The notes under the pieces were generated by a model. That model ran no database searches. It worked only from the letters and a program-made list of their open reading frames with translations, and was not told the origin of the DNA. A DNA stretch of 64,000 bases from an uncultured Clostridium sp. (GTDB lineage: Bacteria > Bacillota > Clostridia > Lachnospirales > Lachnospiraceae). Made by a program: the position numbers and the translations under genes. Within the stretch, counting starts at the first letter, position 1; the number at the start of each line of letters is the position of its first letter. This document shows, piece after piece, positions 1 to 64,000 of this stretch. Location: positions 1 to 64,000 of the forward strand of contig CAMNRM010000023.1 of assembly GCA_946553025.1 (NCBI GenBank), in the 5' to 3' direction.

Positions 1-80
1 AAAATGGAGTCTTGGAAGCCGCATAAAATAAGGCTTTGAGATTCCGAGAGTCTATTATAAATGAAAAGGAGGCTGATAAT

Positions 81-233
81 ATGGCGACGACGAACCTGAA
101 TATCTATATGGATAAGGAAGTGCCAAATGCAGAAACGATTGCTGCTATTGAGGAAGGAAGGTGTATTGCATCGGATAGCAGCGTTAAAGGATATACTAGC
201 ATGGAGGAACTTAGACAGGCACTTGAAGAATAA
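81..233 (+). pseudogene. RelB/DinJ-type antitoxin remnant with internal in-frame deletion
   Basis: A 50-residue reading frame starting at the ATG behind an AAAAGGAGG ribosome site; the ORF track begins further upstream. The first residues (MATTNLNIYMDKE) match the ribbon-helix-helix start of DinJ/RelB antitoxins, and the tail (VPNAETIAAIEEGR, then GYTSMEELRQALEE) matches the usual C-terminus. Family members are normally about 85-95 residues, and the middle part, which holds the rest of the DNA-binding fold, is missing. The two ends are joined in frame. No RelE/YafQ-type toxin gene follows, only a hairpin. I infer a decayed toxin-antitoxin locus. A functional mini-protein is possible but less likely. 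Confidence 0.65.
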
Positions 234-238
234 AGCAT

Positions 239-315
239 AAAAAATAACCGCTTTAATTGATGAAAGTCCTTATTTATTGCAGGATTTTACATCGATTTTG
301 CGGTTATTTTTATGC
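239..315 (+). terminator. Long imperfect hairpin after the antitoxin remnant
   Basis: AAAAATAACCGC and GCGGTTATTTTT face each other across about 48 bases, and the stem can be extended inward imperfectly (AAAGTCCT against AGGATTTT). The right arm ends in a T-rich run, so it can act as a terminator. The roughly 30-base arms are longer than a typical terminator and could be a relic of a small palindromic element. Confidence 0.5.
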
Positions 316-359
316 TTTTTAAGAGCTGCCTTTGAAGCATACAAACGATACATTTGCGG

Positions 360-1712
360 TTATTTCTTCCCTTGTGACAATTTTAAATCTAAGGCAAGCC
401 TAATGCATTTCTCTGTGTGATCAGCCATAAAAAGAGGGATATTCAGCACATCTTCATCCAGTTTTAAATTGTCCAGAGAGAATCGGATGCGCAGTTTTAC
501 TTTATCCGGGAATAGTTCTTTGAATTTCTTCAGGCTTTTGCTTGCTGTGTTGGTTTCGGATTTTACTTCTACGGGGAAAATGTCGTTTTCATGCTGGATA
601 AGGAAATCTACTTCATAGGGAGGATTGTTTTGACTCCAGTATCTTGGGGGAACTTCAAATTGGGTCAGCAGGGTTTGCAGGACGTAATTTTCTGTTAATG
701 CGCCTTTAAATTCGGTAAATAAGCGATTGCCTTCGCTAAAAGCGGTCGGAGAAAGCATAGCCAGGCGGCGAAGCAGTCCCACGTCCGCCAGATAGATTTT
801 AAAGGCTGATATATCATCATAGGCAGAAATGGGAAGTCCGGGTGCGCTGCTGCGGTATACTTTATGCACCAGCCGGGCATCGACTAACCATTGCAGTGCA
901 TCTTCATATTCGCGTGCCCTGGCTCCTTCTTTTACAGCTTTATAGATGAATTTTTTATTTTCCCTGGCAAGCTGGGAGGGAACAGACTTCCAAATCATGG
1001 AGATTTTGGGAAATTCACTTACATTAGGATGTTTGGCGAAATCCCGTTCGTAGGCACCAAGAATATCTGAAAGTACATCCTGCATTGCCTGAATATCGCG
1101 GGCTTCTGTCCACATCCGCACGGCTTCCGGCATTCCGCCGGTAATATAATACATCTTTAATTTCTCATATAACGGGTTGAAAAATGCATCGGGAAGCGGT
1201 TCTAATGCATCAACGGATTCTAAAAAGACAGCAAGGTTTTGATCTCCATTGGCAAGTAAAAATTCCGTAAAGGTCATGGGGGAAATCTGCATAAAACTTA
1301 CCTTTCCCACGGGAAATGAGGATGGCCTGGACAGGGCAATTCCAAGCAGGGAACCGGCACAGGCAATGGGATATTCCGGGGCATTTTCGCAGAAATATTT
1401 CATGGAATTAATGACGTTGGGACAGTCCTGTATTTCATCAAAGATAATTAAGGTTTTTTGCGGCAGGATTTTCTGCCCGCTTGCCAGCATAAGGTTTTGC
1501 AGAATACGATTTACATCCTTTGTTGTTTCAAAAAACTGACGGTATTCTTCATGCTCATCAAAGTTAAAATAGGCAGTGTTTTCAAAATATTTCCGGCCAA
1601 ATTCTTTAAGAATCCAGGTTTTACCTACCTGGCGTACCCCTTTTAAGATAAGTGGTTTTCGATAAGGAGAGTTTTTCCAGGCAATCAGTCGTTTCATCAG
1701 CAGGCGTTCCAT
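360..1712 (-). CDS. ATP-binding protein, AAA_14 plus DUF4143
   Basis: A 450-residue P-loop ATPase. The N-terminus has a Walker A motif (GVRQVGKTW, about residue 25) and a Walker B-like strand (LIIFDEIQD, about residue 88), followed by a sensor-type segment (CAGSLLGIA). The C-terminal part has the DUF4143 layout, including EVDFLIQ and FPVEVKSE, which together fit a PD-(D/E)XK nuclease-like core. The family is common and variable in gut bacteria and archaea; its biochemical role is not firmly established. It is transcribed divergently from a paralogue at 1914. The intergenic space has a CRP-like palindrome near where its promoter should be. Full length; no frameshift seen. Confidence 0.85.
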   Translation of the reverse strand: MERLLMKRLIAWKNSPYRKPLILKGVRQVGKTWILKEFGRKYFENTAYFNFDEHEEYRQFFETTKDVNRILQNLMLASGQKILPQKTLIIFDEIQDCPNVINSMKYFCENAPEYPIACAGSLLGIALSRPSSFPVGKVSFMQISPMTFTEFLLANGDQNLAVFLESVDALEPLPDAFFNPLYEKLKMYYITGGMPEAVRMWTEARDIQAMQDVLSDILGAYERDFAKHPNVSEFPKISMIWKSVPSQLARENKKFIYKAVKEGARAREYEDALQWLVDARLVHKVYRSSAPGLPISAYDDISAFKIYLADVGLLRRLAMLSPTAFSEGNRLFTEFKGALTENYVLQTLLTQFEVPPRYWSQNNPPYEVDFLIQHENDIFPVEVKSETNTASKSLKKFKELFPDKVKLRIRFSLDNLKLDEDVLNIPLFMADHTEKCIRLALDLKLSQGKK

Positions 1713-1749
1713 GCAATCGACCTCGCTTTCACATTATTCTATAGATTTT

Positions 1750-1765
1750 TGTGATAAAAATCACA
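1750..1765. promoter_or_regulatory. CRP/FNR-like palindromic operator
   Basis: TGTGATAAAAATCACA is a perfect-arm palindrome that fits the Crp consensus TGTGA-N6-TCACA. It lies between the two divergent ATPase genes and is flanked by direct copies of ATTCTATA at about 1736 and 1771. On the minus strand it would overlap the -35 region of a possible promoter with TATAGA as -10. Which regulator binds it is unknown. Confidence 0.5.
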
Positions 1766-1847
1766 GTTTTATTCTATATTATGTGACAGGGAAAAGTCAA
1801 GTGCCATAAATTCGTCGGAGAATATGTATTTATTTACACTTTTTGGT

Positions 1848-1876
1848 TTGACTTTCTGTAAAATCTTCCTTATACT
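1848..1876 (+). promoter_or_regulatory. Sigma-A-type promoter for the 1914 ATPase gene
   Basis: TTGACT, a 17-base spacer and TATACT lie about 38 bases before the start codon, in the right orientation. Seen directly in the sequence; activity is inferred. Confidence 0.65.
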
Positions 1877-1913
1877 GAAAGATAAACAGGTAAAATGGGG
1901 GTAAACGATAGAT

Positions 1914-3227
1914 ATGAAGCGATTTGCAATGGAAAAATTAGTAAACTGGAAAAACGATGAATACCGACTTCCGCTGATTATCCGCGGTGCCAGGCAGGTG
2001 GGAAAAACCTGGCTGATGAAGGAGTTTGGCAGGCTTTATTTTGAAAAGGTGGCCTATATTAATTTTGATCATAATAAAAGGATGGAGCAGCTTTTTTCCG
2101 GGGATTTTGATGTGGATCGTATGTTAAGCGGTCTTTCTATAGAAAGTGATGTGGAGATTGAACCGGAGAATACATTAATGATATTGGACGAAATTCAGGA
2201 GGTTCCGGCTGCACTGCAAAGCCTTAAATATTTTTGTGAGGATGAGCGGCACAGTTATTTTATTATTGCTGCAGGTTCACTTTTGGGAATTGCAGTGCAT
2301 GAAGGGACATCATTTCCTGTGGGTAAGGTGGACAGTATGGATCTTTATCCTCTGTCATTTTCGGAGTTTTTGGAAGCTACAGGAAATGGCAGGCTGTTAA
2401 AATTGATGCAGAAGCAGGACTATTTGATGATAACAGCATTTAAAGAAAAATACATCGATTTGCTGAAAATGTATTATTATGTGGGAGGAATGCCGGCAGC
2501 GGTGAATGCTTATCTTGCGGATAAAAATTTAAAAAATGTGCGTCATATACAGAAGCGGTTAATTTCCAGCTATGAACAGGATTTTTCTAAACATGCTCCG
2601 CTTTCTTATGTTCCCCGGATTCAAATGGTCTGGGATGGCATTCCTTCTCAGTTGGCGAAGGAAAATAAAAAGTTTATTTACAGTGTACTGCGCGAAGGTG
2701 CCAGGGCCAGGGAATTTGAACTGGCAATTCAGTGGCTTACGGATTGCGGACTGTGTCATAAGGTGGGACGGGTGACCAAGGGGGGAATACCTTTAAAAGC
2801 TTACCGGGATCTTCCTGCGTTTAAGCTTTATCTTGTGGATGTTGGCCTTCTTGCTGCAATGACCGATTTAGATGCCAAAACGCTGTTGATGGGAAATGAT
2901 ATTTTTACCGAATTTAAGGGGGCATTGACGGAGCAATTTGTCTGCCAGGAACTTTTAGCGGAATTAGAAACCGTACCTTATTACTGGTCAGCGTCAAATT
3001 CCAGCGGTGAGGTGGATTTTGTTCTGCAGCATGAGGGAGAAGTGATTCCTCTGGAAGTGAAAGCAGAAGAAAACTTAAATGCCAAAAGTTTAAAGAGTTT
3101 TGTTCAGACATATAAGCTTGCCTGCGGCATCCGTACATCGATGTCGGATTACCGCAGAGAGGAAAAAATGATCAATCTGCCATTGTATATGATTTCGCAG
3201 ATGTGGGAGGTTTGCGGCAGGCATTGA
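1914..3227 (+). CDS. ATP-binding protein, AAA_14 plus DUF4143 (paralogue)
   Basis: A 437-residue relative of the divergent neighbour at 360. Walker A is GARQVGKTWL (about residue 24), Walker B is LMILDEIQE, and AAGSLLGIA follows at the same relative place. The C-terminus has GEVDFVLQ and IPLEVKAE, the D...ExK signature of a PD-(D/E)XK-like domain. The start is the first ATG after GGGGGTAAACG and is supported by the alignment with the paralogue. The two proteins are clearly divergent in sequence, so this is not a recent duplication. A role in defence or genome maintenance is only a guess. Confidence 0.85.
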   Translation: MKRFAMEKLVNWKNDEYRLPLIIRGARQVGKTWLMKEFGRLYFEKVAYINFDHNKRMEQLFSGDFDVDRMLSGLSIESDVEIEPENTLMILDEIQEVPAALQSLKYFCEDERHSYFIIAAGSLLGIAVHEGTSFPVGKVDSMDLYPLSFSEFLEATGNGRLLKLMQKQDYLMITAFKEKYIDLLKMYYYVGGMPAAVNAYLADKNLKNVRHIQKRLISSYEQDFSKHAPLSYVPRIQMVWDGIPSQLAKENKKFIYSVLREGARAREFELAIQWLTDCGLCHKVGRVTKGGIPLKAYRDLPAFKLYLVDVGLLAAMTDLDAKTLLMGNDIFTEFKGALTEQFVCQELLAELETVPYYWSASNSSGEVDFVLQHEGEVIPLEVKAEENLNAKSLKSFVQTYKLACGIRTSMSDYRREEKMINLPLYMISQMWEVCGRH

Positions 3228-3241
3228 CGGGAATTTATGCC

Positions 3242-3264
3242 TTACTGTGAACCTGTAACAGTAA
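3242..3264. repeat. TTACTGT...ACAGTAA inverted repeat
   Basis: A 7-base inverted repeat around GAACCTGTA, just after the ATPase stop codon. Similar TTACTGTT/GTGAAC-containing sequences occur in intergenic DNA near 34.9, 35.5 and 62.4 kb. It has no T-run, so it is not a clear terminator. Confidence 0.35.
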
Positions 3265-3401
3265 TATTTATGATAGAAGCGTCAAAAGGTCTTTTGCCAG
3301 TCCTGAGGATACAAAAAAGATACATCATCGTGCTATTATTCGATGCATCAACAACCGATAATGGAGTGGCGTTAAAACGGTAAGGAAGGCGAAGTGGCGA
3401 G

Positions 3402-4067
3402 ATGAAACGGAAACTGCTGATTGTAGAGGATGATTGTCTGCTGGCAGAGGCGGCATGTGATTATTTTACCAGTAAGGGCTGGGAGGCGGAAACAAAAGAA
3501 GACGGGGTGCAGGCCCTGGATGTGCTGCGCGAGAAAAGTTTTCATTTAATTTTGCTGGATGTGATGCTGCCGGGAATGGATGGCTTTGCCCTGTGCCGGG
3601 AAATTCGGAAATCCTGTGATGTTCCGGTGATCTTTATTACGGCCCGCGTTTTGGAAGAGGATGTGTTAAACGGCTATGCTTTAGGCGCGGATGACTATGT
3701 GACGAAGCCTTTTTCTCTTCCTGTATTGTATGCAAAAGCCATGGCATTGACCGGGAGGGTGCAGAAAAGCCCGGCTTTTTTGGAGGTGGGCGGGCTGAAA
3801 GCCGATCTGCACAGCCATAAGGTGATAAGCGGTGAAAAGATTCTTCCTCTGCCGCCGAAGGAATATGCGATGCTGCTGTTTTTTATGCAGAATCCCGGGC
3901 GGGTGTTCAGCCGTGAGCAGCTTCTTATCCGCTTCTGGGGCTGGGATTTTGACGGAAATGAGCGGGTGGTGGACAATCACATTAAAAAACTCAGAAAAGC
4001 TATGGGTCTTTGCGGCTGCTCCATTCAGACCGTGCCAAAATGCGGTTATCGGTTGGAGATACAGTAA
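3402..4067 (+). CDS. OmpR/PhoB-family response regulator
   Basis: A 221-residue two-component response regulator. The receiver domain has the acidic pair EDD near residue 9, the phosphorylation aspartate in LLDVMLPGMDG (about residue 52), and the conserved lysine in VTKPFSLP. The C-terminal winged helix carries KEYAMLLFFMQNPGRVFSREQL and a recognition region ending in VVDNHIKKLRKAMG. It is followed after about 70 bases by a histidine kinase gene, so the two form one signalling pair. The ligand or stress sensed cannot be told from sequence. The neighbouring genes (ATPases, XRE repressors) do not suggest a target. Confidence 0.92.
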   Translation: MKRKLLIVEDDCLLAEAACDYFTSKGWEAETKEDGVQALDVLREKSFHLILLDVMLPGMDGFALCREIRKSCDVPVIFITARVLEEDVLNGYALGADDYVTKPFSLPVLYAKAMALTGRVQKSPAFLEVGGLKADLHSHKVISGEKILPLPPKEYAMLLFFMQNPGRVFSREQLLIRFWGWDFDGNERVVDNHIKKLRKAMGLCGCSIQTVPKCGYRLEIQ

Positions 4068-4136
4068 CGTAAACGATACCTGTCTGTAAGCAAAGGGCAG
4101 GAGGCGCTGTAAATCGTGCACGAAATGGAGGAAATC

Positions 4137-6161
4137 ATGCGAAGAAAAAAGAAGGGTTTTTGGAAACCGATAGCAGCAGGTTTTGCGGTGATGTATCTGG
4201 CAACGATGGGACTGGCGACAGGACTGGTAAAAGAGAGATTTGTTCAGGAGGACGGACTGCGTTTTGAAAGTGCAGCTTCGGCGATTCTTGACCGGGCAGA
4301 TGAAAAAGAATTTTCTATGGAGCAGGAAATGACAGACGAACAGGAAACGGTTCAGGAGCAGGAAATTGCAGGTGAGCAGAAATCGTTTCAGGAACAGGAA
4401 GATTCTGACCGGCAGGAGGATGCATGGAGCAGGGAGAAACGGAAGAGTTTTTATCAGGATTTGGCGAACAATTCTTTTTGGCGGGTGAACAGTGAATATA
4501 TGCAAATTTCCATTGCCGCATATGATGAGCATAAAGATTTGCTGGCAAAAAGCCGGGATGAGATTGGAAGTTATGGGGTCAGTACAACCGGGCGGGAAGA
4601 ATGGTATTTTGCGCTGGATGATTATCTTTCTTCAGAGGAAAAGGAAGTGTTGGCAAAGTATCAGGCGGAGGATATTCAGTATTGTTTACAGGAGCCGGAT
4701 GTTTCGGAAAAATATCGTTTTTCGATTCGGGTTTCGCCGGATTTAAAGGAATTATGGGAGATTTATGTCCAGGAGATTGTCTGGGAGGAGGATAAGGAAG
4801 AGGAGGGAGAAAAAGAAGCGGGAGAAGAATCAGGGGATGAAGAATCGGGGGATGAAGAATCGGACGGGAAAGAAGCCTATATGGACCCGCTGACCGGGGG
4901 ATACCATTTTATGTCCGGCAGGGTCGTAGTTGACTATGCAAGCGGCGAGGAAATGGAGGGTGCGAGAAATTTTCACGAGGTAAGCGGAGAAGTGGTCTGG
5001 AAATGGACTAATCCGAACGTGGATAAGGAAAAGCTGGGGGAAGGGGAAATTGTCCATACAGAGCTTACACTTCCCTACTTAAATCTTTATCAGGCAGGAA
5101 CACTTGCGCAGTGGCAGAGGTGGACAAACAGCAATTATCTTCAGGGGTTTCAGGAACAGGGGGAGTTTGTCTGGGAGGAAGGGATAGAGGTTCCGCCGCT
5201 GATGATTGAAGAGGACGGTATTTGCAGGCGTGGAAAGATGCAGCTTCAGGTGGGAATGATAGGAGAACCCTTTGCCTATCTGGAAATCCGCATGGAAAGC
5301 CGCCCGTGGCTTGCGGCTGTGGATTATATGAAGTATGTATATCTGGCCGGGGCTGTGCTGACGGCGGCCTGTATGCTTGCGGTGATTGGCATGATGAATA
5401 AGGTCTATGCACGGCAGGCAGCGCTGGAGGAAACCCGCCGTGATTTTACCAATGCCATGGCCCATGAACTGAAAACACCGCTCGGGGTTATCCGTAATTT
5501 TGCTGAAAATTTATTGGAACATCATAAGGAGGAGAAGCGGGATTACTACCTCTCGCAGATTATCGGCCAGACGGAGGAGATGGATCGGCTGGTTGGGGAG
5601 ATGATAGAGGTGTCGAAGCTGGATTCGGAAAAACTGGTGCTTGCAAAAGAAGAAGTGTCCTTTCTTGCACTGCTTCAGGAAGAGTTGGGACGTTTTGAAC
5701 CGATGATTGAGGAGAAGAAGATTCAGGTGGAATTTTCTGTTTGGGGAGATAAGGATTTTTTTGTTTGGGGAGATAAGAGGGTTTCTGTTCAGGAAGACAG
5801 GGAATTTTCTGTTCAGAACGAGGATTTTCTGGTGCAGGGGGACAGGGATTACCTGGCAAAAGCCGTGTGGAACCTCCTGGCCAATGCGGTGGATTATAAC
5901 CGGGAGGGCGGGAAGATTTTCATTCAGGTGGATAAGGAACAATGTGTTATCGAGAACAGCGGGGAGGCGATGGGAGAGGAAGCCTTGCTTCACGCCTTTG
6001 ATTTATTTTACACCAGCGATAAGAGCCGGACAGGAAAGGATGGGCACATGGGGATGGGGCTTTATCTGGCAAAGAAGATTTTGGAACTTCATCATTTAAA
6101 GCTGGTATTGAGCAATGTGGAAGGTGGAGTGCGGGTGGCGGTTTGCAGGGAAAGAGGTTAG
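4137..6161 (+). CDS. Membrane sensor histidine kinase with repeat insertions
   Basis: Partner of the upstream response regulator. I prefer the ATG at 4137, preceded by GGAGG, over the GTG at 4116. It gives a basic N-terminus (MRRKKKGFWK) before a transmembrane helix. A long extracytoplasmic part follows, then a second transmembrane helix (about residues 395-415), the phosphoacceptor box HELKTPLG (about 443), the N box (WNLLANAVDYN) and the G box (GMGLYLAKKI). No HAMP domain is evident. The extracellular part has two low-complexity stretches (Q/E-rich near 60-95 and EESGDEESGDEES near 235). Between the dimerisation domain and the N box there is an unusual five-unit degenerate repeat of about eight residues. 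The kinase core motifs are otherwise intact. Confidence 0.88.
   Translation: MRRKKKGFWKPIAAGFAVMYLATMGLATGLVKERFVQEDGLRFESAASAILDRADEKEFSMEQEMTDEQETVQEQEIAGEQKSFQEQEDSDRQEDAWSREKRKSFYQDLANNSFWRVNSEYMQISIAAYDEHKDLLAKSRDEIGSYGVSTTGREEWYFALDDYLSSEEKEVLAKYQAEDIQYCLQEPDVSEKYRFSIRVSPDLKELWEIYVQEIVWEEDKEEEGEKEAGEESGDEESGDEESDGKEAYMDPLTGGYHFMSGRVVVDYASGEEMEGARNFHEVSGEVVWKWTNPNVDKEKLGEGEIVHTELTLPYLNLYQAGTLAQWQRWTNSNYLQGFQEQGEFVWEEGIEVPPLMIEEDGICRRGKMQLQVGMIGEPFAYLEIRMESRPWLAAVDYMKYVYLAGAVLTAACMLAVIGMMNKVYARQAALEETRRDFTNAMAHELKTPLGVIRNFAENLLEHHKEEKRDYYLSQIIGQTEEMDRLVGEMIEVSKLDSEKLVLAKEEVSFLALLQEELGRFEPMIEEKKIQVEFSVWGDKDFFVWGDKRVSVQEDREFSVQNEDFLVQGDRDYLAKAVWNLLANAVDYNREGGKIFIQVDKEQCVIENSGEAMGEEALLHAFDLFYTSDKSRTGKDGHMGMGLYLAKKILELHHLKLVLSNVEGGVRVAVCRERG
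5727..5855 (+). repeat. In-frame degenerate tandem repeat inside the histidine kinase
   Basis: Five units of about 24-27 bases built on GAATTTTCTGTTTGGGGAGA encode FSVWGDK, FFVWGDK, VSVQED, FSVQNED and FLVQGD. They lie just before the N box. A homologue without the insertion would read directly from the strand before FSVWGD into RDYLAKAVWNLL. Unit length stays a multiple of three. Confidence 0.75.
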
Positions 6162-6233
6162 TAGAGAAAGCGATTTTCAAACAGGTTCTTTCTGAGAAAG
6201 TTAATGATTGAAATGATTATAACAGATGAAAAG

Positions 6234-6285
6234 AAAAAAGCGGTTCCGTTCTTGGTTTTATTATCTTGAATCGGGCCGCTTTTTT
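6234..6285 (+). terminator. Rho-independent terminator after the histidine kinase
   Basis: AAAAAAGCGG pairs with CCGCTTTTTT across a partly paired loop. Its symmetry lets it also serve the oppositely oriented XRE gene that ends at 6343. Confidence 0.75.
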
Positions 6286-6342
6286 GATGGTGTTTGCGTT
6301 TGCATATGTCCAATAAATAGATTCTGCCTTTTTAACATATTT

Positions 6343-6747
6343 TTATGATTCTGTCTTTTTTTCAACATATTTTTTATATTTGAAACAGATCAGATCAAAC
6401 ACATCTTCTTGCTCATGGGATGGCAGAAGACGAAACATGGCAATTATATCAGCTTCCTCGTCGGTAAGGGGGGAGTTAGCACAGATAAGTCCTTGTTCAT
6501 GCTTTAGATGTGCAATGTTAAAGTGGGTTTTATCTTCTAAAACGTTAGCCATTTGGCTATTCCCAAAGACAAGAGTATCAAGCGAAACTTGTAGATAGTT
6601 GGCGACTTTGATAAGTCCATCAAGTCTTGGACTCTGAACCTCCCAGCGTTTTATTGTGCCATTTCCAAGGCCAGCCTCACGTTCAAGAGATTTGAATGTC
6701 AGTCCTTTATCTTTCGCAATTTGGCTAATGCGGTCAACAAGTGTCAT
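6343..6747 (-). CDS. XRE-family helix-turn-helix repressor
   Basis: A 134-residue protein with an N-terminal Cro/C1-type HTH (residues 5-60: ISQIAKDKGLTFKSLEREAG, then GTIKRWE and LIKVANYLQVSLDTLVFG). The C-terminal part is acidic and without a recognised fold (DEEADIIAMFRLLPSHEQEDVF), as in many phage or conjugative-element regulators. The start follows AAAGGGGATTTTT on the minus strand. Upstream lie inverted TAGCCGTT/AACGGCTA half-sites overlapping a perfect plus-strand promoter, which suggests it represses a divergent transcript. The gene that promoter would once have driven is missing. Confidence 0.85.
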   Translation of the reverse strand: MTLVDRISQIAKDKGLTFKSLEREAGLGNGTIKRWEVQSPRLDGLIKVANYLQVSLDTLVFGNSQMANVLEDKTHFNIAHLKHEQGLICANSPLTDEEADIIAMFRLLPSHEQEDVFDLICFKYKKYVEKKTES

Positions 6748-6777
6748 AAAAATCCCCTTTCAATAGCCGTTCATCTA

Positions 6778-6806
6778 TTGACAAGTAGCTAAACGGCTAC
6801 TATAAT
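6778..6806 (+). promoter_or_regulatory. Consensus promoter with operator half-sites, no downstream sense gene
   Basis: A perfect TTGACA, a 17-base spacer and a perfect TATAAT. AACGGCTA sits in the spacer and its inverted partner TAGCCGTT lies upstream at about 6764. It points into the 3' end of the minus-strand XRE gene ending at 6811, so any transcript would be antisense to that gene. Confidence 0.6.
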
Positions 6807-6810
6807 ATGA

Positions 6811-7137
6811 TTATGATTTAGAATTTTCCGTCAGGTATTTAATAAAGGAAGAAACGGCGTGCACCTGTTCATCATTTAAGCTGTCAATAGACTCCAGTAC
6901 CTGTTTTTTTGCCAGGGAAATCCCCTGATTGGAGAATATATCGCCCTGACCGTTCTCCAGCCAGTCCTTGTTCACATGAAAGACATTTTCAATAAGAAGA
7001 AGTATACGCTCGGGTGGGTTTACTTTACCTCGTATTATCTTTGAAAAATAACCGGCATCAAGATTGATTTTCATCGCAAACTGACGTTGTGAAAGATTCA
7101 GTTCGTCCAGAAGAATTTGTAGCCTGTCGCAAATCAT
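6811..7137 (-). CDS. XRE-family helix-turn-helix repressor
   Basis: The ORF track starts far upstream, but the ATG at 7137 has GAGGTGAAG just before it and begins the real domain, so the protein is 108 residues. The HTH reads LQILLDELNLSQRQFAMKIN, DAGYFSKIIRGKVNPPERIL, then FHVNKDWLENGQGDIF, typical of phage and ICE repressors. The C-terminus is a short helical tail. It is divergent from a 51-residue small gene at 7271. The shared intergenic region has two consensus-like promoters whose spacers both contain ATAAGCAAT, a likely operator for this protein. Confidence 0.85.
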   Translation of the reverse strand: MICDRLQILLDELNLSQRQFAMKINLDAGYFSKIIRGKVNPPERILLLIENVFHVNKDWLENGQGDIFSNQGISLAKKQVLESIDSLNDEQVHAVSSFIKYLTENSKS

Positions 7138-7158
7138 TATCTTCACCTCACTAGGATA

Positions 7159-7187
7159 AGCATAACAGAAAATATTGCTTATGTCAA
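7159..7187 (-). promoter_or_regulatory. Promoter of the XRE gene at 6811
   Basis: On the minus strand TTGACA (7182-7187), a 17-base spacer and TATGCT (7159-7164). The spacer begins TAAGCAAT, the same half-site found in the divergent promoter, which suggests autoregulation. Confidence 0.65.
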
Positions 7188-7208
7188 TGAAGAATATGGA
7201 AATATCCC

Positions 7209-7237
7209 TTGACAAATTGCTATAAGCAATATAGAAT
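7209..7237 (+). promoter_or_regulatory. Promoter with palindromic operator for the 51-residue gene
   Basis: TTGACA, a 17-base spacer and TAGAAT. The spacer holds the palindrome ATTGCTATAAGCAAT (7216-7230), and a further TATAAGCAA lies just downstream at 7243. Three related half-sites spaced around two divergent promoters resemble a cI/cro-type switch. Confidence 0.65.
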
Positions 7238-7270
7238 ATTGGTATAAGCAACGGAAAGGAGGAAGAACTG

Positions 7271-7426
7271 ATGACTAAAGCACAACAGACCTTAAAAGAA
7301 GATATTGAGCGAATTAATGATGATGCCATAATCGAAAAAGTGAGAATTTTCATTATGGGAATTTTAGCACAGCAGAATATTGCTGAGAACCAGCGCAGGT
7401 CAGTCAAACAGCTTGTGGAAATCTGA
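7271..7426 (+). CDS. Small helical protein under XRE control
   Basis: A 51-residue frame, too short for the ORF track, beginning MTKAQQTLKEDIERINDD. It has a strong GGAAAGGAGG ribosome site and a clear operator-containing promoter upstream, which support it as a real gene. The product is charged and likely helical, with no membrane segment or recognised domain. Its position opposite an XRE repressor is that of the first gene controlled by a phage or ICE switch. Nothing else of such an element follows; a terminator-like hairpin and then a GGDEF-like fragment come next. Function unknown. Confidence 0.6.
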   Translation: MTKAQQTLKEDIERINDDAIIEKVRIFIMGILAQQNIAENQRRSVKQLVEI

Positions 7427-7454
7427 TAACCAGAGGATGGTAATAAGATAAAGT

Positions 7455-7490
7455 ATAAGCGGTTTTTGTAAAACTGCGCTTAAGATTTTT
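7455..7490 (+). terminator. Hairpin after the small XRE-controlled gene
   Basis: TAAGCG and GCGCTTA with inner GTTTT/AAAAC pairing, followed by AGATTTTTG. It is a weak-to-moderate terminator between the 51-residue gene and the next one. Confidence 0.5.
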
Positions 7491-7512
7491 GTTGGAACAG
7501 GGAGGAATGGTT

Positions 7513-7962
7513 ATGGGAAGTGCAGAACCGATCAGCAGACAGGCAAGTGAAGGGATTTTCGGACTTCCGGATAAGGATGAATCCGAAGGTGCTTATCGGT
7601 GTAATTATCCCCAGTTCGTGGATGTGTACCGCTGGATGGTGAGGATGTCCGAAAGAAACCATATCAGGCTGTGTCTGCTGCTTTGCACTTTGAAGCCGGA
7701 CAGGAAAGAACAGGAAATAATTTCCGGGCATCAGATGGAGCGGTTTGGGAAGCTGCTGGAAAAGAGCATCCGCTACAGTGATGTCTACACCCGCTACAGC
7801 CTGAACAAGTACCTGGTGCTCCTGACGGACTTTGGGGAAAAGAAAGAGGAAGCAGTAGCCCTAAAGCTTCGCCGAAACTGGAAAGCCTTTGAGAAGGAGG
7901 AAAGGGTCAGGATAGAACTGGAAATTCAGGAGGTGGAGGCTGCGTCCGGAAATGGAAAATAA
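7513..7962 (+). CDS. Degenerate GGDEF-like domain protein (fragment)
   Basis: About 149 residues from the ATG at 7513, which sits seven bases after GGGAGG; the track's TTG start is less likely. The core LEKSIRYSDVYTRYSLNKYLVLLTD resembles the catalytically dead GGDEF-type domain at the C-terminus of clostridial SARP-like activators, where the motif is usually RRGD...TRYS. No GGDEF signature or DNA-binding domain is present, so it should not make cyclic-di-GMP. It could be the severed C-terminus of a larger regulator or a stand-alone protein. It lies only about 50 bases before the giant surface protein and may be cotranscribed with it. Confidence 0.5.
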   Translation: MGSAEPISRQASEGIFGLPDKDESEGAYRCNYPQFVDVYRWMVRMSERNHIRLCLLLCTLKPDRKEQEIISGHQMERFGKLLEKSIRYSDVYTRYSLNKYLVLLTDFGEKKEEAVALKLRRNWKAFEKEERVRIELEIQEVEAASGNGK

Positions 7963-8013
7963 AAAACGATTTGATCATTGTTTACCAGAGGGAATGAATT
8001 AAGGAGGAAAAGA

Positions 8014-11000
8014 ATGATTAAGAAGGATAATGTCCAAAATAAAATTGTATTTTGGCGGCGCGGATTGTTGAAAAGAGGTATATCATTTTTGTTGTCAACA
8101 GTATTGGTGATGACAAATATTGGTAATCCGGCGAATCTGGCTTTTGGAGCCAGTGATGTTAAAGAGGAGTTTCGTATACATAAGGATGAAATTTGGCAGG
8201 CTATAGAAAAGGCATGGGAAGAGGGCACGGTCTTTGATGGCGCAGAACTGAAAATTGATGGAAAAGACAGGAATTTAGTAAAAAATTACCAAAAACTTCT
8301 GGAAGAAAATACGGTATTGATGGAAATTCATCCGGAGATGGAAACCGTAAATGATGTAGAAGGAATAGATCTGCGTATATTTGTCTGTTTGGAAGAAGGG
8401 ACAGATTTACAGAATTATGCTTTATCCGGAGAAGAAAAACTTGTTTTTCTGTATGTCAATGAAGGTGAAAAAACCGTATCTGGCAGGATAAATGTAGATG
8501 GTTATGTGACAAACTTTTGTACATTAAAATCCTATGAATATGCATTTGGAGAAAAGGTTTTGCTGGATGATTCCGCAGAGGAGATGGAGGATTTAATTAA
8601 TTCGTCAGAAGATTCCGTTAATGCAGAAGGCTCTGAGCCGGAAGAATCTACGAATTTGGAGGAAACAAAAGAAGGAGCAGAAATTTCGGCAGATTTAGCA
8701 CCGGAACAATCGGATGGGGCAGAGGAAGCGGATAGTTCCTATGAAGATGTCGGTGGAAATCAGGAGAGAAATGACAGAGAAGATGAAATAAGTACTGATT
8801 CTGAAGATAAAACAAGTGAAGAACTGGTTGATGAAGGAGAACAGAAAGAAACTAAAGAAAATAGCGATTCTACCGGGGAAACAGAAAGCGGGGAAGAGCA
8901 GACGAAGGATAATTCCTTAAGAGAGGATGCAGAAGAGAAAACAGAAGATAAAGCTGAAGTAAAAGAAGAACTGGAAGAGAAGGCAGAAGAGAAGCCTGAG
9001 ATAAAAGAAGAAGCAGAAGAGAAGTCTGAGGCGAAAGAAGAAGTAAAAGAGAAGCCTGAGGTGAAAGAAGAACCGAAAGAAAAACCTGAGGTAAAAGAAG
9101 AACCGAAAGAAAAATCAGAAGAGAAGTCTGCACCAAAAGAAGAACAGAAAGAAAAATCAGAAGAGAAGTCTGCACCAAAAGAGGAACCGAAAGAAAAATC
9201 AGAAGAGAAGTCTGCACCAAAAGAAGAACAGAAAGAAAAACCAGAAAGCCATGATGAAGGACAGGAAAAAACTGCCCAGATATCCAGGCATTCTGTTTTA
9301 ATTGCAGCAGCTTCAGCGTCTGATGCTGATAAAGAAGATATTCAAGATCAGGAAGATGTTCAAGAACAGGAAGAAATGATTTCTTTTAACCGTGTTGGCG
9401 TGCTGGAAGGAAGAACCTATGGGCTGGTAGCTATGGGGGACAGCATGAGTGCAAGGGCTTTTGTTGTTTCTATTTCTAAACTGGGAATTGCGTCAGAGGA
9501 AATCGAAGAAAATGACCATCAGATTACCTATACGATTTCTCCGGCAGGAAGTGCTGATTTAATCGGAGCACCGAAATTTGTAAGTGATGAAGCGAAGGTT
9601 AGCTTTGGGGTAAAGCCTTTTAGCGGATATCAGGTGAATCAGATATCTGCAAATGGAATTATACTGGAAACTGCTGTTCAGGAAAATAGTGTTGACGAAG
9701 GAATAATTTATTATGAAATTCCCGAAGTTTTAGAAGATCAGGAAGTCGAAATCGTAATGATAGAGGAAGATGGGATTAATCACCCTCAATTTTTCCAGGA
9801 GAGTACGATTAATGGAGTGACGATTACGATTTCGGCAGAAGAAGGTATACTGCCGGAAGGCACAAGAGCGGTGATAACCGAAGTAACATCTCAGGTTGAA
9901 AACGCAGTAAAGGAAAAGGAAAGGCAGGAAAAAGAAGAGAATCAAAACGGAGAGGAGAATCAAAAAGAAGAGAAGGTCTATTCGGTACTGGCATATGATA
10001 TAAAACTGGTGGATCAGAACGGGATAGAACTGGACGATAGCTGGAGCCGTAATGGTTATGTGGATGTAGCCTTTTCTGGAAGCAGAATTGAGCAAGAGAG
10101 TAAGGAAGCAGATGCAGTAGAGATCAGGCATCTGGATTTGGACAGCGAAATTGGGCAGGAAAAGATTACAGCGGAAGATATTAATGAATTAGAAAAAGTC
10201 GGGGATACCATAGATGTTTCCGGAGATAGGGCTGTGGAAGCAGTAGCATTTAGCGCAGAGCATTTTTCAGTGTATGTGGTGAATTTTACTGTTAAGGCAT
10301 CCGGATATGCAGCCGCAGGAACAGTATTTGTACGGATTAAAGATTCAAACGGCAGGGAGATTGTTTGGACAGAAGATAGTGGGCAGAAAAGTTTTCGATT
10401 TGCAGACGAACTGGGAGAAGTTGAATCGGCTGGGGATTCGCAGTCATTGCTTTTGACAGGGACTACAGGTACTGTAACCGGCATCTATAGTATATCTGCA
10501 GTTATGAGCAAGCTGAATATTGGATCAGAAATCAACGTGGGAGAAACAAGGTATAGGTTTGATTATGCACAGGCAGAAAAGAATTCTGTTCCTACGACCA
10601 TTAGTAATGTTCGCTATTATAAATCGAGTAAGGTTTTGCAGTTTAAGACGCCTACTGCCAATACATGGACGGCATTTAAAATGGAGGACGGAAAAGCCTA
10701 TATTGATTTGATATTTGCTGCGGACAGCAGTCCGAAAATGGTAACATTTAATTTCGTAGATGAAGAAAAGAACGTATTGGCTTCATCAGAGAAAATAGAT
10801 GCACTGCAAAATTATTTTGGGACATCAAGATTTTCAGTACTGCGGAATTATAAAGAAATTGGAGTCCAGGGAATTCAAACGGATTTATCGGAATTAGGTA
10901 TTAATAAGGATAAAAATGACCAGTTAATTAAAATAGGAGAGAAATATTATTGGATTACAGGTGCCAGCGCAAAAGATGCATCGGGTAATGAGAAAACGGT

Positions 11001-14000
11001 AGATAGTATTCGGTACTATTGGAATAATGGAAAGGATGAATTAGAACTCCAATATGTGCCGACTTCAAGCGGAAGCGGATGGAAAGCTTTGTCAGAGAAT
11101 GATGGAGTTTATGAGATTTCCATTCAGTTAAAAGAAGTTACTTTGGATAACTTAAAGGAAAGTGTAAGGTTTAATTTTATTGATGAAAATGGAACGATCT
11201 TAAAAACAGAAACAAAACCTGTTTTCGAGTTTTTTTCCTCCGGAGCGTTTAGCACAACTGGCGTGAATGGTCTGGTAAACAGTAAATTAGGATTAAAGAA
11301 TGATCTTGTACAATTTGGTGAAACGTGGTATTCGGTTCAAAATCTGGAAACAGATACAGGGGCAGAAATTGTCAGTGTACGGTATTATTGGGATGACAGT
11401 TTAGAAAAGCTGGCTTTCTGTTATAAATCATCATCAAGTTCTTCTAAATGGAATGGAATAGCGGTAAAAGATGGGAGTTATGCTATTTCTATAAAATTAA
11501 TCCCATGTGCAAATCCGGTGGTAAAATTCCATATTGTAGATGAAGATGGGAATAATATTCAGGAACCAGTATCTGTGAATGCAATTTCGGAGTTAGTATA
11601 CACAAATAGTGTTAATAACCAGAAAATTACAGAAATATTAAAAAATAAAATACAAGGTTTTGAAATTGGTACATTTACTGCGTCTGACGGAAATGGATAT
11701 GTATTTAAAAATGCAAAAACAGACGATGTAGAAGAATTATCCTATATCGCTTATCATCAAAAAGGAGGAAAGTTTGAACTAAAATACGGTAATAGTTCCA
11801 GTATAAATAGCTGGACAGGATTTGAGAATGTTGGAGAAAAAGTCGATGTATACTGTGAATTTGCCAAAATCAAAGAAAAGGTAATTTTCCATATTGTAGA
11901 CACTAATGGAAATAAGATTGCAGAGGATAAGGAACTTAGTGTTTATCCGGCATTAAAAGGGAGCAATGGTGCGTCACTTCAAAAGTACAGTGATTTGAAC
12001 AATCTTTTAACCTTTAATTATGCGAATAAAGAAAAGAACGCAATAATTGGAGATGACAATAAGGTCTATGCCTATAAAGAAGCGTCGATGAAGGAAATTA
12101 CGGGAAGACTTACCAATATTCGCTATTACCGAAGTTCGGATGGTTATGATTTTAAATTTGGATATAAAATATCTTCTTATAGTTTTAAAGACCTTGTAAA
12201 TGGCCCTTATGAAGTAAATCTGAAGTTTGAAAAACTTGATAGAAATGTCACATTTATCTGCAAATGGGGAGATAAAACGGAGGAGATAGAAAGAGAACTT
12301 ACCCTTCTGCCTGATAAAAAGATGACGATTCAGGAAGCATTGAATGATATGCTGGATACAGATGGGATAGCTGAGAAAGAGGGAAAGAAATATATCCTTA
12401 ATTCTGCTAAAGTGGGGACAAAATCTATTTCAGGGATAGTCAATACCACCAGTACCAGCGGAGTACTGTTCCAATATGTTGTGTCGGGGAAATATAGTGA
12501 TTCTAAATATGATTTTGGAACAGGAAAACCGACAGTAACTTTAGAATTTGTTCCCGCAGAAAAAGTGTATTTTAATCCTGTAGATGAAGAGGGAAATATC
12601 ATCGATGCAGTTGGCTGGAAAGAGCCTTATTGGACTGCAAAAATTCCAGCAGGCGAGTGGGATATTAATTACTATTATCCCAGCATAACAACATTATTGG
12701 AATTTGGTGAAACAATAACAGATACCAAAGGAAGAATTTATCACTATAAGACCAAAGGAACCGTTGCAGCTACAGGGGAAAATATAGGCTCTTTAAAATC
12801 AGAATCGGGAAAATTGTCCTATCGTTCAAGTTATTATGGTGCTCCGTGGAAAGACGTGACGAAAGATACAAATGGCAGATATACCATTAATCTGCATTTT
12901 GCAATAGATGAAAATGCAGAACTGCTCCGTACTTTTGTAGAGGCAGTAGATAAATTGCCTGACCGTATTACAGAAGAGAATATTGACCATTTAACCGATA
13001 TTTCGGTTCAGTTTGATGCCTGTGCAAGCGCATATGAGAAAATGCCAGATGAATGCAGGGAAAAAGAAGAGGCACGGAAAGCTTATAAAAAATACCTGGA
13101 AGTAAGAAAGCAATATCAGGAAGTTTTGGAAGACATGAAGATCCGCACATTTATAAAGGCTGTAGATAAAGTGTCGGAAAGCATTGAACAGGATCTGTCA
13201 GATAGTTTAAAAGAAAAGATTAAGGAAGAGTTTGCTGTTTGTGATAATGCCTATGCACAGCTGACAGCAGAGCAGAAGAATAAGGAGGAAGTTGCAGAAG
13301 CATATAGAACTTATCTTGATGTAAGAACGAAGTATCAGAAAAAGCTGGAAGAAAGCATTATTGAAGCTAAAGTTAAAGTATTTACAGAAGCAGTAGAAAA
13401 GGTAGCTGCCGTTTCCGGTGAAGGTTCTATGTCAAAGGATTTGGAAGAATTATTCAAGTCCTGTGACGAAGCTTATGAGAAGCTTAGCGATGAGCAGAAA
13501 TCAAAAGAGTCTGTAGTGATGGCAAAAGAAACATTGGAAACCATCAAAAAGCAATATTATGCAAGCTTTACTGTTAAAATTAATGTCGGATTAGGGGAAG
13601 ACATTCCCTGTTTTGGATTAGAGGAAGCAATAAAGGAAGTTGATACGTTAAATCCCGAAGAGGGAGAGATTAAAATCACCTTAAAATCCGATATTGATCT
13701 TTTAAATCCAGTACAGATTAAAACAAAAAACGCATTTATTATTGACTTGAATGGAAAAACAATAAATTATCCTTCTGGTATGGAAACTGCATTTCAAATT
13801 GAGGAAAGCACAGTTGTATTTAAAAACGGCAATATAATGATGAATAATTTCATTTCCTCTGAAGGGAAGGACAGCGAAATAAGCAGTGATAGTAAAAACC
13901 GTACATTCGAGGATAAGAGTCTTATTATTGTCAATGGAAATGTCTTATTTGAACAAATGGTAATTGACGGCGGAAAAGAAGAAGGGAGAAGAGTTTTAAC

Positions 14001-15903
14001 CGTCAAAGAAGGAACGGCTGCACTTTCCGGAGGAACAATCATTCAAAACGGAAATATAAGATCTTTCCAACCTATACCGCTGTTAAAGGAAATGTCGGGC
14101 GGAGGTGTTTATGTTGGAGAAAACGGAAATTTGATTGTGTCCAGTGGTGCTGTTATTCAAGATAACCAAGCCTACGCTGGTGGAGGTATTTATGTAGCTC
14201 CAGGAGGAAACGCAGAGATAAACGGAGGGAAAATTACCAATAATATCAGCAATGTAAAAGGAACGACAGGCTCAGATAAAAACTTTGGTGGTTTAGGCGG
14301 CGGTATTTATATTGCAGATGGTGCTGCTGTCAAATTAAACGGAGGTATAGTTGAAGGTAATCAGGCAGGGATGAAGAGTGACAATCAGTATTTGCGTCAG
14401 TGCGGTGCAGGCGGCGGCATTTATATCGAGAAAGATGCAGCATTTATCATGAATAATGGTACAATTATCAGCAATCACGCCTATGCTAACGACAATACTT
14501 ATTATCCGAAAGAGAATCCTGACAGTAAATTTATTTTTTGGACTTCCCGTTTTGGTGGTGGAATTTGTATTCAGGAAGCTTCGGAAAAAATAAGATTGAA
14601 CAGTGGGCGTATTGAAGGAAATGATAGTGCCGGAAAAGGCGGTGGTATTTACATTCATACAGGCGAATTGCATCTGGAGCAAGTGAAGATTGCCGGTAAT
14701 AAGGCAGAGGGTAATGGTGCGGCTGTTGGAAGCGGTATTTGGTATTGTGATGTAGGAGATGGCCGATTCTACGCTACGAGCGGCGGATATATCAGCAATA
14801 ATGCCAGAGTTATAGGTACTGATTTTTATTCAAGGGAACCAGAAACAGAAAAAGATATTCATCTTCCAACTCGGCTTTCTAATGGTACAAATGTTGCATG
14901 GTATGAAGATGATGGGAAGACAGAATTAGCAAAATTGAATAAAATAGATAATCTGGATCAATATCTTAAAGAGCAGAATACGAGTACAATAATGCTTATC
15001 AGCAAGATAGAGGATGATGCAGAAACAGGTTCCTATTCCCTTACCGTCAGCAATAATCAAGCTGTGGATGGCGGTGGTATTGCCTGCAACGGTAGTTTAA
15101 TTATTGGAAGAGATGAAGATATCACGATTAAAGTAAAGAAAATCTGGAAGGATGAAAATGGGAACGATATTACTAAAGATTCCGAGAAACTTCCAGACGC
15201 TATTAAAGTCGATTTATGGCGTCTTGGAAAAGATGGAAAAAGAGAAAAGAAATTAGATGCTGATGTGAAACTAAGCGCCGAAAATCTTTGGAGTTATGAG
15301 TTCAGGGATCTTCCAGCGACATTTGCATATGAAGTGGCAGAGCAGCCCATCGATGGCTGGGAGATGGAAAGGAAAGAAACATCTGGTGAAGATGGCAAAG
15401 AGGTAACGATTATAATTGTAAATAAAGAACAGCCCAAAGAAAGTCCAACCGAACCAGAAACTCCCGAGGAGCCGACTACCCCTGATGAGAGCACTCCGGA
15501 AGAAACAACTCCCGAAGAGAGCAGCCCCGAGGAGAGTACTCCAGAGGAAACAACTCCGCAAGAAACACAGCCTCCTGCACCGGGCAATCCATCTGGCGGC
15601 GGTGGCGGCGGCAGAAGAAGACGGATTACTGAGCCGACTCCGCCCCCGACTGCTGAAGAAACGCCGATCCCACCAGAGGAAGTGCCATTAGTAAGTATCG
15701 AACCGGAAGAAATTCCGCTGGCGATGCTGCCTCCTGATAATTCCAAAGATTTAACCGTTATTGATGATGGAGGAGTACCATTGTTCGGCCTTCCTAGGAC
15801 AGGGGATAAGAGTATACCAACAGGAGCGCTAATCGGGATGATGTTTGTTTCCCTGATGACTGCCTGCGGTATCCATGTAAAGAAACGAAAAGAAAAAGAA
15901 TAA
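8014..15903 (+). CDS. Giant LPXTG-anchored surface protein with beta-helix and Cna-B domain
   Basis: 2,629 residues from the ATG at 8014 behind AAGGAGGAAAAG; the track starts 12 codons early. Order: signal peptide (GISFLLSTVLVMTN); a small N-terminal domain; a long E/K/S-rich stretch (about 190-430) with 14-residue repeats; a ZU5-like region (about 450-760, GVTITISAEEGILPEGT); about seven tandem modules of 105-145 residues (770-1630) with xFxxVDExGN starts and IRYY-type motifs; three helical repeats (1635-1845); a right-handed beta-helix with repeated GGGIY turns (1850-2350); one Cna-B-like domain (KVKKIWKDENGND, about 2370); a P/E/T-rich wall spacer; LPRTG (about 2593) with a hydrophobic helix and KKRKEKE tail. 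It should be cell-wall-anchored by a sortase, which is not in this window. An adhesin or glycan-binding role is inferred. Confidence 0.9.
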   Translation: MIKKDNVQNKIVFWRRGLLKRGISFLLSTVLVMTNIGNPANLAFGASDVKEEFRIHKDEIWQAIEKAWEEGTVFDGAELKIDGKDRNLVKNYQKLLEENTVLMEIHPEMETVNDVEGIDLRIFVCLEEGTDLQNYALSGEEKLVFLYVNEGEKTVSGRINVDGYVTNFCTLKSYEYAFGEKVLLDDSAEEMEDLINSSEDSVNAEGSEPEESTNLEETKEGAEISADLAPEQSDGAEEADSSYEDVGGNQERNDREDEISTDSEDKTSEELVDEGEQKETKENSDSTGETESGEEQTKDNSLREDAEEKTEDKAEVKEELEEKAEEKPEIKEEAEEKSEAKEEVKEKPEVKEEPKEKPEVKEEPKEKSEEKSAPKEEQKEKSEEKSAPKEEPKEKSEEKSAPKEEQKEKPESHDEGQEKTAQISRHSVLIAAASASDADKEDIQDQEDVQEQEEMISFNRVGVLEGRTYGLVAMGDSMSARAFVVSISKLGIASEEIEENDHQITYTISPAGSADLIGAPKFVSDEAKVSFGVKPFSGYQVNQISANGIILETAVQENSVDEGIIYYEIPEVLEDQEVEIVMIEEDGINHPQFFQESTINGVTITISAEEGILPEGTRAVITEVTSQVENAVKEKERQEKEENQNGEENQKEEKVYSVLAYDIKLVDQNGIELDDSWSRNGYVDVAFSGSRIEQESKEADAVEIRHLDLDSEIGQEKITAEDINELEKVGDTIDVSGDRAVEAVAFSAEHFSVYVVNFTVKASGYAAAGTVFVRIKDSNGREIVWTEDSGQKSFRFADELGEVESAGDSQSLLLTGTTGTVTGIYSISAVMSKLNIGSEINVGETRYRFDYAQAEKNSVPTTISNVRYYKSSKVLQFKTPTANTWTAFKMEDGKAYIDLIFAADSSPKMVTFNFVDEEKNVLASSEKIDALQNYFGTSRFSVLRNYKEIGVQGIQTDLSELGINKDKNDQLIKIGEKYYWITGASAKDASGNEKTVDSIRYYWNNGKDELELQYVPTSSGSGWKALSENDGVYEISIQLKEVTLDNLKESVRFNFIDENGTILKTETKPVFEFFSSGAFSTTGVNGLVNSKLGLKNDLVQFGETWYSVQNLETDTGAEIVSVRYYWDDSLEKLAFCYKSSSSSSKWNGIAVKDGSYAISIKLIPCANPVVKFHIVDEDGNNIQEPVSVNAISELVYTNSVNNQKITEILKNKIQGFEIGTFTASDGNGYVFKNAKTDDVEELSYIAYHQKGGKFELKYGNSSSINSWTGFENVGEKVDVYCEFAKIKEKVIFHIVDTNGNKIAEDKELSVYPALKGSNGASLQKYSDLNNLLTFNYANKEKNAIIGDDNKVYAYKEASMKEITGRLTNIRYYRSSDGYDFKFGYKISSYSFKDLVNGPYEVNLKFEKLDRNVTFICKWGDKTEEIERELTLLPDKKMTIQEALNDMLDTDGIAEKEGKKYILNSAKVGTKSISGIVNTTSTSGVLFQYVVSGKYSDSKYDFGTGKPTVTLEFVPAEKVYFNPVDEEGNIIDAVGWKEPYWTAKIPAGEWDINYYYPSITTLLEFGETITDTKGRIYHYKTKGTVAATGENIGSLKSESGKLSYRSSYYGAPWKDVTKDTNGRYTINLHFAIDENAELLRTFVEAVDKLPDRITEENIDHLTDISVQFDACASAYEKMPDECREKEEARKAYKKYLEVRKQYQEVLEDMKIRTFIKAVDKVSESIEQDLSDSLKEKIKEEFAVCDNAYAQLTAEQKNKEEVAEAYRTYLDVRTKYQKKLEESIIEAKVKVFTEAVEKVAAVSGEGSMSKDLEELFKSCDEAYEKLSDEQKSKESVVMAKETLETIKKQYYASFTVKINVGLGEDIPCFGLEEAIKEVDTLNPEEGEIKITLKSDIDLLNPVQIKTKNAFIIDLNGKTINYPSGMETAFQIEESTVVFKNGNIMMNNFISSEGKDSEISSDSKNRTFEDKSLIIVNGNVLFEQMVIDGGKEEGRRVLTVKEGTAALSGGTIIQNGNIRSFQPIPLLKEMSGGGVYVGENGNLIVSSGAVIQDNQAYAGGGIYVAPGGNAEINGGKITNNISNVKGTTGSDKNFGGLGGGIYIADGAAVKLNGGIVEGNQAGMKSDNQYLRQCGAGGGIYIEKDAAFIMNNGTIISNHAYANDNTYYPKENPDSKFIFWTSRFGGGICIQEASEKIRLNSGRIEGNDSAGKGGGIYIHTGELHLEQVKIAGNKAEGNGAAVGSGIWYCDVGDGRFYATSGGYISNNARVIGTDFYSREPETEKDIHLPTRLSNGTNVAWYEDDGKTELAKLNKIDNLDQYLKEQNTSTIMLISKIEDDAETGSYSLTVSNNQAVDGGGIACNGSLIIGRDEDITIKVKKIWKDENGNDITKDSEKLPDAIKVDLWRLGKDGKREKKLDADVKLSAENLWSYEFRDLPATFAYEVAEQPIDGWEMERKETSGEDGKEVTIIIVNKEQPKESPTEPETPEEPTTPDESTPEETTPEESSPEESTPEETTPQETQPPAPGNPSGGGGGGRRRRITEPTPPPTAEETPIPPEEVPLVSIEPEEIPLAMLPPDNSKDLTVIDDGGVPLFGLPRTGDKSIPTGALIGMMFVSLMTACGIHVKKRKEKE
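9088..9240 (+). repeat. 42-bp in-frame tandem repeats encoding a K/E-rich stalk
   Basis: Three nearly identical 42-base units encode KEEPKEKSEEKSAP with P/Q alternation at position four. They are preceded by shorter, more degenerate EEKPEVKEE-type units from about 8930. The near identity points to recent copy-number change within the surface protein gene. Confidence 0.8.
10321..12905 (+). repeat. Tandem array of about seven unrecognised protein modules
   Basis: At protein level, modules begin near 10321, 10735, 11161, 11515, 11880, 12241 and 12560. Each starts with a strand such as VRFNFIDENG or VIFHIVDTNG. Most carry a YY/IRYY-type motif two-thirds through and end in a strand like YEVNLKFEK. 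Spacing is 105-145 residues. The DNA itself is not conserved, so the duplications are old. I do not recognise the module. Confidence 0.6.
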
Positions 15904-16050
15904 GCGTAAGAATATCACCCCATGATTAGATTCTGATGGTCTTTTCATAGTCCTTTTGGAAGCAACTAATTGTTACAATATCAGGGTTTTCTCTTGATGA
16001 AGTGAAAAAATTGGATGCAGAATAAAGTGCATAAACCATTGGACCGAGTT

Positions 16051-16090
16051 AAGGGTAGGAATCGGAAATAATCAGGTTCCTGCCCTTTTC
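16051..16090. terminator. Bidirectional terminator between the surface protein and AraC gene
   Basis: AAGGGTAGGAA pairs with TTCCTGCCCTT and is followed by TTCC. It lies between convergent genes and can serve either. Confidence 0.6.
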
Positions 16091-16981
16091 CTATTTCTTT
16101 TCCCTGTACTCCTTCGGCGTACACCCCAAAATTTCCTTAAATTTTCGGATAAAGTAGCTGAAATTTTCAAATCCGCAGTCCATCGCGATTTCCAGGACGG
16201 GCTGGGAGGTGTTGGTCAGGAGGAAGGAGGCGCGTTTTATCCGGTACTGGATCAGGTACTGGATGGGCGTGATTCCTGCGATGGTTTTAAAAAAGCGGCA
16301 GAGGTACTGCGGGTTGCAGGGGATGGTGTCGGCAATCTGCTGCAGGGAAATCGGTTCGCTGTAGTGTTCTTCGATATAGGAAACAATGGTTTTGTAGCGG
16401 TTGATTTTTAACATCTCGGCGGCGGGCAGGGAAGTATTGGGAAGAAGGAGGTTATTTTCGGATACATAGGCAAAAAGTTCAAGCAGGAGGAGTTTGCACC
16501 GGATGTACCAGCCCTCCTGTTTTTTTATGCCCAGGGCCAGGAGCTGTTCTAAAAGGGCGCAGATTTTTTCATAGCCAAAGCCCTCCGGGTGCAGGATGTG
16601 AGGGAGGAGCAGACTGTGGTTTAAAAAGGGGCGAATCCATCCCTCCTGCCATTCGTCCGGGTACGAAAAGTCCAGGATGTGGGGATCGAAAATAAAAACA
16701 TCATGAACGGTGTTTGGGCTCTGACCGATAAGCTGGTGGAGTTCGCCGCTGTTAAAAATGCAGAGATCACCCGCATAAATACTGTGATTTTCCAGGTTAA
16801 GTTCAAGGGAAAAAGCGCCTTTTCGGATAAAGAGGATTTCAATATTGGAATGCCAGTGGCGTTGGACGAAGAAGTTTTCCGGGCTGTTTGTCCCCGAACC
16901 GCTGATAAAGCGCATGGCAGTGATGGGCTTTTGTTTTGTTCCATGGGTGATGATTTCACGTAAATCGGCGTCTACGGGCAT
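16091..16981 (-). CDS. AraC-family regulator of the GH31 gene
   Basis: A 296-residue regulator. The N-terminus is a cupin-like sensing domain (VQRHWHSNIEILFIRKGAFSL, then YAGDLCIFNSGELHQL). The C-terminal 100 residues are two AraC helix-turn-helix motifs (ISLQQIADTIPCNPQYLCRFFKTIAG and VLEIAMDCGFENFSYFIRKFKEILG, closing with TPKEYR). It is divergent from the GH31 glucosidase gene at 17224, with about 240 bases between them, so it most likely activates that gene in response to an alpha-glucoside. The start MPVDADL is the first ATG and fits the family length. The inducer is inferred from the neighbour only. Confidence 0.9.
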   Translation of the reverse strand: MPVDADLREIITHGTKQKPITAMRFISGSGTNSPENFFVQRHWHSNIEILFIRKGAFSLELNLENHSIYAGDLCIFNSGELHQLIGQSPNTVHDVFIFDPHILDFSYPDEWQEGWIRPFLNHSLLLPHILHPEGFGYEKICALLEQLLALGIKKQEGWYIRCKLLLLELFAYVSENNLLLPNTSLPAAEMLKINRYKTIVSYIEEHYSEPISLQQIADTIPCNPQYLCRFFKTIAGITPIQYLIQYRIKRASFLLTNTSQPVLEIAMDCGFENFSYFIRKFKEILGCTPKEYREKK

Positions 16982-17046
16982 AGAAGGGCCTCCTGGTGTT
17001 TGGTATTGGTGGAGTACAGGGGTTAAAAGTCAATATTGTGTTATTT

Positions 17047-17075
17047 ATTATAAAGAATACTGCAAGATTTTTCAA
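17047..17075 (-). promoter_or_regulatory. Promoter of the AraC gene at 16091
   Basis: On the minus strand TTGAAA, a 17-base spacer and a perfect TATAAT, about 65 bases before the start codon. Confidence 0.6.
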
Positions 17076-17087
17076 GTCTTGGGGGAT

Positions 17088-17144
17088 AAAATAAAAGACA
17101 GTAAAATAAAAGACAGGATTGACATCCGGAGATTAACATCCGGA
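17088..17144. promoter_or_regulatory. Direct repeats upstream of the GH31 gene
   Basis: Two copies of AAAATAAAAGACAG are followed by two copies of ACATCCGGA at a 14-base period (17122 and 17136). Paired direct repeats are what AraC proteins bind, but this genome also makes many short tandem duplications, so the regulatory reading is tentative. Confidence 0.4.
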
Positions 17145-17223
17145 AAAAACAGAGAAAGTAAAAGGCAGAATTAATGCCTTGTAAAAATACCCTGACAAAA
17201 AAGGAAAAACAGGAGGACTTCAT

Positions 17224-19257
17224 ATGATTCAAAAATATCGATTTGGGACGCCGTTTGCAACGGAGGCTGTGGTTGAGGAGATTCAGGTTTCGCAGGGAAA
17301 GCCCGTTTACGGGACAGTTTCCCTGGAAGAAGGGTTTTTATTCTCTTATTCGATGCAGGAGGGCGATATCGTCTATGGACTTGGGGAGGCAAACCGGGGA
17401 ATCAATAAGCGGGGTTACTGCTATATCAGCGATTGTGCCGACGACCCCAACCATACCGAAGATAAGCTCTCGCTTTACGGGGCGCATAATTTTATCCTGG
17501 TATCGGGAAGGGAAACGTTTGGACTTTTTGTGGATTATCCGGGAAAGCTGACCTTTGATATCGGTTATAACCGCTCGGATCTGCTGACCATTTCCTGTGT
17601 GCGGGCGGATTTGGATCTCTATGTGCTGGAGGGAGATGGCCCGGCGGATATCGTTAAGCAGTTTAGGAAAATCATCGGGAGAAGTTATATCCCGCCGAAG
17701 TTTGCCTTAGGCTTTGGACAGAGCCGGTGGGGGTATAAGACGAAGGAGGATTTTGTCCGGGTGGCAGAAAACTACCGTAAAAATCACCTTCCCATCGATA
17801 TGATTTATATGGATATTGATTACATGGAGGAATATAAGGACTTTACGGTTAATCAGGAGGAGTTTGGCGATTTTTCTGCATTTGTTGAAGAGATGAAGGA
17901 GAAAAACATCCGCCTGGTGCCGATTATCGATGCCGGGGTGAAGATTGAAGAGGGGTATCCGGTTTATGAAGAGGGGATTGCACAGGGGTATTTTTGCGTC
18001 AGGGAAGATAAAACGCCGTTTACTGCGGCAGTGTGGCCCGGCTATACCCATTTCCCGGATGTCTTAAACCCGAAGGCCAGGGCATGGTTTGGGGAGAAGT
18101 ACCGTTTTCTGACCGATATGGGGATCGAGGGATTCTGGAACGATATGAATGAACCGGCGATTTTCTATACCCCGGAGGGCATTGAGGAAGCCAAGGGCCT
18201 GATGAAAACCTTTTTAGCCGACCAGGAAACGGATGCCCGGTGGGATACCACCTTAGGGGAGAAGGTTACGTTTTTACAGCTTCGCGGACAATTAGAGGAA
18301 TTATCCAACCGCAAAAAGGACTATGAACAGTTTTATCATCAGGTGGATGGGAAGCTCATTCGCCACGACCAGGTACATAATCTCTTCGGCTACAATATGA
18401 CCCGCGCCGCTGGGAAGGGCTTTGAAATGATTGACCCGGAGAAAAGATTTTTAATGTTTTCCCGTTCCTCCTATATCGGGATGCACCGCTACGGCGGTAT
18501 CTGGATGGGCGATAATAAATCCTGGTGGTCGCACATTCTTTTGAATTTAAAGATGCTGCCGTCGCTGAATATGTGCGGCTTCCTCTACACCGGCGCGGAT
18601 CTGGGCGGTTTTGGGGCGAATACGACCAGGGATCTTTTGCTGCGGTGGCTGGCGCTTGGCGTGTTTACTCCGCTGATGCGCAATCATGCCGCCATTGGCA
18701 CAAGGGAACAGGAGTGTTATCAGTTTGGGAACATGGATGATTTCCGTCACATCCTTGGCGTGCGCTATCGGTTGATTCCCTATCTGTACAGCGAGCTGAT
18801 GAAGGCGGCGCTGGAAGATGAACTGTATTTTAAGCCGCTGGCCTTCGACTACCCGGAAGATAAGATGGCTGCTCAGGTGGAGGATCAGCTTCTTTTGGGC
18901 AATGAATGTATGATTGCCCCCATCTATACGCAAAATGCCGCAGGCCGCTATGTCTACCTGCCGGAGCGGATGAAGTTTATCAAGTTCCTGCCGGACGGGA
19001 CGATGTTTGAGGAGGTTTTGGAAAAGGGCCATCACTATGTAGAGATTGCCTTAAATGAAGTTCCTCTCTTTATCCGCGAAGGAAAATGCATCCCTGTGGC
19101 GGATGCTGCCGAATGTGTAGAAGCGCTGGATATGGGGACGATAAAACTGCTTGGATTTGCGGGCGCGTCTTATCGGATGTATGATGACGACGGGGTGCAT
19201 AAGGATTATGAAAATCCGGGGAATTGGAAAATATTGGAAATAAGTGATAATATTTAG
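17224..19257 (+). CDS. Alpha-glucosidase, glycoside hydrolase family 31
   Basis: A 677-residue cytoplasmic enzyme with no signal peptide. The catalytic barrel has YMDIDYME (about residue 197), the nucleophile motif FWNDMNEP (about 303), the acid/base region IWMGDNKSWW, and YTGADLGGF downstream. This is the standard GH31 layout for hydrolysis of terminal alpha-glucosidic bonds. It has an N-terminal beta-sandwich (YGLGEANRGINKRG) and a short C-terminal one, and its length is normal for bacterial GH31. The start follows AAACAGGAGGACTTCAT. It sits divergent from an AraC regulator. The exact linkage cleaved cannot be read from sequence; a 6-phosphate substrate is not suggested by any PTS gene nearby. 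Its 3' end is echoed downstream in degenerate repeats. Confidence 0.92.
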   Translation: MIQKYRFGTPFATEAVVEEIQVSQGKPVYGTVSLEEGFLFSYSMQEGDIVYGLGEANRGINKRGYCYISDCADDPNHTEDKLSLYGAHNFILVSGRETFGLFVDYPGKLTFDIGYNRSDLLTISCVRADLDLYVLEGDGPADIVKQFRKIIGRSYIPPKFALGFGQSRWGYKTKEDFVRVAENYRKNHLPIDMIYMDIDYMEEYKDFTVNQEEFGDFSAFVEEMKEKNIRLVPIIDAGVKIEEGYPVYEEGIAQGYFCVREDKTPFTAAVWPGYTHFPDVLNPKARAWFGEKYRFLTDMGIEGFWNDMNEPAIFYTPEGIEEAKGLMKTFLADQETDARWDTTLGEKVTFLQLRGQLEELSNRKKDYEQFYHQVDGKLIRHDQVHNLFGYNMTRAAGKGFEMIDPEKRFLMFSRSSYIGMHRYGGIWMGDNKSWWSHILLNLKMLPSLNMCGFLYTGADLGGFGANTTRDLLLRWLALGVFTPLMRNHAAIGTREQECYQFGNMDDFRHILGVRYRLIPYLYSELMKAALEDELYFKPLAFDYPEDKMAAQVEDQLLLGNECMIAPIYTQNAAGRYVYLPERMKFIKFLPDGTMFEEVLEKGHHYVEIALNEVPLFIREGKCIPVADAAECVEALDMGTIKLLGFAGASYRMYDDDGVHKDYENPGNWKILEISDNI

Positions 19258-19330
19258 AAATAAGTGAAAATATTAGAAATAAGTGAAAAGCGTTAGAGAT
19301 TATGGAAGCATTAGAAATTGTGGAAGCATC
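19231..19330 (+). repeat. 3'-end echo repeats after the GH31 gene
   Basis: GAAATAAGTGATAATATTTA, covering the last codons and stop of the GH31 gene, is followed by two degenerate copies (GAAATAAGTGAAAATATTA and GAAATAAGTGAAAAGCGTTA). A different pair with GGAAGCATTAG-like units comes next. No gene or clear signal is seen in this stretch. Confidence 0.65.
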
Positions 19331-19375
19331 AGGGATAATCAAAACGTCTTAGAAAAAGAAATCATAAAAGGAAAT

Positions 19376-19419
19376 AGAGAATGTCAGGTGGATGATTCCT
19401 GTGCATTCTCTGTTTTTTT
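19376..19419 (+). terminator. Strong terminator after the GH31 gene
   Basis: AGAGAATG pairs with CATTCTCT, with an inner CAGG/CCTG stem, followed by GTTTTTTTG. It lies between the convergent GH31 gene and the 59-residue gene. Confidence 0.8.
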
Positions 19420-19444
19420 GTCCTTTTTATTCTATTTCTGTTCT

Positions 19445-19624
19445 TTATTCATTTCCGGTCAGCGGCGGTTTCTGGTAGAGTTTGCGGTTAATCTCATTTT
19501 TTACCACATTAATCTCTTCCTGAACTGCCTGTAGGTCACCTTTTTGCACCTGGCGCTCGATACGTTCAACGAGAGTTAGCTGGTCAAATAAGTTATTGTT
19601 GATTTCTTTTTCATTCGTTAGCAT
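19445..19624 (-). CDS. Small protein translationally coupled to an AraC regulator
   Basis: A 59-residue frame from the ATG at 19624, preceded on the minus strand by AAAGGAGGAAAACT. It overlaps the end of the AraC gene by 14 bases, so the two are probably translationally coupled. The ORF track starts further upstream inside the regulator. The product (MLTNEKEINNNLFDQLTLVE, then a helical Q/E-rich part) is charged and predicted helical, with no membrane segment. I do not recognise it. The coding support is the strong ribosome site and the overlap; a small protein partner of the regulator is possible but unproven. Confidence 0.55.
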   Translation of the reverse strand: MLTNEKEINNNLFDQLTLVERIERQVQKGDLQAVQEEINVVKNEINRKLYQKPPLTGNE

Positions 19625-20489
19625 AGTTTTCCTCCTTTCGCAAAACCGCCGAAATATTTCTCTTCCTCCATTCCATCGGCGGCTGTTGATAGATGGTTTT
19701 AAATGCCCTGGTAAAATGAAAGGGATTGGCATAGCCGGTCAGGTGGGCAATCTGGGTAATGGAGAGCTTCGTGGATCGTAGAAGTTCGCAGGCTTTATTC
19801 ATCCGGTATTGGATAAGGAAGTCCTGAGGACTTTTTGTCGTGATTTTTTTAAAGAGTTTGCTGAAATAACTTCGGTTTAAGTTTACATTGGCAGCCAAAT
19901 CCTCAACGGAGATTTCATCCATATAGTGTTTTTCGATATAGTCTACGGTGGACTGGATATAAAAGTCCTGAATACTGTTTTTCACGGTCTTTTTTGCGGT
20001 AATCGAACTGCGGATCAGTGCGCCGAAAAATAAGCTGACATAGCCCATCACTTCACAGGGCAGGAGTTCGGGCTGGTCAATGATGGTTTTTAAATAATTA
20101 AAGCAGGTTTTATACCCTTCTTCGGAAGACGGGCGGTAAATGGGGGAGTCCTGGCTCAGACCTGCCTGGTTTAAATACTCCTTCGCCTTCATCCCGTCAA
20201 ATTCCAGCCACATATATTCCCAGGGATGTTCTCCGTCTGCGTCGTAGTGGATGAGTTTATTCGGCTCAATTAGAAATGCCTGGCCCGCGTGAAGCTGGTA
20301 GGCGGCATCATTGCCGTTAAAGCTGGTGCGGTAGGTTCCGGTGCCGGAGAGTACGCAGTGAAGCAGGAAATGGTTCCTCATCCCCGGCCCGAAGGTGTGG
20401 TAGGGGGCGCATTGTTCGCGTCCGTATTGGTAGAGGGTCAGATCAAAGTAGTCATTATTGAAGAAAAGGTAATTAATCATCTTATTCAC
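19611..20489 (-). CDS. AraC-family regulator of the alpha-galactoside genes
   Basis: A 292-residue regulator. The N-terminal cupin-type arm reads MRNHFLLHCVLSGTGTY and HAGQAFLIEPNKLIHYDADG. The C-terminal DNA-binding domain reads ISVEDLAANVNLNRSYFSKLFKKIT and SITQIAHLTGYANPFHFTRAFKTIY. This MsmR/RafR-like layout is usual for regulators of raffinose or melibiose genes. It is divergent from a sugar-binding lipoprotein gene followed by a GH36 alpha-galactosidase, which fits that role. The start is supported by its own promoter about 100 bases upstream. The inducer is inferred from the neighbours. Confidence 0.9.
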   Translation of the reverse strand: MNKMINYLFFNNDYFDLTLYQYGREQCAPYHTFGPGMRNHFLLHCVLSGTGTYRTSFNGNDAAYQLHAGQAFLIEPNKLIHYDADGEHPWEYMWLEFDGMKAKEYLNQAGLSQDSPIYRPSSEEGYKTCFNYLKTIIDQPELLPCEVMGYVSLFFGALIRSSITAKKTVKNSIQDFYIQSTVDYIEKHYMDEISVEDLAANVNLNRSYFSKLFKKITTKSPQDFLIQYRMNKACELLRSTKLSITQIAHLTGYANPFHFTRAFKTIYQQPPMEWRKRNISAVLRKEENYANE

Positions 20490-20821
20490 ATCCTGTCTGG
20501 TTCTGCGTTTTGTTTTTTGTGCTTTGTTTTTGCCTGTTTTTCCGTTTTTTCCGTAACAAAGCGATAGATACTAAGAATCCTTATTCTCACTATATACCAA
20601 AATGTGTCCTATTGTCAAGAGGGGAAAGAAAAGCAACAAAATGGTAGAAAAGATATCGCCTGTGTTGATGTACCAAAGGAAGCGAAGGTGCTAAACTACA
20701 GACAGTTCTAAAAGGCAGGGGCGAATAAACTACAGGTAATTTCAGCAGTTTATAAAACTCCGGCAAAAAGAATAGGGAAAGAAACAGGAAAAAGAAAGCA
20801 AAGCGGTGAAGGAGGAAAAAG
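20490..20821. other. Intergenic regulatory region between AraC gene and solute-binding protein
   Basis: About 330 bases without a gene. A T-rich stretch lies near the AraC start. A minus-strand promoter is at 20589-20618. The half next to the binding-protein gene is purine-rich and ends in GAAGGAGGAAAAAG. I see no clear -35/-10 pair for the plus-strand operon, which fits activation by the AraC protein. Confidence 0.5.
20589..20618 (-). promoter_or_regulatory. Promoter of the AraC gene at 19611
   Basis: Minus strand TTGACA, an 18-base spacer and TATAGT, about 100 bases before the start codon. Confidence 0.6.
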
Positions 20822-22111
20822 ATGAAGATGAAAAAAACAGCAGCACTTATTCTGGCAGGTACGATGGCATTATCCCTGTCTGCATGTGGCGGGAATGCCC
20901 AGGGAGATTCCCAGGGGAGCGCACAGGGAGGCAGCGCAGGCGGTGCAGTGAAGGTGGCGATTTGGGACAATGCCCAGCTTGCGGGATTAAAGGAAATCAT
21001 GGGAGATTTTACTGCGGAAAGCGGAATCGATGTGGAGATTCAGGTGGTTCCCTGGGATCAGTACTGGACGCTTTTGGAGGCGGGTGCGCAGGGCGGGAGT
21101 ATGCCGGATGTGTTCTGGATGCATTCCAACTACAGCCAGAAGTTTATGAGCAATGATATTTTACTGGACTTAACCGATCGCATTGCTGCAAGTGAAAGCA
21201 TTGATTTAAGTAATTACTACGAAGATATCACCGGGCTTTATCAGTTTGACGGAAAAACCTACGCTATTCCCAAGGATTATGACACCATTGGACTATGGTA
21301 TAATAAGACCTTATTTGACGAGGCAGGCATTGCCTACCCGGACGAAACCTGGACCTGGGACACTTTTGCCGAAGTATCGGAAAAGCTGACGAATAAGGAT
21401 AAGGGGCAGTACGGCTTCGCCTCTCCGGCGGCAAATAACCAGGACGGTTATTACAACCTGATTTACAGCACCGGCGGAAGTGTGCTGAGTGAGGATAAGA
21501 AAACCTCCAACTGGGATTCCCCGGAAACTATCGCGGCCATGCAGTGGTGGGTGGATCATCTGGTAAAGAAATCCATGCCGAGCCAGGAGGTTATGGCGGA
21601 ATCCGCAGCAGATGTATTATTCGGATCAGGAAAGGTTGCCATGATTATGCAGGGTTCCTGGATGGTCGGCGCGTTTAAGGGCAATGAATATACCTTTGAG
21701 CACTGTGATGTTGCCGTTCTTCCCAAGGCAGAGGATGGAACCAGAAAGACGATTTATAACGGACTGGGCTGGGCGGCTTCGGCAGAAGGGCCAAGGGTTG
21801 AAGAGTCCTGGAAGCTTTTGGAGTATCTGGGGAGCGAGGCAGCACAGAAAAAGCAGGCCGAACTGGGCGTTACCATGTCCGCGTTTATGGGAACTTCGGA
21901 TACCTGGGTGAATTGTGTGCCGGAGTTTCATCTGCAGGCGTACATGGATATGACCGAGGATATGGTGATTCGTCCCTATACCAGAAATACCAAGGTTTGG
22001 GAGGATTATTCCCAGAGCACCATGGTGAAAGCCTACACCGGGGAAATGAGCGTGGAGGATGTTTGTAAGGATATTGCGGCGTATATGAATGAGCAGCTTG
22101 CGGAAGAGTAA
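20822..22111 (+). CDS. Extracellular solute-binding lipoprotein, sugar ABC type
   Basis: 429 residues with a lipoprotein signal (MKMKKTAALILAGTMALSLS then AC). The mature part begins with a Gly/Ser/Gln linker and the family 1 solute-binding fold: VKVAIWDNAQLAGLKEI, VVPWDQYWTLLEAGAQGG, MPDVFWMHSNY, and AIPKDYDTIGLWYNKTLFDEAGI. It should capture an oligosaccharide for an ABC transporter outside the membrane. The unusual point is that no permease or ATPase genes follow; the next gene is the GH36 enzyme. The permeases must be elsewhere or have been lost. Ribosome site GAAGGAGGAAAAAG. Confidence 0.92.
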   Translation: MKMKKTAALILAGTMALSLSACGGNAQGDSQGSAQGGSAGGAVKVAIWDNAQLAGLKEIMGDFTAESGIDVEIQVVPWDQYWTLLEAGAQGGSMPDVFWMHSNYSQKFMSNDILLDLTDRIAASESIDLSNYYEDITGLYQFDGKTYAIPKDYDTIGLWYNKTLFDEAGIAYPDETWTWDTFAEVSEKLTNKDKGQYGFASPAANNQDGYYNLIYSTGGSVLSEDKKTSNWDSPETIAAMQWWVDHLVKKSMPSQEVMAESAADVLFGSGKVAMIMQGSWMVGAFKGNEYTFEHCDVAVLPKAEDGTRKTIYNGLGWAASAEGPRVEESWKLLEYLGSEAAQKKQAELGVTMSAFMGTSDTWVNCVPEFHLQAYMDMTEDMVIRPYTRNTKVWEDYSQSTMVKAYTGEMSVEDVCKDIAAYMNEQLAEE

Positions 22112-22172
22112 GCGGAAGGACAAAAAGCAGGCAGATGGCAAAGGCATAGAAGCAGAAAAATAAAGCAGGTGG

Positions 22173-24512
22173 ATGATGGCGATTGTATATCAGGAAGAAA
22201 AAAGATTATTTACTCTACAGACAAAAAACAGTACCTGGCAGATGCAGGTAAGCCCTTATGGACATTTACTGCATGTTTATTATGGGAGAAAGGTTGAAAA
22301 AACCGCCATGGATTACCTGGCGGCAGGGATGAACCGCGGGTTTTCCGGTTCTCCCTACCGGGCTTTTTTCGAGGATCGGGGATATTCCCTGGATACCTGT
22401 CCGCAGGAATATTCCGCATTTGGAACAGGGGATTACCGCGAAAGCTGTCTGGAAATCGAACATGCCGACGGGAGCAGGGCCGCCGAACTGGTTTACGTAT
22501 CCCATAAGATATTGCCCGGAAAATATGCCCTGCCCGGGCTGCCTGCCCTGTGGGATGACGCAGGGGAAGGACAAAAAGCAGAAGCCCAAACCCTGGAGAT
22601 TGTGCTTAAGGATACCGCTTCGCAGGCGGAAGTGGTCTTGTATTATGGCGTGTTTGCGGAGTATGATGCGATTACCCGGGCCTGTCAGATAAGAAACCAT
22701 GGGGAAAAACCGGTAATTCTTCACCGTGCGCTCTCGGCCTGTCTGGATTTGTGCAGGGATGATTTGGATTTGCTTTCTTTTTATGGAAGGCATACGATGG
22801 AGAGGATGCCCGAAAGGAGAAAAATCGGTCATGGAAAGCTGTCCGTGGACAGTGTGCGCGGGACTTCCAGCCACCAGCAGAATCCCTTTGTGATTCTTTG
22901 TGAAACGGCGGCCAATGAGGAATATGGTGAATGCTTCGGAGCCGGTCTGGTGTACAGCGGAAATTTCCTTGCATCGGCAGAACTCGACCAGATCAACCAG
23001 ACGCGCTTTGTGATGGGGATTCATCCGGCAGGTTTTTTGTATACACTGGCAGCAGGGGAGAGTTTTACCGCGCCGGAAGTGGTGTTTACTTTTAGTGGTG
23101 AGGGCTATGGGGCATTGTCCAGAAAGATTCACCGTCTTTACCGGAAACATCTGATTCGCAGCAAGTATAAGGAAATTCGGCGTCCTGTGCTTCTCAACCA
23201 CTGGGAGGCGATGGATTTTTCCTTCCATGAAGAAGATTTGGTTTCTCTGGCAGAAAGTGCAGGGGAACTTGGCGTGGAGCTGTTTGTAATGGATGACGGC
23301 TGGTTTGGGGCGAGGAACGGCGATTTAAGCGGGCTTGGCGACTGGCAGGTAAACCGGGAGAAGATTCCCTCGGGTATCGGCGGCCTTGCCAAAAGGATTC
23401 ATGGGCTGGGGATGCAGTTTGGGATCTGGATCGAACCGGAGATGATCAACGAAGACAGCAATCTTTTCCGCACTCATCCTGACTGGTGCCTGCGCATCCC
23501 GGGAAGGCTTCCGAATGTGGAGCGCGGACAGCTTGTACTGGATATGAGCCGTAAGGAAGTAAGGGATTATCTGTTTGCGGAGATTTCGGCAGTGCTGGAG
23601 GAAGGCAAGATCAATTACGTGAAATGGGATATGAACCGGAATCTTTCGGATGTGTGGTCGAAGGCATTGCCCGCGGGACGGCAGGGCGAAGCTTATCACC
23701 GCTATGTTCTGGGTGTCTATGCGCTGATGGAGCGTTTTGTCACAGCTTTCCCGGATATTTTGTGGGAGGGCTGTTCCGGGGGTGGCGGGCGGTTTGATGC
23801 GGGAATCCTCTACTACATGCCGCAGATCTGGTGCAGCGATAATACGGACGCGGTGGAACGGCTGCAGATTCAGTACGGGACCTCCTTTGGCTATCCCGTC
23901 AGCAGCATGGGAAGCCATGTTTCCGCAAGCCCCAATATGCAGACCGGGAGAAGCACTTTAATGGCGACCAGGGCAGCCGTGGCGATGGCAGGGAGCTTTG
24001 GGTATGAACTGGATGTCAGAAAGCTGTGTGAAAAGGAACGGGAGGAGATTAGGGAAGAAATTCGGGAATTTAAGCAGTTTTATCCGTTGATTCATTACGG
24101 CGATTACTATCGGCTGACGAACGCCAAAGAGGATCGGGAGTTTACGGCCTGGGCATTTGTAAATGAAGAGAAAACCGAAGCCCTTATTTTTGTCGTAACC
24201 CTGCGGGCAAGATCAAATCCCCCGTTTATCCGCCTGCGGGTGAAGGGACTTTTGGAGGATGAGTTTTATCAGGTGAATGGGGCTTATCCGGGAAATAGGG
24301 CTTATCCGGGAAATGGGTTTTCTTCGGCGAAGGGGGCTTATCCGGGAAATGGGTTTTCTTCGGCGAAGGGGTCTTGTCTGGGAAATGGGCGTTGTTTGGA
24401 AGAGGAAGATAAGAATGTTTATGAGGGCAGCGCTCTGATGTACGGCGGGATATTGCTTCCCGTGGTGTCGGGGGATTACCAGGGGATGAGGTTTTGGATT
24501 AAAAAAGTATAG
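22173..24512 (+). CDS. Alpha-galactosidase, glycoside hydrolase family 36
   Basis: A 779-residue cytoplasmic enzyme that removes terminal alpha-1,6 galactose from raffinose-type sugars or melibiose. The catalytic barrel starts at LNHWEAMDFSF (about residue 340). It contains FVMDDGWFG, WIEPEMI, the nucleophile motif YVKWDMNRN (about 488), LWEGCSGGGGRFD, and the acid/base motif WCSDNTDA. The N-terminal super-sandwich domain is complete. Near the C-terminus, between FYQVN and the last strand, an insertion of AYPGN and GFSSAKG units interrupts the usual short loop. It follows the sugar-binding protein by about 60 bases and is very probably in one operon under the AraC regulator. Start could be 22173 or 22176. 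Confidence 0.93.
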   Translation: MMAIVYQEEKRLFTLQTKNSTWQMQVSPYGHLLHVYYGRKVEKTAMDYLAAGMNRGFSGSPYRAFFEDRGYSLDTCPQEYSAFGTGDYRESCLEIEHADGSRAAELVYVSHKILPGKYALPGLPALWDDAGEGQKAEAQTLEIVLKDTASQAEVVLYYGVFAEYDAITRACQIRNHGEKPVILHRALSACLDLCRDDLDLLSFYGRHTMERMPERRKIGHGKLSVDSVRGTSSHQQNPFVILCETAANEEYGECFGAGLVYSGNFLASAELDQINQTRFVMGIHPAGFLYTLAAGESFTAPEVVFTFSGEGYGALSRKIHRLYRKHLIRSKYKEIRRPVLLNHWEAMDFSFHEEDLVSLAESAGELGVELFVMDDGWFGARNGDLSGLGDWQVNREKIPSGIGGLAKRIHGLGMQFGIWIEPEMINEDSNLFRTHPDWCLRIPGRLPNVERGQLVLDMSRKEVRDYLFAEISAVLEEGKINYVKWDMNRNLSDVWSKALPAGRQGEAYHRYVLGVYALMERFVTAFPDILWEGCSGGGGRFDAGILYYMPQIWCSDNTDAVERLQIQYGTSFGYPVSSMGSHVSASPNMQTGRSTLMATRAAVAMAGSFGYELDVRKLCEKEREEIREEIREFKQFYPLIHYGDYYRLTNAKEDREFTAWAFVNEEKTEALIFVVTLRARSNPPFIRLRVKGLLEDEFYQVNGAYPGNRAYPGNGFSSAKGAYPGNGFSSAKGSCLGNGRCLEEEDKNVYEGSALMYGGILLPVVSGDYQGMRFWIKKV
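24280..24393 (+). repeat. In-frame tandem repeats near the 3' end of the alpha-galactosidase gene
   Basis: Units built on GGGCTTATCCGGGAAATGGG with or without TTTTCTTCGGCGAAGG, present as about two full 36-39-base copies and two partial ones. They encode AYPGNR, AYPGNGFSSAKG twice, then a decayed copy SCLGNG. The near identity of two copies suggests recent slippage. Confidence 0.8.
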
Positions 24513-24681
24513 AGGGCAATACGTGAATCATAGGCAGGTGTACTATGCGGCTGTGCCAGAGGATTGGTGCAGACACGGGCAGGAATTGGTGCGAGGGAAA
24601 AATGACTAAAAAAGGCCGCAGGTATCTGCATTATGGCAGAAAAATGGACGGATTTTTATAAAAATTTGGAAGAAATGAAAA
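24513..24681. other. Non-coding stretch after the alpha-galactosidase gene
   Basis: No credible gene. It contains a short degenerate direct repeat (GGATTGGTGCAGACACGGG, then GGAATTGGTGCGAGGG) and then AT-rich DNA leading into the next promoter. Confidence 0.5.
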
Positions 24682-24710
24682 TTGTTGCCTTTTTGATCTG
24701 ATGCTATAAT
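24682..24710 (+). promoter_or_regulatory. Promoter of the 78-residue gene
   Basis: TTGTTG, a 17-base spacer and TATAAT, about 65 bases before the start codon. Confidence 0.6.
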
Positions 24711-24774
24711 AAAACTCACACCGAAATCAGGGTGGATGGAAACTGTAGTTGATGATCAGAAAGGATGAACAATT

Positions 24775-25011
24775 ATGAAAATTCAAAATATTGACAATGT
24801 AGAGAAGTTTTTTGAGGTAATTGACGAGTGCAAAGGCGTGGTTGAACTGGTTTCCCCGGAGGGCGACAGGATTAACCTAAAGTCCAAACTCAGCCAGTAC
24901 TTATCCATGGCAACCATATTTTCTAACGGGTATGTAAGAGAACTGGATATTGTGGCACACGACAGAGAGGATGTAGAGCGGTTAATTAAGTACATGTATC
25001 AGGGCGAGTAA
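24775..25011 (+). CDS. Small conserved-looking cytoplasmic protein
   Basis: 78 residues from an ATG after GAAAGGATGAACAATT. The product has alternating strands and helices: VEKFFEVIDECKGVVELVSP, then GDRINLKSKLSQYLSMATIF, ending in DREDVERLIKYMYQGE. There is no membrane segment, metal site or HTH. It resembles small single-gene proteins I have seen in Lachnospiraceae, but I cannot name a family or function. It is a single-gene unit: its own promoter lies upstream and its stop codon lies inside the loop of a terminator. Confidence 0.75.
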   Translation: MKIQNIDNVEKFFEVIDECKGVVELVSPEGDRINLKSKLSQYLSMATIFSNGYVRELDIVAHDREDVERLIKYMYQGE

Positions 25012-25027
25012 TTTCGCCCTGTTTTTC
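25001..25027 (+). terminator. Terminator overlapping the stop codon (copy 1)
   Basis: AGGGCGAGTAATTTCGCCCT followed by GTTTTTC. The left arm is the last codons of the 78-residue gene and TAA is in the loop. An identical 26-base copy occurs at 26907. Confidence 0.85.
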
Positions 25028-25199
25028 TTTTTGGGAACTATTAGGGAAAAGCTATTTTGGTGGAGCCATTTTAGGAGGGCCAACAGAGATGGAGAGCCAA
25101 CATATGCACCTTGCGTAAAATCTGCGGAAATGTTAGAATGAAGAAAAGAACATTGCTGTGTAAATAGTAACGAAATATCGCAGGGAAAGAGGTGAGCAT

Positions 25200-26897
25200 A
25201 TGGCAGAATGGCGGAAACTTCCGGTGGGCATGGAAGATTTTGAGGAAGTCCGCAGGAGCGGGTTCTATTATGTGGATAAGACAGGATTGATTGAAGAATT
25301 ATTAAAGCAGTGGGGAAAGGTTAATTTATTTACACGTCCGCGCCGTTTTGGAAAATCACTGCATATGAGTATGCTGAAGTCCTTTTTTTCGATTGGTTGT
25401 GATCCGGGACTTTTTGACGGGCTTAAGATAGCGCAGGATACCAAACTGTGTGAGGAATATATGGGGCAGTTCCCGGTGATTTCCATAAGCTTAAAAGGGG
25501 TGAATGCCGCAAATTTTCAGGACGCCTATAGATTTCTGGTCAGGATTATCAATGCGGAGGCAAGAAGGCTGTGGGTGCTTTTGGACGGGGAAAGGCTTGA
25601 CTGCATTGACCGGAAAATACTTGAAGATCTGCTGGACCGGAGAATGGAAATGGATACGCTGGTCTACAGTCTGCGGGAACTTTCGGAACTTCTTGAAAGG
25701 TATTATGAGAAGAAAGTGATTATCCTGATTGATGAATATGATGTTCCCTTAGCGAAGGCAAATGAGAACGGATATTATGATGAGATGGTTCTTTTAATCC
25801 GAAATCTTTTTGAAAATGCCTTAAAGACGAACAGCAGCCTGAAATTTGCTGTGCTGACCGGGTGTCTGCGGGTGGCAAAGGAGAGTATTTTTACAGGGCT
25901 TAATCATTTTAAAATATATCCGATAACGAAAGCGGTATTTGATGAATATTTTGGCTTTACCGACGATGAGGTAAGGGAGATGCTTCGTTATTATGGGATG
26001 GAAGAGGATTACGAAACGGTTAAGGAATGGTACGACGGCTACCGGTTTGGAAAGGTCGATGTGTATTGTCCGTGGGATGTGATTAATTACTGCAGTGACC
26101 ATATCGATGATCCGAAGCTTTTGCCGCAGAATTATTGGCTGAATACCAGCAGCAATGAGGTAATCCATCGCTTTATTGACAGTGCAGGCAAACAGGGCAG
26201 GCTGACCAAGGCAGAACTTGAACGGCTGGTCAATGGGGAAACCGTACAAAAAGAAATCTGTCAGGAACTTACGTATAAGGATTTGTACACATCGATGGAC
26301 AATCTCTGGAGCACGCTTTTTATGACCGGCTATCTGACGCAGCGGGGCGAGCCTGTCGGGAACCTGTATAATCTGGCCGTGCCTAATCGGGAAATCCGAA
26401 ATATCATTACCGAACATATTTTGAAATCATTTAAGGAAGATATCGGGAAGGACGGGGAGATGGTTACTGCTTTCTGTACTGCGTTAGCGGAGGGAAAGCC
26501 GGATGTGGTGGAAGGGCTGTTTACCGGATATATGGAAAAAACAATCAGCGTGCGGGATACCTTTGTCCGCAGGGCAATAAGAGAAAACTTTTATCACGGA
26601 ATTTTGCTGGGGATTTTAAGTTATAAGGAGGACTGGATTGTGAGGTCTAACCGGGAATCCGGGGATGGATTCAGCGATATTCTGATTACCATTGACGGTA
26701 CAGATACAGGGATGGTGATTGAAGTTAAGTATGCAAAGGATGGCAGCGAGGAAAAGGAGTGCAGGGATGCACTGAAGCAAATTGCCAATAAACAGTATGA
26801 AGCCGCTCTTCGCCAGGAGGGAGTGCAAAAAATCATTAACTATGGAATTGCCTGTAATAAAAAGAAATGCAGGGTGATGATGGAAAAACATGATTAG
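25200..26897 (+). CDS. AAA-ATPase-like / PD-(D/E)XK domain protein
   Basis: A 565-residue protein of the PF09820 plus PF08011 type. It begins with LPVGMEDFEEVRRSGFYYVDKT, then a P-loop-like FTRPRRFGKSLHMSML (about residue 45) and a Walker B-like VIILIDEYDVPLAKA (about 175). The C-terminus has FSDILITIDGT and MVIEVKYAKDG, the D...ExK core of a PD-(D/E)XK fold. Such genes are numerous in gut Firmicutes and Bacteroidetes; the function is unknown. Start: ATG after AAAGAGGTGAGCAT. Two paralogues of the same class lie at 55.2 and 57.1 kb. It is bracketed by two identical terminators, which suggests insertion behind a duplicated 3' end. Confidence 0.88.
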   Translation: MAEWRKLPVGMEDFEEVRRSGFYYVDKTGLIEELLKQWGKVNLFTRPRRFGKSLHMSMLKSFFSIGCDPGLFDGLKIAQDTKLCEEYMGQFPVISISLKGVNAANFQDAYRFLVRIINAEARRLWVLLDGERLDCIDRKILEDLLDRRMEMDTLVYSLRELSELLERYYEKKVIILIDEYDVPLAKANENGYYDEMVLLIRNLFENALKTNSSLKFAVLTGCLRVAKESIFTGLNHFKIYPITKAVFDEYFGFTDDEVREMLRYYGMEEDYETVKEWYDGYRFGKVDVYCPWDVINYCSDHIDDPKLLPQNYWLNTSSNEVIHRFIDSAGKQGRLTKAELERLVNGETVQKEICQELTYKDLYTSMDNLWSTLFMTGYLTQRGEPVGNLYNLAVPNREIRNIITEHILKSFKEDIGKDGEMVTAFCTALAEGKPDVVEGLFTGYMEKTISVRDTFVRRAIRENFYHGILLGILSYKEDWIVRSNRESGDGFSDILITIDGTDTGMVIEVKYAKDGSEEKECRDALKQIANKQYEAALRQEGVQKIINYGIACNKKKCRVMMEKHD

Positions 26898-26906
26898 AGA
26901 TAGGGC

Positions 26907-26934
26907 AGGGCGAGTAATTTCGCCCTGTTTTTTT
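26907..26934 (+). terminator. Terminator, exact copy of the one at 25001 (copy 2)
   Basis: AGGGCGAGTAATTTCGCCCT followed by GTTTTTTT, nine bases after the ATPase stop codon. The identity with copy 1 includes the loop GAGTAATT, which is coding and stop sequence in copy 1. Confidence 0.85.
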
Positions 26935-26951
26935 GAATGTTTTTTAATTTT

Positions 26952-27146
26952 CTAAAATTTGTAAGAAATTCCGCTTTGTTTTAGAATGGCATTTGCGGTA
27001 TGTCTTGATTTGATTTTTGTGTCAACAGTAACATGGCGTTTTGTAATGGGGCTGTACCAAATATCATGATCACCTTTTCCTCGTCGTTCAAATGTACAGC
27101 CATTTTGTAAAAGGATATTACGCACTTTTTTTTCATATTCAGCCAT
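26952..27146 (-). CDS. hicA: HicA-family mRNA interferase toxin
   Basis: 64 residues with the dsRBD-like HicA fold: KVRNILLQNGCTFERRGKGDHDIWYSP, a strand (RHVTVDTKIK), and the closing helix SRHTANAILKQSGI. The catalytic histidine of HicA toxins is normally in a G-S/D-H motif, here GKGDHDIW. It would cut mRNA when released from its antitoxin. Its start overlaps the antitoxin stop codon (TAATG), so translation is coupled, with the antitoxin gene first. This order is the reverse of classical hicAB but known for DUF1902-type pairs. All core positions seem intact. Confidence 0.82.
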   Translation of the reverse strand: MAEYEKKVRNILLQNGCTFERRGKGDHDIWYSPITKRHVTVDTKIKSRHTANAILKQSGISYKF

Positions 27147-27364
27147 TATAAAACCATCCTTTCATGACGCTCTGAAAGAAAGGTCAGAGAAAAAGGATGT
27201 GATTCCATGGAATTTAATTTTAATAATTCTGGTACAGCAAAACGGGTGCGTTCTAATAAAGCATCAAACGAACCTGATTCCAATACAAGACCAGGAATGT
27301 CGTTACTGGTGGCAATCCATACATCAGCTTCTGCATCCCAGGTGAAATTTATGGTATAGTTCAT
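27146..27364 (-). CDS. hicB: HicB-like antitoxin, DUF1902 type
   Basis: 72 residues from the ATG at 27364 (MNYTINFTWDAEADVWIATS); the ORF track starts 43 codons too early. The partial RNase-H-like HicB fold is recognisable in EADVWIATSNDIPGLVLES followed by a helix (FDALLERTRFAVPELLKLN). No C-terminal DNA-binding domain is present, as in other DUF1902 antitoxins, so autoregulation may need another factor. It directly precedes and overlaps hicA. The weak point is the ribosome site (AAAGGACACGGACA). Confidence 0.75.
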   Translation of the reverse strand: MNYTINFTWDAEADVWIATSNDIPGLVLESGSFDALLERTRFAVPELLKLNSMESHPFSLTFLSERHERMVL

Positions 27365-27500
27365 TGTCCGTGTCCTTTCTATAAAAATCCTCGTGGAATT
27401 TTTAGGTTTTCTATGAAGTCTGGCAGAAAAGTTCTTAATTAAAGGATACAACAAAATGTTATCATGGTCAACAAAGAATCGGAAATTTTTCAAAAGACTC

Positions 27501-27529
27501 TTGACAGCAAATAAAGATTATGCTATCTT
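27501..27529 (+). promoter_or_regulatory. Promoter of the metal-resistance operon
   Basis: Perfect TTGACA, a 17-base spacer and TATCTT, immediately followed by the ArsR-type operator. Confidence 0.7.
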
Positions 27530-27532
27530 AAA

Positions 27533-27554
27533 CATATGAACAATTATTCATATG
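27533..27554. promoter_or_regulatory. ArsR/SmtB-type 12-2-12 operator
   Basis: CATATGAACAATTATTCATATG is an imperfect palindrome that matches the known ArsR/SmtB operator pattern TGAACAA-TTATTCA. It sits just downstream of the -10 box, where a bound repressor would block transcription. Confidence 0.75.
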
Positions 27555-27636
27555 ATGAAGCGTGAAGAGGTGTAAGTCTGCTAACAAACGTGTACAAAAT
27601 GGTTGAAGAAATAAGTCAGGAAAGGGAGGTGCTGCC

Positions 27637-27996
27637 TTGGCGATTCGTGATGTGGAGTGCTGTGATACGGTGGTGGTTCATGAGGAACTGGTAAAGGCTG
27701 TGCATGAAAAGATGCCGGATGAAGATAAACTGTATGATCTGGCAGAGTTATTTAAGGTGTTCGGGGATTCCACAAGAATCAGGATTTTGTATGTATTATT
27801 TGAAGCAGAACTTTGTGTCTGTGATATTGCCCAGACCTTAAATATGACCCAGTCGGCGATATCGCACCAGTTAAGGATTTTAAAGCAGTCGAAGCTGGTG
27901 AAGAACCGCAGGGAGGGCAAGCAGGTGTTTTATTCGCTGGCGGATGATCATGTTCGGACGATTATTGCCCAGGGACGGGAACATATCGACGAATGA
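27637..27996 (+). CDS. ArsR/SmtB-family metal-sensing repressor
   Basis: 119 residues starting at TTG behind AAAGGGAGGTGCTGCC. The winged helix contains the alpha-3N motif ELCVCDIAQTLNMTQSAISHQLRIL. The last helix reads SLADDHVRTIIAQGREHIDE, with Asp, His, His and Glu placed as in the alpha-5 zinc site of SmtB/CzrA/CadC. Having both the CVC and alpha-5 ligands, it most likely senses zinc, cadmium or lead and releases the adjacent 12-2-12 operator. It heads an operon with an HMA protein and a P1B-ATPase. Confidence 0.9.
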   Translation: MAIRDVECCDTVVVHEELVKAVHEKMPDEDKLYDLAELFKVFGDSTRIRILYVLFEAELCVCDIAQTLNMTQSAISHQLRILKQSKLVKNRREGKQVFYSLADDHVRTIIAQGREHIDE

Positions 27997-28086
27997 TTTG
28001 AGGAATCCGGGAAAGGCGGAAGAAGAGAAGTTCGGAAAGTAAGAAAGAGAAAGACCAAAAAAATCAGGAAAGAGAGGATAAGGAAA

Positions 28087-28305
28087 ATGAAGAAGAAATT
28101 TAAGTTACAGGATTTGGATTGTGCAAATTGTGCGGCGAAGATGGAGGATGCGATTAAGAAAATCCCCGGTGTGCACGATGCCAGCGTAAGTTTTATGATG
28201 CAGAAGATGACGATTGACGCAGAGGATGATCAGTTCGACGCGATTATGAAGCAGGTTGCTGCGGCATGTGCCAAGGTGGAGCCGGATTGTAAGATTTTGA
28301 TGTAG
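28087..28305 (+). CDS. Heavy-metal-associated (HMA) domain protein
   Basis: A 72-residue single ferredoxin-like HMA domain with the metal-binding loop DLDCANCAAKMEDAI near residue 10. It lies between the ArsR regulator and the P-type ATPase. That ATPase lacks its own N-terminal HMA domain, so this protein probably supplies it in trans, delivering or sensing zinc/cadmium. The aspartate before the first Cys (DCANC) is typical of Zn/Cd rather than Cu HMA domains. Ribosome site GAGAGGATAAGGAAA. Confidence 0.88.
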   Translation: MKKKFKLQDLDCANCAAKMEDAIKKIPGVHDASVSFMMQKMTIDAEDDQFDAIMKQVAAACAKVEPDCKILM

Positions 28306-28467
28306 TGATGGAGAGAAGGTTACGGTTTACAGTTATGACGGATTGCGGATAGAGAACATGGCAGCGTGTTGATGGCGTGAATGTATTTAAGATATGTTCT
28401 GCTGTGTTTATGCTAAAGCAGACAGGGCGGCCTGATAAAAAATAATGCGGATTTGGAGAGTGGAGTT

Positions 28468-30399
28468 ATGACGGATAAGCAGAAAAAGATGTTGGTGCGG
28501 ATTTGCGTGACTTTGGTATTGTTTGTAGGATTGATGATTGCCGGGCGTAGCGGGAAGTTTCCTTGGCTGACACAGTTTCCTGCCGGATTTTTTGTATATC
28601 TGATTCCTTATCTGGTGATTGGGTATGATATTATCGGAAAGGCCGCCAGAAATATCCGCAACGGACAGGTGTTTGATGAAAATTTCCTGATGATGATTGC
28701 TACCTTCGGCGCGTTTGGCGTGGGAGAGTATTCGGAGGCATTGGCGGTGATGCTGTTTTACCAGGTGGGCGAACTGTTCCAGAATGTTGCCGTCAGCCGT
28801 TCGCGCCAGTCGATCAGCGATATGATGGATATTTGCCCGGAGTATGCCAATATTGAAGAGGACGGGCAGCTCATCCAGGTAGACCCGGACGATGTGGAGC
28901 CGGGGATGGTGATTGTAATTAAGGCCGGGGAGAGGATTCCGTTAGACGGGAAAATCGTGGAAGGAGAATCCATGATCGATACGGCGGCATTGACCGGAGA
29001 ATCCGTACCGCGAAGGGCTGGTGTCGGCGATGAAATTATCAGCGGGTGTGTGAACGGCAGCGGGACTTTAAAGGTGCAGGTGACAAAGGCATTCGAGGAT
29101 TCCACGGTGGCAAAGATTCTGGAACTGGTGGAAAATGCAGGGAGCAAGAAGGCGAAGGTAGAGAATTTCATCACCCGTTTTGCCCGGTATTATACGCCGG
29201 TGGTGACGATAGGGGCGGCAGTTTTAGCGGTGCTTCCCCCTCTGCTTACCGGGGGAAACTGGGGAGAGTGGATACAGCGGGCCTGTATTTTCCTGGTTAT
29301 ATCCTGCCCGTGTGCGCTGGTGATTTCGGTTCCCTTAGGATTTTTCGGGGGAATCGGCGCGGCTTCCAAGCTGGGCGTTTTGGTGAAGGGAAGTAATTAT
29401 CTGGAAGCCGTGGCGGAGATGACGACCATTGTCTTTGATAAGACGGGGACATTGACAAAGGGCGAGTTTAAGGTGCAGGAGGTTATTCCCGCGGGGAAGA
29501 GCAGTGAAGGTGCCGGGAATGAAACTTTGCAGGGAGGGCAGGCAGAAACGCAGGCCGAGCTTGGCAAAGAAATTCTGCGCCTGGCGGCTTACGGCGAAGG
29601 TTATTCCAACCATCCGATTTCTAACTCGATTAAGGCCGCCTATGGAGAGCCGGTGGATGTGGCAAGGATTGAAAAGGCAGAGGAAGTCGCCGGACACGGT
29701 ATCCAGGCGGTAATTGAAGGCCGGGAAGTTTTGGTGGGCAATGGGAAGCTGATGAAGAAGATGGAGGTTGCTTCTTTTGCTGAAGTAAAGAGCAGCGGCA
29801 CAGTGGTTTATGTGGCCTGTGACGGCAGATTTTTGGGCAGTATCGTGATTGCCGACAGCATAAAGGACGGAGCAGAGGAAGCTATCCGGGAAATGAAGCA
29901 GGTGGGCGTAAAGCGCTGCGTTATGCTTACCGGCGACCGAAAAGAAGCTGCCCGTGCTGTGGCGGATGAACTGGGACTGGATGAAGTCCATGCGGAACTT
30001 CTGCCGGGCGATAAGGTCGGGCGCGTGGAGGAACTTCTGGCAAAGCAGCCGGCAAAGGAACGCCTGGCATTTGTGGGCGACGGGATTAACGATGCACCGG
30101 TGCTGACGCGGGCGGATATCGGCATTGCTATGGGAAGTATGGGAAGCGACGCGGCGATTGAGGCGGCGGATGTGGTACTGATGGATGACGATGTGCGAAA
30201 GATTGCCGCCGTGGTGAAGATTTCGCGAAAGACCTTAAGGATTGTTAAGCAGAATATTGTCTTTGCCCTGGGGGTCAAGGCGCTGGTTCTGGTGCTCGGT
30301 GCTTTTGGCGCGGCGAATATGTGGGAAGCTGTATTTGCCGATGTGGGCGTTTCCGTGATTGCGATTTTAAATTCGATGCGGGCGCTGAAGGTGAAGTGA
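28468..30399 (+). CDS. Zinc/cadmium/lead-transporting P1B-type ATPase
   Basis: 643 residues from ATG at 28468; the track's TTG start is less likely. Motifs: actuator TGES, membrane SCPCALVIS (about residue 280), phosphorylation site DKTGTLTKG, HP motif (SNHPIS), and GDGINDAPVL. The last membrane segment has FADVGVSVIAILNSMRAL; the Asp there marks the P1B-2 class that exports Zn2+, Cd2+ and Pb2+. There is no N-terminal HMA domain, matching the separate HMA gene upstream. It is the effector of the ArsR-controlled metal operon. Confidence 0.93.
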   Translation: MTDKQKKMLVRICVTLVLFVGLMIAGRSGKFPWLTQFPAGFFVYLIPYLVIGYDIIGKAARNIRNGQVFDENFLMMIATFGAFGVGEYSEALAVMLFYQVGELFQNVAVSRSRQSISDMMDICPEYANIEEDGQLIQVDPDDVEPGMVIVIKAGERIPLDGKIVEGESMIDTAALTGESVPRRAGVGDEIISGCVNGSGTLKVQVTKAFEDSTVAKILELVENAGSKKAKVENFITRFARYYTPVVTIGAAVLAVLPPLLTGGNWGEWIQRACIFLVISCPCALVISVPLGFFGGIGAASKLGVLVKGSNYLEAVAEMTTIVFDKTGTLTKGEFKVQEVIPAGKSSEGAGNETLQGGQAETQAELGKEILRLAAYGEGYSNHPISNSIKAAYGEPVDVARIEKAEEVAGHGIQAVIEGREVLVGNGKLMKKMEVASFAEVKSSGTVVYVACDGRFLGSIVIADSIKDGAEEAIREMKQVGVKRCVMLTGDRKEAARAVADELGLDEVHAELLPGDKVGRVEELLAKQPAKERLAFVGDGINDAPVLTRADIGIAMGSMGSDAAIEAADVVLMDDDVRKIAAVVKISRKTLRIVKQNIVFALGVKALVLVLGAFGAANMWEAVFADVGVSVIAILNSMRALKVK

Positions 30400-30482
30400 T
30401 GATTTTTTGTTAGGTGGCGGGAGCACGTTACGATAGGTGATATTCTAGAGGAAACCATAACGAGAGGAGAAAGGAAGATAAG

Positions 30483-31160
30483 ATGAACCAGCAAATTACA
30501 GATGCATTAGATGCCAGGATCGAACGGATATGGAAGAAGATGGAAAATCTGCCGGAAGAACTGGATTTTTCCTGCGGTAAGTGGCCGCCGGAGTGGGAAA
30601 AGCCGCTTTCGGAAGCGCAGGTTGCAAACTGGGAGGAAAAGTATAAGGTTCGCCTTCCCGAGGATTACCGGCGCTTTATTACGACGAAGGCAGGAGGCGG
30701 GACGCAGCCGTTTTACGGGCTATGCAGTCTTTTGGGAAAAGAATTAAAAGAAATGCTGGATGATGAGTACGTGGATGTGAGCAAGCCATTTCCCTATACT
30801 TTAGATAAGCCTCTGGTGATTTTTGCCATGACCGAGGAGGAACAGGAAGCTTATTTTAGCGAAGATGAGGATGATGAGGAGATAGAGGGCGGCTACATTC
30901 CTCTGTGTACGGAGGGCTGCGGGATGGACAGCGTTCTTGTGGTCAGTGCACAGGATGAAGCGACTTATGGAACCGTCTGGTTTTATGATCTCGCGAATGA
31001 TTTTGGCATAGCTCCCATGCGAAATCAGGAAACCGGAAAGCCGTTTTCTTTTCTGGACTGGCTGGAATACTGGGTGGATTTTACGATCAGCCATAAACCA
31101 AGTGAATTCTTTTCCTATGGGGAACTGACCGGGCCGTTTGCCGGGGAAGAGGATGAATAG
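30483..31160 (+). CDS. SMI1/KNR4 (SUKH) domain protein
   Basis: 225 residues. The SUKH signature is LSEAQVANWEEKYKVRLPEDYRRFITTKAGGG near residue 45, then a strand-rich core (YIPLCTEGCGMDSVLVVSAQ, GTVWFYDL) and a helix (SFLDWLEYWVDF). SUKH proteins are often immunity proteins of polymorphic toxins, but many are orphans of unknown role. No toxin gene is beside this one; it follows the metal ATPase by about 80 bases and has its own GAGAGGAGAAAGG ribosome site. Cytoplasmic, acidic. An immunity role here is a weak inference. Confidence 0.8.
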   Translation: MNQQITDALDARIERIWKKMENLPEELDFSCGKWPPEWEKPLSEAQVANWEEKYKVRLPEDYRRFITTKAGGGTQPFYGLCSLLGKELKEMLDDEYVDVSKPFPYTLDKPLVIFAMTEEEQEAYFSEDEDDEEIEGGYIPLCTEGCGMDSVLVVSAQDEATYGTVWFYDLANDFGIAPMRNQETGKPFSFLDWLEYWVDFTISHKPSEFFSYGELTGPFAGEEDE

Positions 31161-31216
31161 TAGAAGGTTTGTTTTGCTTTATCGGATATTTTTAATTTTT
31201 TTGACTATGCTAAAAA

Positions 31217-31263
31217 ACAGGCCAGGAGGCAGTGTATTTATGCTTCCCGGCCTGTGCTTTTTA
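31217..31263 (+). terminator. Terminator after the SUKH gene
   Basis: ACAGGCCAGGAGGCA pairs with TGCTTCCCGGCCTGT, followed by GCTTTTTAT. Confidence 0.8.
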
Positions 31264-31279
31264 TAAATTTTTATTGTGG

Positions 31280-31398
31280 ACAGTAATCCTTTTACTGCTC
31301 CAGCTGCGCGGCAAAAACCTGTATATCCATGGGGGCTTTGCCCGCTGCCGTGCATGAAAACAGTGACGGTTTACTGTGCCAGCTGTGCGGCAAAAGCC
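31280..31398. repeat. Duplicated 3' end of the aldo/keto reductase gene
   Basis: A 40-base segment (starting ACAGTAATCCTTTTACTG) resembles the segment at 31360-31398, which contains the reductase stop and last codons. The match is most obvious as CCAGCTGCGCGGCAAAA against CCAGCTGTGCGGCAAAA. Offset about 80 bases. The copy lies beyond the stop codon and is non-coding. Confidence 0.7.
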
Positions 31399-32504
31399 GA
31401 CATCGCTTCGGAAATTTTAATCTGCTGCGGACAGACTTTTTCGCAGCTCTTACAGCCGATGCAGGCGGAGGGGTGTTTCTCCTTTGGCTGGGCCATTAAG
31501 GCCATGGGGGCGATAAAGCCGCCGCCGGTGAAGCTGTGTTCATTGTAAAGTTCCAGCAGCATGGGGATATCTAATTGTTTGGGGCAATGGCTGGTGCAGT
31601 AGCGGCAGGCCGTGCAGGGCAGCGTATTGCCCAGCATACCGTCGGCGATGGCAAGCAGGGTGTTCATTTCCTCAGCGGAAAGCGGACGGTCGGTTTCATA
31701 GGTAGCGATATTTTCCTCAAGCTGTTCCATGTTCGACATACCGGAAAGCGTGACCGTAACGCCGGGAATGGTCTGCAAAAAGCGGAAGGCCCAGGCAGGA
31801 ATCTTTTCGTCCGGACGAAGGGCGGTAAGCTGCTTTGCAGCTTCTTCGGGAAGTTTTGCCAGTTTGCCGCCGCGCAGCGGTTCCATAACCCAGACGGGAA
31901 GATGGTATTCATTTAAGAGATCAACCTTGGCTTTGGCGTCCTGGAAGGTGTAGTCGAGGTAGTTTAGCTGGATCTGACAGAACTCCATAGCATTGCCGTA
32001 GGCGTCTAAAAAGCGCTTCATAATGTCATAGCTTCCATGGGCGGAAAAACCGAGATGGCGGATGCGCCCTTTCTTTTTTTGTTCCATCAGATAGGAGAAA
32101 ATGCCGTATTTTGCATCGTCTAAATAGGCGTCAATATTCATCTCGCAGACGTTGTGGAACAGGTAAAAATCAAAGTAGTCCACACTGCATTTTTTAAGCT
32201 GCTCTTCAAAAATTTCCTCTACCTTAGGCATGTTGGAAAGGTCGTAGCCGGGAAATTTGTCAGCCAGATAAAAGCTTTCGCGGGGATGTTTTGCCAGGGC
32301 TTTTCCCAGTGCAGTTTCGGAATTGCCGTTATGGTAGCCCCATGCGGTATCGTAGTAATTAATGCCGTGTGCCATGGCTGTATCCACCATTTTTTCAACG
32401 GCGGCAGTGTCAACTTTGGCATCGTCCCCGTCAATTACAGGCAGGCGCATTGCTCCCATACCCAGTGCGGAGAGGTGTTTGTCCTGAAATTTTCTGGTGA
32501 TCAT
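31371..32504 (-). CDS. Aldo/keto reductase with C-terminal 4Fe-4S ferredoxin domain
   Basis: 377 residues. The TIM barrel has DTAMAHGINYYDTAWGYHNGNSE (catalytic Asp/Tyr region, about residue 45), YLADKFPG (Lys), and HLGFSAHGS. The last 100 residues carry cysteine clusters: CTACRYCTSHCPK and CIGCKSCEKVCP, the pattern of a 4Fe-4S ferredoxin module found in a large anaerobe-specific reductase group. Substrate unknown. Divergent from the PatB-type lyase gene at 32663. Its 3' end is echoed in the non-coding DNA downstream. Confidence 0.9.
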   Translation of the reverse strand: MITRKFQDKHLSALGMGAMRLPVIDGDDAKVDTAAVEKMVDTAMAHGINYYDTAWGYHNGNSETALGKALAKHPRESFYLADKFPGYDLSNMPKVEEIFEEQLKKCSVDYFDFYLFHNVCEMNIDAYLDDAKYGIFSYLMEQKKKGRIRHLGFSAHGSYDIMKRFLDAYGNAMEFCQIQLNYLDYTFQDAKAKVDLLNEYHLPVWVMEPLRGGKLAKLPEEAAKQLTALRPDEKIPAWAFRFLQTIPGVTVTLSGMSNMEQLEENIATYETDRPLSAEEMNTLLAIADGMLGNTLPCTACRYCTSHCPKQLDIPMLLELYNEHSFTGGGFIAPMALMAQPKEKHPSACIGCKSCEKVCPQQIKISEAMSAFAAQLAQ

Positions 32505-32662
32505 AGGTATGTATTCCCCTTTCTGTTTAGTTTTTACATGGTTTGAGTTTTATTGTATTGCTTTTTTTAAGAAATGTCTAATACTTTTTTACTATTTCGT
32601 GTTATACTTGGATGGTATGGGAAGAAAGAAGATTAACCGAACGATGAAGGAAGGAGATTTTT

Positions 32663-33874
32663 ATGAAGTACGATTTTACAACGATTATGGATCGCAGGGG
32701 AAAGGATGCTTCGGCGGTGGACGCCATTGGCAGAACCGGGCCGATGTCCATGCAGGCACCCAAGGAGGGATTTGATCCGATTCCCATGTGGGTGGCGGAT
32801 ATGAATTTTCCCACAGTACCTACGATCACGGAGTCGATTATCCGGCGGGCCGAGCATCCGGCGTTTGGCTATTTTGCCCCTACGGATGAATACTTTGATT
32901 CCATTATCCGCTGGCATAAGACCCGCAATGGGGTAGAGGATTTAACCCGGGAGTGCATCGGTTATCAAAACGGAGTTCTGGGGGGAGTTGTCAGCGCACT
33001 GAATGTATTGTGTTCTAAGGGCGACCGTGTTCTGCTTCATTCCCCGACCTACATTGGCTTTACCATGAGTCTGAAAAATAACGGCTATGCGATTGTACAT
33101 TCCCCTCTGGTGAAGGACGAACAGGGCATTATGCGCATGGATTATGAAGATATGGAGAAAAAAATCGTGGAAAATCAAATCCACACCACGATTTTTTGTT
33201 CTCCGCACAATCCCTGCGGACGGGTGTGGGAAAGATGGGAACTGGAAAAGGCGATGGAATTGTTCAGAAAACATGATGTGTATGTGATTTCGGATGAGAT
33301 CTGGTCGGATTTAACTTTGTGCGGCTATCAGCATATTCCGACGCAGTCCGTCAGCGAAGATGCTAAAAAGCGAACAATAGCTGTCTATGCCCCCTCCAAG
33401 ACGTTTAATCTTGCCGGACTGGTAGGTTCTTATCATATTATTTATGATTCGTGGCTTCGGGATCGGATGAAAAAAGAGTGTTCGCTTTCTCACTATAATG
33501 ATATGAATGTGCTGTCCATGCACGCCCTGATTGGAGCCTATAAGCCGGAGGGCCATGTATGGCTGGATGAACTGCGACAGACCATTACCGGGAATATAAA
33601 TTTTGCCACAGACTATATAAGAAATCATTTTCCCGGCGTGGAATTTTCCTGCCCGCAGGGAACCTATATGCTGTTTTTAGACTGCACGAAATGGTGCGCC
33701 GAGCATGGAAAAACCATCGATGAGCTTCAGAAGGCGGGGTACGATGTGGGGGTAGTGTGGCAGGACGGCCGCGATTTTGGAGGGCCATGCCATGTGCGTT
33801 TGAACCTGGCCCTGCCCCTGTCGAGGGTTGAAGAAGCGTTTTCCAGGCTTACGAAGTATGTTTTCTGCGGGTAA
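32663..33874 (+). CDS. PatB/MalY-type PLP-dependent C-S lyase
   Basis: 403-residue fold-type I aminotransferase-like enzyme. The family marks are PIPMWVADMNFPT near residue 38, the substrate region SPHNPCGRVW, VISDEIWSDL, and the PLP lysine in APSKTFNLAG (about 254). It most likely cleaves cystathionine or cysteine conjugates to a thiol, pyruvate and ammonia; aminotransferase activity is a lesser possibility. Ribosome site GAAGGAGATTTTT. Single gene with a strong terminator after it. Confidence 0.9.
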   Translation: MKYDFTTIMDRRGKDASAVDAIGRTGPMSMQAPKEGFDPIPMWVADMNFPTVPTITESIIRRAEHPAFGYFAPTDEYFDSIIRWHKTRNGVEDLTRECIGYQNGVLGGVVSALNVLCSKGDRVLLHSPTYIGFTMSLKNNGYAIVHSPLVKDEQGIMRMDYEDMEKKIVENQIHTTIFCSPHNPCGRVWERWELEKAMELFRKHDVYVISDEIWSDLTLCGYQHIPTQSVSEDAKKRTIAVYAPSKTFNLAGLVGSYHIIYDSWLRDRMKKECSLSHYNDMNVLSMHALIGAYKPEGHVWLDELRQTITGNINFATDYIRNHFPGVEFSCPQGTYMLFLDCTKWCAEHGKTIDELQKAGYDVGVVWQDGRDFGGPCHVRLNLALPLSRVEEAFSRLTKYVFCG

Positions 33875-33960
33875 TAAAATTCTTCTTGTCTGCCGGAAAC
33901 CATGGGTAGCATGAATTGTGAATTAAAAGGATAATCTGCGGATTTGTTTTACACAGGAAA

Positions 33961-33996
33961 GCCGGGAAGCTTTGCTGCAGCTTCCCGGCCTTTTTG
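33961..33996 (+). terminator. Strong terminator between convergent genes
   Basis: GCCGGGAAGC pairs perfectly with GCTTCCCGGC around a nine-base loop, followed by CTTTTTG. Confidence 0.88.
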
Positions 33997-34002
33997 TATA
34001 GA

Positions 34003-34851
34003 TTAATCCAGCGGTTTCTGGTAAAATGACCCCACAAAGGTTTCCGTGGGCAGGACATTGACGATAATCTTTGGATCGACTTCTTTTAAATGAAACAAAA
34101 TATCCTGCACTTCGTAAGTGGAAACGACGGTGTGCAGAAGGCTCATGGGCTGGCCGCTGTAGCCGCCGTGTCCGTCAACCACGGACATCCCATGTCGGCT
34201 GATTCGGATAAATTCTTTGATAACCTTGTCCGGCTTTTGGGTGGTAATCTGTAGGGTTACACGCTTAAACCGGTGGTAGAAGCTGTCAATGGTCCGGGTG
34301 GAGATAAACTGGAATAAAATCGAATATCCCGCATGTTCCCATCCAAACAGGGCACCAAAGATGCACAGCAGGCAGCAGTTGAAAACAAAGACATACTGCC
34401 AGATGGATTTTCCGATACGGTTGGATACGTATAGGGCGATAAAATCCATCCCTGCGGTGGAGGCATTGCCCTTTAAGGCGATGGAGATTGCCAGTCCATA
34501 GATGAAGCCGCCAAAACAGATATTCAGCAGAACATCATTGAACAAAGGATCAAACTTAATGATCTGTAAAAAAATACTGGATAAAAATACCTGCAGCATG
34601 GAAAAAAGCACAAATTTTTTCCCGATATGCTGATAGCAGAAGATGGCTACAGGAATATTCAGAAGCACCATGCCCAGGGATGTTGAAAAATGAATCCCCA
34701 CCCTGCCTAAAATCTTTGACAGCAGGGATGCAATTCCGGTAAAGCCGCTGGGAAGCAGTCCCACAGGCTCCAAAAATGCGTTCATGGTAAATGCCTGCAA
34801 AAGTGCCGAGGCAAGCACGGCGGCCGTCATGATGAGATATCGTTTTTTCAT
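34003..34851 (-). CDS. YitT-family membrane protein
   Basis: 282 residues. Five or so N-terminal membrane helices (LLQAFTMNAFLEPVGLLPSGFTG; FSTSLGMVLLNIPVAIFCY; LLNICFGGFIYGLAISIAL; VFVFNCCLLCIFGALFG) are followed by a cytoplasmic DUF2179 domain (VTLQITTQKPDKVIKEFI, HGMSVVDGHGGYSGQPM). These proteins are widespread in Firmicutes; transport substrate unknown. Start MKKRYLI after GGAAGAGCG. It faces the PatB gene and is followed upstream by the YqeY gene. Confidence 0.88.
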   Translation of the reverse strand: MKKRYLIMTAAVLASALLQAFTMNAFLEPVGLLPSGFTGIASLLSKILGRVGIHFSTSLGMVLLNIPVAIFCYQHIGKKFVLFSMLQVFLSSIFLQIIKFDPLFNDVLLNICFGGFIYGLAISIALKGNASTAGMDFIALYVSNRIGKSIWQYVFVFNCCLLCIFGALFGWEHAGYSILFQFISTRTIDSFYHRFKRVTLQITTQKPDKVIKEFIRISRHGMSVVDGHGGYSGQPMSLLHTVVSTYEVQDILFHLKEVDPKIIVNVLPTETFVGSFYQKPLD

Positions 34852-34926
34852 CGCTCTTCCTTTCTGGAGTTACGCTGCTGTTTTCACGTTCACAGCAACG
34901 GAGTTACTGCTGTTCCTTTAAGGAAG

Positions 34927-35370
34927 TCAGAACATCTTGGCCAGGGTTTCATTGACCAGTTTTCCGTCGGCTTTGCCCTTGACTTTGGGCATCAGCACTT
35001 TCATAATCTTTCCCTTATCTGCCGGGGCAGGTTTTTCAATTCCAAGTTCAGTCAGCACAGAATGGATAACCTCGGTAATCTGCTCCACCGACATATCCTC
35101 CGGGGCAAATTCCTTATAAATGCTGATTCTCAGTGCAGCCTCACTGCGGATATCCGTGCGGTCTTCGGGCGCGGTGTCGTGGGTTTCCTGGCACTGCTTA
35201 ATTTCTTTCTTAACGATAGCATTTTCCTCATCTTCGGTTAATGGGGAGCGCTTGTCGATCTCGGCATTCTTTAAAACGCTTAACAGCATGGATAATGCGT
35301 CTTTTCTTTCCTTATTTTTATCTTTCATTGCCTGTACCATAGCAGCTCTTACGATGTCAACTTTACTCAT
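34927..35370 (-). CDS. yqeY: GatB/YqeY-domain protein
   Basis: 147 residues, helical, related to the tail domain of the GatB amidotransferase subunit: MVQAMKDKNKERKDALSMLLSVLKNAEIDK near the start and the C-terminal ADKGKIMKVLMPKVKGKADGKLVNE. The usual length is about 148. It probably binds tRNA or another nucleic acid, but its role is not settled. Ribosome site AAGGAGGAAAGAAA. About 75 bases separate it from yitT; they may form one transcript. Confidence 0.9.
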   Translation of the reverse strand: MSKVDIVRAAMVQAMKDKNKERKDALSMLLSVLKNAEIDKRSPLTEDEENAIVKKEIKQCQETHDTAPEDRTDIRSEAALRISIYKEFAPEDMSVEQITEVIHSVLTELGIEKPAPADKGKIMKVLMPKVKGKADGKLVNETLAKMF

Positions 35371-35574
35371 TTTCTTTCCTCCTTATTTTCCGGAATGGTT
35401 CGTCCTTTTGGATGAATCCGGGTAGTTTTGGCACTTTTCTATGCCTGAAAATAGCATACCACCCATTTCCTGAAAATACAAGTATCACCGTAATATAAAG
35501 TTGTCACTGCCCCCGTCCTGTTACTGTTCACAGAACATGCCCCCGCCTACACACCCCCGTGAACGCTAACCCAG

Positions 35575-35886
35575 TCACTCCTTCAGGGAATTTACAATCG
35601 TAAGGAGGCTCTGGAGCTTATCTTCGCTGATATGGGGAACGATGGCGATTATTTTTTCCGCAGTTAAGGAAACGGATGTACTCTCGTCCTGAAAGAACTG
35701 GGCAAGGGTAATGCCAAAATATTCACAGATGGCAAGCAGGGAATCGAGGGTGGGCGTAATGGAACCGGAAGCAACTTTATTGATGTAATTGTTGCATTTT
35801 CCAATATTTTTGCTGAGTTTGTATTCGGAAATGCCCTCATTTAAGCGGAGGGACGTGATACGTTCACCGATGAAATTTTTTTCCAT
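35575..35886 (-). CDS. Small XRE-family HTH protein
   Basis: 103 residues with one Cro/C1-type HTH: RITSLRLNEGISEYKLSKNIGKCNNYINKVASGSITPTLDSLLAICEYFGITLAQFF. The C-terminal tail (EKIIAIVPHISEDKLQSLLTIVNSL) is a short helix typical of chromosomal XRE regulators of this type. No divergent target gene lies close. Ribosome site AAAGGGTTCCTC is weak-to-fair. Target unknown. Confidence 0.82.
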   Translation of the reverse strand: MEKNFIGERITSLRLNEGISEYKLSKNIGKCNNYINKVASGSITPTLDSLLAICEYFGITLAQFFQDESTSVSLTAEKIIAIVPHISEDKLQSLLTIVNSLKE

Positions 35887-36094
35887 AAAGAGAGGAACCC
35901 TTTCTTTGTATAGTCGTTATCAGGAAAGAATTATTGTTGATTCCTGTGTCCTTTTTAGTATACGTGTAAGATTGTCAGTCTTATTCCCTTTAAAATCTCT
36001 GTTTTTACGTCAATCTTTTACTTAATAATATCGATTTTTGATTTGCCTGAAAATCCTGAGGGCAGAGGGATGCAGATAAGAAAATAAAATCATA

Positions 36095-36123
36095 TTGAAT
36101 TAGTAGGATATCTATGCTATACT
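36095..36123 (+). promoter_or_regulatory. Promoter of the nifS-nifU-mnmA cluster
   Basis: TTGAAT, a 17-base spacer and TATACT, about 90 bases before the nifS start. Confidence 0.6.
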
Positions 36124-36212
36124 TTATCGCAGGGTAGATGGATATATTTTTTAGAAGATGTTAAGATTAGATGAAATTTAAGATTAGATTAAATAGAGAA
36201 AGGCGGACAGTT

Positions 36213-37403
36213 ATGAGTGAAGATAAAAAGATCATTTATTTAGATAATGCGGCAACGACCAGGACTTCGCCGAAGGTGGTGGAGGAAATGCTTCCCTTTT
36301 TCAGCGAGTACTACGGGAATCCTTCTTCGGTGTATGAATTTTCCAATGCTTCTAAGAAGGCTGTGGCCAAGGCAAGGCAGATCATTGCCGATTCTCTTGG
36401 CGCGAAGCCGCAGGAGATTTATTTTACGGCAGGAGGGAGCGAGTCGGACAACTGGGCGATTAAGGCGGCGGCGGAAGCCTATCAGGAGAAAGGGCGGCAT
36501 ATTATTACCAGTAAAATCGAGCACCATGCAGTCCTTCACACCTGTCAGTATCTGGAAAGCCGGGGATTTTCCGTAACCTATCTGGATGTCGATGAACAGG
36601 GTGTGGTTAAGCTGGAGGAACTGAAAAAAGCCATCCGTCCGGATACGATTTTAATTTCCATCATGTTTGCCAATAATGAAATCGGAACCATTCAGCCGGT
36701 GAAGGAGATTGCAGAGATTGCCAGGGAACACGGTATTTTATTCCACACCGATGCTGTCCAGGCTTACGGCCATGTTCCGATAAATGTGGATGCCTTTGGA
36801 ATTGATATGCTCAGTGCCAGCGGTCACAAGATTAACGGGCCGAAGGGAATCGGATTTTTATATATCCGCACGGGGGTTAAGATTCGTTCCTTCGTTCACG
36901 GCGGGGCACAGGAGAGAAAGCGCCGGGCAGGGACGGAAAACGTTCCGGGAATTGCAGGTCTGGGAAAAGCGGCCGAGCTTGCCGTAAATACCATGGAAGA
37001 GAGGATGAAGAAAGAAACCGAGCTTCGGGATTATCTGATGGATCGGGTGATGGCAGAGGTGCCCTATACCCGGGTAAACGGACATCGCAAAAATCGTCTG
37101 CCCAACAACTGCAATTTTGCTTTCCAGTTTATCGAGGGAGAATCTCTGCTGATTATGCTGGATATGGCGGGAATCTGTGGTTCAAGCGGTTCGGCCTGCA
37201 CTTCCGGCTCATTAGATCCTTCGCATGTGCTTTTAGCTATCGGGCTTCCTCACGAGATTGCCCACGGTTCGTTAAGACTTACCTTGAGCGAGGAAAACAC
37301 GAAGGAAGAGATGGATTATGTTGTGGGTGAGATTAAGAGGATAGTCGAGCGGCTTAGAGCGATGTCGCCGCTGTATGAGGATTTTATAAAGAAGGGACGT
37401 TAA
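36213..37403 (+). CDS. nifS: Cysteine desulfurase, NifS/IscS family
   Basis: 396 residues from ATG at 36213 (MSEDKKIIYLDNAATTRTSP) after AGAAAGGCGGACAG; the track begins 14 codons early. The PLP lysine is in SASGHKINGPKG (about residue 205) and the sulfur-accepting cysteine in GSSGSACTSGSL (about 328). It takes sulfur from cysteine as a persulfide. Directly followed by a NifU-type scaffold and MnmA, so its sulfur probably goes to iron-sulfur assembly and to tRNA U34 thiolation. Complete. Confidence 0.95.
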   Translation: MSEDKKIIYLDNAATTRTSPKVVEEMLPFFSEYYGNPSSVYEFSNASKKAVAKARQIIADSLGAKPQEIYFTAGGSESDNWAIKAAAEAYQEKGRHIITSKIEHHAVLHTCQYLESRGFSVTYLDVDEQGVVKLEELKKAIRPDTILISIMFANNEIGTIQPVKEIAEIAREHGILFHTDAVQAYGHVPINVDAFGIDMLSASGHKINGPKGIGFLYIRTGVKIRSFVHGGAQERKRRAGTENVPGIAGLGKAAELAVNTMEERMKKETELRDYLMDRVMAEVPYTRVNGHRKNRLPNNCNFAFQFIEGESLLIMLDMAGICGSSGSACTSGSLDPSHVLLAIGLPHEIAHGSLRLTLSEENTKEEMDYVVGEIKRIVERLRAMSPLYEDFIKKGR

Positions 37404-37464
37404 GGCTTTGCGATTGCAGCAAAAAGGATTGCAGCAGAAAGTTCAGGAAGCACAGAAAAACAGA

Positions 37465-37576
37465 GAAGAAAGAAGAATAACAGAAAAGAAAGCATAACAG
37501 AAAAGAAAGAATAACAGAAAAGAAAGAATAACAGGAAAAAAAGAATAACAGGAAAGAAAAATAACAGGAAAATAAC
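37465..37576 (+). repeat. Purine-rich tandem repeats between nifS and nifU
   Basis: About six degenerate units of 17-18 bases built on AGAATAACAGAAAAGAAAG, decaying toward nifU. Before them GATTGCAGCA is repeated twice. No reading frame or terminator is seen. The repeats separate two genes that are normally close. Confidence 0.75.
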
Positions 37577-37596
37577 CATAGAAAGAAGGAGAACAC

Positions 37597-38034
37597 ATGT
37601 ATTCAGAGAAAGTTATGGATCATTTTGAGCATCCAAGGAATGTAGGAGAACTGGAAAACCCCAGCGGCATGGGAACCGTGGGAAATGCCAAGTGCGGGGA
37701 TATTATGCGGATTTATCTGGATATCGATGAGAACCAGATTATTCAGGATGTAAAGTTTAAGACCTTTGGCTGCGGTGCTGCCGTGGCAACCAGCAGCATG
37801 GCTACGGAACTGGTTAAGGGAAAGTCTGTTCAGGAAGCCATGCAGGTAACCAACAAAGCGGTTATGGAGGCCCTTGACGGTCTTCCGCCGGTAAAGGTGC
37901 ACTGTTCTCTTCTGGCCGAGGAAGCAATTCATGCTGCTCTCTGGGATTATGCACAGAAGAACCATATAGAAATCGAGGGACTTCAACCGCCCAAGAGTGA
38001 TATCAGCGAGGAAGAAGAGGAAGAAGAATATTAA
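37597..38034 (+). CDS. nifU: NifU/IscU-type iron-sulfur scaffold protein
   Basis: 145 residues. The three scaffold cysteines are visible in NAKCGDIM (about residue 35), FGCGAAVATSSM (about 61) and VHCSLLAEEAIHAAL (about 105), with the conserved Asp after the first Cys. The C-terminus ends in an acidic EEEEEEEY tail. It assembles Fe-S clusters with the upstream desulfurase. Ribosome site AAGAAGGAGAACAC. Confidence 0.94.
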   Translation: MYSEKVMDHFEHPRNVGELENPSGMGTVGNAKCGDIMRIYLDIDENQIIQDVKFKTFGCGAAVATSSMATELVKGKSVQEAMQVTNKAVMEALDGLPPVKVHCSLLAEEAIHAALWDYAQKNHIEIEGLQPPKSDISEEEEEEEY

Positions 38035-38099
38035 AACCAGGAAATCAGGATGAGTACTGGCAAGAAATCGGATAAACACCGGAAAGAAAAAGGAATAGA

Positions 38100-39194
38100 A
38101 TGGAAAAAACTGGAAAATATCAAAAAACGGTTGTTGTAGGAATGTCAGGCGGCGTGGATTCTTTCGTGGCCGCCTGGCTGTTAAAAAAGGCCGGCTATCG
38201 GGTTATCGGCGCAACGATGGAAACCTGGACAGGCAGAGAAGAATCGTCAGAGAAAGAGGGGGCAGATGTCCGTGAGCCGTCTGCGGCCGAGGATGCCGGG
38301 CGGGTAGCCGAAAAGCTTTCGATTCCGCACTATGTACTGGATTTTCGTCAGGAATTTCAGCGCCGGGTTATGGATTATTTTGTGGATGAATATTGGCAGG
38401 GAAGAACACCCAATCCATGCACAGTCTGCAACCGTTTTGTCAAGTGGGAGGCCCTTTTAGCGTGGAGCAGGGAAATGGGGGCAGATTATATCGCCACGGG
38501 GCATTATGCTAAGGTAGAACACCTGCCCGACGGCCGTTATACCCTGCGCGAGTGTGCCCTGACAGGAAAAGACCAGACCTACGCCCTGTATAACCTGACC
38601 CAGGATCAGCTGTCCCGAACGCTTATGCCTCTGGGCGATTATACGAAAGAGCAGGTGCGCAAAATTGCTGAAAAAATCGGGCTTTCTGTGGCAGATAAGC
38701 CGGACAGCCAGGAGATTTGCTTTATTCCCGACCATGATTATGCAGGATTTATCCAGCGCTATTTAGGAAGAGCGTCCGAACCGGGGAATTTTGTGGACAG
38801 GGAAGGGAAGGTCTTAGGGCAGCATAAGGGAATTATTCATTATACCATCGGACAGAGGAGAGGTCTTGGCCTGTCCGCGGGGCACAGGATTTTTGTTCAG
38901 GAAATTCGTCCAAAGAGCAATGAAGTGGTGATTGGTGAGGGCGATGAAATCTTTTCCCGGGTTCTGCGGTGCAATAAAGTGAACTGGATGGGGATTGGCG
39001 GCCTTTTTGGGAAGGAGCTGACCATGCGTGTCAAAATCCGCTACAGCCATAAAGGGGAGGAATGCGTGGTTCGCCAAATCGGTGAAGATCTTGTGGAATG
39101 TCAGTTTAAAAACCCTGTGCGTGCGGTAACCCCGGGACAGGCTGCGGTGTTTTACCTGGGCGATATAGTTGCCGGCGGAGGGACGATTTTATAG
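38100..39194 (+). CDS. mnmA: tRNA 2-thiouridylase MnmA
   Basis: 364 residues. The PP-loop is VVVGMSGGVDSFVAAWLL (about residue 12). The catalytic cysteines are in NPCTVCNRFVKW (about 105) and SQEICFIPD (about 203), and the C-terminal beta-barrel runs through IGQRRGLGL and later strands. It thiolates U34 of tRNA for Lys, Glu and Gln using sulfur from NifS. A short acidic insertion (EESSEKEGADVREPSA) sits after the PP-loop domain. It lies about 65 bases after nifU, in the same direction. Confidence 0.93.
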   Translation: MEKTGKYQKTVVVGMSGGVDSFVAAWLLKKAGYRVIGATMETWTGREESSEKEGADVREPSAAEDAGRVAEKLSIPHYVLDFRQEFQRRVMDYFVDEYWQGRTPNPCTVCNRFVKWEALLAWSREMGADYIATGHYAKVEHLPDGRYTLRECALTGKDQTYALYNLTQDQLSRTLMPLGDYTKEQVRKIAEKIGLSVADKPDSQEICFIPDHDYAGFIQRYLGRASEPGNFVDREGKVLGQHKGIIHYTIGQRRGLGLSAGHRIFVQEIRPKSNEVVIGEGDEIFSRVLRCNKVNWMGIGGLFGKELTMRVKIRYSHKGEECVVRQIGEDLVECQFKNPVRAVTPGQAAVFYLGDIVAGGGTIL

Positions 39195-39238
39195 TTTTTT
39201 TTGTAAGAAATTTGTTAGAAAATAGAAAAGAGCCTGTG

Positions 39239-39267
39239 TTTACAAATTATAAAGTCTGTAGTAAACT
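39239..39267 (+). promoter_or_regulatory. Promoter of the amidase gene
   Basis: TTTACA, a 17-base spacer and TAAACT, about 95 bases before the start codon. Confidence 0.55.
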
Positions 39268-39363
39268 GAACGCAGAGAAAGCCGGAAAAGGTGTTTGCGC
39301 ACGGATTTTCGGCCGGGAGCATTTCTTTAAAGGAATGCCCGAAAGAAGAGGAGGAAAAGGGAA

Positions 39364-40722
39364 ATGAAAAAGAATTACAGAAAATTTGCCGGTGTCCTGA
39401 CTGCTCTGTGTATCAGTACGGTTTGGACCGCAGGCTGTACAAAATATGAAGAAATTGATATGAGCCAGGTAAAGGAAACGGCGGCGCAGGAGGGCAGCAG
39501 CCTGGAAGAAACACAGCAGCCCCCGGCAGAACAGGCTTTAGCCGAGGAAACCGGGGAGGGGTCTGCACCGGGGATCAGTGCCTTAGAAGCCCCGATGGCC
39601 CAGGCACCCGCACCGAATTTTACGGATGTTTCGGATACCGTATATATCCGCGGTAGCCAGGTTCGCTTAAGAACCTCTCCCACCACGGCAAGTACGAATA
39701 ATATTTCTGCGGTTCTTAATAACGGGACAGCGCTTTCGCGCACCGGTGACAGCGATGACTGGTGCAGGGTGAACTACCAGGGAGCGACGCTGTATGTGTC
39801 AAAAGCCTTTGTGACCACACAGAACACGGCGGGAACTTCGGCAGGCGCAGGGACGGGAAATTCCGGTTCGGGGACGGTAAACCAGGCGGCAACCGCAGCA
39901 AGTACCGGATCGGGAAGCACAGGGAATGCAGCGGGCAGCGGGGCGGCAGCAGGCACGCAGACCGCCGATAAAACTTCGATTACGGTGGACAGCAGCTGGC
40001 GTTTTGCGGAGTTTTCGATGATTAAAACCGGGGCGGCAACCCTCTATAAGTCTACCGCAGAAAACCGAAAGGGAATTACTGTCTGCGTCAATGCCGGACA
40101 TGGAACAAACGGAGGGGGAAGCGTAAAAACCCTGTGCCATCCGGACGGTTCGGCGAAGGTGACCGGGGGAAGCACAGGGGCCGGAGCCGTAAAGGCTATT
40201 GCCGTTTCAAGCGGAATGACCTTTAAGGACGGAACACCGGAGCGGGATGTTACCTTAGCGCTTGCTCTTGCCTTAAAGCCGAAGCTTCTTGCCGCAGGCT
40301 ATGATGTTGTGATGATAAGGGAGAGCAGTGATGTGCAGCTCGATAACATTGCCCGAACCGTTATTGCCAATAATACGGCCGACTGTCACATTGCCCTGCA
40401 CTGGGATTCCTCGGAGAGCGATAAAGGCGCTTTTTATATGAGTGTGCCCAATGTTGCCTCTTACCGGGCGATGGAGCCGGTGGCTTCCAACTGGCAGAAA
40501 CATAATAACCTGGGCGAAAACCTGATTTCGGGCCTGCGCGGGGCCGGGGTTAAGATTTTCTCCGGCGGATCGATGGAGATGGATTTAACCCAGACATCGT
40601 ATTCCACCGTTCCCAGTGTGGATATTGAACTGGGCGATAAAGTGTCGGATCATTCCGCGGGAACGATGGAGGTATTGGCTAACGGGCTTTTAGCAGGAAT
40701 CAACAGCTTTTTCGGGCAGTAA
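39364..40722 (+). CDS. Lipoprotein N-acetylmuramoyl-L-alanine amidase with SH3 domain
   Basis: 452 residues with a lipoprotein signal ending TVWTAGC. An SH3b domain follows (VYIRGSQVRLRTSPTTAS, about residues 95-155), then a Gly/Ser/Thr/Ala-rich linker. The Amidase_3 domain starts at VCVNAGHGTNGGG (zinc His, about 240), with the zinc Glu in GTPERDVTLALALALK, HIALHWDSS (second His), and a VPSVDIELGD catalytic Glu near the end. It should cut the amide bond between muramic acid and the stem peptide outside the cell, anchored to the membrane. Strong ribosome site AGAGGAGGAAAAGGG. Confidence 0.92.
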   Translation: MKKNYRKFAGVLTALCISTVWTAGCTKYEEIDMSQVKETAAQEGSSLEETQQPPAEQALAEETGEGSAPGISALEAPMAQAPAPNFTDVSDTVYIRGSQVRLRTSPTTASTNNISAVLNNGTALSRTGDSDDWCRVNYQGATLYVSKAFVTTQNTAGTSAGAGTGNSGSGTVNQAATAASTGSGSTGNAAGSGAAAGTQTADKTSITVDSSWRFAEFSMIKTGAATLYKSTAENRKGITVCVNAGHGTNGGGSVKTLCHPDGSAKVTGGSTGAGAVKAIAVSSGMTFKDGTPERDVTLALALALKPKLLAAGYDVVMIRESSDVQLDNIARTVIANNTADCHIALHWDSSESDKGAFYMSVPNVASYRAMEPVASNWQKHNNLGENLISGLRGAGVKIFSGGSMEMDLTQTSYSTVPSVDIELGDKVSDHSAGTMEVLANGLLAGINSFFGQ

Positions 40723-40789
40723 AGTTTTTCGGGAAATAAACGTTAAGCAGTACATATAAAGAAAAGAAAGCAATAATGACGTATTTTAC

Positions 40790-40828
40790 AGCGGTTTCGG
40801 GTCGAAAGGGTCTGGAACCGCTTTTTTA
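40790..40828 (+). terminator. Terminator after the amidase gene
   Basis: AGCGGTTTC pairs with GGAACCGCT, with partly paired GGGTC/GGGTC bases inside, followed by TTTTT. Confidence 0.75.
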
Positions 40829-40922
40829 TGTATAATTTTTAAATCCCTGTATAGAAAACCGGATTAGAACCAAACTATAGTTTAGAATATCTTTTAGAAA
40901 AAAATACGAGAAGGAGGAAATT

Positions 40923-41354
40923 ATGGGAGTGATTATTGCGCTTCTTTCCGGTGCGCTGATGAGCGTGCAGGGGGTATTGAATACAGAAGTGACCAAGCAG
41001 AGCAGCATATGGACGGCAGCCGGGTGGGTACAGCTTTCGGCTTTTATCGTCTGTCTTGTGATGTGGTGGTTCGGCGGGCGGCAGCCGATCGGGGCTTTGT
41101 GGCAGATTCAGCCAAAATACATGCTTTTAGGCGGGGTTTTAGGTGCTTTGATTACCTATACGGTTATCCGGAGCATGGACAGTTTAGGGCCGGCGCAGGC
41201 GGCGCTTCTGATTGTCGTGGCACAGATTATTATTGCCTATGGGATTGAACTGTTTGGCTTGTTCGGGGTGGAGAAGGCAGATTTTGAATGGAAAAAGGTG
41301 ATCGGTGCGCTGGTGGCTATCGGCGGGATTATTATTTTTAAACATTCCCGGTAA
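40923..41354 (+). CDS. YdcZ/DUF606-type DMT transporter
   Basis: 143 residues, strongly hydrophobic, with about four or five membrane helices: IIALLSGALMSVQGVLN, WVQLSAFIVCLVMWWF, YMLLGGVLGALITYTVI, AALLIVVAQIIIAYGIELFG, VIGALVAIGGIIIF. The length and the first-helix pattern fit the half-size DMT transporter family DUF606, which works as pairs or dimers. No partner gene adjoins it. Substrate unknown. Confidence 0.85.
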   Translation: MGVIIALLSGALMSVQGVLNTEVTKQSSIWTAAGWVQLSAFIVCLVMWWFGGRQPIGALWQIQPKYMLLGGVLGALITYTVIRSMDSLGPAQAALLIVVAQIIIAYGIELFGLFGVEKADFEWKKVIGALVAIGGIIIFKHSR

Positions 41355-41494
41355 AAACGGAAAAATTTATTGTTCAGGTACGAAAAAAGAAACAAAAAAT
41401 TATAAAAAAACAGGAAAATAGTACTTGTTTTTCAGGATTTCTCCTAGTAGAATAGTAGTATAGGCTGAAGTGGAATCCTGCATGGAAGGAATCC

Positions 41495-42229
41495 ATGAAT
41501 ATTTTACGAAGAACTACCATAAAATTTGCAATTATAGCTGCGGTTATGCTGTTTTCCGGGGTTTTTTACCGTTGTTCTCGGGAACAGGCAGAAAAACCCC
41601 GGAATGAGGATGAACAGGTTTTGGTTTTATCCCCGCAAGAAACAGCACAGACCGGCACATCTGCTTCTGATACACATGATTTCCCTGAACCATTGACAAG
41701 TAAAGAGCATCTTTCCCGGGAGGAAACACCTGAATCGGTTGTTATGGAGGAGCCGTCCTGTTTTGTACATATCTGCGGTGCGGTAAAAGCTCCCGGGGTT
41801 TATGAACTTTCGCAGGGAAGCCGGATTTACCAGGCTGTGGAGATGGCCGGGGGATTTCTGCCGGAGGCAGACCAGAGTTTTTTAAATCTTGCCCAGCCGG
41901 TTGCTGACGGGATGAAGATTACCGTGTGGACCAGGCAGGAGGCAGAAACGGCTGCCCAGGGGCAGGGGATAGCCTTTCCGGGGACGGAAAACGGGTATCC
42001 GAAAGAAGCCAACGCGGCAGAGGAATCAGAAACAAAGACAAAAGTAAATATTAATACAGCCGGAAAAGAAGAGCTGATGACCCTCAGAGGGATTGGTGCG
42101 TCCAGGGCGGAGGATATTATTGCCTACCGGGAAAAGCATGGCTCTTTTCAGAAAATAGAAGACATTATGAAGGTATCGGGAATTAAAGATGCCGCATTTG
42201 AAAAAATAAAAGATGATATCACGGTATAG
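41495..42229 (+). CDS. comEA: ComEA-family DNA-binding protein (SLBB plus helix-hairpin-helix)
   Basis: 244 residues. An N-terminal membrane helix (FAIIAAVMLFSGVFY) is followed by a Pro/Glu/Thr-rich linker, an SLBB domain (FVHICGAVKAPGVYELSQGSRI, about residue 92) and a C-terminal helix-hairpin-helix region (VNINTAGKEELMTLRGIGASRAEDIIAYREKHG, then VSGIKDAAFEKI). ComEA binds incoming DNA at the cell surface in competence. No comEB or comEC follows here, so a working uptake system is not shown by this window. Confidence 0.9.
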   Translation: MNILRRTTIKFAIIAAVMLFSGVFYRCSREQAEKPRNEDEQVLVLSPQETAQTGTSASDTHDFPEPLTSKEHLSREETPESVVMEEPSCFVHICGAVKAPGVYELSQGSRIYQAVEMAGGFLPEADQSFLNLAQPVADGMKITVWTRQEAETAAQGQGIAFPGTENGYPKEANAAEESETKTKVNINTAGKEELMTLRGIGASRAEDIIAYREKHGSFQKIEDIMKVSGIKDAAFEKIKDDITV

Positions 42230-42302
42230 GACAGCATTAAGGCCGCCCTGTTATGCCGGTGCTGGTTGAATGGCTGCCCTTTGGTGAAGATAGAGGTGGA
42301 AG

Positions 42303-43004
42303 ATGGCCAAGATTTTAGTTGTTGATGATGAGAAGCTGATTGTTAAGGGAATCCGGTTCAGTCTGGTGCAGGACGGAATGGAGGTTGACTGTGCCTATGA
42401 CGGGGAAGAAGCGATAGAGAAAGCAAAATTAACCGAGTACGATGTTGTTTTACTGGATGTTATGCTGCCAAAGTATGACGGATTTGAGGTCTGCCAGGCG
42501 ATCCGGGAGTTTTCGGAGATGCCGATTATTATGCTGACGGCCAAGGGCGGCGATATGGATAAGATTCTGGGCCTGGAGTACGGGGCCGATGATTATATCA
42601 CAAAGCCATTTAATATTCTGGAGGTGAAGGCCCGGATTAAGGCAATTATGCGCAGGAACCGCGCAAAGAATAAAAAGGCGGCGGAACCGGAAAACAAGGT
42701 GGTTACGGCCGGAGATTTAAAGCTGGATATGGAAGGGAGAAGGGTGTTTATTGCCGAAAAGGAAATTAATCTGACGGCGAAGGAATTTGACCTCTTAGAA
42801 CTTTTAGTCTGCCATCCGAATAAGGTATACAGCAGGGAATCCCTTTTAACCTTTGTCTGGGGGAACCGGGCGCTGGATACGGGGGATGTGCGGACCGTGG
42901 ACGTCCATGTGCGCAGGTTAAGGGAAAAGATAGAGCCAAGCCCAAGTGATCCGAAGTATGTGCATACGAAGTGGGGTGTGGGATATTATTTTCGGGTGAA
43001 ATAA
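42303..43004 (+). CDS. OmpR/PhoB-family response regulator (no kinase beside it)
   Basis: 233 residues. Receiver domain with VVDDE (about 6), the phospho-Asp in VLLDVMLPKYDGF (about 53) and TKPFNILE. The DNA-binding winged helix has EINLTAKEFDLLELLVCHPNKVYSRESLL and VRTVDVHVRRLREKI. Intact and typical of PhoB/ResD-like regulators. Its histidine kinase gene would normally follow at once, but the next gene is rlmH. Its 3' end and stop codon are repeated three more times just downstream. The signal is unknown. Confidence 0.92.
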   Translation: MAKILVVDDEKLIVKGIRFSLVQDGMEVDCAYDGEEAIEKAKLTEYDVVLLDVMLPKYDGFEVCQAIREFSEMPIIMLTAKGGDMDKILGLEYGADDYITKPFNILEVKARIKAIMRRNRAKNKKAAEPENKVVTAGDLKLDMEGRRVFIAEKEINLTAKEFDLLELLVCHPNKVYSRESLLTFVWGNRALDTGDVRTVDVHVRRLREKIEPSPSDPKYVHTKWGVGYYFRVK

Positions 43005-43107
43005 GAATGTGCAGAATGCTGTTTTCGGGTGAAATAAGAATGTGCAGAATGCTGTTTTCAGGTGAAATAAGAATGTGCAGAATGCTATTTTGGGGTGAAA
43101 TTAAGAA
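42989..43107 (+). repeat. 33-bp tandem echo of the response regulator 3' end
   Basis: Unit TTTTCGGGTGAAATAAGAAT plus GTGCAGAATGCTG, 33 bases. Copies start at 42989, 43022 and 43055, with a partial decayed fourth at 43088. The first copy holds the last codons FRVK and the TAA stop. Copies 2-4 keep the TAA but are untranslated. Copies 1 and 2 are identical. Confidence 0.92.
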
Positions 43108-43120
43108 AGCGTAGGATGCG

Positions 43121-43600
43121 ATGAAGATAACGATAGCTGCCGTGGGGAAGATTAAGGAAAGCTACTGGGAAGCAGCGATTGCCGAGTATGTAAAGCGGCT
43201 TAGCCGTTATATAAAGCTGGAAATCGTTTCCGTGGCAGACGAGAAAACACCGGACGGGGCATCCCCGGCTCTTGAGGCGCAGATAAAGGAGAGGGAAGGG
43301 GAGAGGATTTTAGCAAAGATCCGCCCGGATGCCTATGTTATCGCCCTGGCGATTGAGGGGAAGATGCTGGATTCGGTGGAACTGGCAAAAAAGATAGAAA
43401 AACTGAGTGTGGATGGAAACGGGCAGGTGGTGTTTATTATCGGAGGCTCACTGGGTCTTTCGGATGCTGTCTTAAGGCGTGCCGATTTTTTGCTGAGTTT
43501 TTCAAAAATGACCTTCCCTCATCAGCTGATGCGGGTGGTTTTACTGGAGCAGATTTACCGGAGTTACCGGATTATTCATCATGAACCGTACCATAAGTGA
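43121..43600 (+). CDS. rlmH: 23S rRNA pseudouridine-1915 N3-methyltransferase RlmH
   Basis: 159 residues, the exact usual length. The SPOUT knot is shown by VVFIIGGSLGLSDAVL (about residue 105) and the C-terminal FPHQLMRVVLLEQIYRSYRIIHHEPYHK. It methylates helix 69 of 23S rRNA in complete ribosomes. The ribosome site is weak (AAAGCGTAGGATGCG), and the upstream DNA is the 33-bp repeat array, which may have displaced its original leader. Confidence 0.95.
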   Translation: MKITIAAVGKIKESYWEAAIAEYVKRLSRYIKLEIVSVADEKTPDGASPALEAQIKEREGERILAKIRPDAYVIALAIEGKMLDSVELAKKIEKLSVDGNGQVVFIIGGSLGLSDAVLRRADFLLSFSKMTFPHQLMRVVLLEQIYRSYRIIHHEPYHK

Positions 43601-43640
43601 GGGCGGGGAAAATAGTAAAGAAAAAGGAGATGGAGTCATT

Positions 43641-44033
43641 ATGTTAAGCAGAAAGGTTGCAGCATTAGGTTTAAGTGTTCTTATGTCGATGTCGGTGGTT
43701 ACGGTTCCGGCATTTGCGCACGGGCATCATTCGGGCGGGCATCATCGTCAGGCGGTTGTGGATTGTCCGGTTCGCGCAGATGCAGCAGTTACGGATGGAA
43801 CTGCAGTGCCGGGCTGTCCGGTACATGACGGAAGCGGAGTGAATTGTCCGGTTTGTACCGTTGAGGGGTGCACGGAGGCAGGCCATCATTATCATAACGA
43901 TGAGGTGTACTGCGGTTATTCGCACGGACACGGCTACTGTGACGGAACCTGTGTACAGGCAGGCGAACCGGCACCGTCAGAACCGACGCCTTCGACGACA
44001 CGCTATTATCACAGACATCATGCCTGCTATTGA
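43641..44033 (+). CDS. Secreted His/Cys-rich protein
   Basis: 130 residues from the ATG at 43641 behind AAAAAGGAGATGGAG; the track starts in the rlmH tail. A clear signal peptide ends VVTVPAFAHG. The mature part is rich in His and Cys: HGHHSGGHH, CPV/CPVC repeats, EAGHHYHNDEVYCGYSHGHGYCDG, and YYHRHHACY at the end. This suggests extracellular binding of zinc, nickel or copper, or a disulfide-linked surface peptide. No known family recognised. It sits just before a lipoprotein gene that overlaps its stop codon by one base if the upstream start is used. Confidence 0.75.
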   Translation: MLSRKVAALGLSVLMSMSVVTVPAFAHGHHSGGHHRQAVVDCPVRADAAVTDGTAVPGCPVHDGSGVNCPVCTVEGCTEAGHHYHNDEVYCGYSHGHGYCDGTCVQAGEPAPSEPTPSTTRYYHRHHACY

Positions 44034-44050
44034 TGCATGACGATGGGGAT

Positions 44051-45484
44051 ATGAAAAAACGAAAAACCGGCATGGGGATTATCTGTGCAGGAACGGTTTT
44101 AACTGTGCTGGCAGGATGTCAGAAAAACGGAATTTTGCCGGAAAGTAAAGACGGCCGGAAAAGTATAGATATCCGGGAAAGTACAGATCTTCAGGAAAGT
44201 GCGAGCAGTCAGGAAAGCACAGATGTTCAGATATCTATCCATACGCACGAGAGCACGGAGGTTCAGGAAAGTACGGACAGTCAAAGCCCGAACCAAAACG
44301 ATTCCGGCCAAAGAGCAACGCTGGAGGTAATCGTACCCGAACTGCCGGAGGAAGGCTTTAAGCTGGAAGATTTTGTGGCGGAGGAATGGGTTCTTTTGGA
44401 CAGTGTTGAACTGGATTTTAACGGGGATGGATTTTCTGACTATGTTGCGGTACAGCAGGTGGAAAAGGACAGGGAGATCGAGGAGAGCGAAGTTCAGAAC
44501 GCAGATCAGAACGAGTGGTCATACAAGGTATTTCCCCGTATTTTGTTTGCCGTGGCAGGGGATGGTGAAGGGAAGTATCATTTGGATTTTCAGGATGAGA
44601 ACCTGATTCGCCGCTGGTCGGAAGGCGGAGTTTTTGGCGATCCCTACCTTCCGCTGACGGCAGAGGGTTCTTCCTTTACCACGCACGCTTTTGGAGGAAG
44701 CGGCTGGAAATGGTCAGAGGATTATACCTACACCTACAGCGAAGGAACATGGATACAGACCTTGTCGGTTGATTATTATGGATATGGGCCGTACATCACA
44801 TCCTACAGGGAGGATAACTGGGAAACCGGGGTCGGCGTGCGAAAAGAGCGCAGTTCCGAATTTGACGATATGGAAAAGAACTGGGAAAAGGAAGAGGAGG
44901 CGGACTGGGATATTGTCTATGAAATTTCCCTGGATAAGCCGCTTACCCTTGCGCAGGCAGGAAAGCGTAGCCATTTGGTTACGGATCGGATCAGCGACTG
45001 GGGAGTAAGCCGGGTGGAACGGATGGAAGGCATAGAAATTTCGTCGGATAAGATAAGGTATCCGGGTTATTATTTCCTTATGGAGTACCGGGATGAAGAC
45101 GGGATTTTTTATTCTTTTTCGGAAGAAGAAAGCGGGAAAAACTATCTTGCTTTTTATCGGTGGGAGGATAATGTACTGTCCATTCTGGCTGAAGAAGAGC
45201 GTGAGATAGGACAGGTGGAATATTATCAGGGAAAGGTTTATTATGCCCTGGAGGGAACGAAACTTTACCGGATGAATCTGGACGGAACAGAAAAGGAAAT
45301 CCTGTTTGATTATGATGCTTTGGAAAAAAATGTGCAGGAGTATAAAGCGCTGTATTATGAAATCAGCGGCGGTGAAATCATTATACAGATGTATCTGGGG
45401 CATTGCCCGCATCCCTATTTTCGGATGAATATTGACGGAAGCGGGCTGCATGAAATCGGTCAGGTTCCCAGTACATCGGCATAG
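44051..45484 (+). CDS. Lipoprotein of unknown function, with internal repeats and an EF-hand-like loop
   Basis: 477 residues from the ATG at 44051 (MKKRKTGMGIICAGTVLTVL, then lipobox LAGC); an ATG at 44033 overlapping the previous stop is also possible. After the lipid-anchored Cys there is a degenerate repeat region of about seven ESTDxQES units. Then comes a domain with a calcium-loop-like DFNGDGFSDYVAV (about residue 122), and further strands ending with a DUF5050-like part (YYQGKVYYALEGTKLYRMNLDGTEKEIL). It is probably exposed on the outer face of the membrane. The 3' end overlaps the convergent ogt gene by 25 bases. Confidence 0.7.
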   Translation: MKKRKTGMGIICAGTVLTVLAGCQKNGILPESKDGRKSIDIRESTDLQESASSQESTDVQISIHTHESTEVQESTDSQSPNQNDSGQRATLEVIVPELPEEGFKLEDFVAEEWVLLDSVELDFNGDGFSDYVAVQQVEKDREIEESEVQNADQNEWSYKVFPRILFAVAGDGEGKYHLDFQDENLIRRWSEGGVFGDPYLPLTAEGSSFTTHAFGGSGWKWSEDYTYTYSEGTWIQTLSVDYYGYGPYITSYREDNWETGVGVRKERSSEFDDMEKNWEKEEEADWDIVYEISLDKPLTLAQAGKRSHLVTDRISDWGVSRVERMEGIEISSDKIRYPGYYFLMEYRDEDGIFYSFSEEESGKNYLAFYRWEDNVLSILAEEEREIGQVEYYQGKVYYALEGTKLYRMNLDGTEKEILFDYDALEKNVQEYKALYYEISGGEIIIQMYLGHCPHPYFRMNIDGSGLHEIGQVPSTSA

Positions 45485-45999
45485 TTCACCGGTTCTTTTG
45501 CGGTTTGTTTTTCAAAGGTTAGGAGTTTTTGCTTTAATTCCAGCCCGCCGCCATAGCCGGTAAGGCTTCCATCGCTGCCGATAACCCGGTGGCAGGGGAT
45601 AATGATGGAGATGGGATTATGCCCAATGGCTCCGCCGACGGCCTGTGCGGACATTTTTTCTCGTCCGCGGCCGGCGGCTATTTTGCGTGCAATAGCGCCG
45701 TAAGTCGTAACCTCGCCGTAGGGGATTTCACACAGAAGTTTCCACACCTCCCGGCGAAATGCACTTCCGTCAGGGCGCAGGGACAGTTCACGGATCGAAG
45801 GCTGTCTGCCGGAAAAGTAGCGATCCAGCCAGTCCCTGGTCTGTGTAAAAATCAAAAGGCCGGGGTTTTCTTTTGTTTCTTCCTTTATCGTATGGGCAAA
45901 GTATTGCTGTCCGTCAAACCAAAGACCAATTAAATGTATGCCGTTGCTGGCGAGGGTGATTTTCCCTGCCGGGGACGGTATTTTTGTGGTGTAGATCAT
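45460..45999 (-). CDS. ogt: Methylated-DNA-protein-cysteine methyltransferase
   Basis: 179 residues. The active site is IIPCHRVIGSDGSLTGYGGG (Cys about residue 135), and the HTH region is PYGEVTTYGAIAR. An N-terminal RNase-H-like domain precedes it. It repairs O6-alkylguanine by moving the alkyl group to its own cysteine. Single gene; its 3' end overlaps the lipoprotein gene. Ribosome site AGGAGGATTTTTT. Confidence 0.94.
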   Translation of the reverse strand: MIYTTKIPSPAGKITLASNGIHLIGLWFDGQQYFAHTIKEETKENPGLLIFTQTRDWLDRYFSGRQPSIRELSLRPDGSAFRREVWKLLCEIPYGEVTTYGAIARKIAAGRGREKMSAQAVGGAIGHNPISIIIPCHRVIGSDGSLTGYGGGLELKQKLLTFEKQTAKEPVNYADVLGT

Positions 46000-46111
46000 A
46001 AAAAATCCTCCTGTTTTCCTTCGTGTTTTTTGTAGATTTTTTGCGGTAAATTTTAGTTTATCCTTGATTTTTTTATTGTACCAGAAAAATCATCGGACGG
46101 CTATATTTCCA

Positions 46112-46141
46112 GTCATATTTGTGGAAGGCTGTCCATATATT
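46112..46141 (+). promoter_or_regulatory. Sigma-E-type promoter of the spoIIIA operon
   Basis: GTCATATT, a 14-base spacer and CATATATT match the mother-cell sigma-E consensus (TCATATT, about 14, CATACANT). It lies about 60 bases upstream of spoIIIAA, the operon known to be under sigma-E control in Bacillus and Clostridium. Confidence 0.75.
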
Positions 46142-46203
46142 GTTCATGTAGTGACTGTATGTTAAACGGAGCCATAGATTTGCCTTAAAGGAGGCGGTTG
46201 GAA

Positions 46204-47220
46204 ATGAAGGAAATGGAGGAAGTTGTGCGGATCTTTCCCCAGAAGCTGCGGGCGCTTCTTTTTAAGGCCAGGACACAGACCTTTGCGGCAGAGGAACTCC
46301 GTCTGCGGGCAAACCGCCCCCTCCTGATGGAAGCAAAAGGACAGGAATGGCGGCTGCGGGCGGACCTCGGGGAATGGGAAAGGGTGGAGGTATCTGCATC
46401 GGCCTCTGCCTTATCCGGCTTAAATGACGATATATCACCCTATTACCGGGTAAGCTCCCAGGATATCCGGGATGCCCTGGAGTATATGAGCCGCTATTCG
46501 CTCTACGCCTTTGACGAAGAACTGCGTCAGGGTTTTTTAACGATTCCCGGGGGACATCGGGTGGGGATTGCCGGACAGGCCGTGGCAGAAAAGTCATCGG
46601 TCAGGACCCTGCGCAATATTTCTTTTTTAAATATTCGGGTGGCAAGAGAAGTGAAGGGCTGTGCCAGCGGGCTTCTTCCCTGGCTGTATCAGGAAGGGGC
46701 GATAGGCTCCACTTTGATTATTTCACCGCCGCGCTGCGGAAAAACGACCTTGTTAAGGGATCTTATCCGTCAGGTGTCAGATGGGTGGGCGATGGCGGAA
46801 GGAAAAAAAGAAAAGGGAGTAACGGTGGGGGTGGTGGATGAGCGTTCGGAACTGGGGGCCTGCTATCAGGGGGTGCCGCAGCATGACCTGGGAATGCGGA
46901 CGGATGTTCTTGACGCCTGCCCAAAGGCGGAGGGAATCATGATGCTGATCCGCAGTATGGCACCCAGGGTGGTTGCCGTGGATGAGATTGGAAGCCGGGA
47001 GGATATGGAAGCCCTGCGCTACGGGATAAACTGCGGCTGCCGGATACTGGCGACCGTTCATGGAAATTCACTGGAAGATGTTTTCAATAAACCATTGCTG
47101 CGGGAACTGGCAGAATCCGGGGTCTTTGCGCGGTATGTTCTTTTGGCACCGCAGGGGCCGCCGGGGAAGGTGAGCGCGGTTCTGGACGGGGAAGGAAGGG
47201 TGATCTGCCGTCGGATTTAA
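46204..47220 (+). CDS. spoIIIAA: Stage III sporulation protein AA
   Basis: 338 residues from the ATG at 46204, nine bases after GGAGG. It is an ATPase of the secretion type: Walker A ISPPRCGKTTLLRDL (about residue 173), GVVDERSELGAC, and VVAVDEIGSREDMEAL, with an N-terminal RecA-accessory region (YRVSSQDIRDALEYMSRYSLYAF). It powers the SpoIIIA-SpoIIQ channel between mother cell and forespore. First gene of the eight-gene operon. Confidence 0.95.
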   Translation: MKEMEEVVRIFPQKLRALLFKARTQTFAAEELRLRANRPLLMEAKGQEWRLRADLGEWERVEVSASASALSGLNDDISPYYRVSSQDIRDALEYMSRYSLYAFDEELRQGFLTIPGGHRVGIAGQAVAEKSSVRTLRNISFLNIRVAREVKGCASGLLPWLYQEGAIGSTLIISPPRCGKTTLLRDLIRQVSDGWAMAEGKKEKGVTVGVVDERSELGACYQGVPQHDLGMRTDVLDACPKAEGIMMLIRSMAPRVVAVDEIGSREDMEALRYGINCGCRILATVHGNSLEDVFNKPLLRELAESGVFARYVLLAPQGPPGKVSAVLDGEGRVICRRI

Positions 47221-47264
47221 GGAGGAGAGAACGGCAACTGAACAGGTGCAGGAGGTAAGTGCAT

Positions 47265-47801
47265 ATGAAATGGATGGGAGCCTGTCTGGTGACTTTAGGC
47301 TGTACGGGACTTGGGCAGCACATGGCAAGGGACTGGCGGTTAAGGCTTAAATGCCTGGAACTGCTTCGCCAGATGATGTATCTTTTAAAGGCAGAAATTA
47401 TCTACGGGCACACAGCCCTTGGAGAAGCCCTGCGACGGGTTGGAGAACGGTGCCAAAAGGCAGAAGGAGAAAGAGGTCTGGAAACCATGCCTCTTTTTTT
47501 CCTTTCCGTTGCCGAACGGATCGACCAGCAGGAGGGGGAGAGTTTTTCCCGGATTTGGCAGGAAGAACTGGAGAAAATCAAAGCCTCTCCTCTGAAGGAA
47601 AGTGATGTGTCCAGTCTGAAAAACCTGGGCGACCATCTGGGCTATCTGGATCTGGGGATGCAGGAGAGGAATCTTTTGCTGTATTTGGAACAGGTGGACG
47701 GTCAGATTTCTTTTTTAAAGCAGAATGTCCGGGAAAGAACAAAGCTGTATACAAGTCTGGGAATTATGGGCGGGCTGTTTCTTTCGATTATGATGTACTA
47801 G
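47265..47801 (+). CDS. spoIIIAB: Stage III sporulation protein AB
   Basis: 178 residues from the ATG at 47265 after GCAGGAGG. Begins MKWMGACLVTLGCTGLGQHMA, a membrane-inserted helix, followed by the helical RLKCLELLRQMMYLLKAEIIYGHTALGEAL core of the family, and a C-terminal membrane segment (LGIMGGLFLSIMMY). It resembles GspF-type platform proteins and is part of the sporulation channel. About 45 bases after spoIIIAA. Confidence 0.93.
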   Translation: MKWMGACLVTLGCTGLGQHMARDWRLRLKCLELLRQMMYLLKAEIIYGHTALGEALRRVGERCQKAEGERGLETMPLFFLSVAERIDQQEGESFSRIWQEELEKIKASPLKESDVSSLKNLGDHLGYLDLGMQERNLLLYLEQVDGQISFLKQNVRERTKLYTSLGIMGGLFLSIMMY

Positions 47802-47902
47802 GGCGCATTGATTTGGCTCAAATGAATGTGCCAGTATTTAAAAAAAGAAGCTTTGGACAAAAGTATTGTTGACAGGGAAGCGTTGCGGGTAAGGAGGAAG
47901 CA

Positions 47903-48097
47903 ATGGGGGTCAGTCTGATTTTTAGGATTGCGGCGGTAGGAATCCTGGTTTCGGTGATTTGCCAGGTGTTAAAGCACAGCGGAAGGGAGGAACAGGCGTT
48001 TTTAACCAGTTTAGCCGGACTGGTGCTGGTTCTTTTCTGGATGGTGCCTTATATTTATGAATTATTTGAAACGATGAAGCAGTTGTTTTCGCTGTAG
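47903..48097 (+). CDS. spoIIIAC: Stage III sporulation protein AC
   Basis: 64 residues, the usual size, with two membrane helices: LIFRIAAVGILVSVICQVL and LTSLAGLVLVLFWMVPYIYELF. Ribosome site GTAAGGAGGAAGCA. Membrane part of the spore channel. It is separated from spoIIIAB by about 100 bases and from spoIIIAD by nearly 200, unusually loose for this operon. Confidence 0.93.
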   Translation: MGVSLIFRIAAVGILVSVICQVLKHSGREEQAFLTSLAGLVLVLFWMVPYIYELFETMKQLFSL

Positions 48098-48295
48098 TTA
48101 TTTTTCGGAAGCATTGTTCTGGTGCATGTTCAGGAAAATAATCTGGGGATTTATTCGGTGATTTTTTAAGAATTTTTTGAATCTTGTGTTTTTCAGAAAT
48201 TCTACAGGCTTTGGTGTGGATAAGGTATATATAAAATTTTTTTGAATCTTGTGTTTTGCCAAAATCCGGGTGCGTATGGCGAGGGGGTGTGGAAA
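48098..48295 (+). other. Unusual gap inside the spoIIIA operon with a 22-bp direct repeat
   Basis: Almost 200 bases without a gene between spoIIIAC and spoIIIAD, which are normally adjacent. AATTTTTTGAATCTTGTGTTTT is present at 48171-48192 and again, with one extra T, at 48235-48257. The rest is AT-rich with no hairpin terminator. Confidence 0.7.
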
Positions 48296-48682
48296 TTGAG
48301 TATCATTGCGGTGGCAGCCGTGGGAATCGTCGCTGTGCTTCTGGCTGTGCAGATGAAGGGGATGAAAGGAGAATATGGAACCTATATTTCCATTGCAGCA
48401 GGGATGTTTATTTTCTTCTATGGACTGCAGAAGCTGGAATCGGTGCTTCGGGTGATTGAGGAGATTCAGACGGCGATTAAGATGAATAATATTTATTTTT
48501 CAACCATGATAAAAATGGTGGGCGTGACCTATATCGGTGAATTTGCCTCGGCGATCTGTAAGGACAGCGGGTGCAGCTTTTTGGGCAATCAGATTGAGAT
48601 TTTTGGAAAGCTTTCCATTCTGGCGTTAAGTGCGCCGGTGGTACTGGCACTTTTGGATACATTGGAGATGTTTTTGGGATGA
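48296..48682 (+). CDS. spoIIIAD: Stage III sporulation protein AD
   Basis: 128 residues if started at the TTG at 48296 after GAGGGGG, giving MSIIAVAAVGIVAVLLAVQM; this matches the family start and length. The track's upstream ATG lies in the repeat-containing gap. It has several membrane helices, the conserved MIKMVGVTYIGEFASAICKDSG, and a C-terminal helix. Channel component. Its stop overlaps the spoIIIAE start (ATGA). Confidence 0.9.
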   Translation: MSIIAVAAVGIVAVLLAVQMKGMKGEYGTYISIAAGMFIFFYGLQKLESVLRVIEEIQTAIKMNNIYFSTMIKMVGVTYIGEFASAICKDSGCSFLGNQIEIFGKLSILALSAPVVLALLDTLEMFLG

Positions 48683-50043
48683 AAGGTTTGTGGAGGAGAA
48701 AGAACAGACAGGGGGGACGGAGAGGGGAAGGTTGGGAGAAGAAAAAAAGTCGGAGGATTATAGGGAGGGAAAGGTTGGGTGGAGAAAAACGGTCAGGGGA
48801 TTATGCAATGGGAAAAGTGATAAGGTGTTTGCCGGGGAAATGGGGTTACGTTCTTATGATTATCGGCATCAGTGCAGTGTTTGCCCTGGGGTGGTTTTTG
48901 CTTCCCGGTTATGGATCACAGCAGGAGGATTGGGGAGTCCGGGGAAGGAATGGCGGGGAAAGTGAGGGGCAGGAGAGTTTATTTTCCGCAGATATCCCCG
49001 ATCTAGGGCTTGAGGATATCCAGGAATTTCTTAATCGGCAGTATGGGGAGGGAAAGGTTTCTTTTTCCGCGATGATGGAGGAATTGGTTAAGGGAAATTT
49101 TCGGGAAGCGGGAGAAATCGTATTTCATACGTTCTGGGAGAGTTTTTTGGAGGAAATGGGAGGGAGCATCGGACTTTTGGGGCAGGCGGCGGCACTGGGG
49201 ATTTTGGGTGCGGTGTTTGCCCAGGCAGCGGCGGTATTTCCCAGCAGCAGGATTGCGGAAATCGGTTTTTTTATTACCTATCTTTTAACCTTTACCTGTT
49301 TAACCGCCAGCTTTTTTACCAGTGTGGAAACAGCGGGCAGGGTGGTGGAGAATGTACTTGATTTTATGAAAGTGCTTCTCCCTTCTTTTTTTCTTGCCGT
49401 GGCCTTTGCCGGGGGGAGCATATCCAGCGCAGCCCTGTACAGCACGGTGGTTGGAGGGGTGAGCGGGGCGCAGCTTTTATGCGGGAGGGTGCTTCTTCCT
49501 TTGATTAAGGTTTATGTGCTGCTGGTCTTGGCGGGAAATATTTCCAAAGAGGTTTTTGTACGCCGTTTGACGGACGGGCTGGAAAAGGGGGTGCGCTGGA
49601 GTCTGAAAACTATGGTGGGGATTTTTCTTGGACTGCAGATGGTGCAGACAATGATTTTGCCTTTTGCCGACAGTGTGAAGCGGGCCAGTGTCCAGAAGGT
49701 GGTTTCCGCCATCCCCGGAATTGGAGCAGGAGCCGAAGCAATCTTGCAGGTAACAATGGGAACGGGTGTTCTGGTAAAAAATACGATTGGCGGGGCGGCG
49801 GTTCTTTTGCTCGTCCTTTTGGCTGCGGGACCGGTGGCGAAGCTGTGCTTCTTTCTTATATTATACCAGGGAGCGGCAGCGCTGATGGAGCCGGTGTGTG
49901 ATAAGCGGATTACGGCCTGCGCGGAGGGGATGGCAAAGGCACACATGCTGCTTTTACATCTGGTTATTGCCGTTATCTGCCTGTTTGCCTTATCCCTGGG
50001 CATTATCTGCGCTTCGACGAATGCGGTTTATTTTGGGGGATGA
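48679..50043 (+). CDS. spoIIIAE: Stage III sporulation protein AE
   Basis: 454 residues from the overlapping ATG. The first 43 residues are Arg/Gly/Lys-rich low complexity encoded by a degenerate tandem duplication. The ATG at 48808 (MGKVIRCLPGKWGYVLMIIG) may be the ancestral start, with GGGGA upstream. The body has the family's membrane helices and the conserved PSFFLAVAFAGGSISSAALY, VRWSLKTMVGIFLGLQMVQT and IPGIGAGAEAILQVTMGTGV. Permease-like part of the channel. Its 3' end is echoed twice downstream. Confidence 0.93.
   Translation: MKGLWRRKNRQGGRRGEGWEKKKSRRIIGRERLGGEKRSGDYAMGKVIRCLPGKWGYVLMIIGISAVFALGWFLLPGYGSQQEDWGVRGRNGGESEGQESLFSADIPDLGLEDIQEFLNRQYGEGKVSFSAMMEELVKGNFREAGEIVFHTFWESFLEEMGGSIGLLGQAAALGILGAVFAQAAAVFPSSRIAEIGFFITYLLTFTCLTASFFTSVETAGRVVENVLDFMKVLLPSFFLAVAFAGGSISSAALYSTVVGGVSGAQLLCGRVLLPLIKVYVLLVLAGNISKEVFVRRLTDGLEKGVRWSLKTMVGIFLGLQMVQTMILPFADSVKRASVQKVVSAIPGIGAGAEAILQVTMGTGVLVKNTIGGAAVLLLVLLAAGPVAKLCFFLILYQGAAALMEPVCDKRITACAEGMAKAHMLLLHLVIAVICLFALSLGIICASTNAVYFGG
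48720..48822 (+). repeat. In-frame duplication encoding the SpoIIIAE N-terminal extension
   Basis: A unit of about 48-51 bases (GGGAAGGTTGGGAGAAGAAA ... GGATTAT) is followed by a second copy (GGAAAGGTTGGGTGGAGAAA ... GGATTAT) running into GGGAAAAGTG. Both are purine-rich and translated as R/G/K-rich peptide. Confidence 0.65.
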
Positions 50044-50122
50044 ATCTGTGTTTCGATGAATGCTGTGTTTTGGAGGAGGAATTCGTGCTTTGACAAATAT
50101 GGTCGGTTTTGAGGGATGAGTG
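50008..50122 (+). repeat. 38-bp tandem echo of the spoIIIAE 3' end
   Basis: Three degenerate units: TGCGCTTCGACGAATGCGGT..., TGTGTTTCGATGAATGCTGT..., and GTGCTTTGACAAATATGGTC..., each ending in a G-rich GGGGGATGA/GGAGGAGGA/GAGGGATGA block. The first spans the last codons and the stop of spoIIIAE. The third supplies the region just before spoIIIAF. Confidence 0.8.
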
Positions 50123-51016
50123 ATGATGGAAGCAGTGTTTCAGTGGATAAAAAATATTACCTATTACCTGATTTTTGTCAGCCTGCTTTCGCACCTGATG
50201 CCTGCGGGAAAATATGAGCAGTATATGAAGCTGTTTTTTGGCGCGGTATTTATCCTGCTCGTTGTCGCGCCGCTGACCGGGGGGCTGCATTTGGACGGGA
50301 GGCTGGCGCAAGCCTATGAACAAATCCGTTTTACCCAGGAGCAGGGTGAATTTGAACATAAGCTTTGGGGAATGGAAGAGGAGCGGATTGCCCGGATGAT
50401 TAAACAGTACGAAGAGGCAGTGGGCATGGATGTCCGGGCAATGGCTGAGGATGAAGGTTTTTACTGCCTGTCCGCGGGAGCGAAGATTGAGGAAAGGGAA
50501 GGGGAAGAGAAATTTGGGCAGGTCGTGGAGATTGTGATGGTGATTGGGGGCGGGGAGAATGAGGAAGATAGAAGTGGGATGCAGGAAGAGGGAGGTGGGG
50601 CGCAGGAAGGAAAAGGCGGGATGTATGAAGGGGAAAAGGTGAGCGGTAAACATGATGACAGGGATGCAGATGGGGCAGGTGAGGAGAATAAGGTTGGAAA
50701 AATGGTTTCCATTGACCCGGTTCAGATTGTTATTGACCGGGGGAATAAGGACGGCGTACAGGGTGAAAATGTAGAGAGGGCTGGTGAAAGGGGGCAGGAT
50801 AAGGAGGGGGGAAAAAGGGATGAAGGAATACAGGGCAAAAATTTAGAAAAAAATGGTGAAAAGATACAGAATAGAGATGGAAAAAAAGATAATGAAGGAG
50901 CACAGAACGGAGCCTGGGAAAAAAAACAGGAGGCAGTAGAGGAATTTCAGAGGAAGGTGGCAAGGTATTATGGATTGGAGGAAGAAGCTGTGCGGATTAC
51001 CTGGAAGGATAACTAA
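50123..51016 (+). CDS. spoIIIAF: Stage III sporulation protein AF with long low-complexity insertion
   Basis: 297 residues against about 200 in Bacillus. The N-terminal two-helix membrane part (ITYYLIFVSLLSHLMPAGKYEQYMKLFFGAVFILLVVAPL) and the following coiled region are normal. Then comes a Gly/Glu/Asn-rich repetitive insertion (about residues 145-275: EGGGAQEGKGGMYEGEK, GKNLEKNGEKIQNRDGKK) that interrupts the ring-forming domain strands; one strand, VSIDPVQIVIDRG, remains recognisable between inserts. The final helix region VARYYGLEEEAVRITWKD closes the family. Overlaps spoIIIAG by 47 bases. Confidence 0.88.
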   Translation: MMEAVFQWIKNITYYLIFVSLLSHLMPAGKYEQYMKLFFGAVFILLVVAPLTGGLHLDGRLAQAYEQIRFTQEQGEFEHKLWGMEEERIARMIKQYEEAVGMDVRAMAEDEGFYCLSAGAKIEEREGEEKFGQVVEIVMVIGGGENEEDRSGMQEEGGGAQEGKGGMYEGEKVSGKHDDRDADGAGEENKVGKMVSIDPVQIVIDRGNKDGVQGENVERAGERGQDKEGGKRDEGIQGKNLEKNGEKIQNRDGKKDNEGAQNGAWEKKQEAVEEFQRKVARYYGLEEEAVRITWKDN

Positions 51017-51776
51017 GGAGGGATGGATTGTTCTGCTTTGTCTTGGTTTAATTATGATGATTGTTGCCATGCCGTTATCCGGGAAGGATGGGGGTGGGGG
51101 GAAGACGGGCGGAGCGGGTATGAATGGAGGGAATTTGGAAAAGGCAGGGGTGGGCAAAGAGGGAAGCGGGGAGGCGGCAGAAGATAATTCTCTGGAAGGT
51201 TCTCTGGCGAAGGTTTTGGCGGAAAAGACAGGGTTGACAGATTTGTCCGGTTCGTCGAAGGCAGGGACGGCGGATCTGGCAGGTTCATCGAAGGCAGGGG
51301 ATTTTTTTGGTTCATCGAAGGAACAGGGGCAAGAAGGGGTGGGCGGGGGCGATCCGCTTGCTTCTTATGAGGCTGTTTTGGAAAACCGGGTGAAGGAGGT
51401 GCTGAAAAAGGTTGAGGGCGTGGGGGCGGTGGATGTGCTTATTGTCCTGAAATCCTCGGAGGAAAGGGTTTACCGCACGGACGGGAAAAGTTCGCAGTCA
51501 TCGACAAAGGAGGTGGATTCTGCCGGTGGAAGCCGGGAAGTGACCGAGCAGCAGGAGGAGGTGAACACGGTGCTTTCGTCGGGAGGAGGGAATCTTTCGG
51601 GCAATGGGGGAAGCGGGGCGCTTTTAGAAAAGGAACTGCGCCCGGAGCTGTCAGGAATTATCATCAGCGCCCAGGGGGGAGGAAGTCCGGCGGTAAAAGC
51701 AGAAATTACTGAGGCAATGGAGGCATTATTTGGGCTTCCGGCTCATAAAATTAAAGTATTAAAACGGGTGGAATAA
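50970..51776 (+). CDS. spoIIIAG: Stage III sporulation protein AG
   Basis: 268 residues. One membrane helix (EGWIVLLCLGLIMMIVAMPL, about residue 18) is followed by a Gly/Ser-rich stretch with three decayed GSSKAG units, then the ring-building domain (YEAVLENRVKEVLKKVEGVGAVDVLIVLKSS, and later ELSGIIISAQGGGSPAVKAEITEAMEALFGLPAHKIKVLKR). It forms the large channel ring in the space between membranes. The start codon lies inside the end of spoIIIAF. Confidence 0.92.
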   Translation: MDWRKKLCGLPGRITKEGWIVLLCLGLIMMIVAMPLSGKDGGGGKTGGAGMNGGNLEKAGVGKEGSGEAAEDNSLEGSLAKVLAEKTGLTDLSGSSKAGTADLAGSSKAGDFFGSSKEQGQEGVGGGDPLASYEAVLENRVKEVLKKVEGVGAVDVLIVLKSSEERVYRTDGKSSQSSTKEVDSAGGSREVTEQQEEVNTVLSSGGGNLSGNGGSGALLEKELRPELSGIIISAQGGGSPAVKAEITEAMEALFGLPAHKIKVLKRVE

Positions 51777-51789
51777 AGGAGCGAGTAGA

Positions 51790-52584
51790 ATGAAACCAAA
51801 AAAAGAATTGAACATGAAAAAACTGTTTCGCCGGAACCAGGTGATTATTACCGCGCTTGCCGTGATGATTGCGGCTGCCGGATATCTGAATTATGCCGGG
51901 AAACAGGAACTGGCAGCGGGGAGCGAGGTGTTTGAAGCGGGGATGCTGGAGATTTCCGACGAAGATATCCTGGCAGAGAACCAGGCCAGCCCTAACTACG
52001 GCGAAACCCTGTACGAAATCGGAAGCCTGGATCAGGATGTTTCCGACGACGGCACCATTGAAGAGGCAATGATGGAAAATGAAGGCGATCCATTTGCCGC
52101 CGAAACAGGAGAAGAAGGCATGGCAGCGGCAGGCGATCAGGTTTACGCCGAGGCACCGGAGCAGGGAGCACAGGAAAGCGGCCTGGAAAATCCGGGAGAA
52201 GCCGTACTTACCAGCGGGATGAGCGTAACGGATTACATAGCCAATGTGCAGTTAAACCGGGAACAGATCCGGGCAAAGAATAAGGATGCACTGATGAATT
52301 TAATTAACAGCACAGGAATTGAAGAAGCGGCAAAACAGCAGGCTATTCAGGAAATGATTGATTTAACGGCGATTGCCGAGAGAGAAAACGCAGCAGAAAC
52401 CTTATTGATGGCAAAAGGATTTGCCGATCCGGTGGTCAGCGTATCGTCCGGGCAGGTGGATGTGGTGATTAATGCGCCGAGCATTACCGATCAGCAGAGG
52501 GCGCAGATTGAAGACATCGTTAAGCGCAAAACCGAAGTGACCGCGGATCAGATAGTGATTTCTTTGATGAATTTATCGGAATAG
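51790..52584 (+). CDS. spoIIIAH: Stage III sporulation protein AH
   Basis: 264 residues. An N-terminal membrane helix (NQVIITALAVMIAAAGYLNYAG) is followed by an acidic, Ala/Glu-rich linker and the YscJ/FliF-like ring domain (LNREQIRAKNKDALMNLINS, FADPVVSVSSGQVDVVINAPSITDQQRAQIEDIVKRKTEV). It binds SpoIIQ from the mother-cell side. Last gene of the operon; ribosome site AAAGGAGCGAG, and a clear terminator follows. Confidence 0.94.
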   Translation: MKPKKELNMKKLFRRNQVIITALAVMIAAAGYLNYAGKQELAAGSEVFEAGMLEISDEDILAENQASPNYGETLYEIGSLDQDVSDDGTIEEAMMENEGDPFAAETGEEGMAAAGDQVYAEAPEQGAQESGLENPGEAVLTSGMSVTDYIANVQLNREQIRAKNKDALMNLINSTGIEEAAKQQAIQEMIDLTAIAERENAAETLLMAKGFADPVVSVSSGQVDVVINAPSITDQQRAQIEDIVKRKTEVTADQIVISLMNLSE

Positions 52585-52632
52585 GCGGAAAATAAAGCCC
52601 TTGGTTTTGGGTGTATTTAAAAATAATGGTTT

Positions 52633-52674
52633 AAGGCTGGATGGCAGATGGGGCTGTCCAGCCTTGTTTATTTG
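52633..52674 (+). terminator. Terminator of the spoIIIA operon
   Basis: AAGGCTGGA pairs with TCCAGCCTT, followed by GTTTATTTG. Confidence 0.75.
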
Positions 52675-52718
52675 TAGTTATCAATGATTTTTCCTGCATC
52701 TTCAGCTAACAATAAACG

Positions 52719-53255
52719 TTACGGCTGAACGAAAAATTGTTCTAAGTCGGGATTTAGCCCTTCCTCACTGATACAGGATAGGATATCATGATGGTTGAAT
52801 CCGATAATCCAATGATATTTTTTGGAAACAATGTAATAATCAAGCCAGCCCATACCGCAAAAAGCGCTTTGATTGAGATGATAAAGTACTTTCACCAGTT
52901 CCGGAATATAGCTTTCAAAAAGCAGGAATTTTTCTCCGAAATGCCAGTCACTGCCCTGATCAATCAAAAAATAAACCATGCCCTCTTCCTGGATGATCTG
53001 CGGAAGATGGCAGAACCAGGCGGAATGGTCAACCGGATAACAGCCGATAAGGTTTTTCATGCTTTTCGGGCTGTAACCGTTCGTATTTGCCCAGTGCAGG
53101 CCGTTTTTCCATGTTTTGGTTTTATCTGCAAATTTTTCTGTGATTGCCTGATAGATGCTTTTCCACTGGTCGTTTCTGACTTTATGAAATCGGGTTTGGT
53201 CGATGGCACATTGTTCAATTAATTCATGTTCAAGCCAATGGGGGAATTGAGCCAT
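52719..53255 (-). CDS. Uncharacterised cytoplasmic protein
   Basis: 178 residues, no signal or membrane helix, rich in Trp, His and Phe. It starts MAQFPHWLEHELIEQCAIDQ and has WKNGLHWANTNGY, VYFLIDQGSDWHFGEKFLLFES, and an end with YYIVSKKYHWIIGFNHHDIL. The alternation of strand and aromatic residues suggests a compact alpha/beta fold similar to small SUKH-like or immunity-like proteins, but I do not recognise the family. Single gene convergent with the spoIIIA operon. Confidence 0.7.
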   Translation of the reverse strand: MAQFPHWLEHELIEQCAIDQTRFHKVRNDQWKSIYQAITEKFADKTKTWKNGLHWANTNGYSPKSMKNLIGCYPVDHSAWFCHLPQIIQEEGMVYFLIDQGSDWHFGEKFLLFESYIPELVKVLYHLNQSAFCGMGWLDYYIVSKKYHWIIGFNHHDILSCISEEGLNPDLEQFFVQP

Positions 53256-53517
53256 GATATTTTCTCGCTTTCCGAAGATTTTGATAAAGTAAGTATAGGA
53301 AGGTTTTTCTTAGTTGTCAAATGGATTGATGCAGGTTTTTGATGCAGATTTTCCATAAATTATTTGACTTCTAAATAAAAAAAAATTATAATTATATCGA
53401 TAACAAATAAAAACGGAAATACATTTTCTGAAATCGAATCTTTTATAAGTGACCTGCTCCTGTTATTTTAGAAATGGGAGGACTTTTTGCTGAATTTGGT
53501 TAAAGGGGGGTTCACAG

Positions 53518-54072
53518 ATGCAGTTAAAGCAGGAAAAAACGTACACGATAGAAGATATTTATGCTCTGCCAGAAGGTCAGCGGGCCGAACTGATTGACGG
53601 AGTTCTTTATAATATGGCTCCGCCAAGGAGAATACACCAGGAAATGGTAAGCCAATTTACTAAAGTAGTCGGACAGTATATTGACGAACATCATGGACGC
53701 TGTAAAGTCTATCCTGCTCCTTTTGCTGTATTTTTAAATGCTGATGATAAAAACTACGTGGAACCGGATATTTCTGTTATCTGTGACAGGAATAAACTGA
53801 ATGACTATGGCTGTAATGGTGCCCCTGACTGGATTATTGAAGTAACTTCTCCCTCTGACCCTCAGCGGGATTATGGTATTAAGTTATTTAAGTACAGAAC
53901 CGCCGGTGTTCGGGAATACTGGATCGTCAATCCGCAGAAAAAAACCGTAATGGTCTATGATTTTGAGAAAGAACAGTTTTCTAATCAGTATAATTTTGAT
54001 GATACTATTCCCGTATGCATTTTTCATAACTTGAATATTTGTATAAACCAGCTTATTGACGATGAAAAATAA
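53518..54072 (+). CDS. Uma2-family (DUF820) nuclease-like protein
   Basis: 184 residues with the Uma2 pattern: YTIEDIYALPEGQRAELIDGVLYNM (Glu/Asp near residue 25), YVEPDISVICDRNKL (PD, about 82), and APDWIIEVTSPSD (ExT/S variation of ExK, about 103), then KLFKYRTAGVREYWIVNPQKKTV. This is a PD-(D/E)XK-like fold common in cyanobacteria and gut Firmicutes; the biological function is unknown. Starts after AAAGGGGGGTTCAC. Confidence 0.87.
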   Translation: MQLKQEKTYTIEDIYALPEGQRAELIDGVLYNMAPPRRIHQEMVSQFTKVVGQYIDEHHGRCKVYPAPFAVFLNADDKNYVEPDISVICDRNKLNDYGCNGAPDWIIEVTSPSDPQRDYGIKLFKYRTAGVREYWIVNPQKKTVMVYDFEKEQFSNQYNFDDTIPVCIFHNLNICINQLIDDEK

Positions 54073-54212
54073 TTTAACCTATTTAAGGAAGTCCCCCGCT
54101 TTATCAGGCATTCCGAATTTCCTTTGACAGGGTGTGCCAAATTTCTCATGATGTTATATACAGTTTATTTGATACACCCTCAGTAAAGATACCTGTAAAG
54201 ATAATTTTGGTT

Positions 54213-54971
54213 TTATTTCTTCGCCACAATCAGATACCGGTGAATTGTCCCTTCGATGTAGCCCTGCGTTTCAACCGTTTTTTGCATTTCCAGCAGTTTA
54301 TCGAAACACCGCTCTACCGAAAATCCCGGAAATTCCCATTCAATAATGTGCGCAAACCATACAAACGCATCAATAGCATAAAATCGAATCGGGCGATAGG
54401 CTTCTTTTGCGCAAATCAGCTGAAATCCGGCATCTTCAAATACGGTTTTCTGTTCTTTAAGGTTTAAATGTGGAAACGGTTTTTCAGTTCCCGGAAGAAC
54501 CATTTCTACCAAATCCCGTTCATTATCGCCGCCGACCTGTTCCGTAATAAAGACGCCATCCTTCTTTAACAGACGGTATAATTCCCCGGCATCAAAACTT
54601 CCATGCCGGTTAATAATTACATCAAATGACTGACGGGCAAAAGGGATTTTTGAAGGATTGCTGCATTCTTTAAAGCAAATTCCCAAAGGCAATAACGTTT
54701 CCCTGCATAATTCTACATTGGGTTTAAATCCTTCAGTTGCTGATGTTTTGGCAAAGGGATGCTGCAAAGACAGGAGAAATTCCCCGCCGCCGGTATCATA
54801 ATCCAGGAGATCAAGTTCATCGCTTAAATACTGCTTTACGATCTTTTCATAATCCCACGGCAAGTCCTTTTCTTCGGTATATTTCCCGCGAATATGCGAA
54901 AAATCCCAGCCTTTAATGTGCGCTGCTTTTTCTTCTTCCATCCAAATTGCTTTTAATTCATCTTTATTCAT
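54213..54971 (-). CDS. SAM-dependent methyltransferase
   Basis: 252 residues. Class I Rossmann pattern: LLDYDTGGGEFLLSL (motif I, about residue 54), TEGFKPNVELCRE (motif II), FDVIINRHGSFDAGELYRLLKKDGVFITEQVGG (motifs IV-V). The N-terminal helix-rich part (IWMEEEKAAHIKGWDFSHIRG) is like that of small-molecule methyltransferases of Firmicutes. The substrate cannot be read from sequence or neighbours. Ribosome site GGAAAGGAAGCAGTTGAA. Confidence 0.85.
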   Translation of the reverse strand: MNKDELKAIWMEEEKAAHIKGWDFSHIRGKYTEEKDLPWDYEKIVKQYLSDELDLLDYDTGGGEFLLSLQHPFAKTSATEGFKPNVELCRETLLPLGICFKECSNPSKIPFARQSFDVIINRHGSFDAGELYRLLKKDGVFITEQVGGDNERDLVEMVLPGTEKPFPHLNLKEQKTVFEDAGFQLICAKEAYRPIRFYAIDAFVWFAHIIEWEFPGFSVERCFDKLLEMQKTVETQGYIEGTIHRYLIVAKK

Positions 54972-55229
54972 TTCAACTGCTTCCTTTCCAATGCGTTTAT
55001 TTTATCGGTATCAGGCAGAAACTTGTTTGTTTAAAAAAATTATATTTAATCATGCCTGAAAAAGAAAAACAAATGATCGGTGCAGTTTTTGACAACATTA
55101 ATCTTCTTGATTATCCTCGATGCAATCTGCTGTCTGATAAAACTGCACCGAGTAATTAATTCGTTTTTTCATCTCTGACCTCCTAAATCGTTTATTTCTT
55201 TTCTTTTAATCGAACGATGTGTCATTTTC
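54972..55229. other. Intergenic stretch with a 12-bp inverted repeat
   Basis: No convincing gene. CGGTGCAGTTTT (55078) and AAAACTGCACCG (55139) form a perfect 12-base inverted repeat around 49 bases. A 35-codon frame starting MPEKEKQMIGAVFDN spans it and ends just past it; it has no clear homology and may be a gene relic. Confidence 0.5.
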
Positions 55230-56924
55230 TTACAAGCAAAGTTCTTCATAAGGGAATGTAGGTTCCCGCAGCACTTCTATTTTACACTCATGGCGCTTGC
55301 TCTTGTCATTTCGGTGATAAGCTATGCCTACGGCGAGGATTCGTCCGGTGCATTTAGGTAATTCACCCAATTTTCCTTCAAAGTTTCGTGCATAGCTTCT
55401 GGCTTTGATTTGTTTAATTGCATTATCTGCTGTATCATCAACTTTTAGTTCCAGAATTATCCCATCATCTTTTGGCTGATAGGGATAGAAAATGAAATCT
55501 ACATAACCTTTGCCGGATGCTTCTTCCTGTCGAATGTCATAAAATTCTCTTGCCTGAAGATAAGCAAAAGTGATTATTTTGGATAGTTCAGCTTCGCTGC
55601 TGTAGCGGATTAAGGGACTTTCTGTGTCATGAACTCGTTCGAGGATTTCTGTCATAGTTTTTGTGTCACCGGCTTTTGTGGCTTCCAGCATTTTTGAGGA
55701 TTGGACAGCTAATCGGTACATATAGCCAAATGCAGGCTTTTGCTTTACCATATCCGCAAATTTATCCATCAGTTCTTTATTGGGAATGGACACATAGCCA
55801 TTGGCATAACTTAAAAATCCGTAGACAACCATGGCGGAATAAATTTCATCTTTTGTTTTTAACTCCATGGATGTGGAAGCGTATTCCTGTACATTGGCGG
55901 GTATTGCTTTTCCGGTCATTAAAGTCAGAATATCATCGCGGATATCATCCAGATTGTTTTTTACATAATAATAGATTTCATCATAGGGACCGGAACTTGT
56001 CCAGTAGCTTCCAGGCTGGTTATCATTTAACGCGCCGATAACGGACCGGGGATTATACAGGCTTTTTCCTGTCCTTGTCTGGTATCCATCGTACCAGAGT
56101 TTTAAGGAATAGCGGGTTAGTTTTGGCTGTTTTTCTTCCCTTAAATATCTTTGATAGAGCTCATCCACTTCTTCTTCCAAAAAGCCAAAATACTCACTGT
56201 ATTTTTCTTTGGTGGACATGGAATATTCAAAAAACATATTTAATTCAGAACCGCTGGAATATTTGGCAATGGGAAGAATCCCGGTCATATAGGCCATTTC
56301 CACATAGGCTTTATCTTTCAGCAGCATACTGAGGAATCGGGTAAATTCTCTTTTATCGCCATCTGTGACAAACTCCTGATGATAAATATAATCCCATTCA
56401 TCCAAAATAAAAATAAATTTCTCTCCATTACAGTATTCATAAACTTTTTTTAGTGCATCCCAGACCGAATCCTCGCTTTCTATCTCTCCATGGGGATAGG
56501 ATTTTCTTAAATCGGTGATGAGATTTTTTTCTATTCTGGCAATGTATTGTTTATAGGAATGACAGTTCTTTGGTGTTTCATTTAACATAATATGAATAAC
56601 ATTATGATGGTTTAAGTGTTTTGAATACCATGGATAGCTGGACAGGTTTAAATGGTCAAATAATTCATGACTGTCTATTCCTTTTCCCAGGTAGGAAGCT
56701 ATCATATTTGCCATTACGGTTTTACCAAAACGCCGTGGCCGGGTAATACACACATATTTGGAACCTCTTCCCTGATTTTTTCCTGATTTTTCTTTCCTGT
56801 TTTTCTCTAATTCTATCAGGGGAATCAGTTCGTTAAGGATTTCTGTTTTATCGACAAAGTAAATTCGGGAATATTCTTCCTGAAATAAGCCATAGGCGTT
56901 TGTACTGTTTAAATAAACTCCCAT
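55230..56924 (-). CDS. AAA-ATPase-like / PD-(D/E)XK domain protein (paralogue A)
   Basis: 564 residues from MGVYLNSTNAYGLFQEEYSR at 56924; this start matches the paralogue at 57052, while the track adds eight codons. Motifs: FVDKTEIL, P-loop-like CITRPRRFGKTVMANMI (about residue 63), IFILDEWDYIYHQ (about 160), AYMTGILPIAKY, and LWYDGYQT. The C-terminus has GYVDFIFYPYQP and GIILELKVDD, the nuclease-like D...ExK core. Function unknown. Its promoter and leader are an almost exact copy of those of the next gene upstream. Confidence 0.87.
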   Translation of the reverse strand: MGVYLNSTNAYGLFQEEYSRIYFVDKTEILNELIPLIELEKNRKEKSGKNQGRGSKYVCITRPRRFGKTVMANMIASYLGKGIDSHELFDHLNLSSYPWYSKHLNHHNVIHIMLNETPKNCHSYKQYIARIEKNLITDLRKSYPHGEIESEDSVWDALKKVYEYCNGEKFIFILDEWDYIYHQEFVTDGDKREFTRFLSMLLKDKAYVEMAYMTGILPIAKYSSGSELNMFFEYSMSTKEKYSEYFGFLEEEVDELYQRYLREEKQPKLTRYSLKLWYDGYQTRTGKSLYNPRSVIGALNDNQPGSYWTSSGPYDEIYYYVKNNLDDIRDDILTLMTGKAIPANVQEYASTSMELKTKDEIYSAMVVYGFLSYANGYVSIPNKELMDKFADMVKQKPAFGYMYRLAVQSSKMLEATKAGDTKTMTEILERVHDTESPLIRYSSEAELSKIITFAYLQAREFYDIRQEEASGKGYVDFIFYPYQPKDDGIILELKVDDTADNAIKQIKARSYARNFEGKLGELPKCTGRILAVGIAYHRNDKSKRHECKIEVLREPTFPYEELCL

Positions 56925-56929
56925 TTTGT

Positions 56930-57013
56930 GGTTACGCCCCCTTCCCATGCTTAGATCTTTATTATCATGTTTTCATCTTAACATAGATTTTTTGGGGATT
57001 CAAGGAAAAAGGC
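56930..57013 (-). repeat. 84-bp promoter/leader repeat (copy 1)
   Basis: 83 of 84 bases are the same as at 58696-58779. On the minus strand it contains TTGAAT (56998-57003), a 17-base spacer and TAAGAT (56975-56980), then ATGGGAAGGGGGCGTAACC. Here the leader ATG at 56948 reads in frame into the ATPase gene. Confidence 0.9.
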
Positions 57014-57051
57014 GTGGAAAATCGATAGTTATCCATAACTAGTACTGCATG

Positions 57052-58662
57052 TCAGGACTGGATATTTCTAAAATTTTCCATGCGTTCAATAACACAGGTA
57101 TGTTTTTTTCTGTTCTTATCATAGTTGATGCCCGCCAAGAGCAGATTACCATGATAATCCTTTAAAGCATCTATATAATGTTTATCCTTGATCTGTGCGA
57201 TAGCCCCTTTGGCGCTTTTATTCCATTTTAGTTCCAGTACCACTGCAGGTTTGTCCGCATGGATTTTCCTTGGTATCAGGCAGATATCGGCAAAGCCTTT
57301 TCCTGAAGGCAGTTCACGGACGGTGGTATAATATTCTCGGGCAAAATAGAATGCCAGGTTTATGGTGCAGCTCAGTGAATTTTCATCGTTATATTGCAGG
57401 CAGGAAATTTCATCATGGGCACGTTCTATTCCTTCCGCTACAGAATCACTGTCCAGATTCCACAAGGCATCCAGCAGTTTACGGGACGCCTCCACAGAAC
57501 GGACTACTTCATGCCAGTCCATGGTACGGATGGCATTGAGGTATTCCTGGGATACTTCTTTATTGGGGATGGACACCATTTCTTTTTCACTGTCATAAGT
57601 CAGATATCCCAAGTGAACCAGCAGAGTCAGCACATCATCTTTTGTAGCAAAGGTAGTCATATCATTTGTGAAGGTTCCGGTGTTGATGCGGACGCTTCCT
57701 CCGGCAAGCATGTTGATCACGGAATCCTTCAGGCCATCCATATTCATCTGAATATAGATTTTTAATGCTTCGTAGGTTTCTGTCTGATTCCAATAAGCAC
57801 CAAATTGATAGCGGAGCATAGCTTCCACAACCGATCTGGGGCTGTACATCGAATATATCTGGTTTCCAAAACGGCTGTGCGTAACAAGTTTATAACCGTC
57901 ATACCATGCTTTTGCCTCTTCAAAATTCATTTGATAGGTTTTACATAATGCATGAACTTCCTCTTCTGTAAATCCGAAAAAACGAGCAAAATCTCCCGCT
58001 TCGATCATGGAATATTCCGTAAACATATTTAGCGCGGAATGTGTTCCATATTTCTTGATTGGTAAAATTCCTGTCATATAAGCAAGCCCTACATAATCCT
58101 TATCTTTCAGCCATGCCCGTAAGAAATCGAGATATTTTTTCTGCGCATCCTGATCTTTTGTGTACTCCCGAAACAGGCAGTCCCACTCGTCGATCAGGAT
58201 AATAAAGGGTTGCCCTGTTTTTCCATAGATGTCCCTCATGACCTGAACCAGGTTATTTTCGTCACGGAAACAAACATCTTTAAATTCATCGATAAGTTCC
58301 AGAAGAAGATATTTTTGCAGCATTGCCAGCATCTTCGTTATATGGTGCGTGGCGCTTAAGAAATCCTGTATATTAATTTTTATTACATGGTATTGATTTC
58401 GATGTTTTTGGTAGGAACTCACTGTGCTGACGGCAAGTTGATCAAACAGCGCAGAACTATCCTCGGTACAGTCATAATATGCGGCCATCATATTTACTGT
58501 CATAGATTTACCAAAGCGGCGCGGGCGGCTGACACAGAGGAATCGCTGTTCTGTCCCTATTGCACGGTTGGTATAGTGAAGAAGTTTGCTTTTATCTACA
58601 AATATCGGAGAATTCAGCGCTATCTTAAAAGCACTGCTCCCTGTATTCAAATAACTGCCCAT
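57052..58662 (-). CDS. AAA-ATPase-like / PD-(D/E)XK domain protein (paralogue B)
   Basis: 536 residues, start MGSYLNTGSSAF after CGGAGGTAAGACGC. Motifs: FVDKSKLL, CVSRPRRFGKSMTVNMM (about residue 41), FIILIDEWDCLFRE (about 155), AYMTGILPIKKYG, and AWYDGYKL. C-terminus GFADICLIPRKI and AVVLELKWNKSAKG give the nuclease-like core. Clearly related to paralogue A but well diverged in sequence, although the promoters are nearly identical. Function unknown. Confidence 0.87.
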   Translation of the reverse strand: MGSYLNTGSSAFKIALNSPIFVDKSKLLHYTNRAIGTEQRFLCVSRPRRFGKSMTVNMMAAYYDCTEDSSALFDQLAVSTVSSYQKHRNQYHVIKINIQDFLSATHHITKMLAMLQKYLLLELIDEFKDVCFRDENNLVQVMRDIYGKTGQPFIILIDEWDCLFREYTKDQDAQKKYLDFLRAWLKDKDYVGLAYMTGILPIKKYGTHSALNMFTEYSMIEAGDFARFFGFTEEEVHALCKTYQMNFEEAKAWYDGYKLVTHSRFGNQIYSMYSPRSVVEAMLRYQFGAYWNQTETYEALKIYIQMNMDGLKDSVINMLAGGSVRINTGTFTNDMTTFATKDDVLTLLVHLGYLTYDSEKEMVSIPNKEVSQEYLNAIRTMDWHEVVRSVEASRKLLDALWNLDSDSVAEGIERAHDEISCLQYNDENSLSCTINLAFYFAREYYTTVRELPSGKGFADICLIPRKIHADKPAVVLELKWNKSAKGAIAQIKDKHYIDALKDYHGNLLLAGINYDKNRKKHTCVIERMENFRNIQS

Positions 58663-58695
58663 GCGTCTTACCTCCGTTTTGGATTTAAAGAAAGG

Positions 58696-58779
58696 GGTTA
58701 CGCCCCCTTCCCATGTTTAGATCTTTATTATCATGTTTTCATCTTAACATAGATTTTTTGGGGATTCAAGGAAAAAGGC
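58696..58779 (-). repeat. 84-bp promoter/leader repeat (copy 2)
   Basis: Partner of the repeat at 56930. The same promoter lies at 58741-58769. Here the leader ATG opens a nine-codon frame (MGRGRNPFL, stop) that ends before the real ATPase start. Confidence 0.9.
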
Positions 58780-58930
58780 TTCCTTTTTCATCAGAATAGC
58801 CCTTTTCAAACCCTCCTCTATCTGCTATAATGAAACAAGAATCAGGGCAGAATAAGGTCAGGAATCCCGGGATAATCAGGGATGACGGCAAAAATCTGCA
58901 TTAATTTTGCATCAGGCAGGAGGTAAGATT

Positions 58931-59317
58931 GTGGCAGAAACAGAGAATCGAAGCACACATAAAGTATATGAAAAGGATAAGCTGGGCGAGGTTCAGATTG
59001 CCGATGAGGTGGTAGCGATTATCGCCGGGCTGGCGGCTACCGAGGTGGACGGTGTGGATTCCATGGCAGGGAATATTACGAATGAACTGGTGGGAAAGCT
59101 GGGCATGAAGAACCTGTCAAAGGGGGTTAAGGTGGATGTGACCGAGGATCATGTATCGGTGGACCTTTCCCTGAACTTAACCTACGGCTATAATATCCCC
59201 CAGGTCAGCGAAGCCGTGCAGGATCGGGTAAAGTCTGCGATTGAAAATATGACAGGCTTATCGGTTTTGGACATTAATATTAAAATTGCCGGGGTGAATA
59301 TGGAAGCGGCGCAGTAA
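58931..59317 (+). CDS. Asp23/Gls24-family protein (YqhY-like)
   Basis: 128 residues from GTG at 58931, directly after CAGGAGGTAAGATT; the track begins eight codons earlier. Core: GEVQIADEVVAIIAGLAATEVDGVDSM and VDVTEDHVSVDLSLNLTYGYNIPQVSEAVQDRVKSAIENMTG. It lies before nusB, as YqhY does in many Firmicutes, where it is linked to control of fatty-acid synthesis. Cytoplasmic; no membrane anchor. Confidence 0.92.
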   Translation: MAETENRSTHKVYEKDKLGEVQIADEVVAIIAGLAATEVDGVDSMAGNITNELVGKLGMKNLSKGVKVDVTEDHVSVDLSLNLTYGYNIPQVSEAVQDRVKSAIENMTGLSVLDINIKIAGVNMEAAQ

Positions 59318-59331
59318 AATGAAAAGAAAGC

Positions 59332-59376
59332 AAAAAGGCAGGATTCCTGAGAAAGAGGGGATATTCTGCCTTTTTT
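59332..59376 (+). terminator. Terminator after the Asp23-like gene
   Basis: AAAAAGGCAG and CTGCCTTTTTT form the stem, with loosely paired bases between. Confidence 0.75.
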
Positions 59377-59383
59377 ATGTACA

Positions 59384-59425
59384 GGCCCGCATATGGAAGT
59401 TTGCTGCTGATGCAGTATGCGGGCC
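59384..59425 (+). other. GC-rich hairpin before nusB
   Basis: GGCCCGCAT pairs with ATGCGGGCC around a 24-base loop that holds CTGC/GCAG. No T-run follows, so it is not a standard terminator; it may be a leader structure or a small palindromic repeat. Confidence 0.5.
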
Positions 59426-59564
59426 GCACGGCGAGTAGGGGAAGATGAATCTTTCCTACTCGATTTTATCTCGCCGAATTTCTCTGTCGTTTTTGGTTGT
59501 ATAACATAGGTAAATTTGTTATAATAACACAAATGTTACAGAATTGCGATGCAGGAGGAATGTA

Positions 59565-60008
59565 ATGACCAGAAGAGAAATGAGGGAGCATTGCTTTAAG
59601 ATGCTGTTTTGTGTAGATTTTTATTCCGCCGGGGAACTTCCCGGGCAGATGGAGAATTATTTTCTTATGCTTGACGAGGAGGAGGAAGGCCCGGAGGGGG
59701 AAACCGAAGTGATTCACCGCATGGCGGCAAAGCCAGAGGACAGGGCGGAACTGACGGGCAGGGTTCTGCGGATTATCGAAGAAATTTCCTCCTTGGATGA
59801 GCGTATTAATAAGGTAGCACAGGGCTGGCGGACGAAGCGGATGGGGAAGGTGGAGCTGACGATTCTCCGCCTGGCAGTTTATGAGATGAAATATGATGAG
59901 GAAATTCCCGAAAAGGTAGCCATTAATGAGGCCGTGGAACTTGCCAAGAAGTTTGGCGGCAAGGATTCTTCCGGGTTTATTAACGGGATTTTGGCAAAGA
60001 TGGTGTAA
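59565..60008 (+). CDS. nusB: Transcription antitermination protein NusB
   Basis: 147 residues from ATG at 59565 after GCAGGAGGAATGTA. RREMREHCFKMLFCVDFY at the start and VAINEAVELAKKFGGKDSSGFINGILAK at the end are the family hallmarks. An acidic loop (LDEEEEGPEGETE) replaces the shorter loop of most NusB. It binds boxA RNA with NusE in rRNA antitermination. It stops two bases before xseA. Confidence 0.95.
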   Translation: MTRREMREHCFKMLFCVDFYSAGELPGQMENYFLMLDEEEEGPEGETEVIHRMAAKPEDRAELTGRVLRIIEEISSLDERINKVAQGWRTKRMGKVELTILRLAVYEMKYDEEIPEKVAINEAVELAKKFGGKDSSGFINGILAKMV

Positions 60009-60010
60009 AG

Positions 60011-61216
60011 ATGGCAAATACAGGTATATATACGGTTTCTCAGGTCAATACGTATATTAAGAACATGTTCGTCCAGGATTATGCTTTAAGCCGCATTTCC
60101 ATCAAGGGAGAGGTTTCCAACTGTAAATACCATTCTTCCGGCCATATTTATTTTACATTAAAGGATGGGAAGGGCACATTGTCCGCGGTGATGTTTGCCA
60201 GCCAGCGGGTGGGCCTTTCTTTTCGGTTGGAGGAAGGCCAGCAGGTTATCGTTACCGGATCGGTGGATGTGTACGAGCGGGACGGGAAGTACCAGCTCTA
60301 CGCAAAGGAGATTAAGCGGGAAGGAAAAGGAGATTTATTCCTGCGCTTTGAGCAGCTTAAAGAAGAACTGGAAGAGATGGGCATGTTTTCGCCGGAATAT
60401 AAGCAGCCCATTCCCCGCTATGCGAAGGTTATCGGTGTTGTAACTGCACCGACCGGGGCGGCGATTCGGGATATTATGAATATTTCGGCAAGGAGGAATC
60501 CTTACGTGCAGCTTGTGCTTTACCCGGCCCTGGTGCAGGGGGAGCAGGCAAAGTACAGTATCGTCGAAGGTATCCGCACATTGGATGCATTGGGCATGGA
60601 TGTGATGATTGTGGGGCGCGGCGGCGGTTCGATTGAGGATCTCTGGGCGTTTAATGAGGAGATGGTTGCCAGGGCAATTTTTGACTGTTCCACGCCGGTG
60701 ATCTCTGCGGTCGGGCATGAAACGGATGTGACCATCGCCGACTATGTGGCGGATCTTCGGGCACCTACGCCTTCGGCGGCAGCGGAACTGGCAGTTTTTG
60801 ATTACCAGCAATTTATGCGGGAGATCGAGGGCTATGTTTCGGCGCTGCGGATTGGGATGGAGAGAAAACTTCAGCAGGAGAGGGCGAGGCTTGAGCAGTA
60901 TCAGTTTCGCCTGAAATTAAAAGATCCGGTGCATGAACTTCGGGTGAACCGGCAGAGGATTGCCGAGTTTGAAAACGGTTTTCGCCGGGAGATGGACGAA
61001 CGTTTAAAGGAAGCAAGGCATCGGCTGGCGCTGGCGGCGGGAAGGCTTAAGGGGCTGTCCCCGTTAGAGAAAATCAGCGGCGGTTTTGGATTCTTAACCG
61101 ATGAACAGGGAAAGCGCATCGTGAGTGCCGGGCAGGTGTCGCCGGGCGAACAGATTTCGATTCAGGTCAGGGACGGAAAAATCCTGGCACGGGTAGAGGA
61201 AGGATGGAAGATTTGA
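60011..61216 (+). CDS. xseA: Exodeoxyribonuclease VII large subunit
   Basis: 401 residues. N-terminal OB fold (YTVSQVNTYIKNMFVQDYALSRISIKGEVSNCKYHSSGHIYFTLKD), then the catalytic domain with VITAPTGAAIRDI-like VVTAPTGAAIRDIMN (about 140), DVMIVGRGGGSIEDLWAFNEE (about 196), and ISAVGHETDVTIADYVADLRAPTPSAAAEL. Degrades single-stranded DNA with XseB. The usual length is about 400-450. Overlaps xseB by 13 bases. Confidence 0.96.
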   Translation: MANTGIYTVSQVNTYIKNMFVQDYALSRISIKGEVSNCKYHSSGHIYFTLKDGKGTLSAVMFASQRVGLSFRLEEGQQVIVTGSVDVYERDGKYQLYAKEIKREGKGDLFLRFEQLKEELEEMGMFSPEYKQPIPRYAKVIGVVTAPTGAAIRDIMNISARRNPYVQLVLYPALVQGEQAKYSIVEGIRTLDALGMDVMIVGRGGGSIEDLWAFNEEMVARAIFDCSTPVISAVGHETDVTIADYVADLRAPTPSAAAELAVFDYQQFMREIEGYVSALRIGMERKLQQERARLEQYQFRLKLKDPVHELRVNRQRIAEFENGFRREMDERLKEARHRLALAAGRLKGLSPLEKISGGFGFLTDEQGKRIVSAGQVSPGEQISIQVRDGKILARVEEGWKI

Positions 61217-61449
61217 TGAGAGAGAATGTCGGTGAAGCACAGAACGAAGAGTTATTAACATCATTAACAATAGAAGAAACCTTTGAAGAGTTGGATAATC
61301 TTTTGGATATGCTGGAGCAGTCGGATAATTCCCTGGAAGAATCTTTCCGCTACTTTGAGCGGGGGATGAAGCTGGTAAGGCAGTGTTCGTCGCAGATCGA
61401 TAAGGTGGAAAAGCAGATTTTTATGCTGAGTGAGGAAGAAGGGGAGTAG
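61204..61449 (+). CDS. xseB: Exodeoxyribonuclease VII small subunit
   Basis: 81 residues; the family core is IEETFEELDNLLDMLEQSDNSLEESFRYFERGMKLVRQCSSQIDKVEKQI. Starts inside the end of xseA, which implies translational coupling; an ATG at 61216 is an alternative. The N-terminus (MEDLMRENVGEAQNEELLTS) is longer than usual and may be untranslated if the second ATG is used. Confidence 0.93.
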   Translation: MEDLMRENVGEAQNEELLTSLTIEETFEELDNLLDMLEQSDNSLEESFRYFERGMKLVRQCSSQIDKVEKQIFMLSEEEGE

Positions 61450-61525
61450 GGAAAACAGGGCGGATGTTTATTTATGCCCGTGTGCCTTCTCTTGAATATG
61501 GGAAAAGAATAATGATGGAGGGACC

Positions 61526-62416
61526 ATGGAGGAATTTAAGGAAGTATTGGCGGAGAAAATCCGGGAAACGGAAAAGGTGATTCAGAACTATCTGCCGGAG
61601 GAAGCCGGGCAGCAAAAGAGGATTATGGAAGCCATGAATTATAGTATTCATGCGGGCGGGAAGAGGCTTCGGCCCTTGCTGATGATGGAAACCTGCCGCT
61701 TGTTCGGCGGGGATCTGCGGGAGGTCAAGCCGTTTATGGCGGCATTGGAGATGATTCATACCTCCTCGCTGATTCATGACGATCTGCCCTGTATGGATAA
61801 TGACGAGTACCGCCGGGGGAAGAAGAGTACCTGGGCAGAGTTTGGGGAAGCGATGGGCGTGTTGGCGGGGGACGCTTTGTTAGTTGAGGCGTTTTCTGCG
61901 GCGGCAAAGTCGTTTTTGTACACGGCTAATCCTGAACGAGCAGGGCGGGCGATTGGGATATTGGCGGAAAAGACGGGAATTTACGGAATGATTGGCGGTC
62001 AGGTGGTGGATGTGGAACTGACGAATCAGCCGCTTTCGGAGGAACAAATAGATTTTATTTACCGGCTGAAAACGGGGGCGCTTTTAGAAGCCGCGATGAT
62101 GATTGGCGCGGTTTTAGCCGGGGCAGAAGATAAAGATGTGAAAAGGGTTTCGCAGATTGCCCTGAATGTAGGGCTGGCGTTTCAGATTCAGGATGATATT
62201 TTGGATATTACCAGCAGCCAGGAGGTTTTGGGAAAGCCTGTAGGGAGCGATGAGAAGAATCAGAAAACGACCTATGCCACATTAAAGGGCTTAGAGGCCG
62301 CCAGGGCGCAGGTGAAGGCTTTATCGGATGAGGCTGTGCGGGAAATGCGGGCATTGCCGGGGACGAATGAGTTCTTGGAAAAGCTGATTCTTATGCTGAT
62401 AACCAGGGAAAAATAG
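61526..62416 (+). CDS. ispA: Farnesyl/geranyl diphosphate synthase
   Basis: 296 residues of the polyprenyl synthetase family. First Asp-rich motif SLIHDDLPCMDNDEYRRG (about residue 85), second FQIQDDILDITSSQEVLGKPVGSDEKNQKTTY (about 225), and GGKRLRPLLMME near the start. The short-chain type is suggested by the CLxxD layout between the Asp residues. Makes isoprenoid precursors from the products of the pathway that the next gene, dxs, begins. Confidence 0.94.
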   Translation: MEEFKEVLAEKIRETEKVIQNYLPEEAGQQKRIMEAMNYSIHAGGKRLRPLLMMETCRLFGGDLREVKPFMAALEMIHTSSLIHDDLPCMDNDEYRRGKKSTWAEFGEAMGVLAGDALLVEAFSAAAKSFLYTANPERAGRAIGILAEKTGIYGMIGGQVVDVELTNQPLSEEQIDFIYRLKTGALLEAAMMIGAVLAGAEDKDVKRVSQIALNVGLAFQIQDDILDITSSQEVLGKPVGSDEKNQKTTYATLKGLEAARAQVKALSDEAVREMRALPGTNEFLEKLILMLITREK

Positions 62417-62460
62417 TTACTGTTTATGCAGGTCTGCGCAGCTTCCATGTGAACAGTAAG
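62416..62460 (+). repeat. TTACTGTT...AACAGTAA inverted repeat after ispA
   Basis: An 8-base inverted repeat separated by 27 bases, including GTGAAC. It is related to the repeats at 3242 and near 35.5 kb. No T-run. Confidence 0.4.
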
Positions 62461-62558
62461 AAGAATAAAAGGGTTTTGCTGTTGGTATAGCGCCGGATAA
62501 TCGATTTATCCGCCAAAACAGTGGTAAGCTCAAACGGGAAGATACAGGGGGAAAGCTT

Positions 62559-64000
62559 ATGATTTTAGAGAAGATTCAGGATGCCGCATCCGTTAAGGAC
62601 TTGAATATGGAGGAATTAACCCTGCTTGCAGAGGAAATTCGGGAATTTTTAATCGAGAAAATCAGCTGTACCGGAGGGCATCTGGCCTCGAACCTGGGCG
62701 TGGTGGAACTGACCATTGCCCTGTATCTGGCCTTTGATCTGCCCAGGGATAAGGTGATCTGGGATGTGGGGCACCAGTCCTACACGCATAAGATTTTAAG
62801 CGGACGGAAAGAACTTTTCGACGATTTGCGGCAGTTTGGCGGGATCAGCGGTTTTCCCAAGCGCAGAGAAAGTTCCTACGATGCCTTTGATACCGGACAC
62901 AGTTCCACTTCGATTTCCGCAGGTCTTGGGATTGCCCAGGGACGGGATTTGCAGGGGGAGGACTACAGCGTCGTATCCATTATCGGTGACGGGGCGCTGA
63001 CCGGGGGCATGGCCTATGAGGCGCTGAACAACGCCGCCCGGTTAAAAAAGAATTTTATTATCGTTCTTAATGATAACAATATGTCCATTTCCGAAAATGT
63101 CGGCGGGATGTCCCGCTATCTGAACGGTATCCGCACCGGCGATGGCTATATTGACTTAAAGAAAAACGTGGCTAATGCCTTGGAGCGCATTCCCGGCTGG
63201 GGCCAGAACATGATTGACCGGATTAAACGGACGAAAAACGGGATTAAACAGCTCTTGATTCCCGGGATGTTATTTGAAAATATGGGCATTACCTATTTGG
63301 GCCCGGTGGACGGACACGATATCCGGCAGCTGCAGAAAGCCCTGCTGGAAGCCAAAAAGCTGGATCATGCCGTGCTGGTGCATGTATTGACGAAAAAAGG
63401 CAAGGGCTTTGCCCCGGCGGAGAAGAATCCGGCAAAATTCCACGGCGTAGGTCCCTTTGATGTAAAAACCGGCGAATTTTTAAGCAAGAAGAAATACCCC
63501 GACTATACCGACGTCTTTGCCCGTGCCCTGTGCAGGCTGGCAAAAGAGGATTCCCGGATCGTGGCAGTTACGGCGGCAATGCCGGACGGCACGGGTCTTT
63601 GTCGTTTTGCGAAAAAATTCCCGCGGCGGTTCTTTGACGTGGGTATCGCCGAGGCACACGCCGTAACCAGCGCGGCGGGGATGGCAGCGGCAGGCTTAAA
63701 GCCGGTGGTAGCCGTCTATTCTTCCTTTTTACAGCGTGGCTTTGACCAGATCCTTCACGATATCTGCATCCAGGAACTCCCTGTGGTGCTGGCTGTCGAT
63801 CGGGCGGGGCTTGTGGGAAGCGACGGAGAAACCCACCAGGGGATTTTCGACTACAGTTTTCTAAGCTGCATCCCCAACATGACCGTGATGGCACCCAAAA
63901 ACTGGTGGGAGTTGGAGGATATGCTTGCCTTTGCCTTAAAACTTAACCGCCCTGTGGCTGTGCGCTACCCGCGTGGAGAAGCCTACCGCGGTCTAAAAGA
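62559..64000 (+). CDS. dxs: 1-deoxy-D-xylulose-5-phosphate synthase (partial, runs off the window)
   Basis: Not in the ORF track because it has no stop in the window. Starts ATG after CAGGGGGAAAGCTT. About 480 codons are visible of an expected 620 or so. Motifs: [20 protein letters not shown] (about residue 38), [15 protein letters not shown], thiamine-diphosphate site [16 protein letters not shown] (about 148), [13 protein letters not shown], and the second-domain [18 protein letters not shown] (about 362) and [18 protein letters not shown]. First enzyme of the MEP isoprenoid pathway. Follows ispA in the same direction. Confidence 0.95.

Follow-up and report, generated by a model that had tools for sequence, protein, structure and literature searches.

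A sevenfold array of an uncatalogued, probably MucBP-like module in an LPXTG-anchored surface protein of an uncultured Clostridium sp.

MUB repeats, such as Mub-R5 and Mub-RV of Limosilactobacillus reuteri and the MubR repeat of YwfG, are tandem beta-grasp modules carried on LPXTG proteins. In YwfG, sugar was bound by the lectin domain, whereas the MUB repeat bound none of the tested monosaccharides (PMC9815576). For the beta-grasp module of Staphylococcus aureus SraP, no immunoglobulin binding was shown and a place in a rigid stem was proposed (PMC4047093), while Mub-R5, of similar fold, is cited in PMC4047093 as a binder of immunoglobulins. In the Periscope class, an LPXTG protein carries folded domains in tandem that form a stalk of variable length, as exemplified by the near-identical alpha/beta SHIRT repeats of Sgo_0707 (PMC8201768). 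The present study concerns a 64,000-nucleotide stretch of DNA (hereafter the window) from an uncultured Clostridium sp. of the Lachnospiraceae, in which a large surface protein carries an array of repeats that is best read as a diverged MucBP-like domain expanded to seven copies, uncatalogued yet not isolated.

The surface protein and its seven-unit array

The protein comprises 2,629 residues in a frame open from position 7978, and its likely start is an ATG preceded by a good ribosome-binding site. Its features are as follows.

8014 to 15903, + strand: coding sequence of the LPXTG-anchored surface protein (AAGGAGG at 8001-8007, ATG at 8014)
9385 to 10287, + strand: conserved N-terminal module, ending in an ...AEHFSVYVV motif (tblastn matches; alignable by eye)
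10315 to 10728, + strand: unit U1, with a longer beta1-beta2 insertion (leave-one-out HMM 26.2 bits, 0/1000 shuffles)
10735 to 11145, + strand: unit U2 (48.0 bits, 0/1000 shuffles; sub-threshold MucBP on the first strand)
11155 to 11514, + strand: unit U3 (53.3 bits, 0/1000 shuffles; AlphaFold model pLDDT 80, pTM 0.74)
11515 to 11868, + strand: unit U4 (40.9 bits, 0/1000 shuffles)
11872 to 12234, + strand: unit U5 (33.3 bits, 0/1000 shuffles; AlphaFold model pLDDT 77, pTM 0.72)
12238 to 12558, + strand: unit U6, degenerate or doubtful, lacking the IRYY motif (7.7 bits, reached by 3/2000 shuffles)
12556 to 12912, + strand: unit U7 (18.1 bits, 0/1000 shuffles)
12910 to 13572, + strand: three helical repeats of about 72 residues each (no Pfam match over cut-off)
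13585 to 15117, + strand: probable right-handed beta-helix with GGGIYI repeats (Chlam_PMP 21.1 bits, cut-off 20.6; homologous stretch in a protein of genome G206)
15127 to 15387, + strand: Cna_B domain (Pfam PF05738, 38.5 bits, E 1.6e-9)
15691 to 15894, + strand: doubled LPXTG anchor, with LPRTG at 15790-15804, a membrane segment and a basic tail (NF033073 56 bits, TIGR01167)

The array occupies the region between the N-terminal module, from whose end U1 is separated by about 10 residues, and the three helical repeats. Six of its seven units are clearly homologous, at 118-138 residues each, and the range across all seven, U6 included, is about 105-138 residues. The unit borders listed above have been slightly refined. 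Most unit pairs were already connected by phmmer. When each of the six units was withheld from the profile in turn, it scored 18.1-53.3 bits, compared with 8.2-11.6 bits for the best of 1,000 shuffles per unit. U6 was scored with the six-unit HMM and is classed as degenerate or doubtful because of its low score, the shuffles that equalled it, the missing IRYY motif and its non-recovery by the six-unit profile in a genome-wide search. The earlier note had proposed a seven-fold array at 10321-12905 with low DNA identity between units, displayed on a sortase-anchored protein with a beta-helix; six of the seven units are borne out, each beating all 1,000 shuffles, and the divergence holds too, with protein identity between units of about 13-35%, no tandem repeat inside the array at the DNA level according to Tandem Repeats Finder, and a longest direct DNA repeat of 40 nt at 65-78% identity. 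The array (10312-12918) has a G+C content of 36% against 46% for the window, with U4 and U5 near 32%.

The proposed mode of display was likewise upheld, as NF033073 and TIGR01167 both scored over cut-off at the C-terminus and a signal-like N-terminus was read by eye. Both the repeats and the anchor are thus established for this protein. The beta-helix is likely, given its GGGIY-type repeats and the single Chlam_PMP match just over cut-off. The helical repeats, situated between the array and the beta-helix, follow the pattern TFxxAVxK ... CDxAYxxLsxEqkxKexv. A tblastn search revealed that many of the large surface proteins in the genus share the N-terminal module, and other proteins of the genus carry the N-terminal module, the beta-helix or the anchor too, but with different modules in the middle. 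In the low-complexity N-terminal region, Glu/Lys-rich tandem repeats were detected at 8918-9246 (periods of 24-42 nt, up to 94% matches); unlike the array, these are alike at the DNA level and could allow length variation.

Just upstream of the surface protein, a two-component system (response regulator and histidine kinase) and an HTH regulator are encoded at 3402-6161 and 6811-7407, and two adjacent, divergent AAA_14/DUF4143 ATPase genes lie at 360-3227. The downstream genes at 16091-24512 encode an AraC regulator, GH31, a solute-binding protein and a GH36 alpha-galactosidase, probably a cluster for alpha-galactoside use. Elsewhere in the same genome, two true MucBP domains were identified in another LPXTG-type protein (G000:C84:15463-16005; L045, L050), whose locus also contains a sortase-like gene in the same orientation. 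Moreover, two large surface proteins on separate contigs (C37 and C63; L111 and L112) have near-identical N-terminal parts, and two similar long surface proteins lie on short contigs (C105 and C106; L102 and L103), these pairs reflecting either adhesin gene duplication or an assembly interrupted at repeats.

Single-copy relatives ahead of vWA domains

A near miss of the profile search in genome G723 revealed a unit-like stretch immediately behind the conserved N-terminal module and ahead of a vWA domain. A layout search and reading of the regions uncovered similar stretches in G026, G081, G088 and G015, and G200 has one as well, so that six large surface proteins of other genomes each harbor one copy in the order N-terminal module, copy, vWA. 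All six single-copy domains scored above all 300 shuffles with the six-unit HMM. In hhalign, the six-unit profile matched the six single-copy domains at 91.8-95.7% over about 100 columns (93.7% with a separate profile-comparison tool), against 0.1-0.3% for the units compared with four control repeat families of the same genomes (CnaB-, DUF11-, MBG- and InlB-like).

Because the single-copy members had partly been chosen by eye, the test was repeated by location alone: for 14 proteins that possess the N-terminal module, the 160 residues following it were scored against 500 shuffles. The same six stood out (at most 1/500 shuffles as high), and all six run on into vWA, the vWA domains of L037 and L105 being identified by eye; the remaining eight were near background, one of them (L030) with a vWA domain. 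In a joint alignment of units and single copies, one Asp in the first strand is invariant, and Y-x-F-xx-A, IRY, F-x-Y, W and the last strand are common to both. Judged by these profile comparisons, homology between the array module and the single-copy domain ahead of vWA is demonstrated here. No database family was found for the single-copy domain.

Neither a second array nor a close homologue was found in about 1,000 genomes, phages, plasmids, viral contigs and genome contigs, which, given the limited sensitivity of such searches for a sequence so diverged, is an absence at that sensitivity. The unit-HMM samples comprised 200 and 387 genomes of the family, 11 of the genus and 399 of the phylum, and tblastn covered 397 family genomes, the family samples overlapping. 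Furthermore, a 12-row profile run class-wide (124 genomes, very few of this family) matched solely the window's own protein. Array candidates in G192 and G014 were rejected as a Big2-type protein and a housekeeping gene, and one on G201:C219 as unrelated. Most near misses read from the profile search were chance matches, including histidine kinases, a pilin-type protein and a choline-binding-like protein with a MucBP-like stretch. As a query, one single-copy domain was too weak in tblastn.

Affinity to MucBP and the predicted fold

Whether queried with individual units, with consensus sequences or with the complete protein, Pfam, NCBIfam and PHROG contained nothing that matched the array over cut-off; no unit passed any Pfam cut-off, including those of Cna_B, Big, InlB/Flg_new, SHIRT and other surface repeats, and no MUB-type Pfam match was obtained for the units. 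A PDB sequence search gave no significant match for the module, and a literature search found no paper on it. For Pfam MucBP (PF06458), the best unit score was 13.9 bits, for U2 on its first strand, with a cut-off of 23, and the other units gave none. Two of the single-copy relatives, L104 and L101, came just under this cut-off at 21.8 and 20.8 bits (E 3e-4 and 7e-4, respectively). The array profile matched a small MucBP set at 28%, spanning the first 25 columns only.

AlphaFold models of U3 (from seven sequences) and U5 (from six) both combine two strands and one or two short helices with another six or seven strands, exceed the minimal beta-grasp by two or three strands, and look beta-grasp-like; an alignment of tandem pairs was of no use for folding. 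Foldseek returned no significant match for either model (best E 0.14 and 0.29, respectively). The sensible matches of U3, none of them significant, were PB1, ubiquitin-like, SHIRT and Eap domains, all beta-grasp folds other than MucBP. For U5, six MucBP/MUB proteins, namely 2kyw, YwfG (7yl4-7yl6), 3i57, 3lyy, 2kt7 and 3q69, ranked in the top 36 of 350,542 chains, again without significance (best probability 0.60 and no E below 0.29; TM 0.16 for the MUB structure 3i57), and the same top 36 also included UBL domains, staphylokinase and streptokinase. Since few MucBP-type sequences are detectable by profile in the PDB, this concentration is unlikely to be chance, yet the matches represent one fold and are not independent. 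A MucBP-like beta-grasp fold is therefore likely for the units, as predicted from sequence and models.

The earlier note had described the units as a new beta-rich repeat domain that it could not match to MucBP, Big, Cna-B or SdrD-type repeats, and had suggested a profile and fold check of single units against known repeat families. That check gave no clear match and the module is indeed absent from Pfam and NCBIfam; however, it is not private to this protein, given the single copies before vWA in related proteins, and although no unit reaches a cut-off, the first strand, the single-copy relatives and the predicted fold lean to a MucBP/MUB-type beta-grasp.

Stalk or binding array, and comparison with known modules

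The explanation considered somewhat probable is that a diverged MucBP-like beta-grasp module, normally present singly, was multiplied to seven copies within the outer portion of an anchored adhesin, where it would serve probably as a stalk and possibly in adhesion. Each unit would comprise a MucBP-like core (a VxFxxVDExGNxI strand, a second strand and a short helix) and a C-terminal antiparallel extension with Y-x-F-xx-A ... IRY ... F-x-Y ... W ... Y-x-I-x-L-x-F. Whereas the single copy in the relatives would join the N-terminal module to vWA, in the array protein it may have been duplicated several times with vWA absent. After secretion, sortase would attach the protein through its C-terminal LPRTG, leaving the beta-helix, helical repeats, array and N-terminal module pointing outwards in that order. 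With very short linkers between them, the copies would most probably form an extended, fairly stiff rod that keeps the N-terminal module off the wall. Both the rod shape and the stalk function are inferred here, and the recurring R and Y of IRYY, which may be exposed, would suit a binding site as well.

A multivalent adhesin is a tentative alternative, in which each unit would weakly bind a mucin glycan, an immunoglobulin or another surface ligand, and the low identity would reflect different specificities or antigenic drift. At the level of the predicted fold, the units resemble MUB/MucBP domains, some of which bind mucin or immunoglobulins (PMC9815576; PMC4047093), and their aromatic residues recur, with IRY present in the single-copy relatives too. 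The stalk is nevertheless favored over the adhesive array because the SraP and YwfG beta-grasp modules showed none of the binding tested and the single copies sit linker-like between two other domains, Mub-R5 being the contrary precedent. It is rather doubtful that the units constitute a new family that has an extended beta-grasp fold of its own and a candidate conserved binding face (IRYY and W), with the array acting as a putative receptor that binds mucus glycans or immunoglobulins multivalently. A fold that is new and has no relation to MucBP or beta-grasp, confined to this array and the single copies before vWA, appears improbable: it would be consistent with the lack of significant sequence or fold matches and with the strands beyond the minimal beta-grasp, but the highest-ranking U5 matches are rich in MucBP/MUB and other beta-grasp structures, and this, like the near-cut-off MucBP scores of the L104 and L101 copies, argues against it. 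Finally, a Periscope-type stalk with unit number altered by recombination between repeats, suggested by an LPXTG protein bearing folded domains in tandem, is very improbable, as repeats of that class need to be closely alike in their DNA (Sgo_0707: 82-100% protein identity; PMC8201768) and the array has no tandem repeat at the DNA level.

With the diverged MucBP-like stalk as the preferred reading, the present study adds an uncatalogued module that recurs in giant surface proteins of the family and is loosely tied to mucus-binding domains. Since it occurs in several proteins, a profile could be built with which many "hypothetical" stretches could be annotated. Should the units prove to bind mucus or antibodies, the protein would become a candidate colonization factor; should they form a stalk, they would represent one more way of displaying a head domain.

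In comparison with known systems, the units share with MucBP the first strand V-x-F-x-x-V-D-E-x-G-N-x-I, but MucBP spans 63 positions whereas the units have 107-138 residues with the added IRY...W...YxIxLxF extension. MUB repeats, of beta-grasp fold, are likewise tandem modules on LPXTG proteins, but of about 175-185 residues in two subdomains, in contrast to the single core of the units, and without a sequence match. The SHIRT domain is a weak fold match of U3, but the near-identical Periscope repeats differ from array units of 13-35% identity. The SraP module, likened by predicted fold and not by sequence, belongs to a rod-like segment of an anchored adhesin, as is proposed for the array, but is single and lies behind a lectin. 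The domain before vWA agrees with the array units in its full-length profile match, its place after the N-terminal module and its conserved motif; there, one copy is followed by vWA, whereas the array protein has seven copies and no vWA (Pfam search of the 2,641-residue frame), and continues into helical repeats and a beta-helix.
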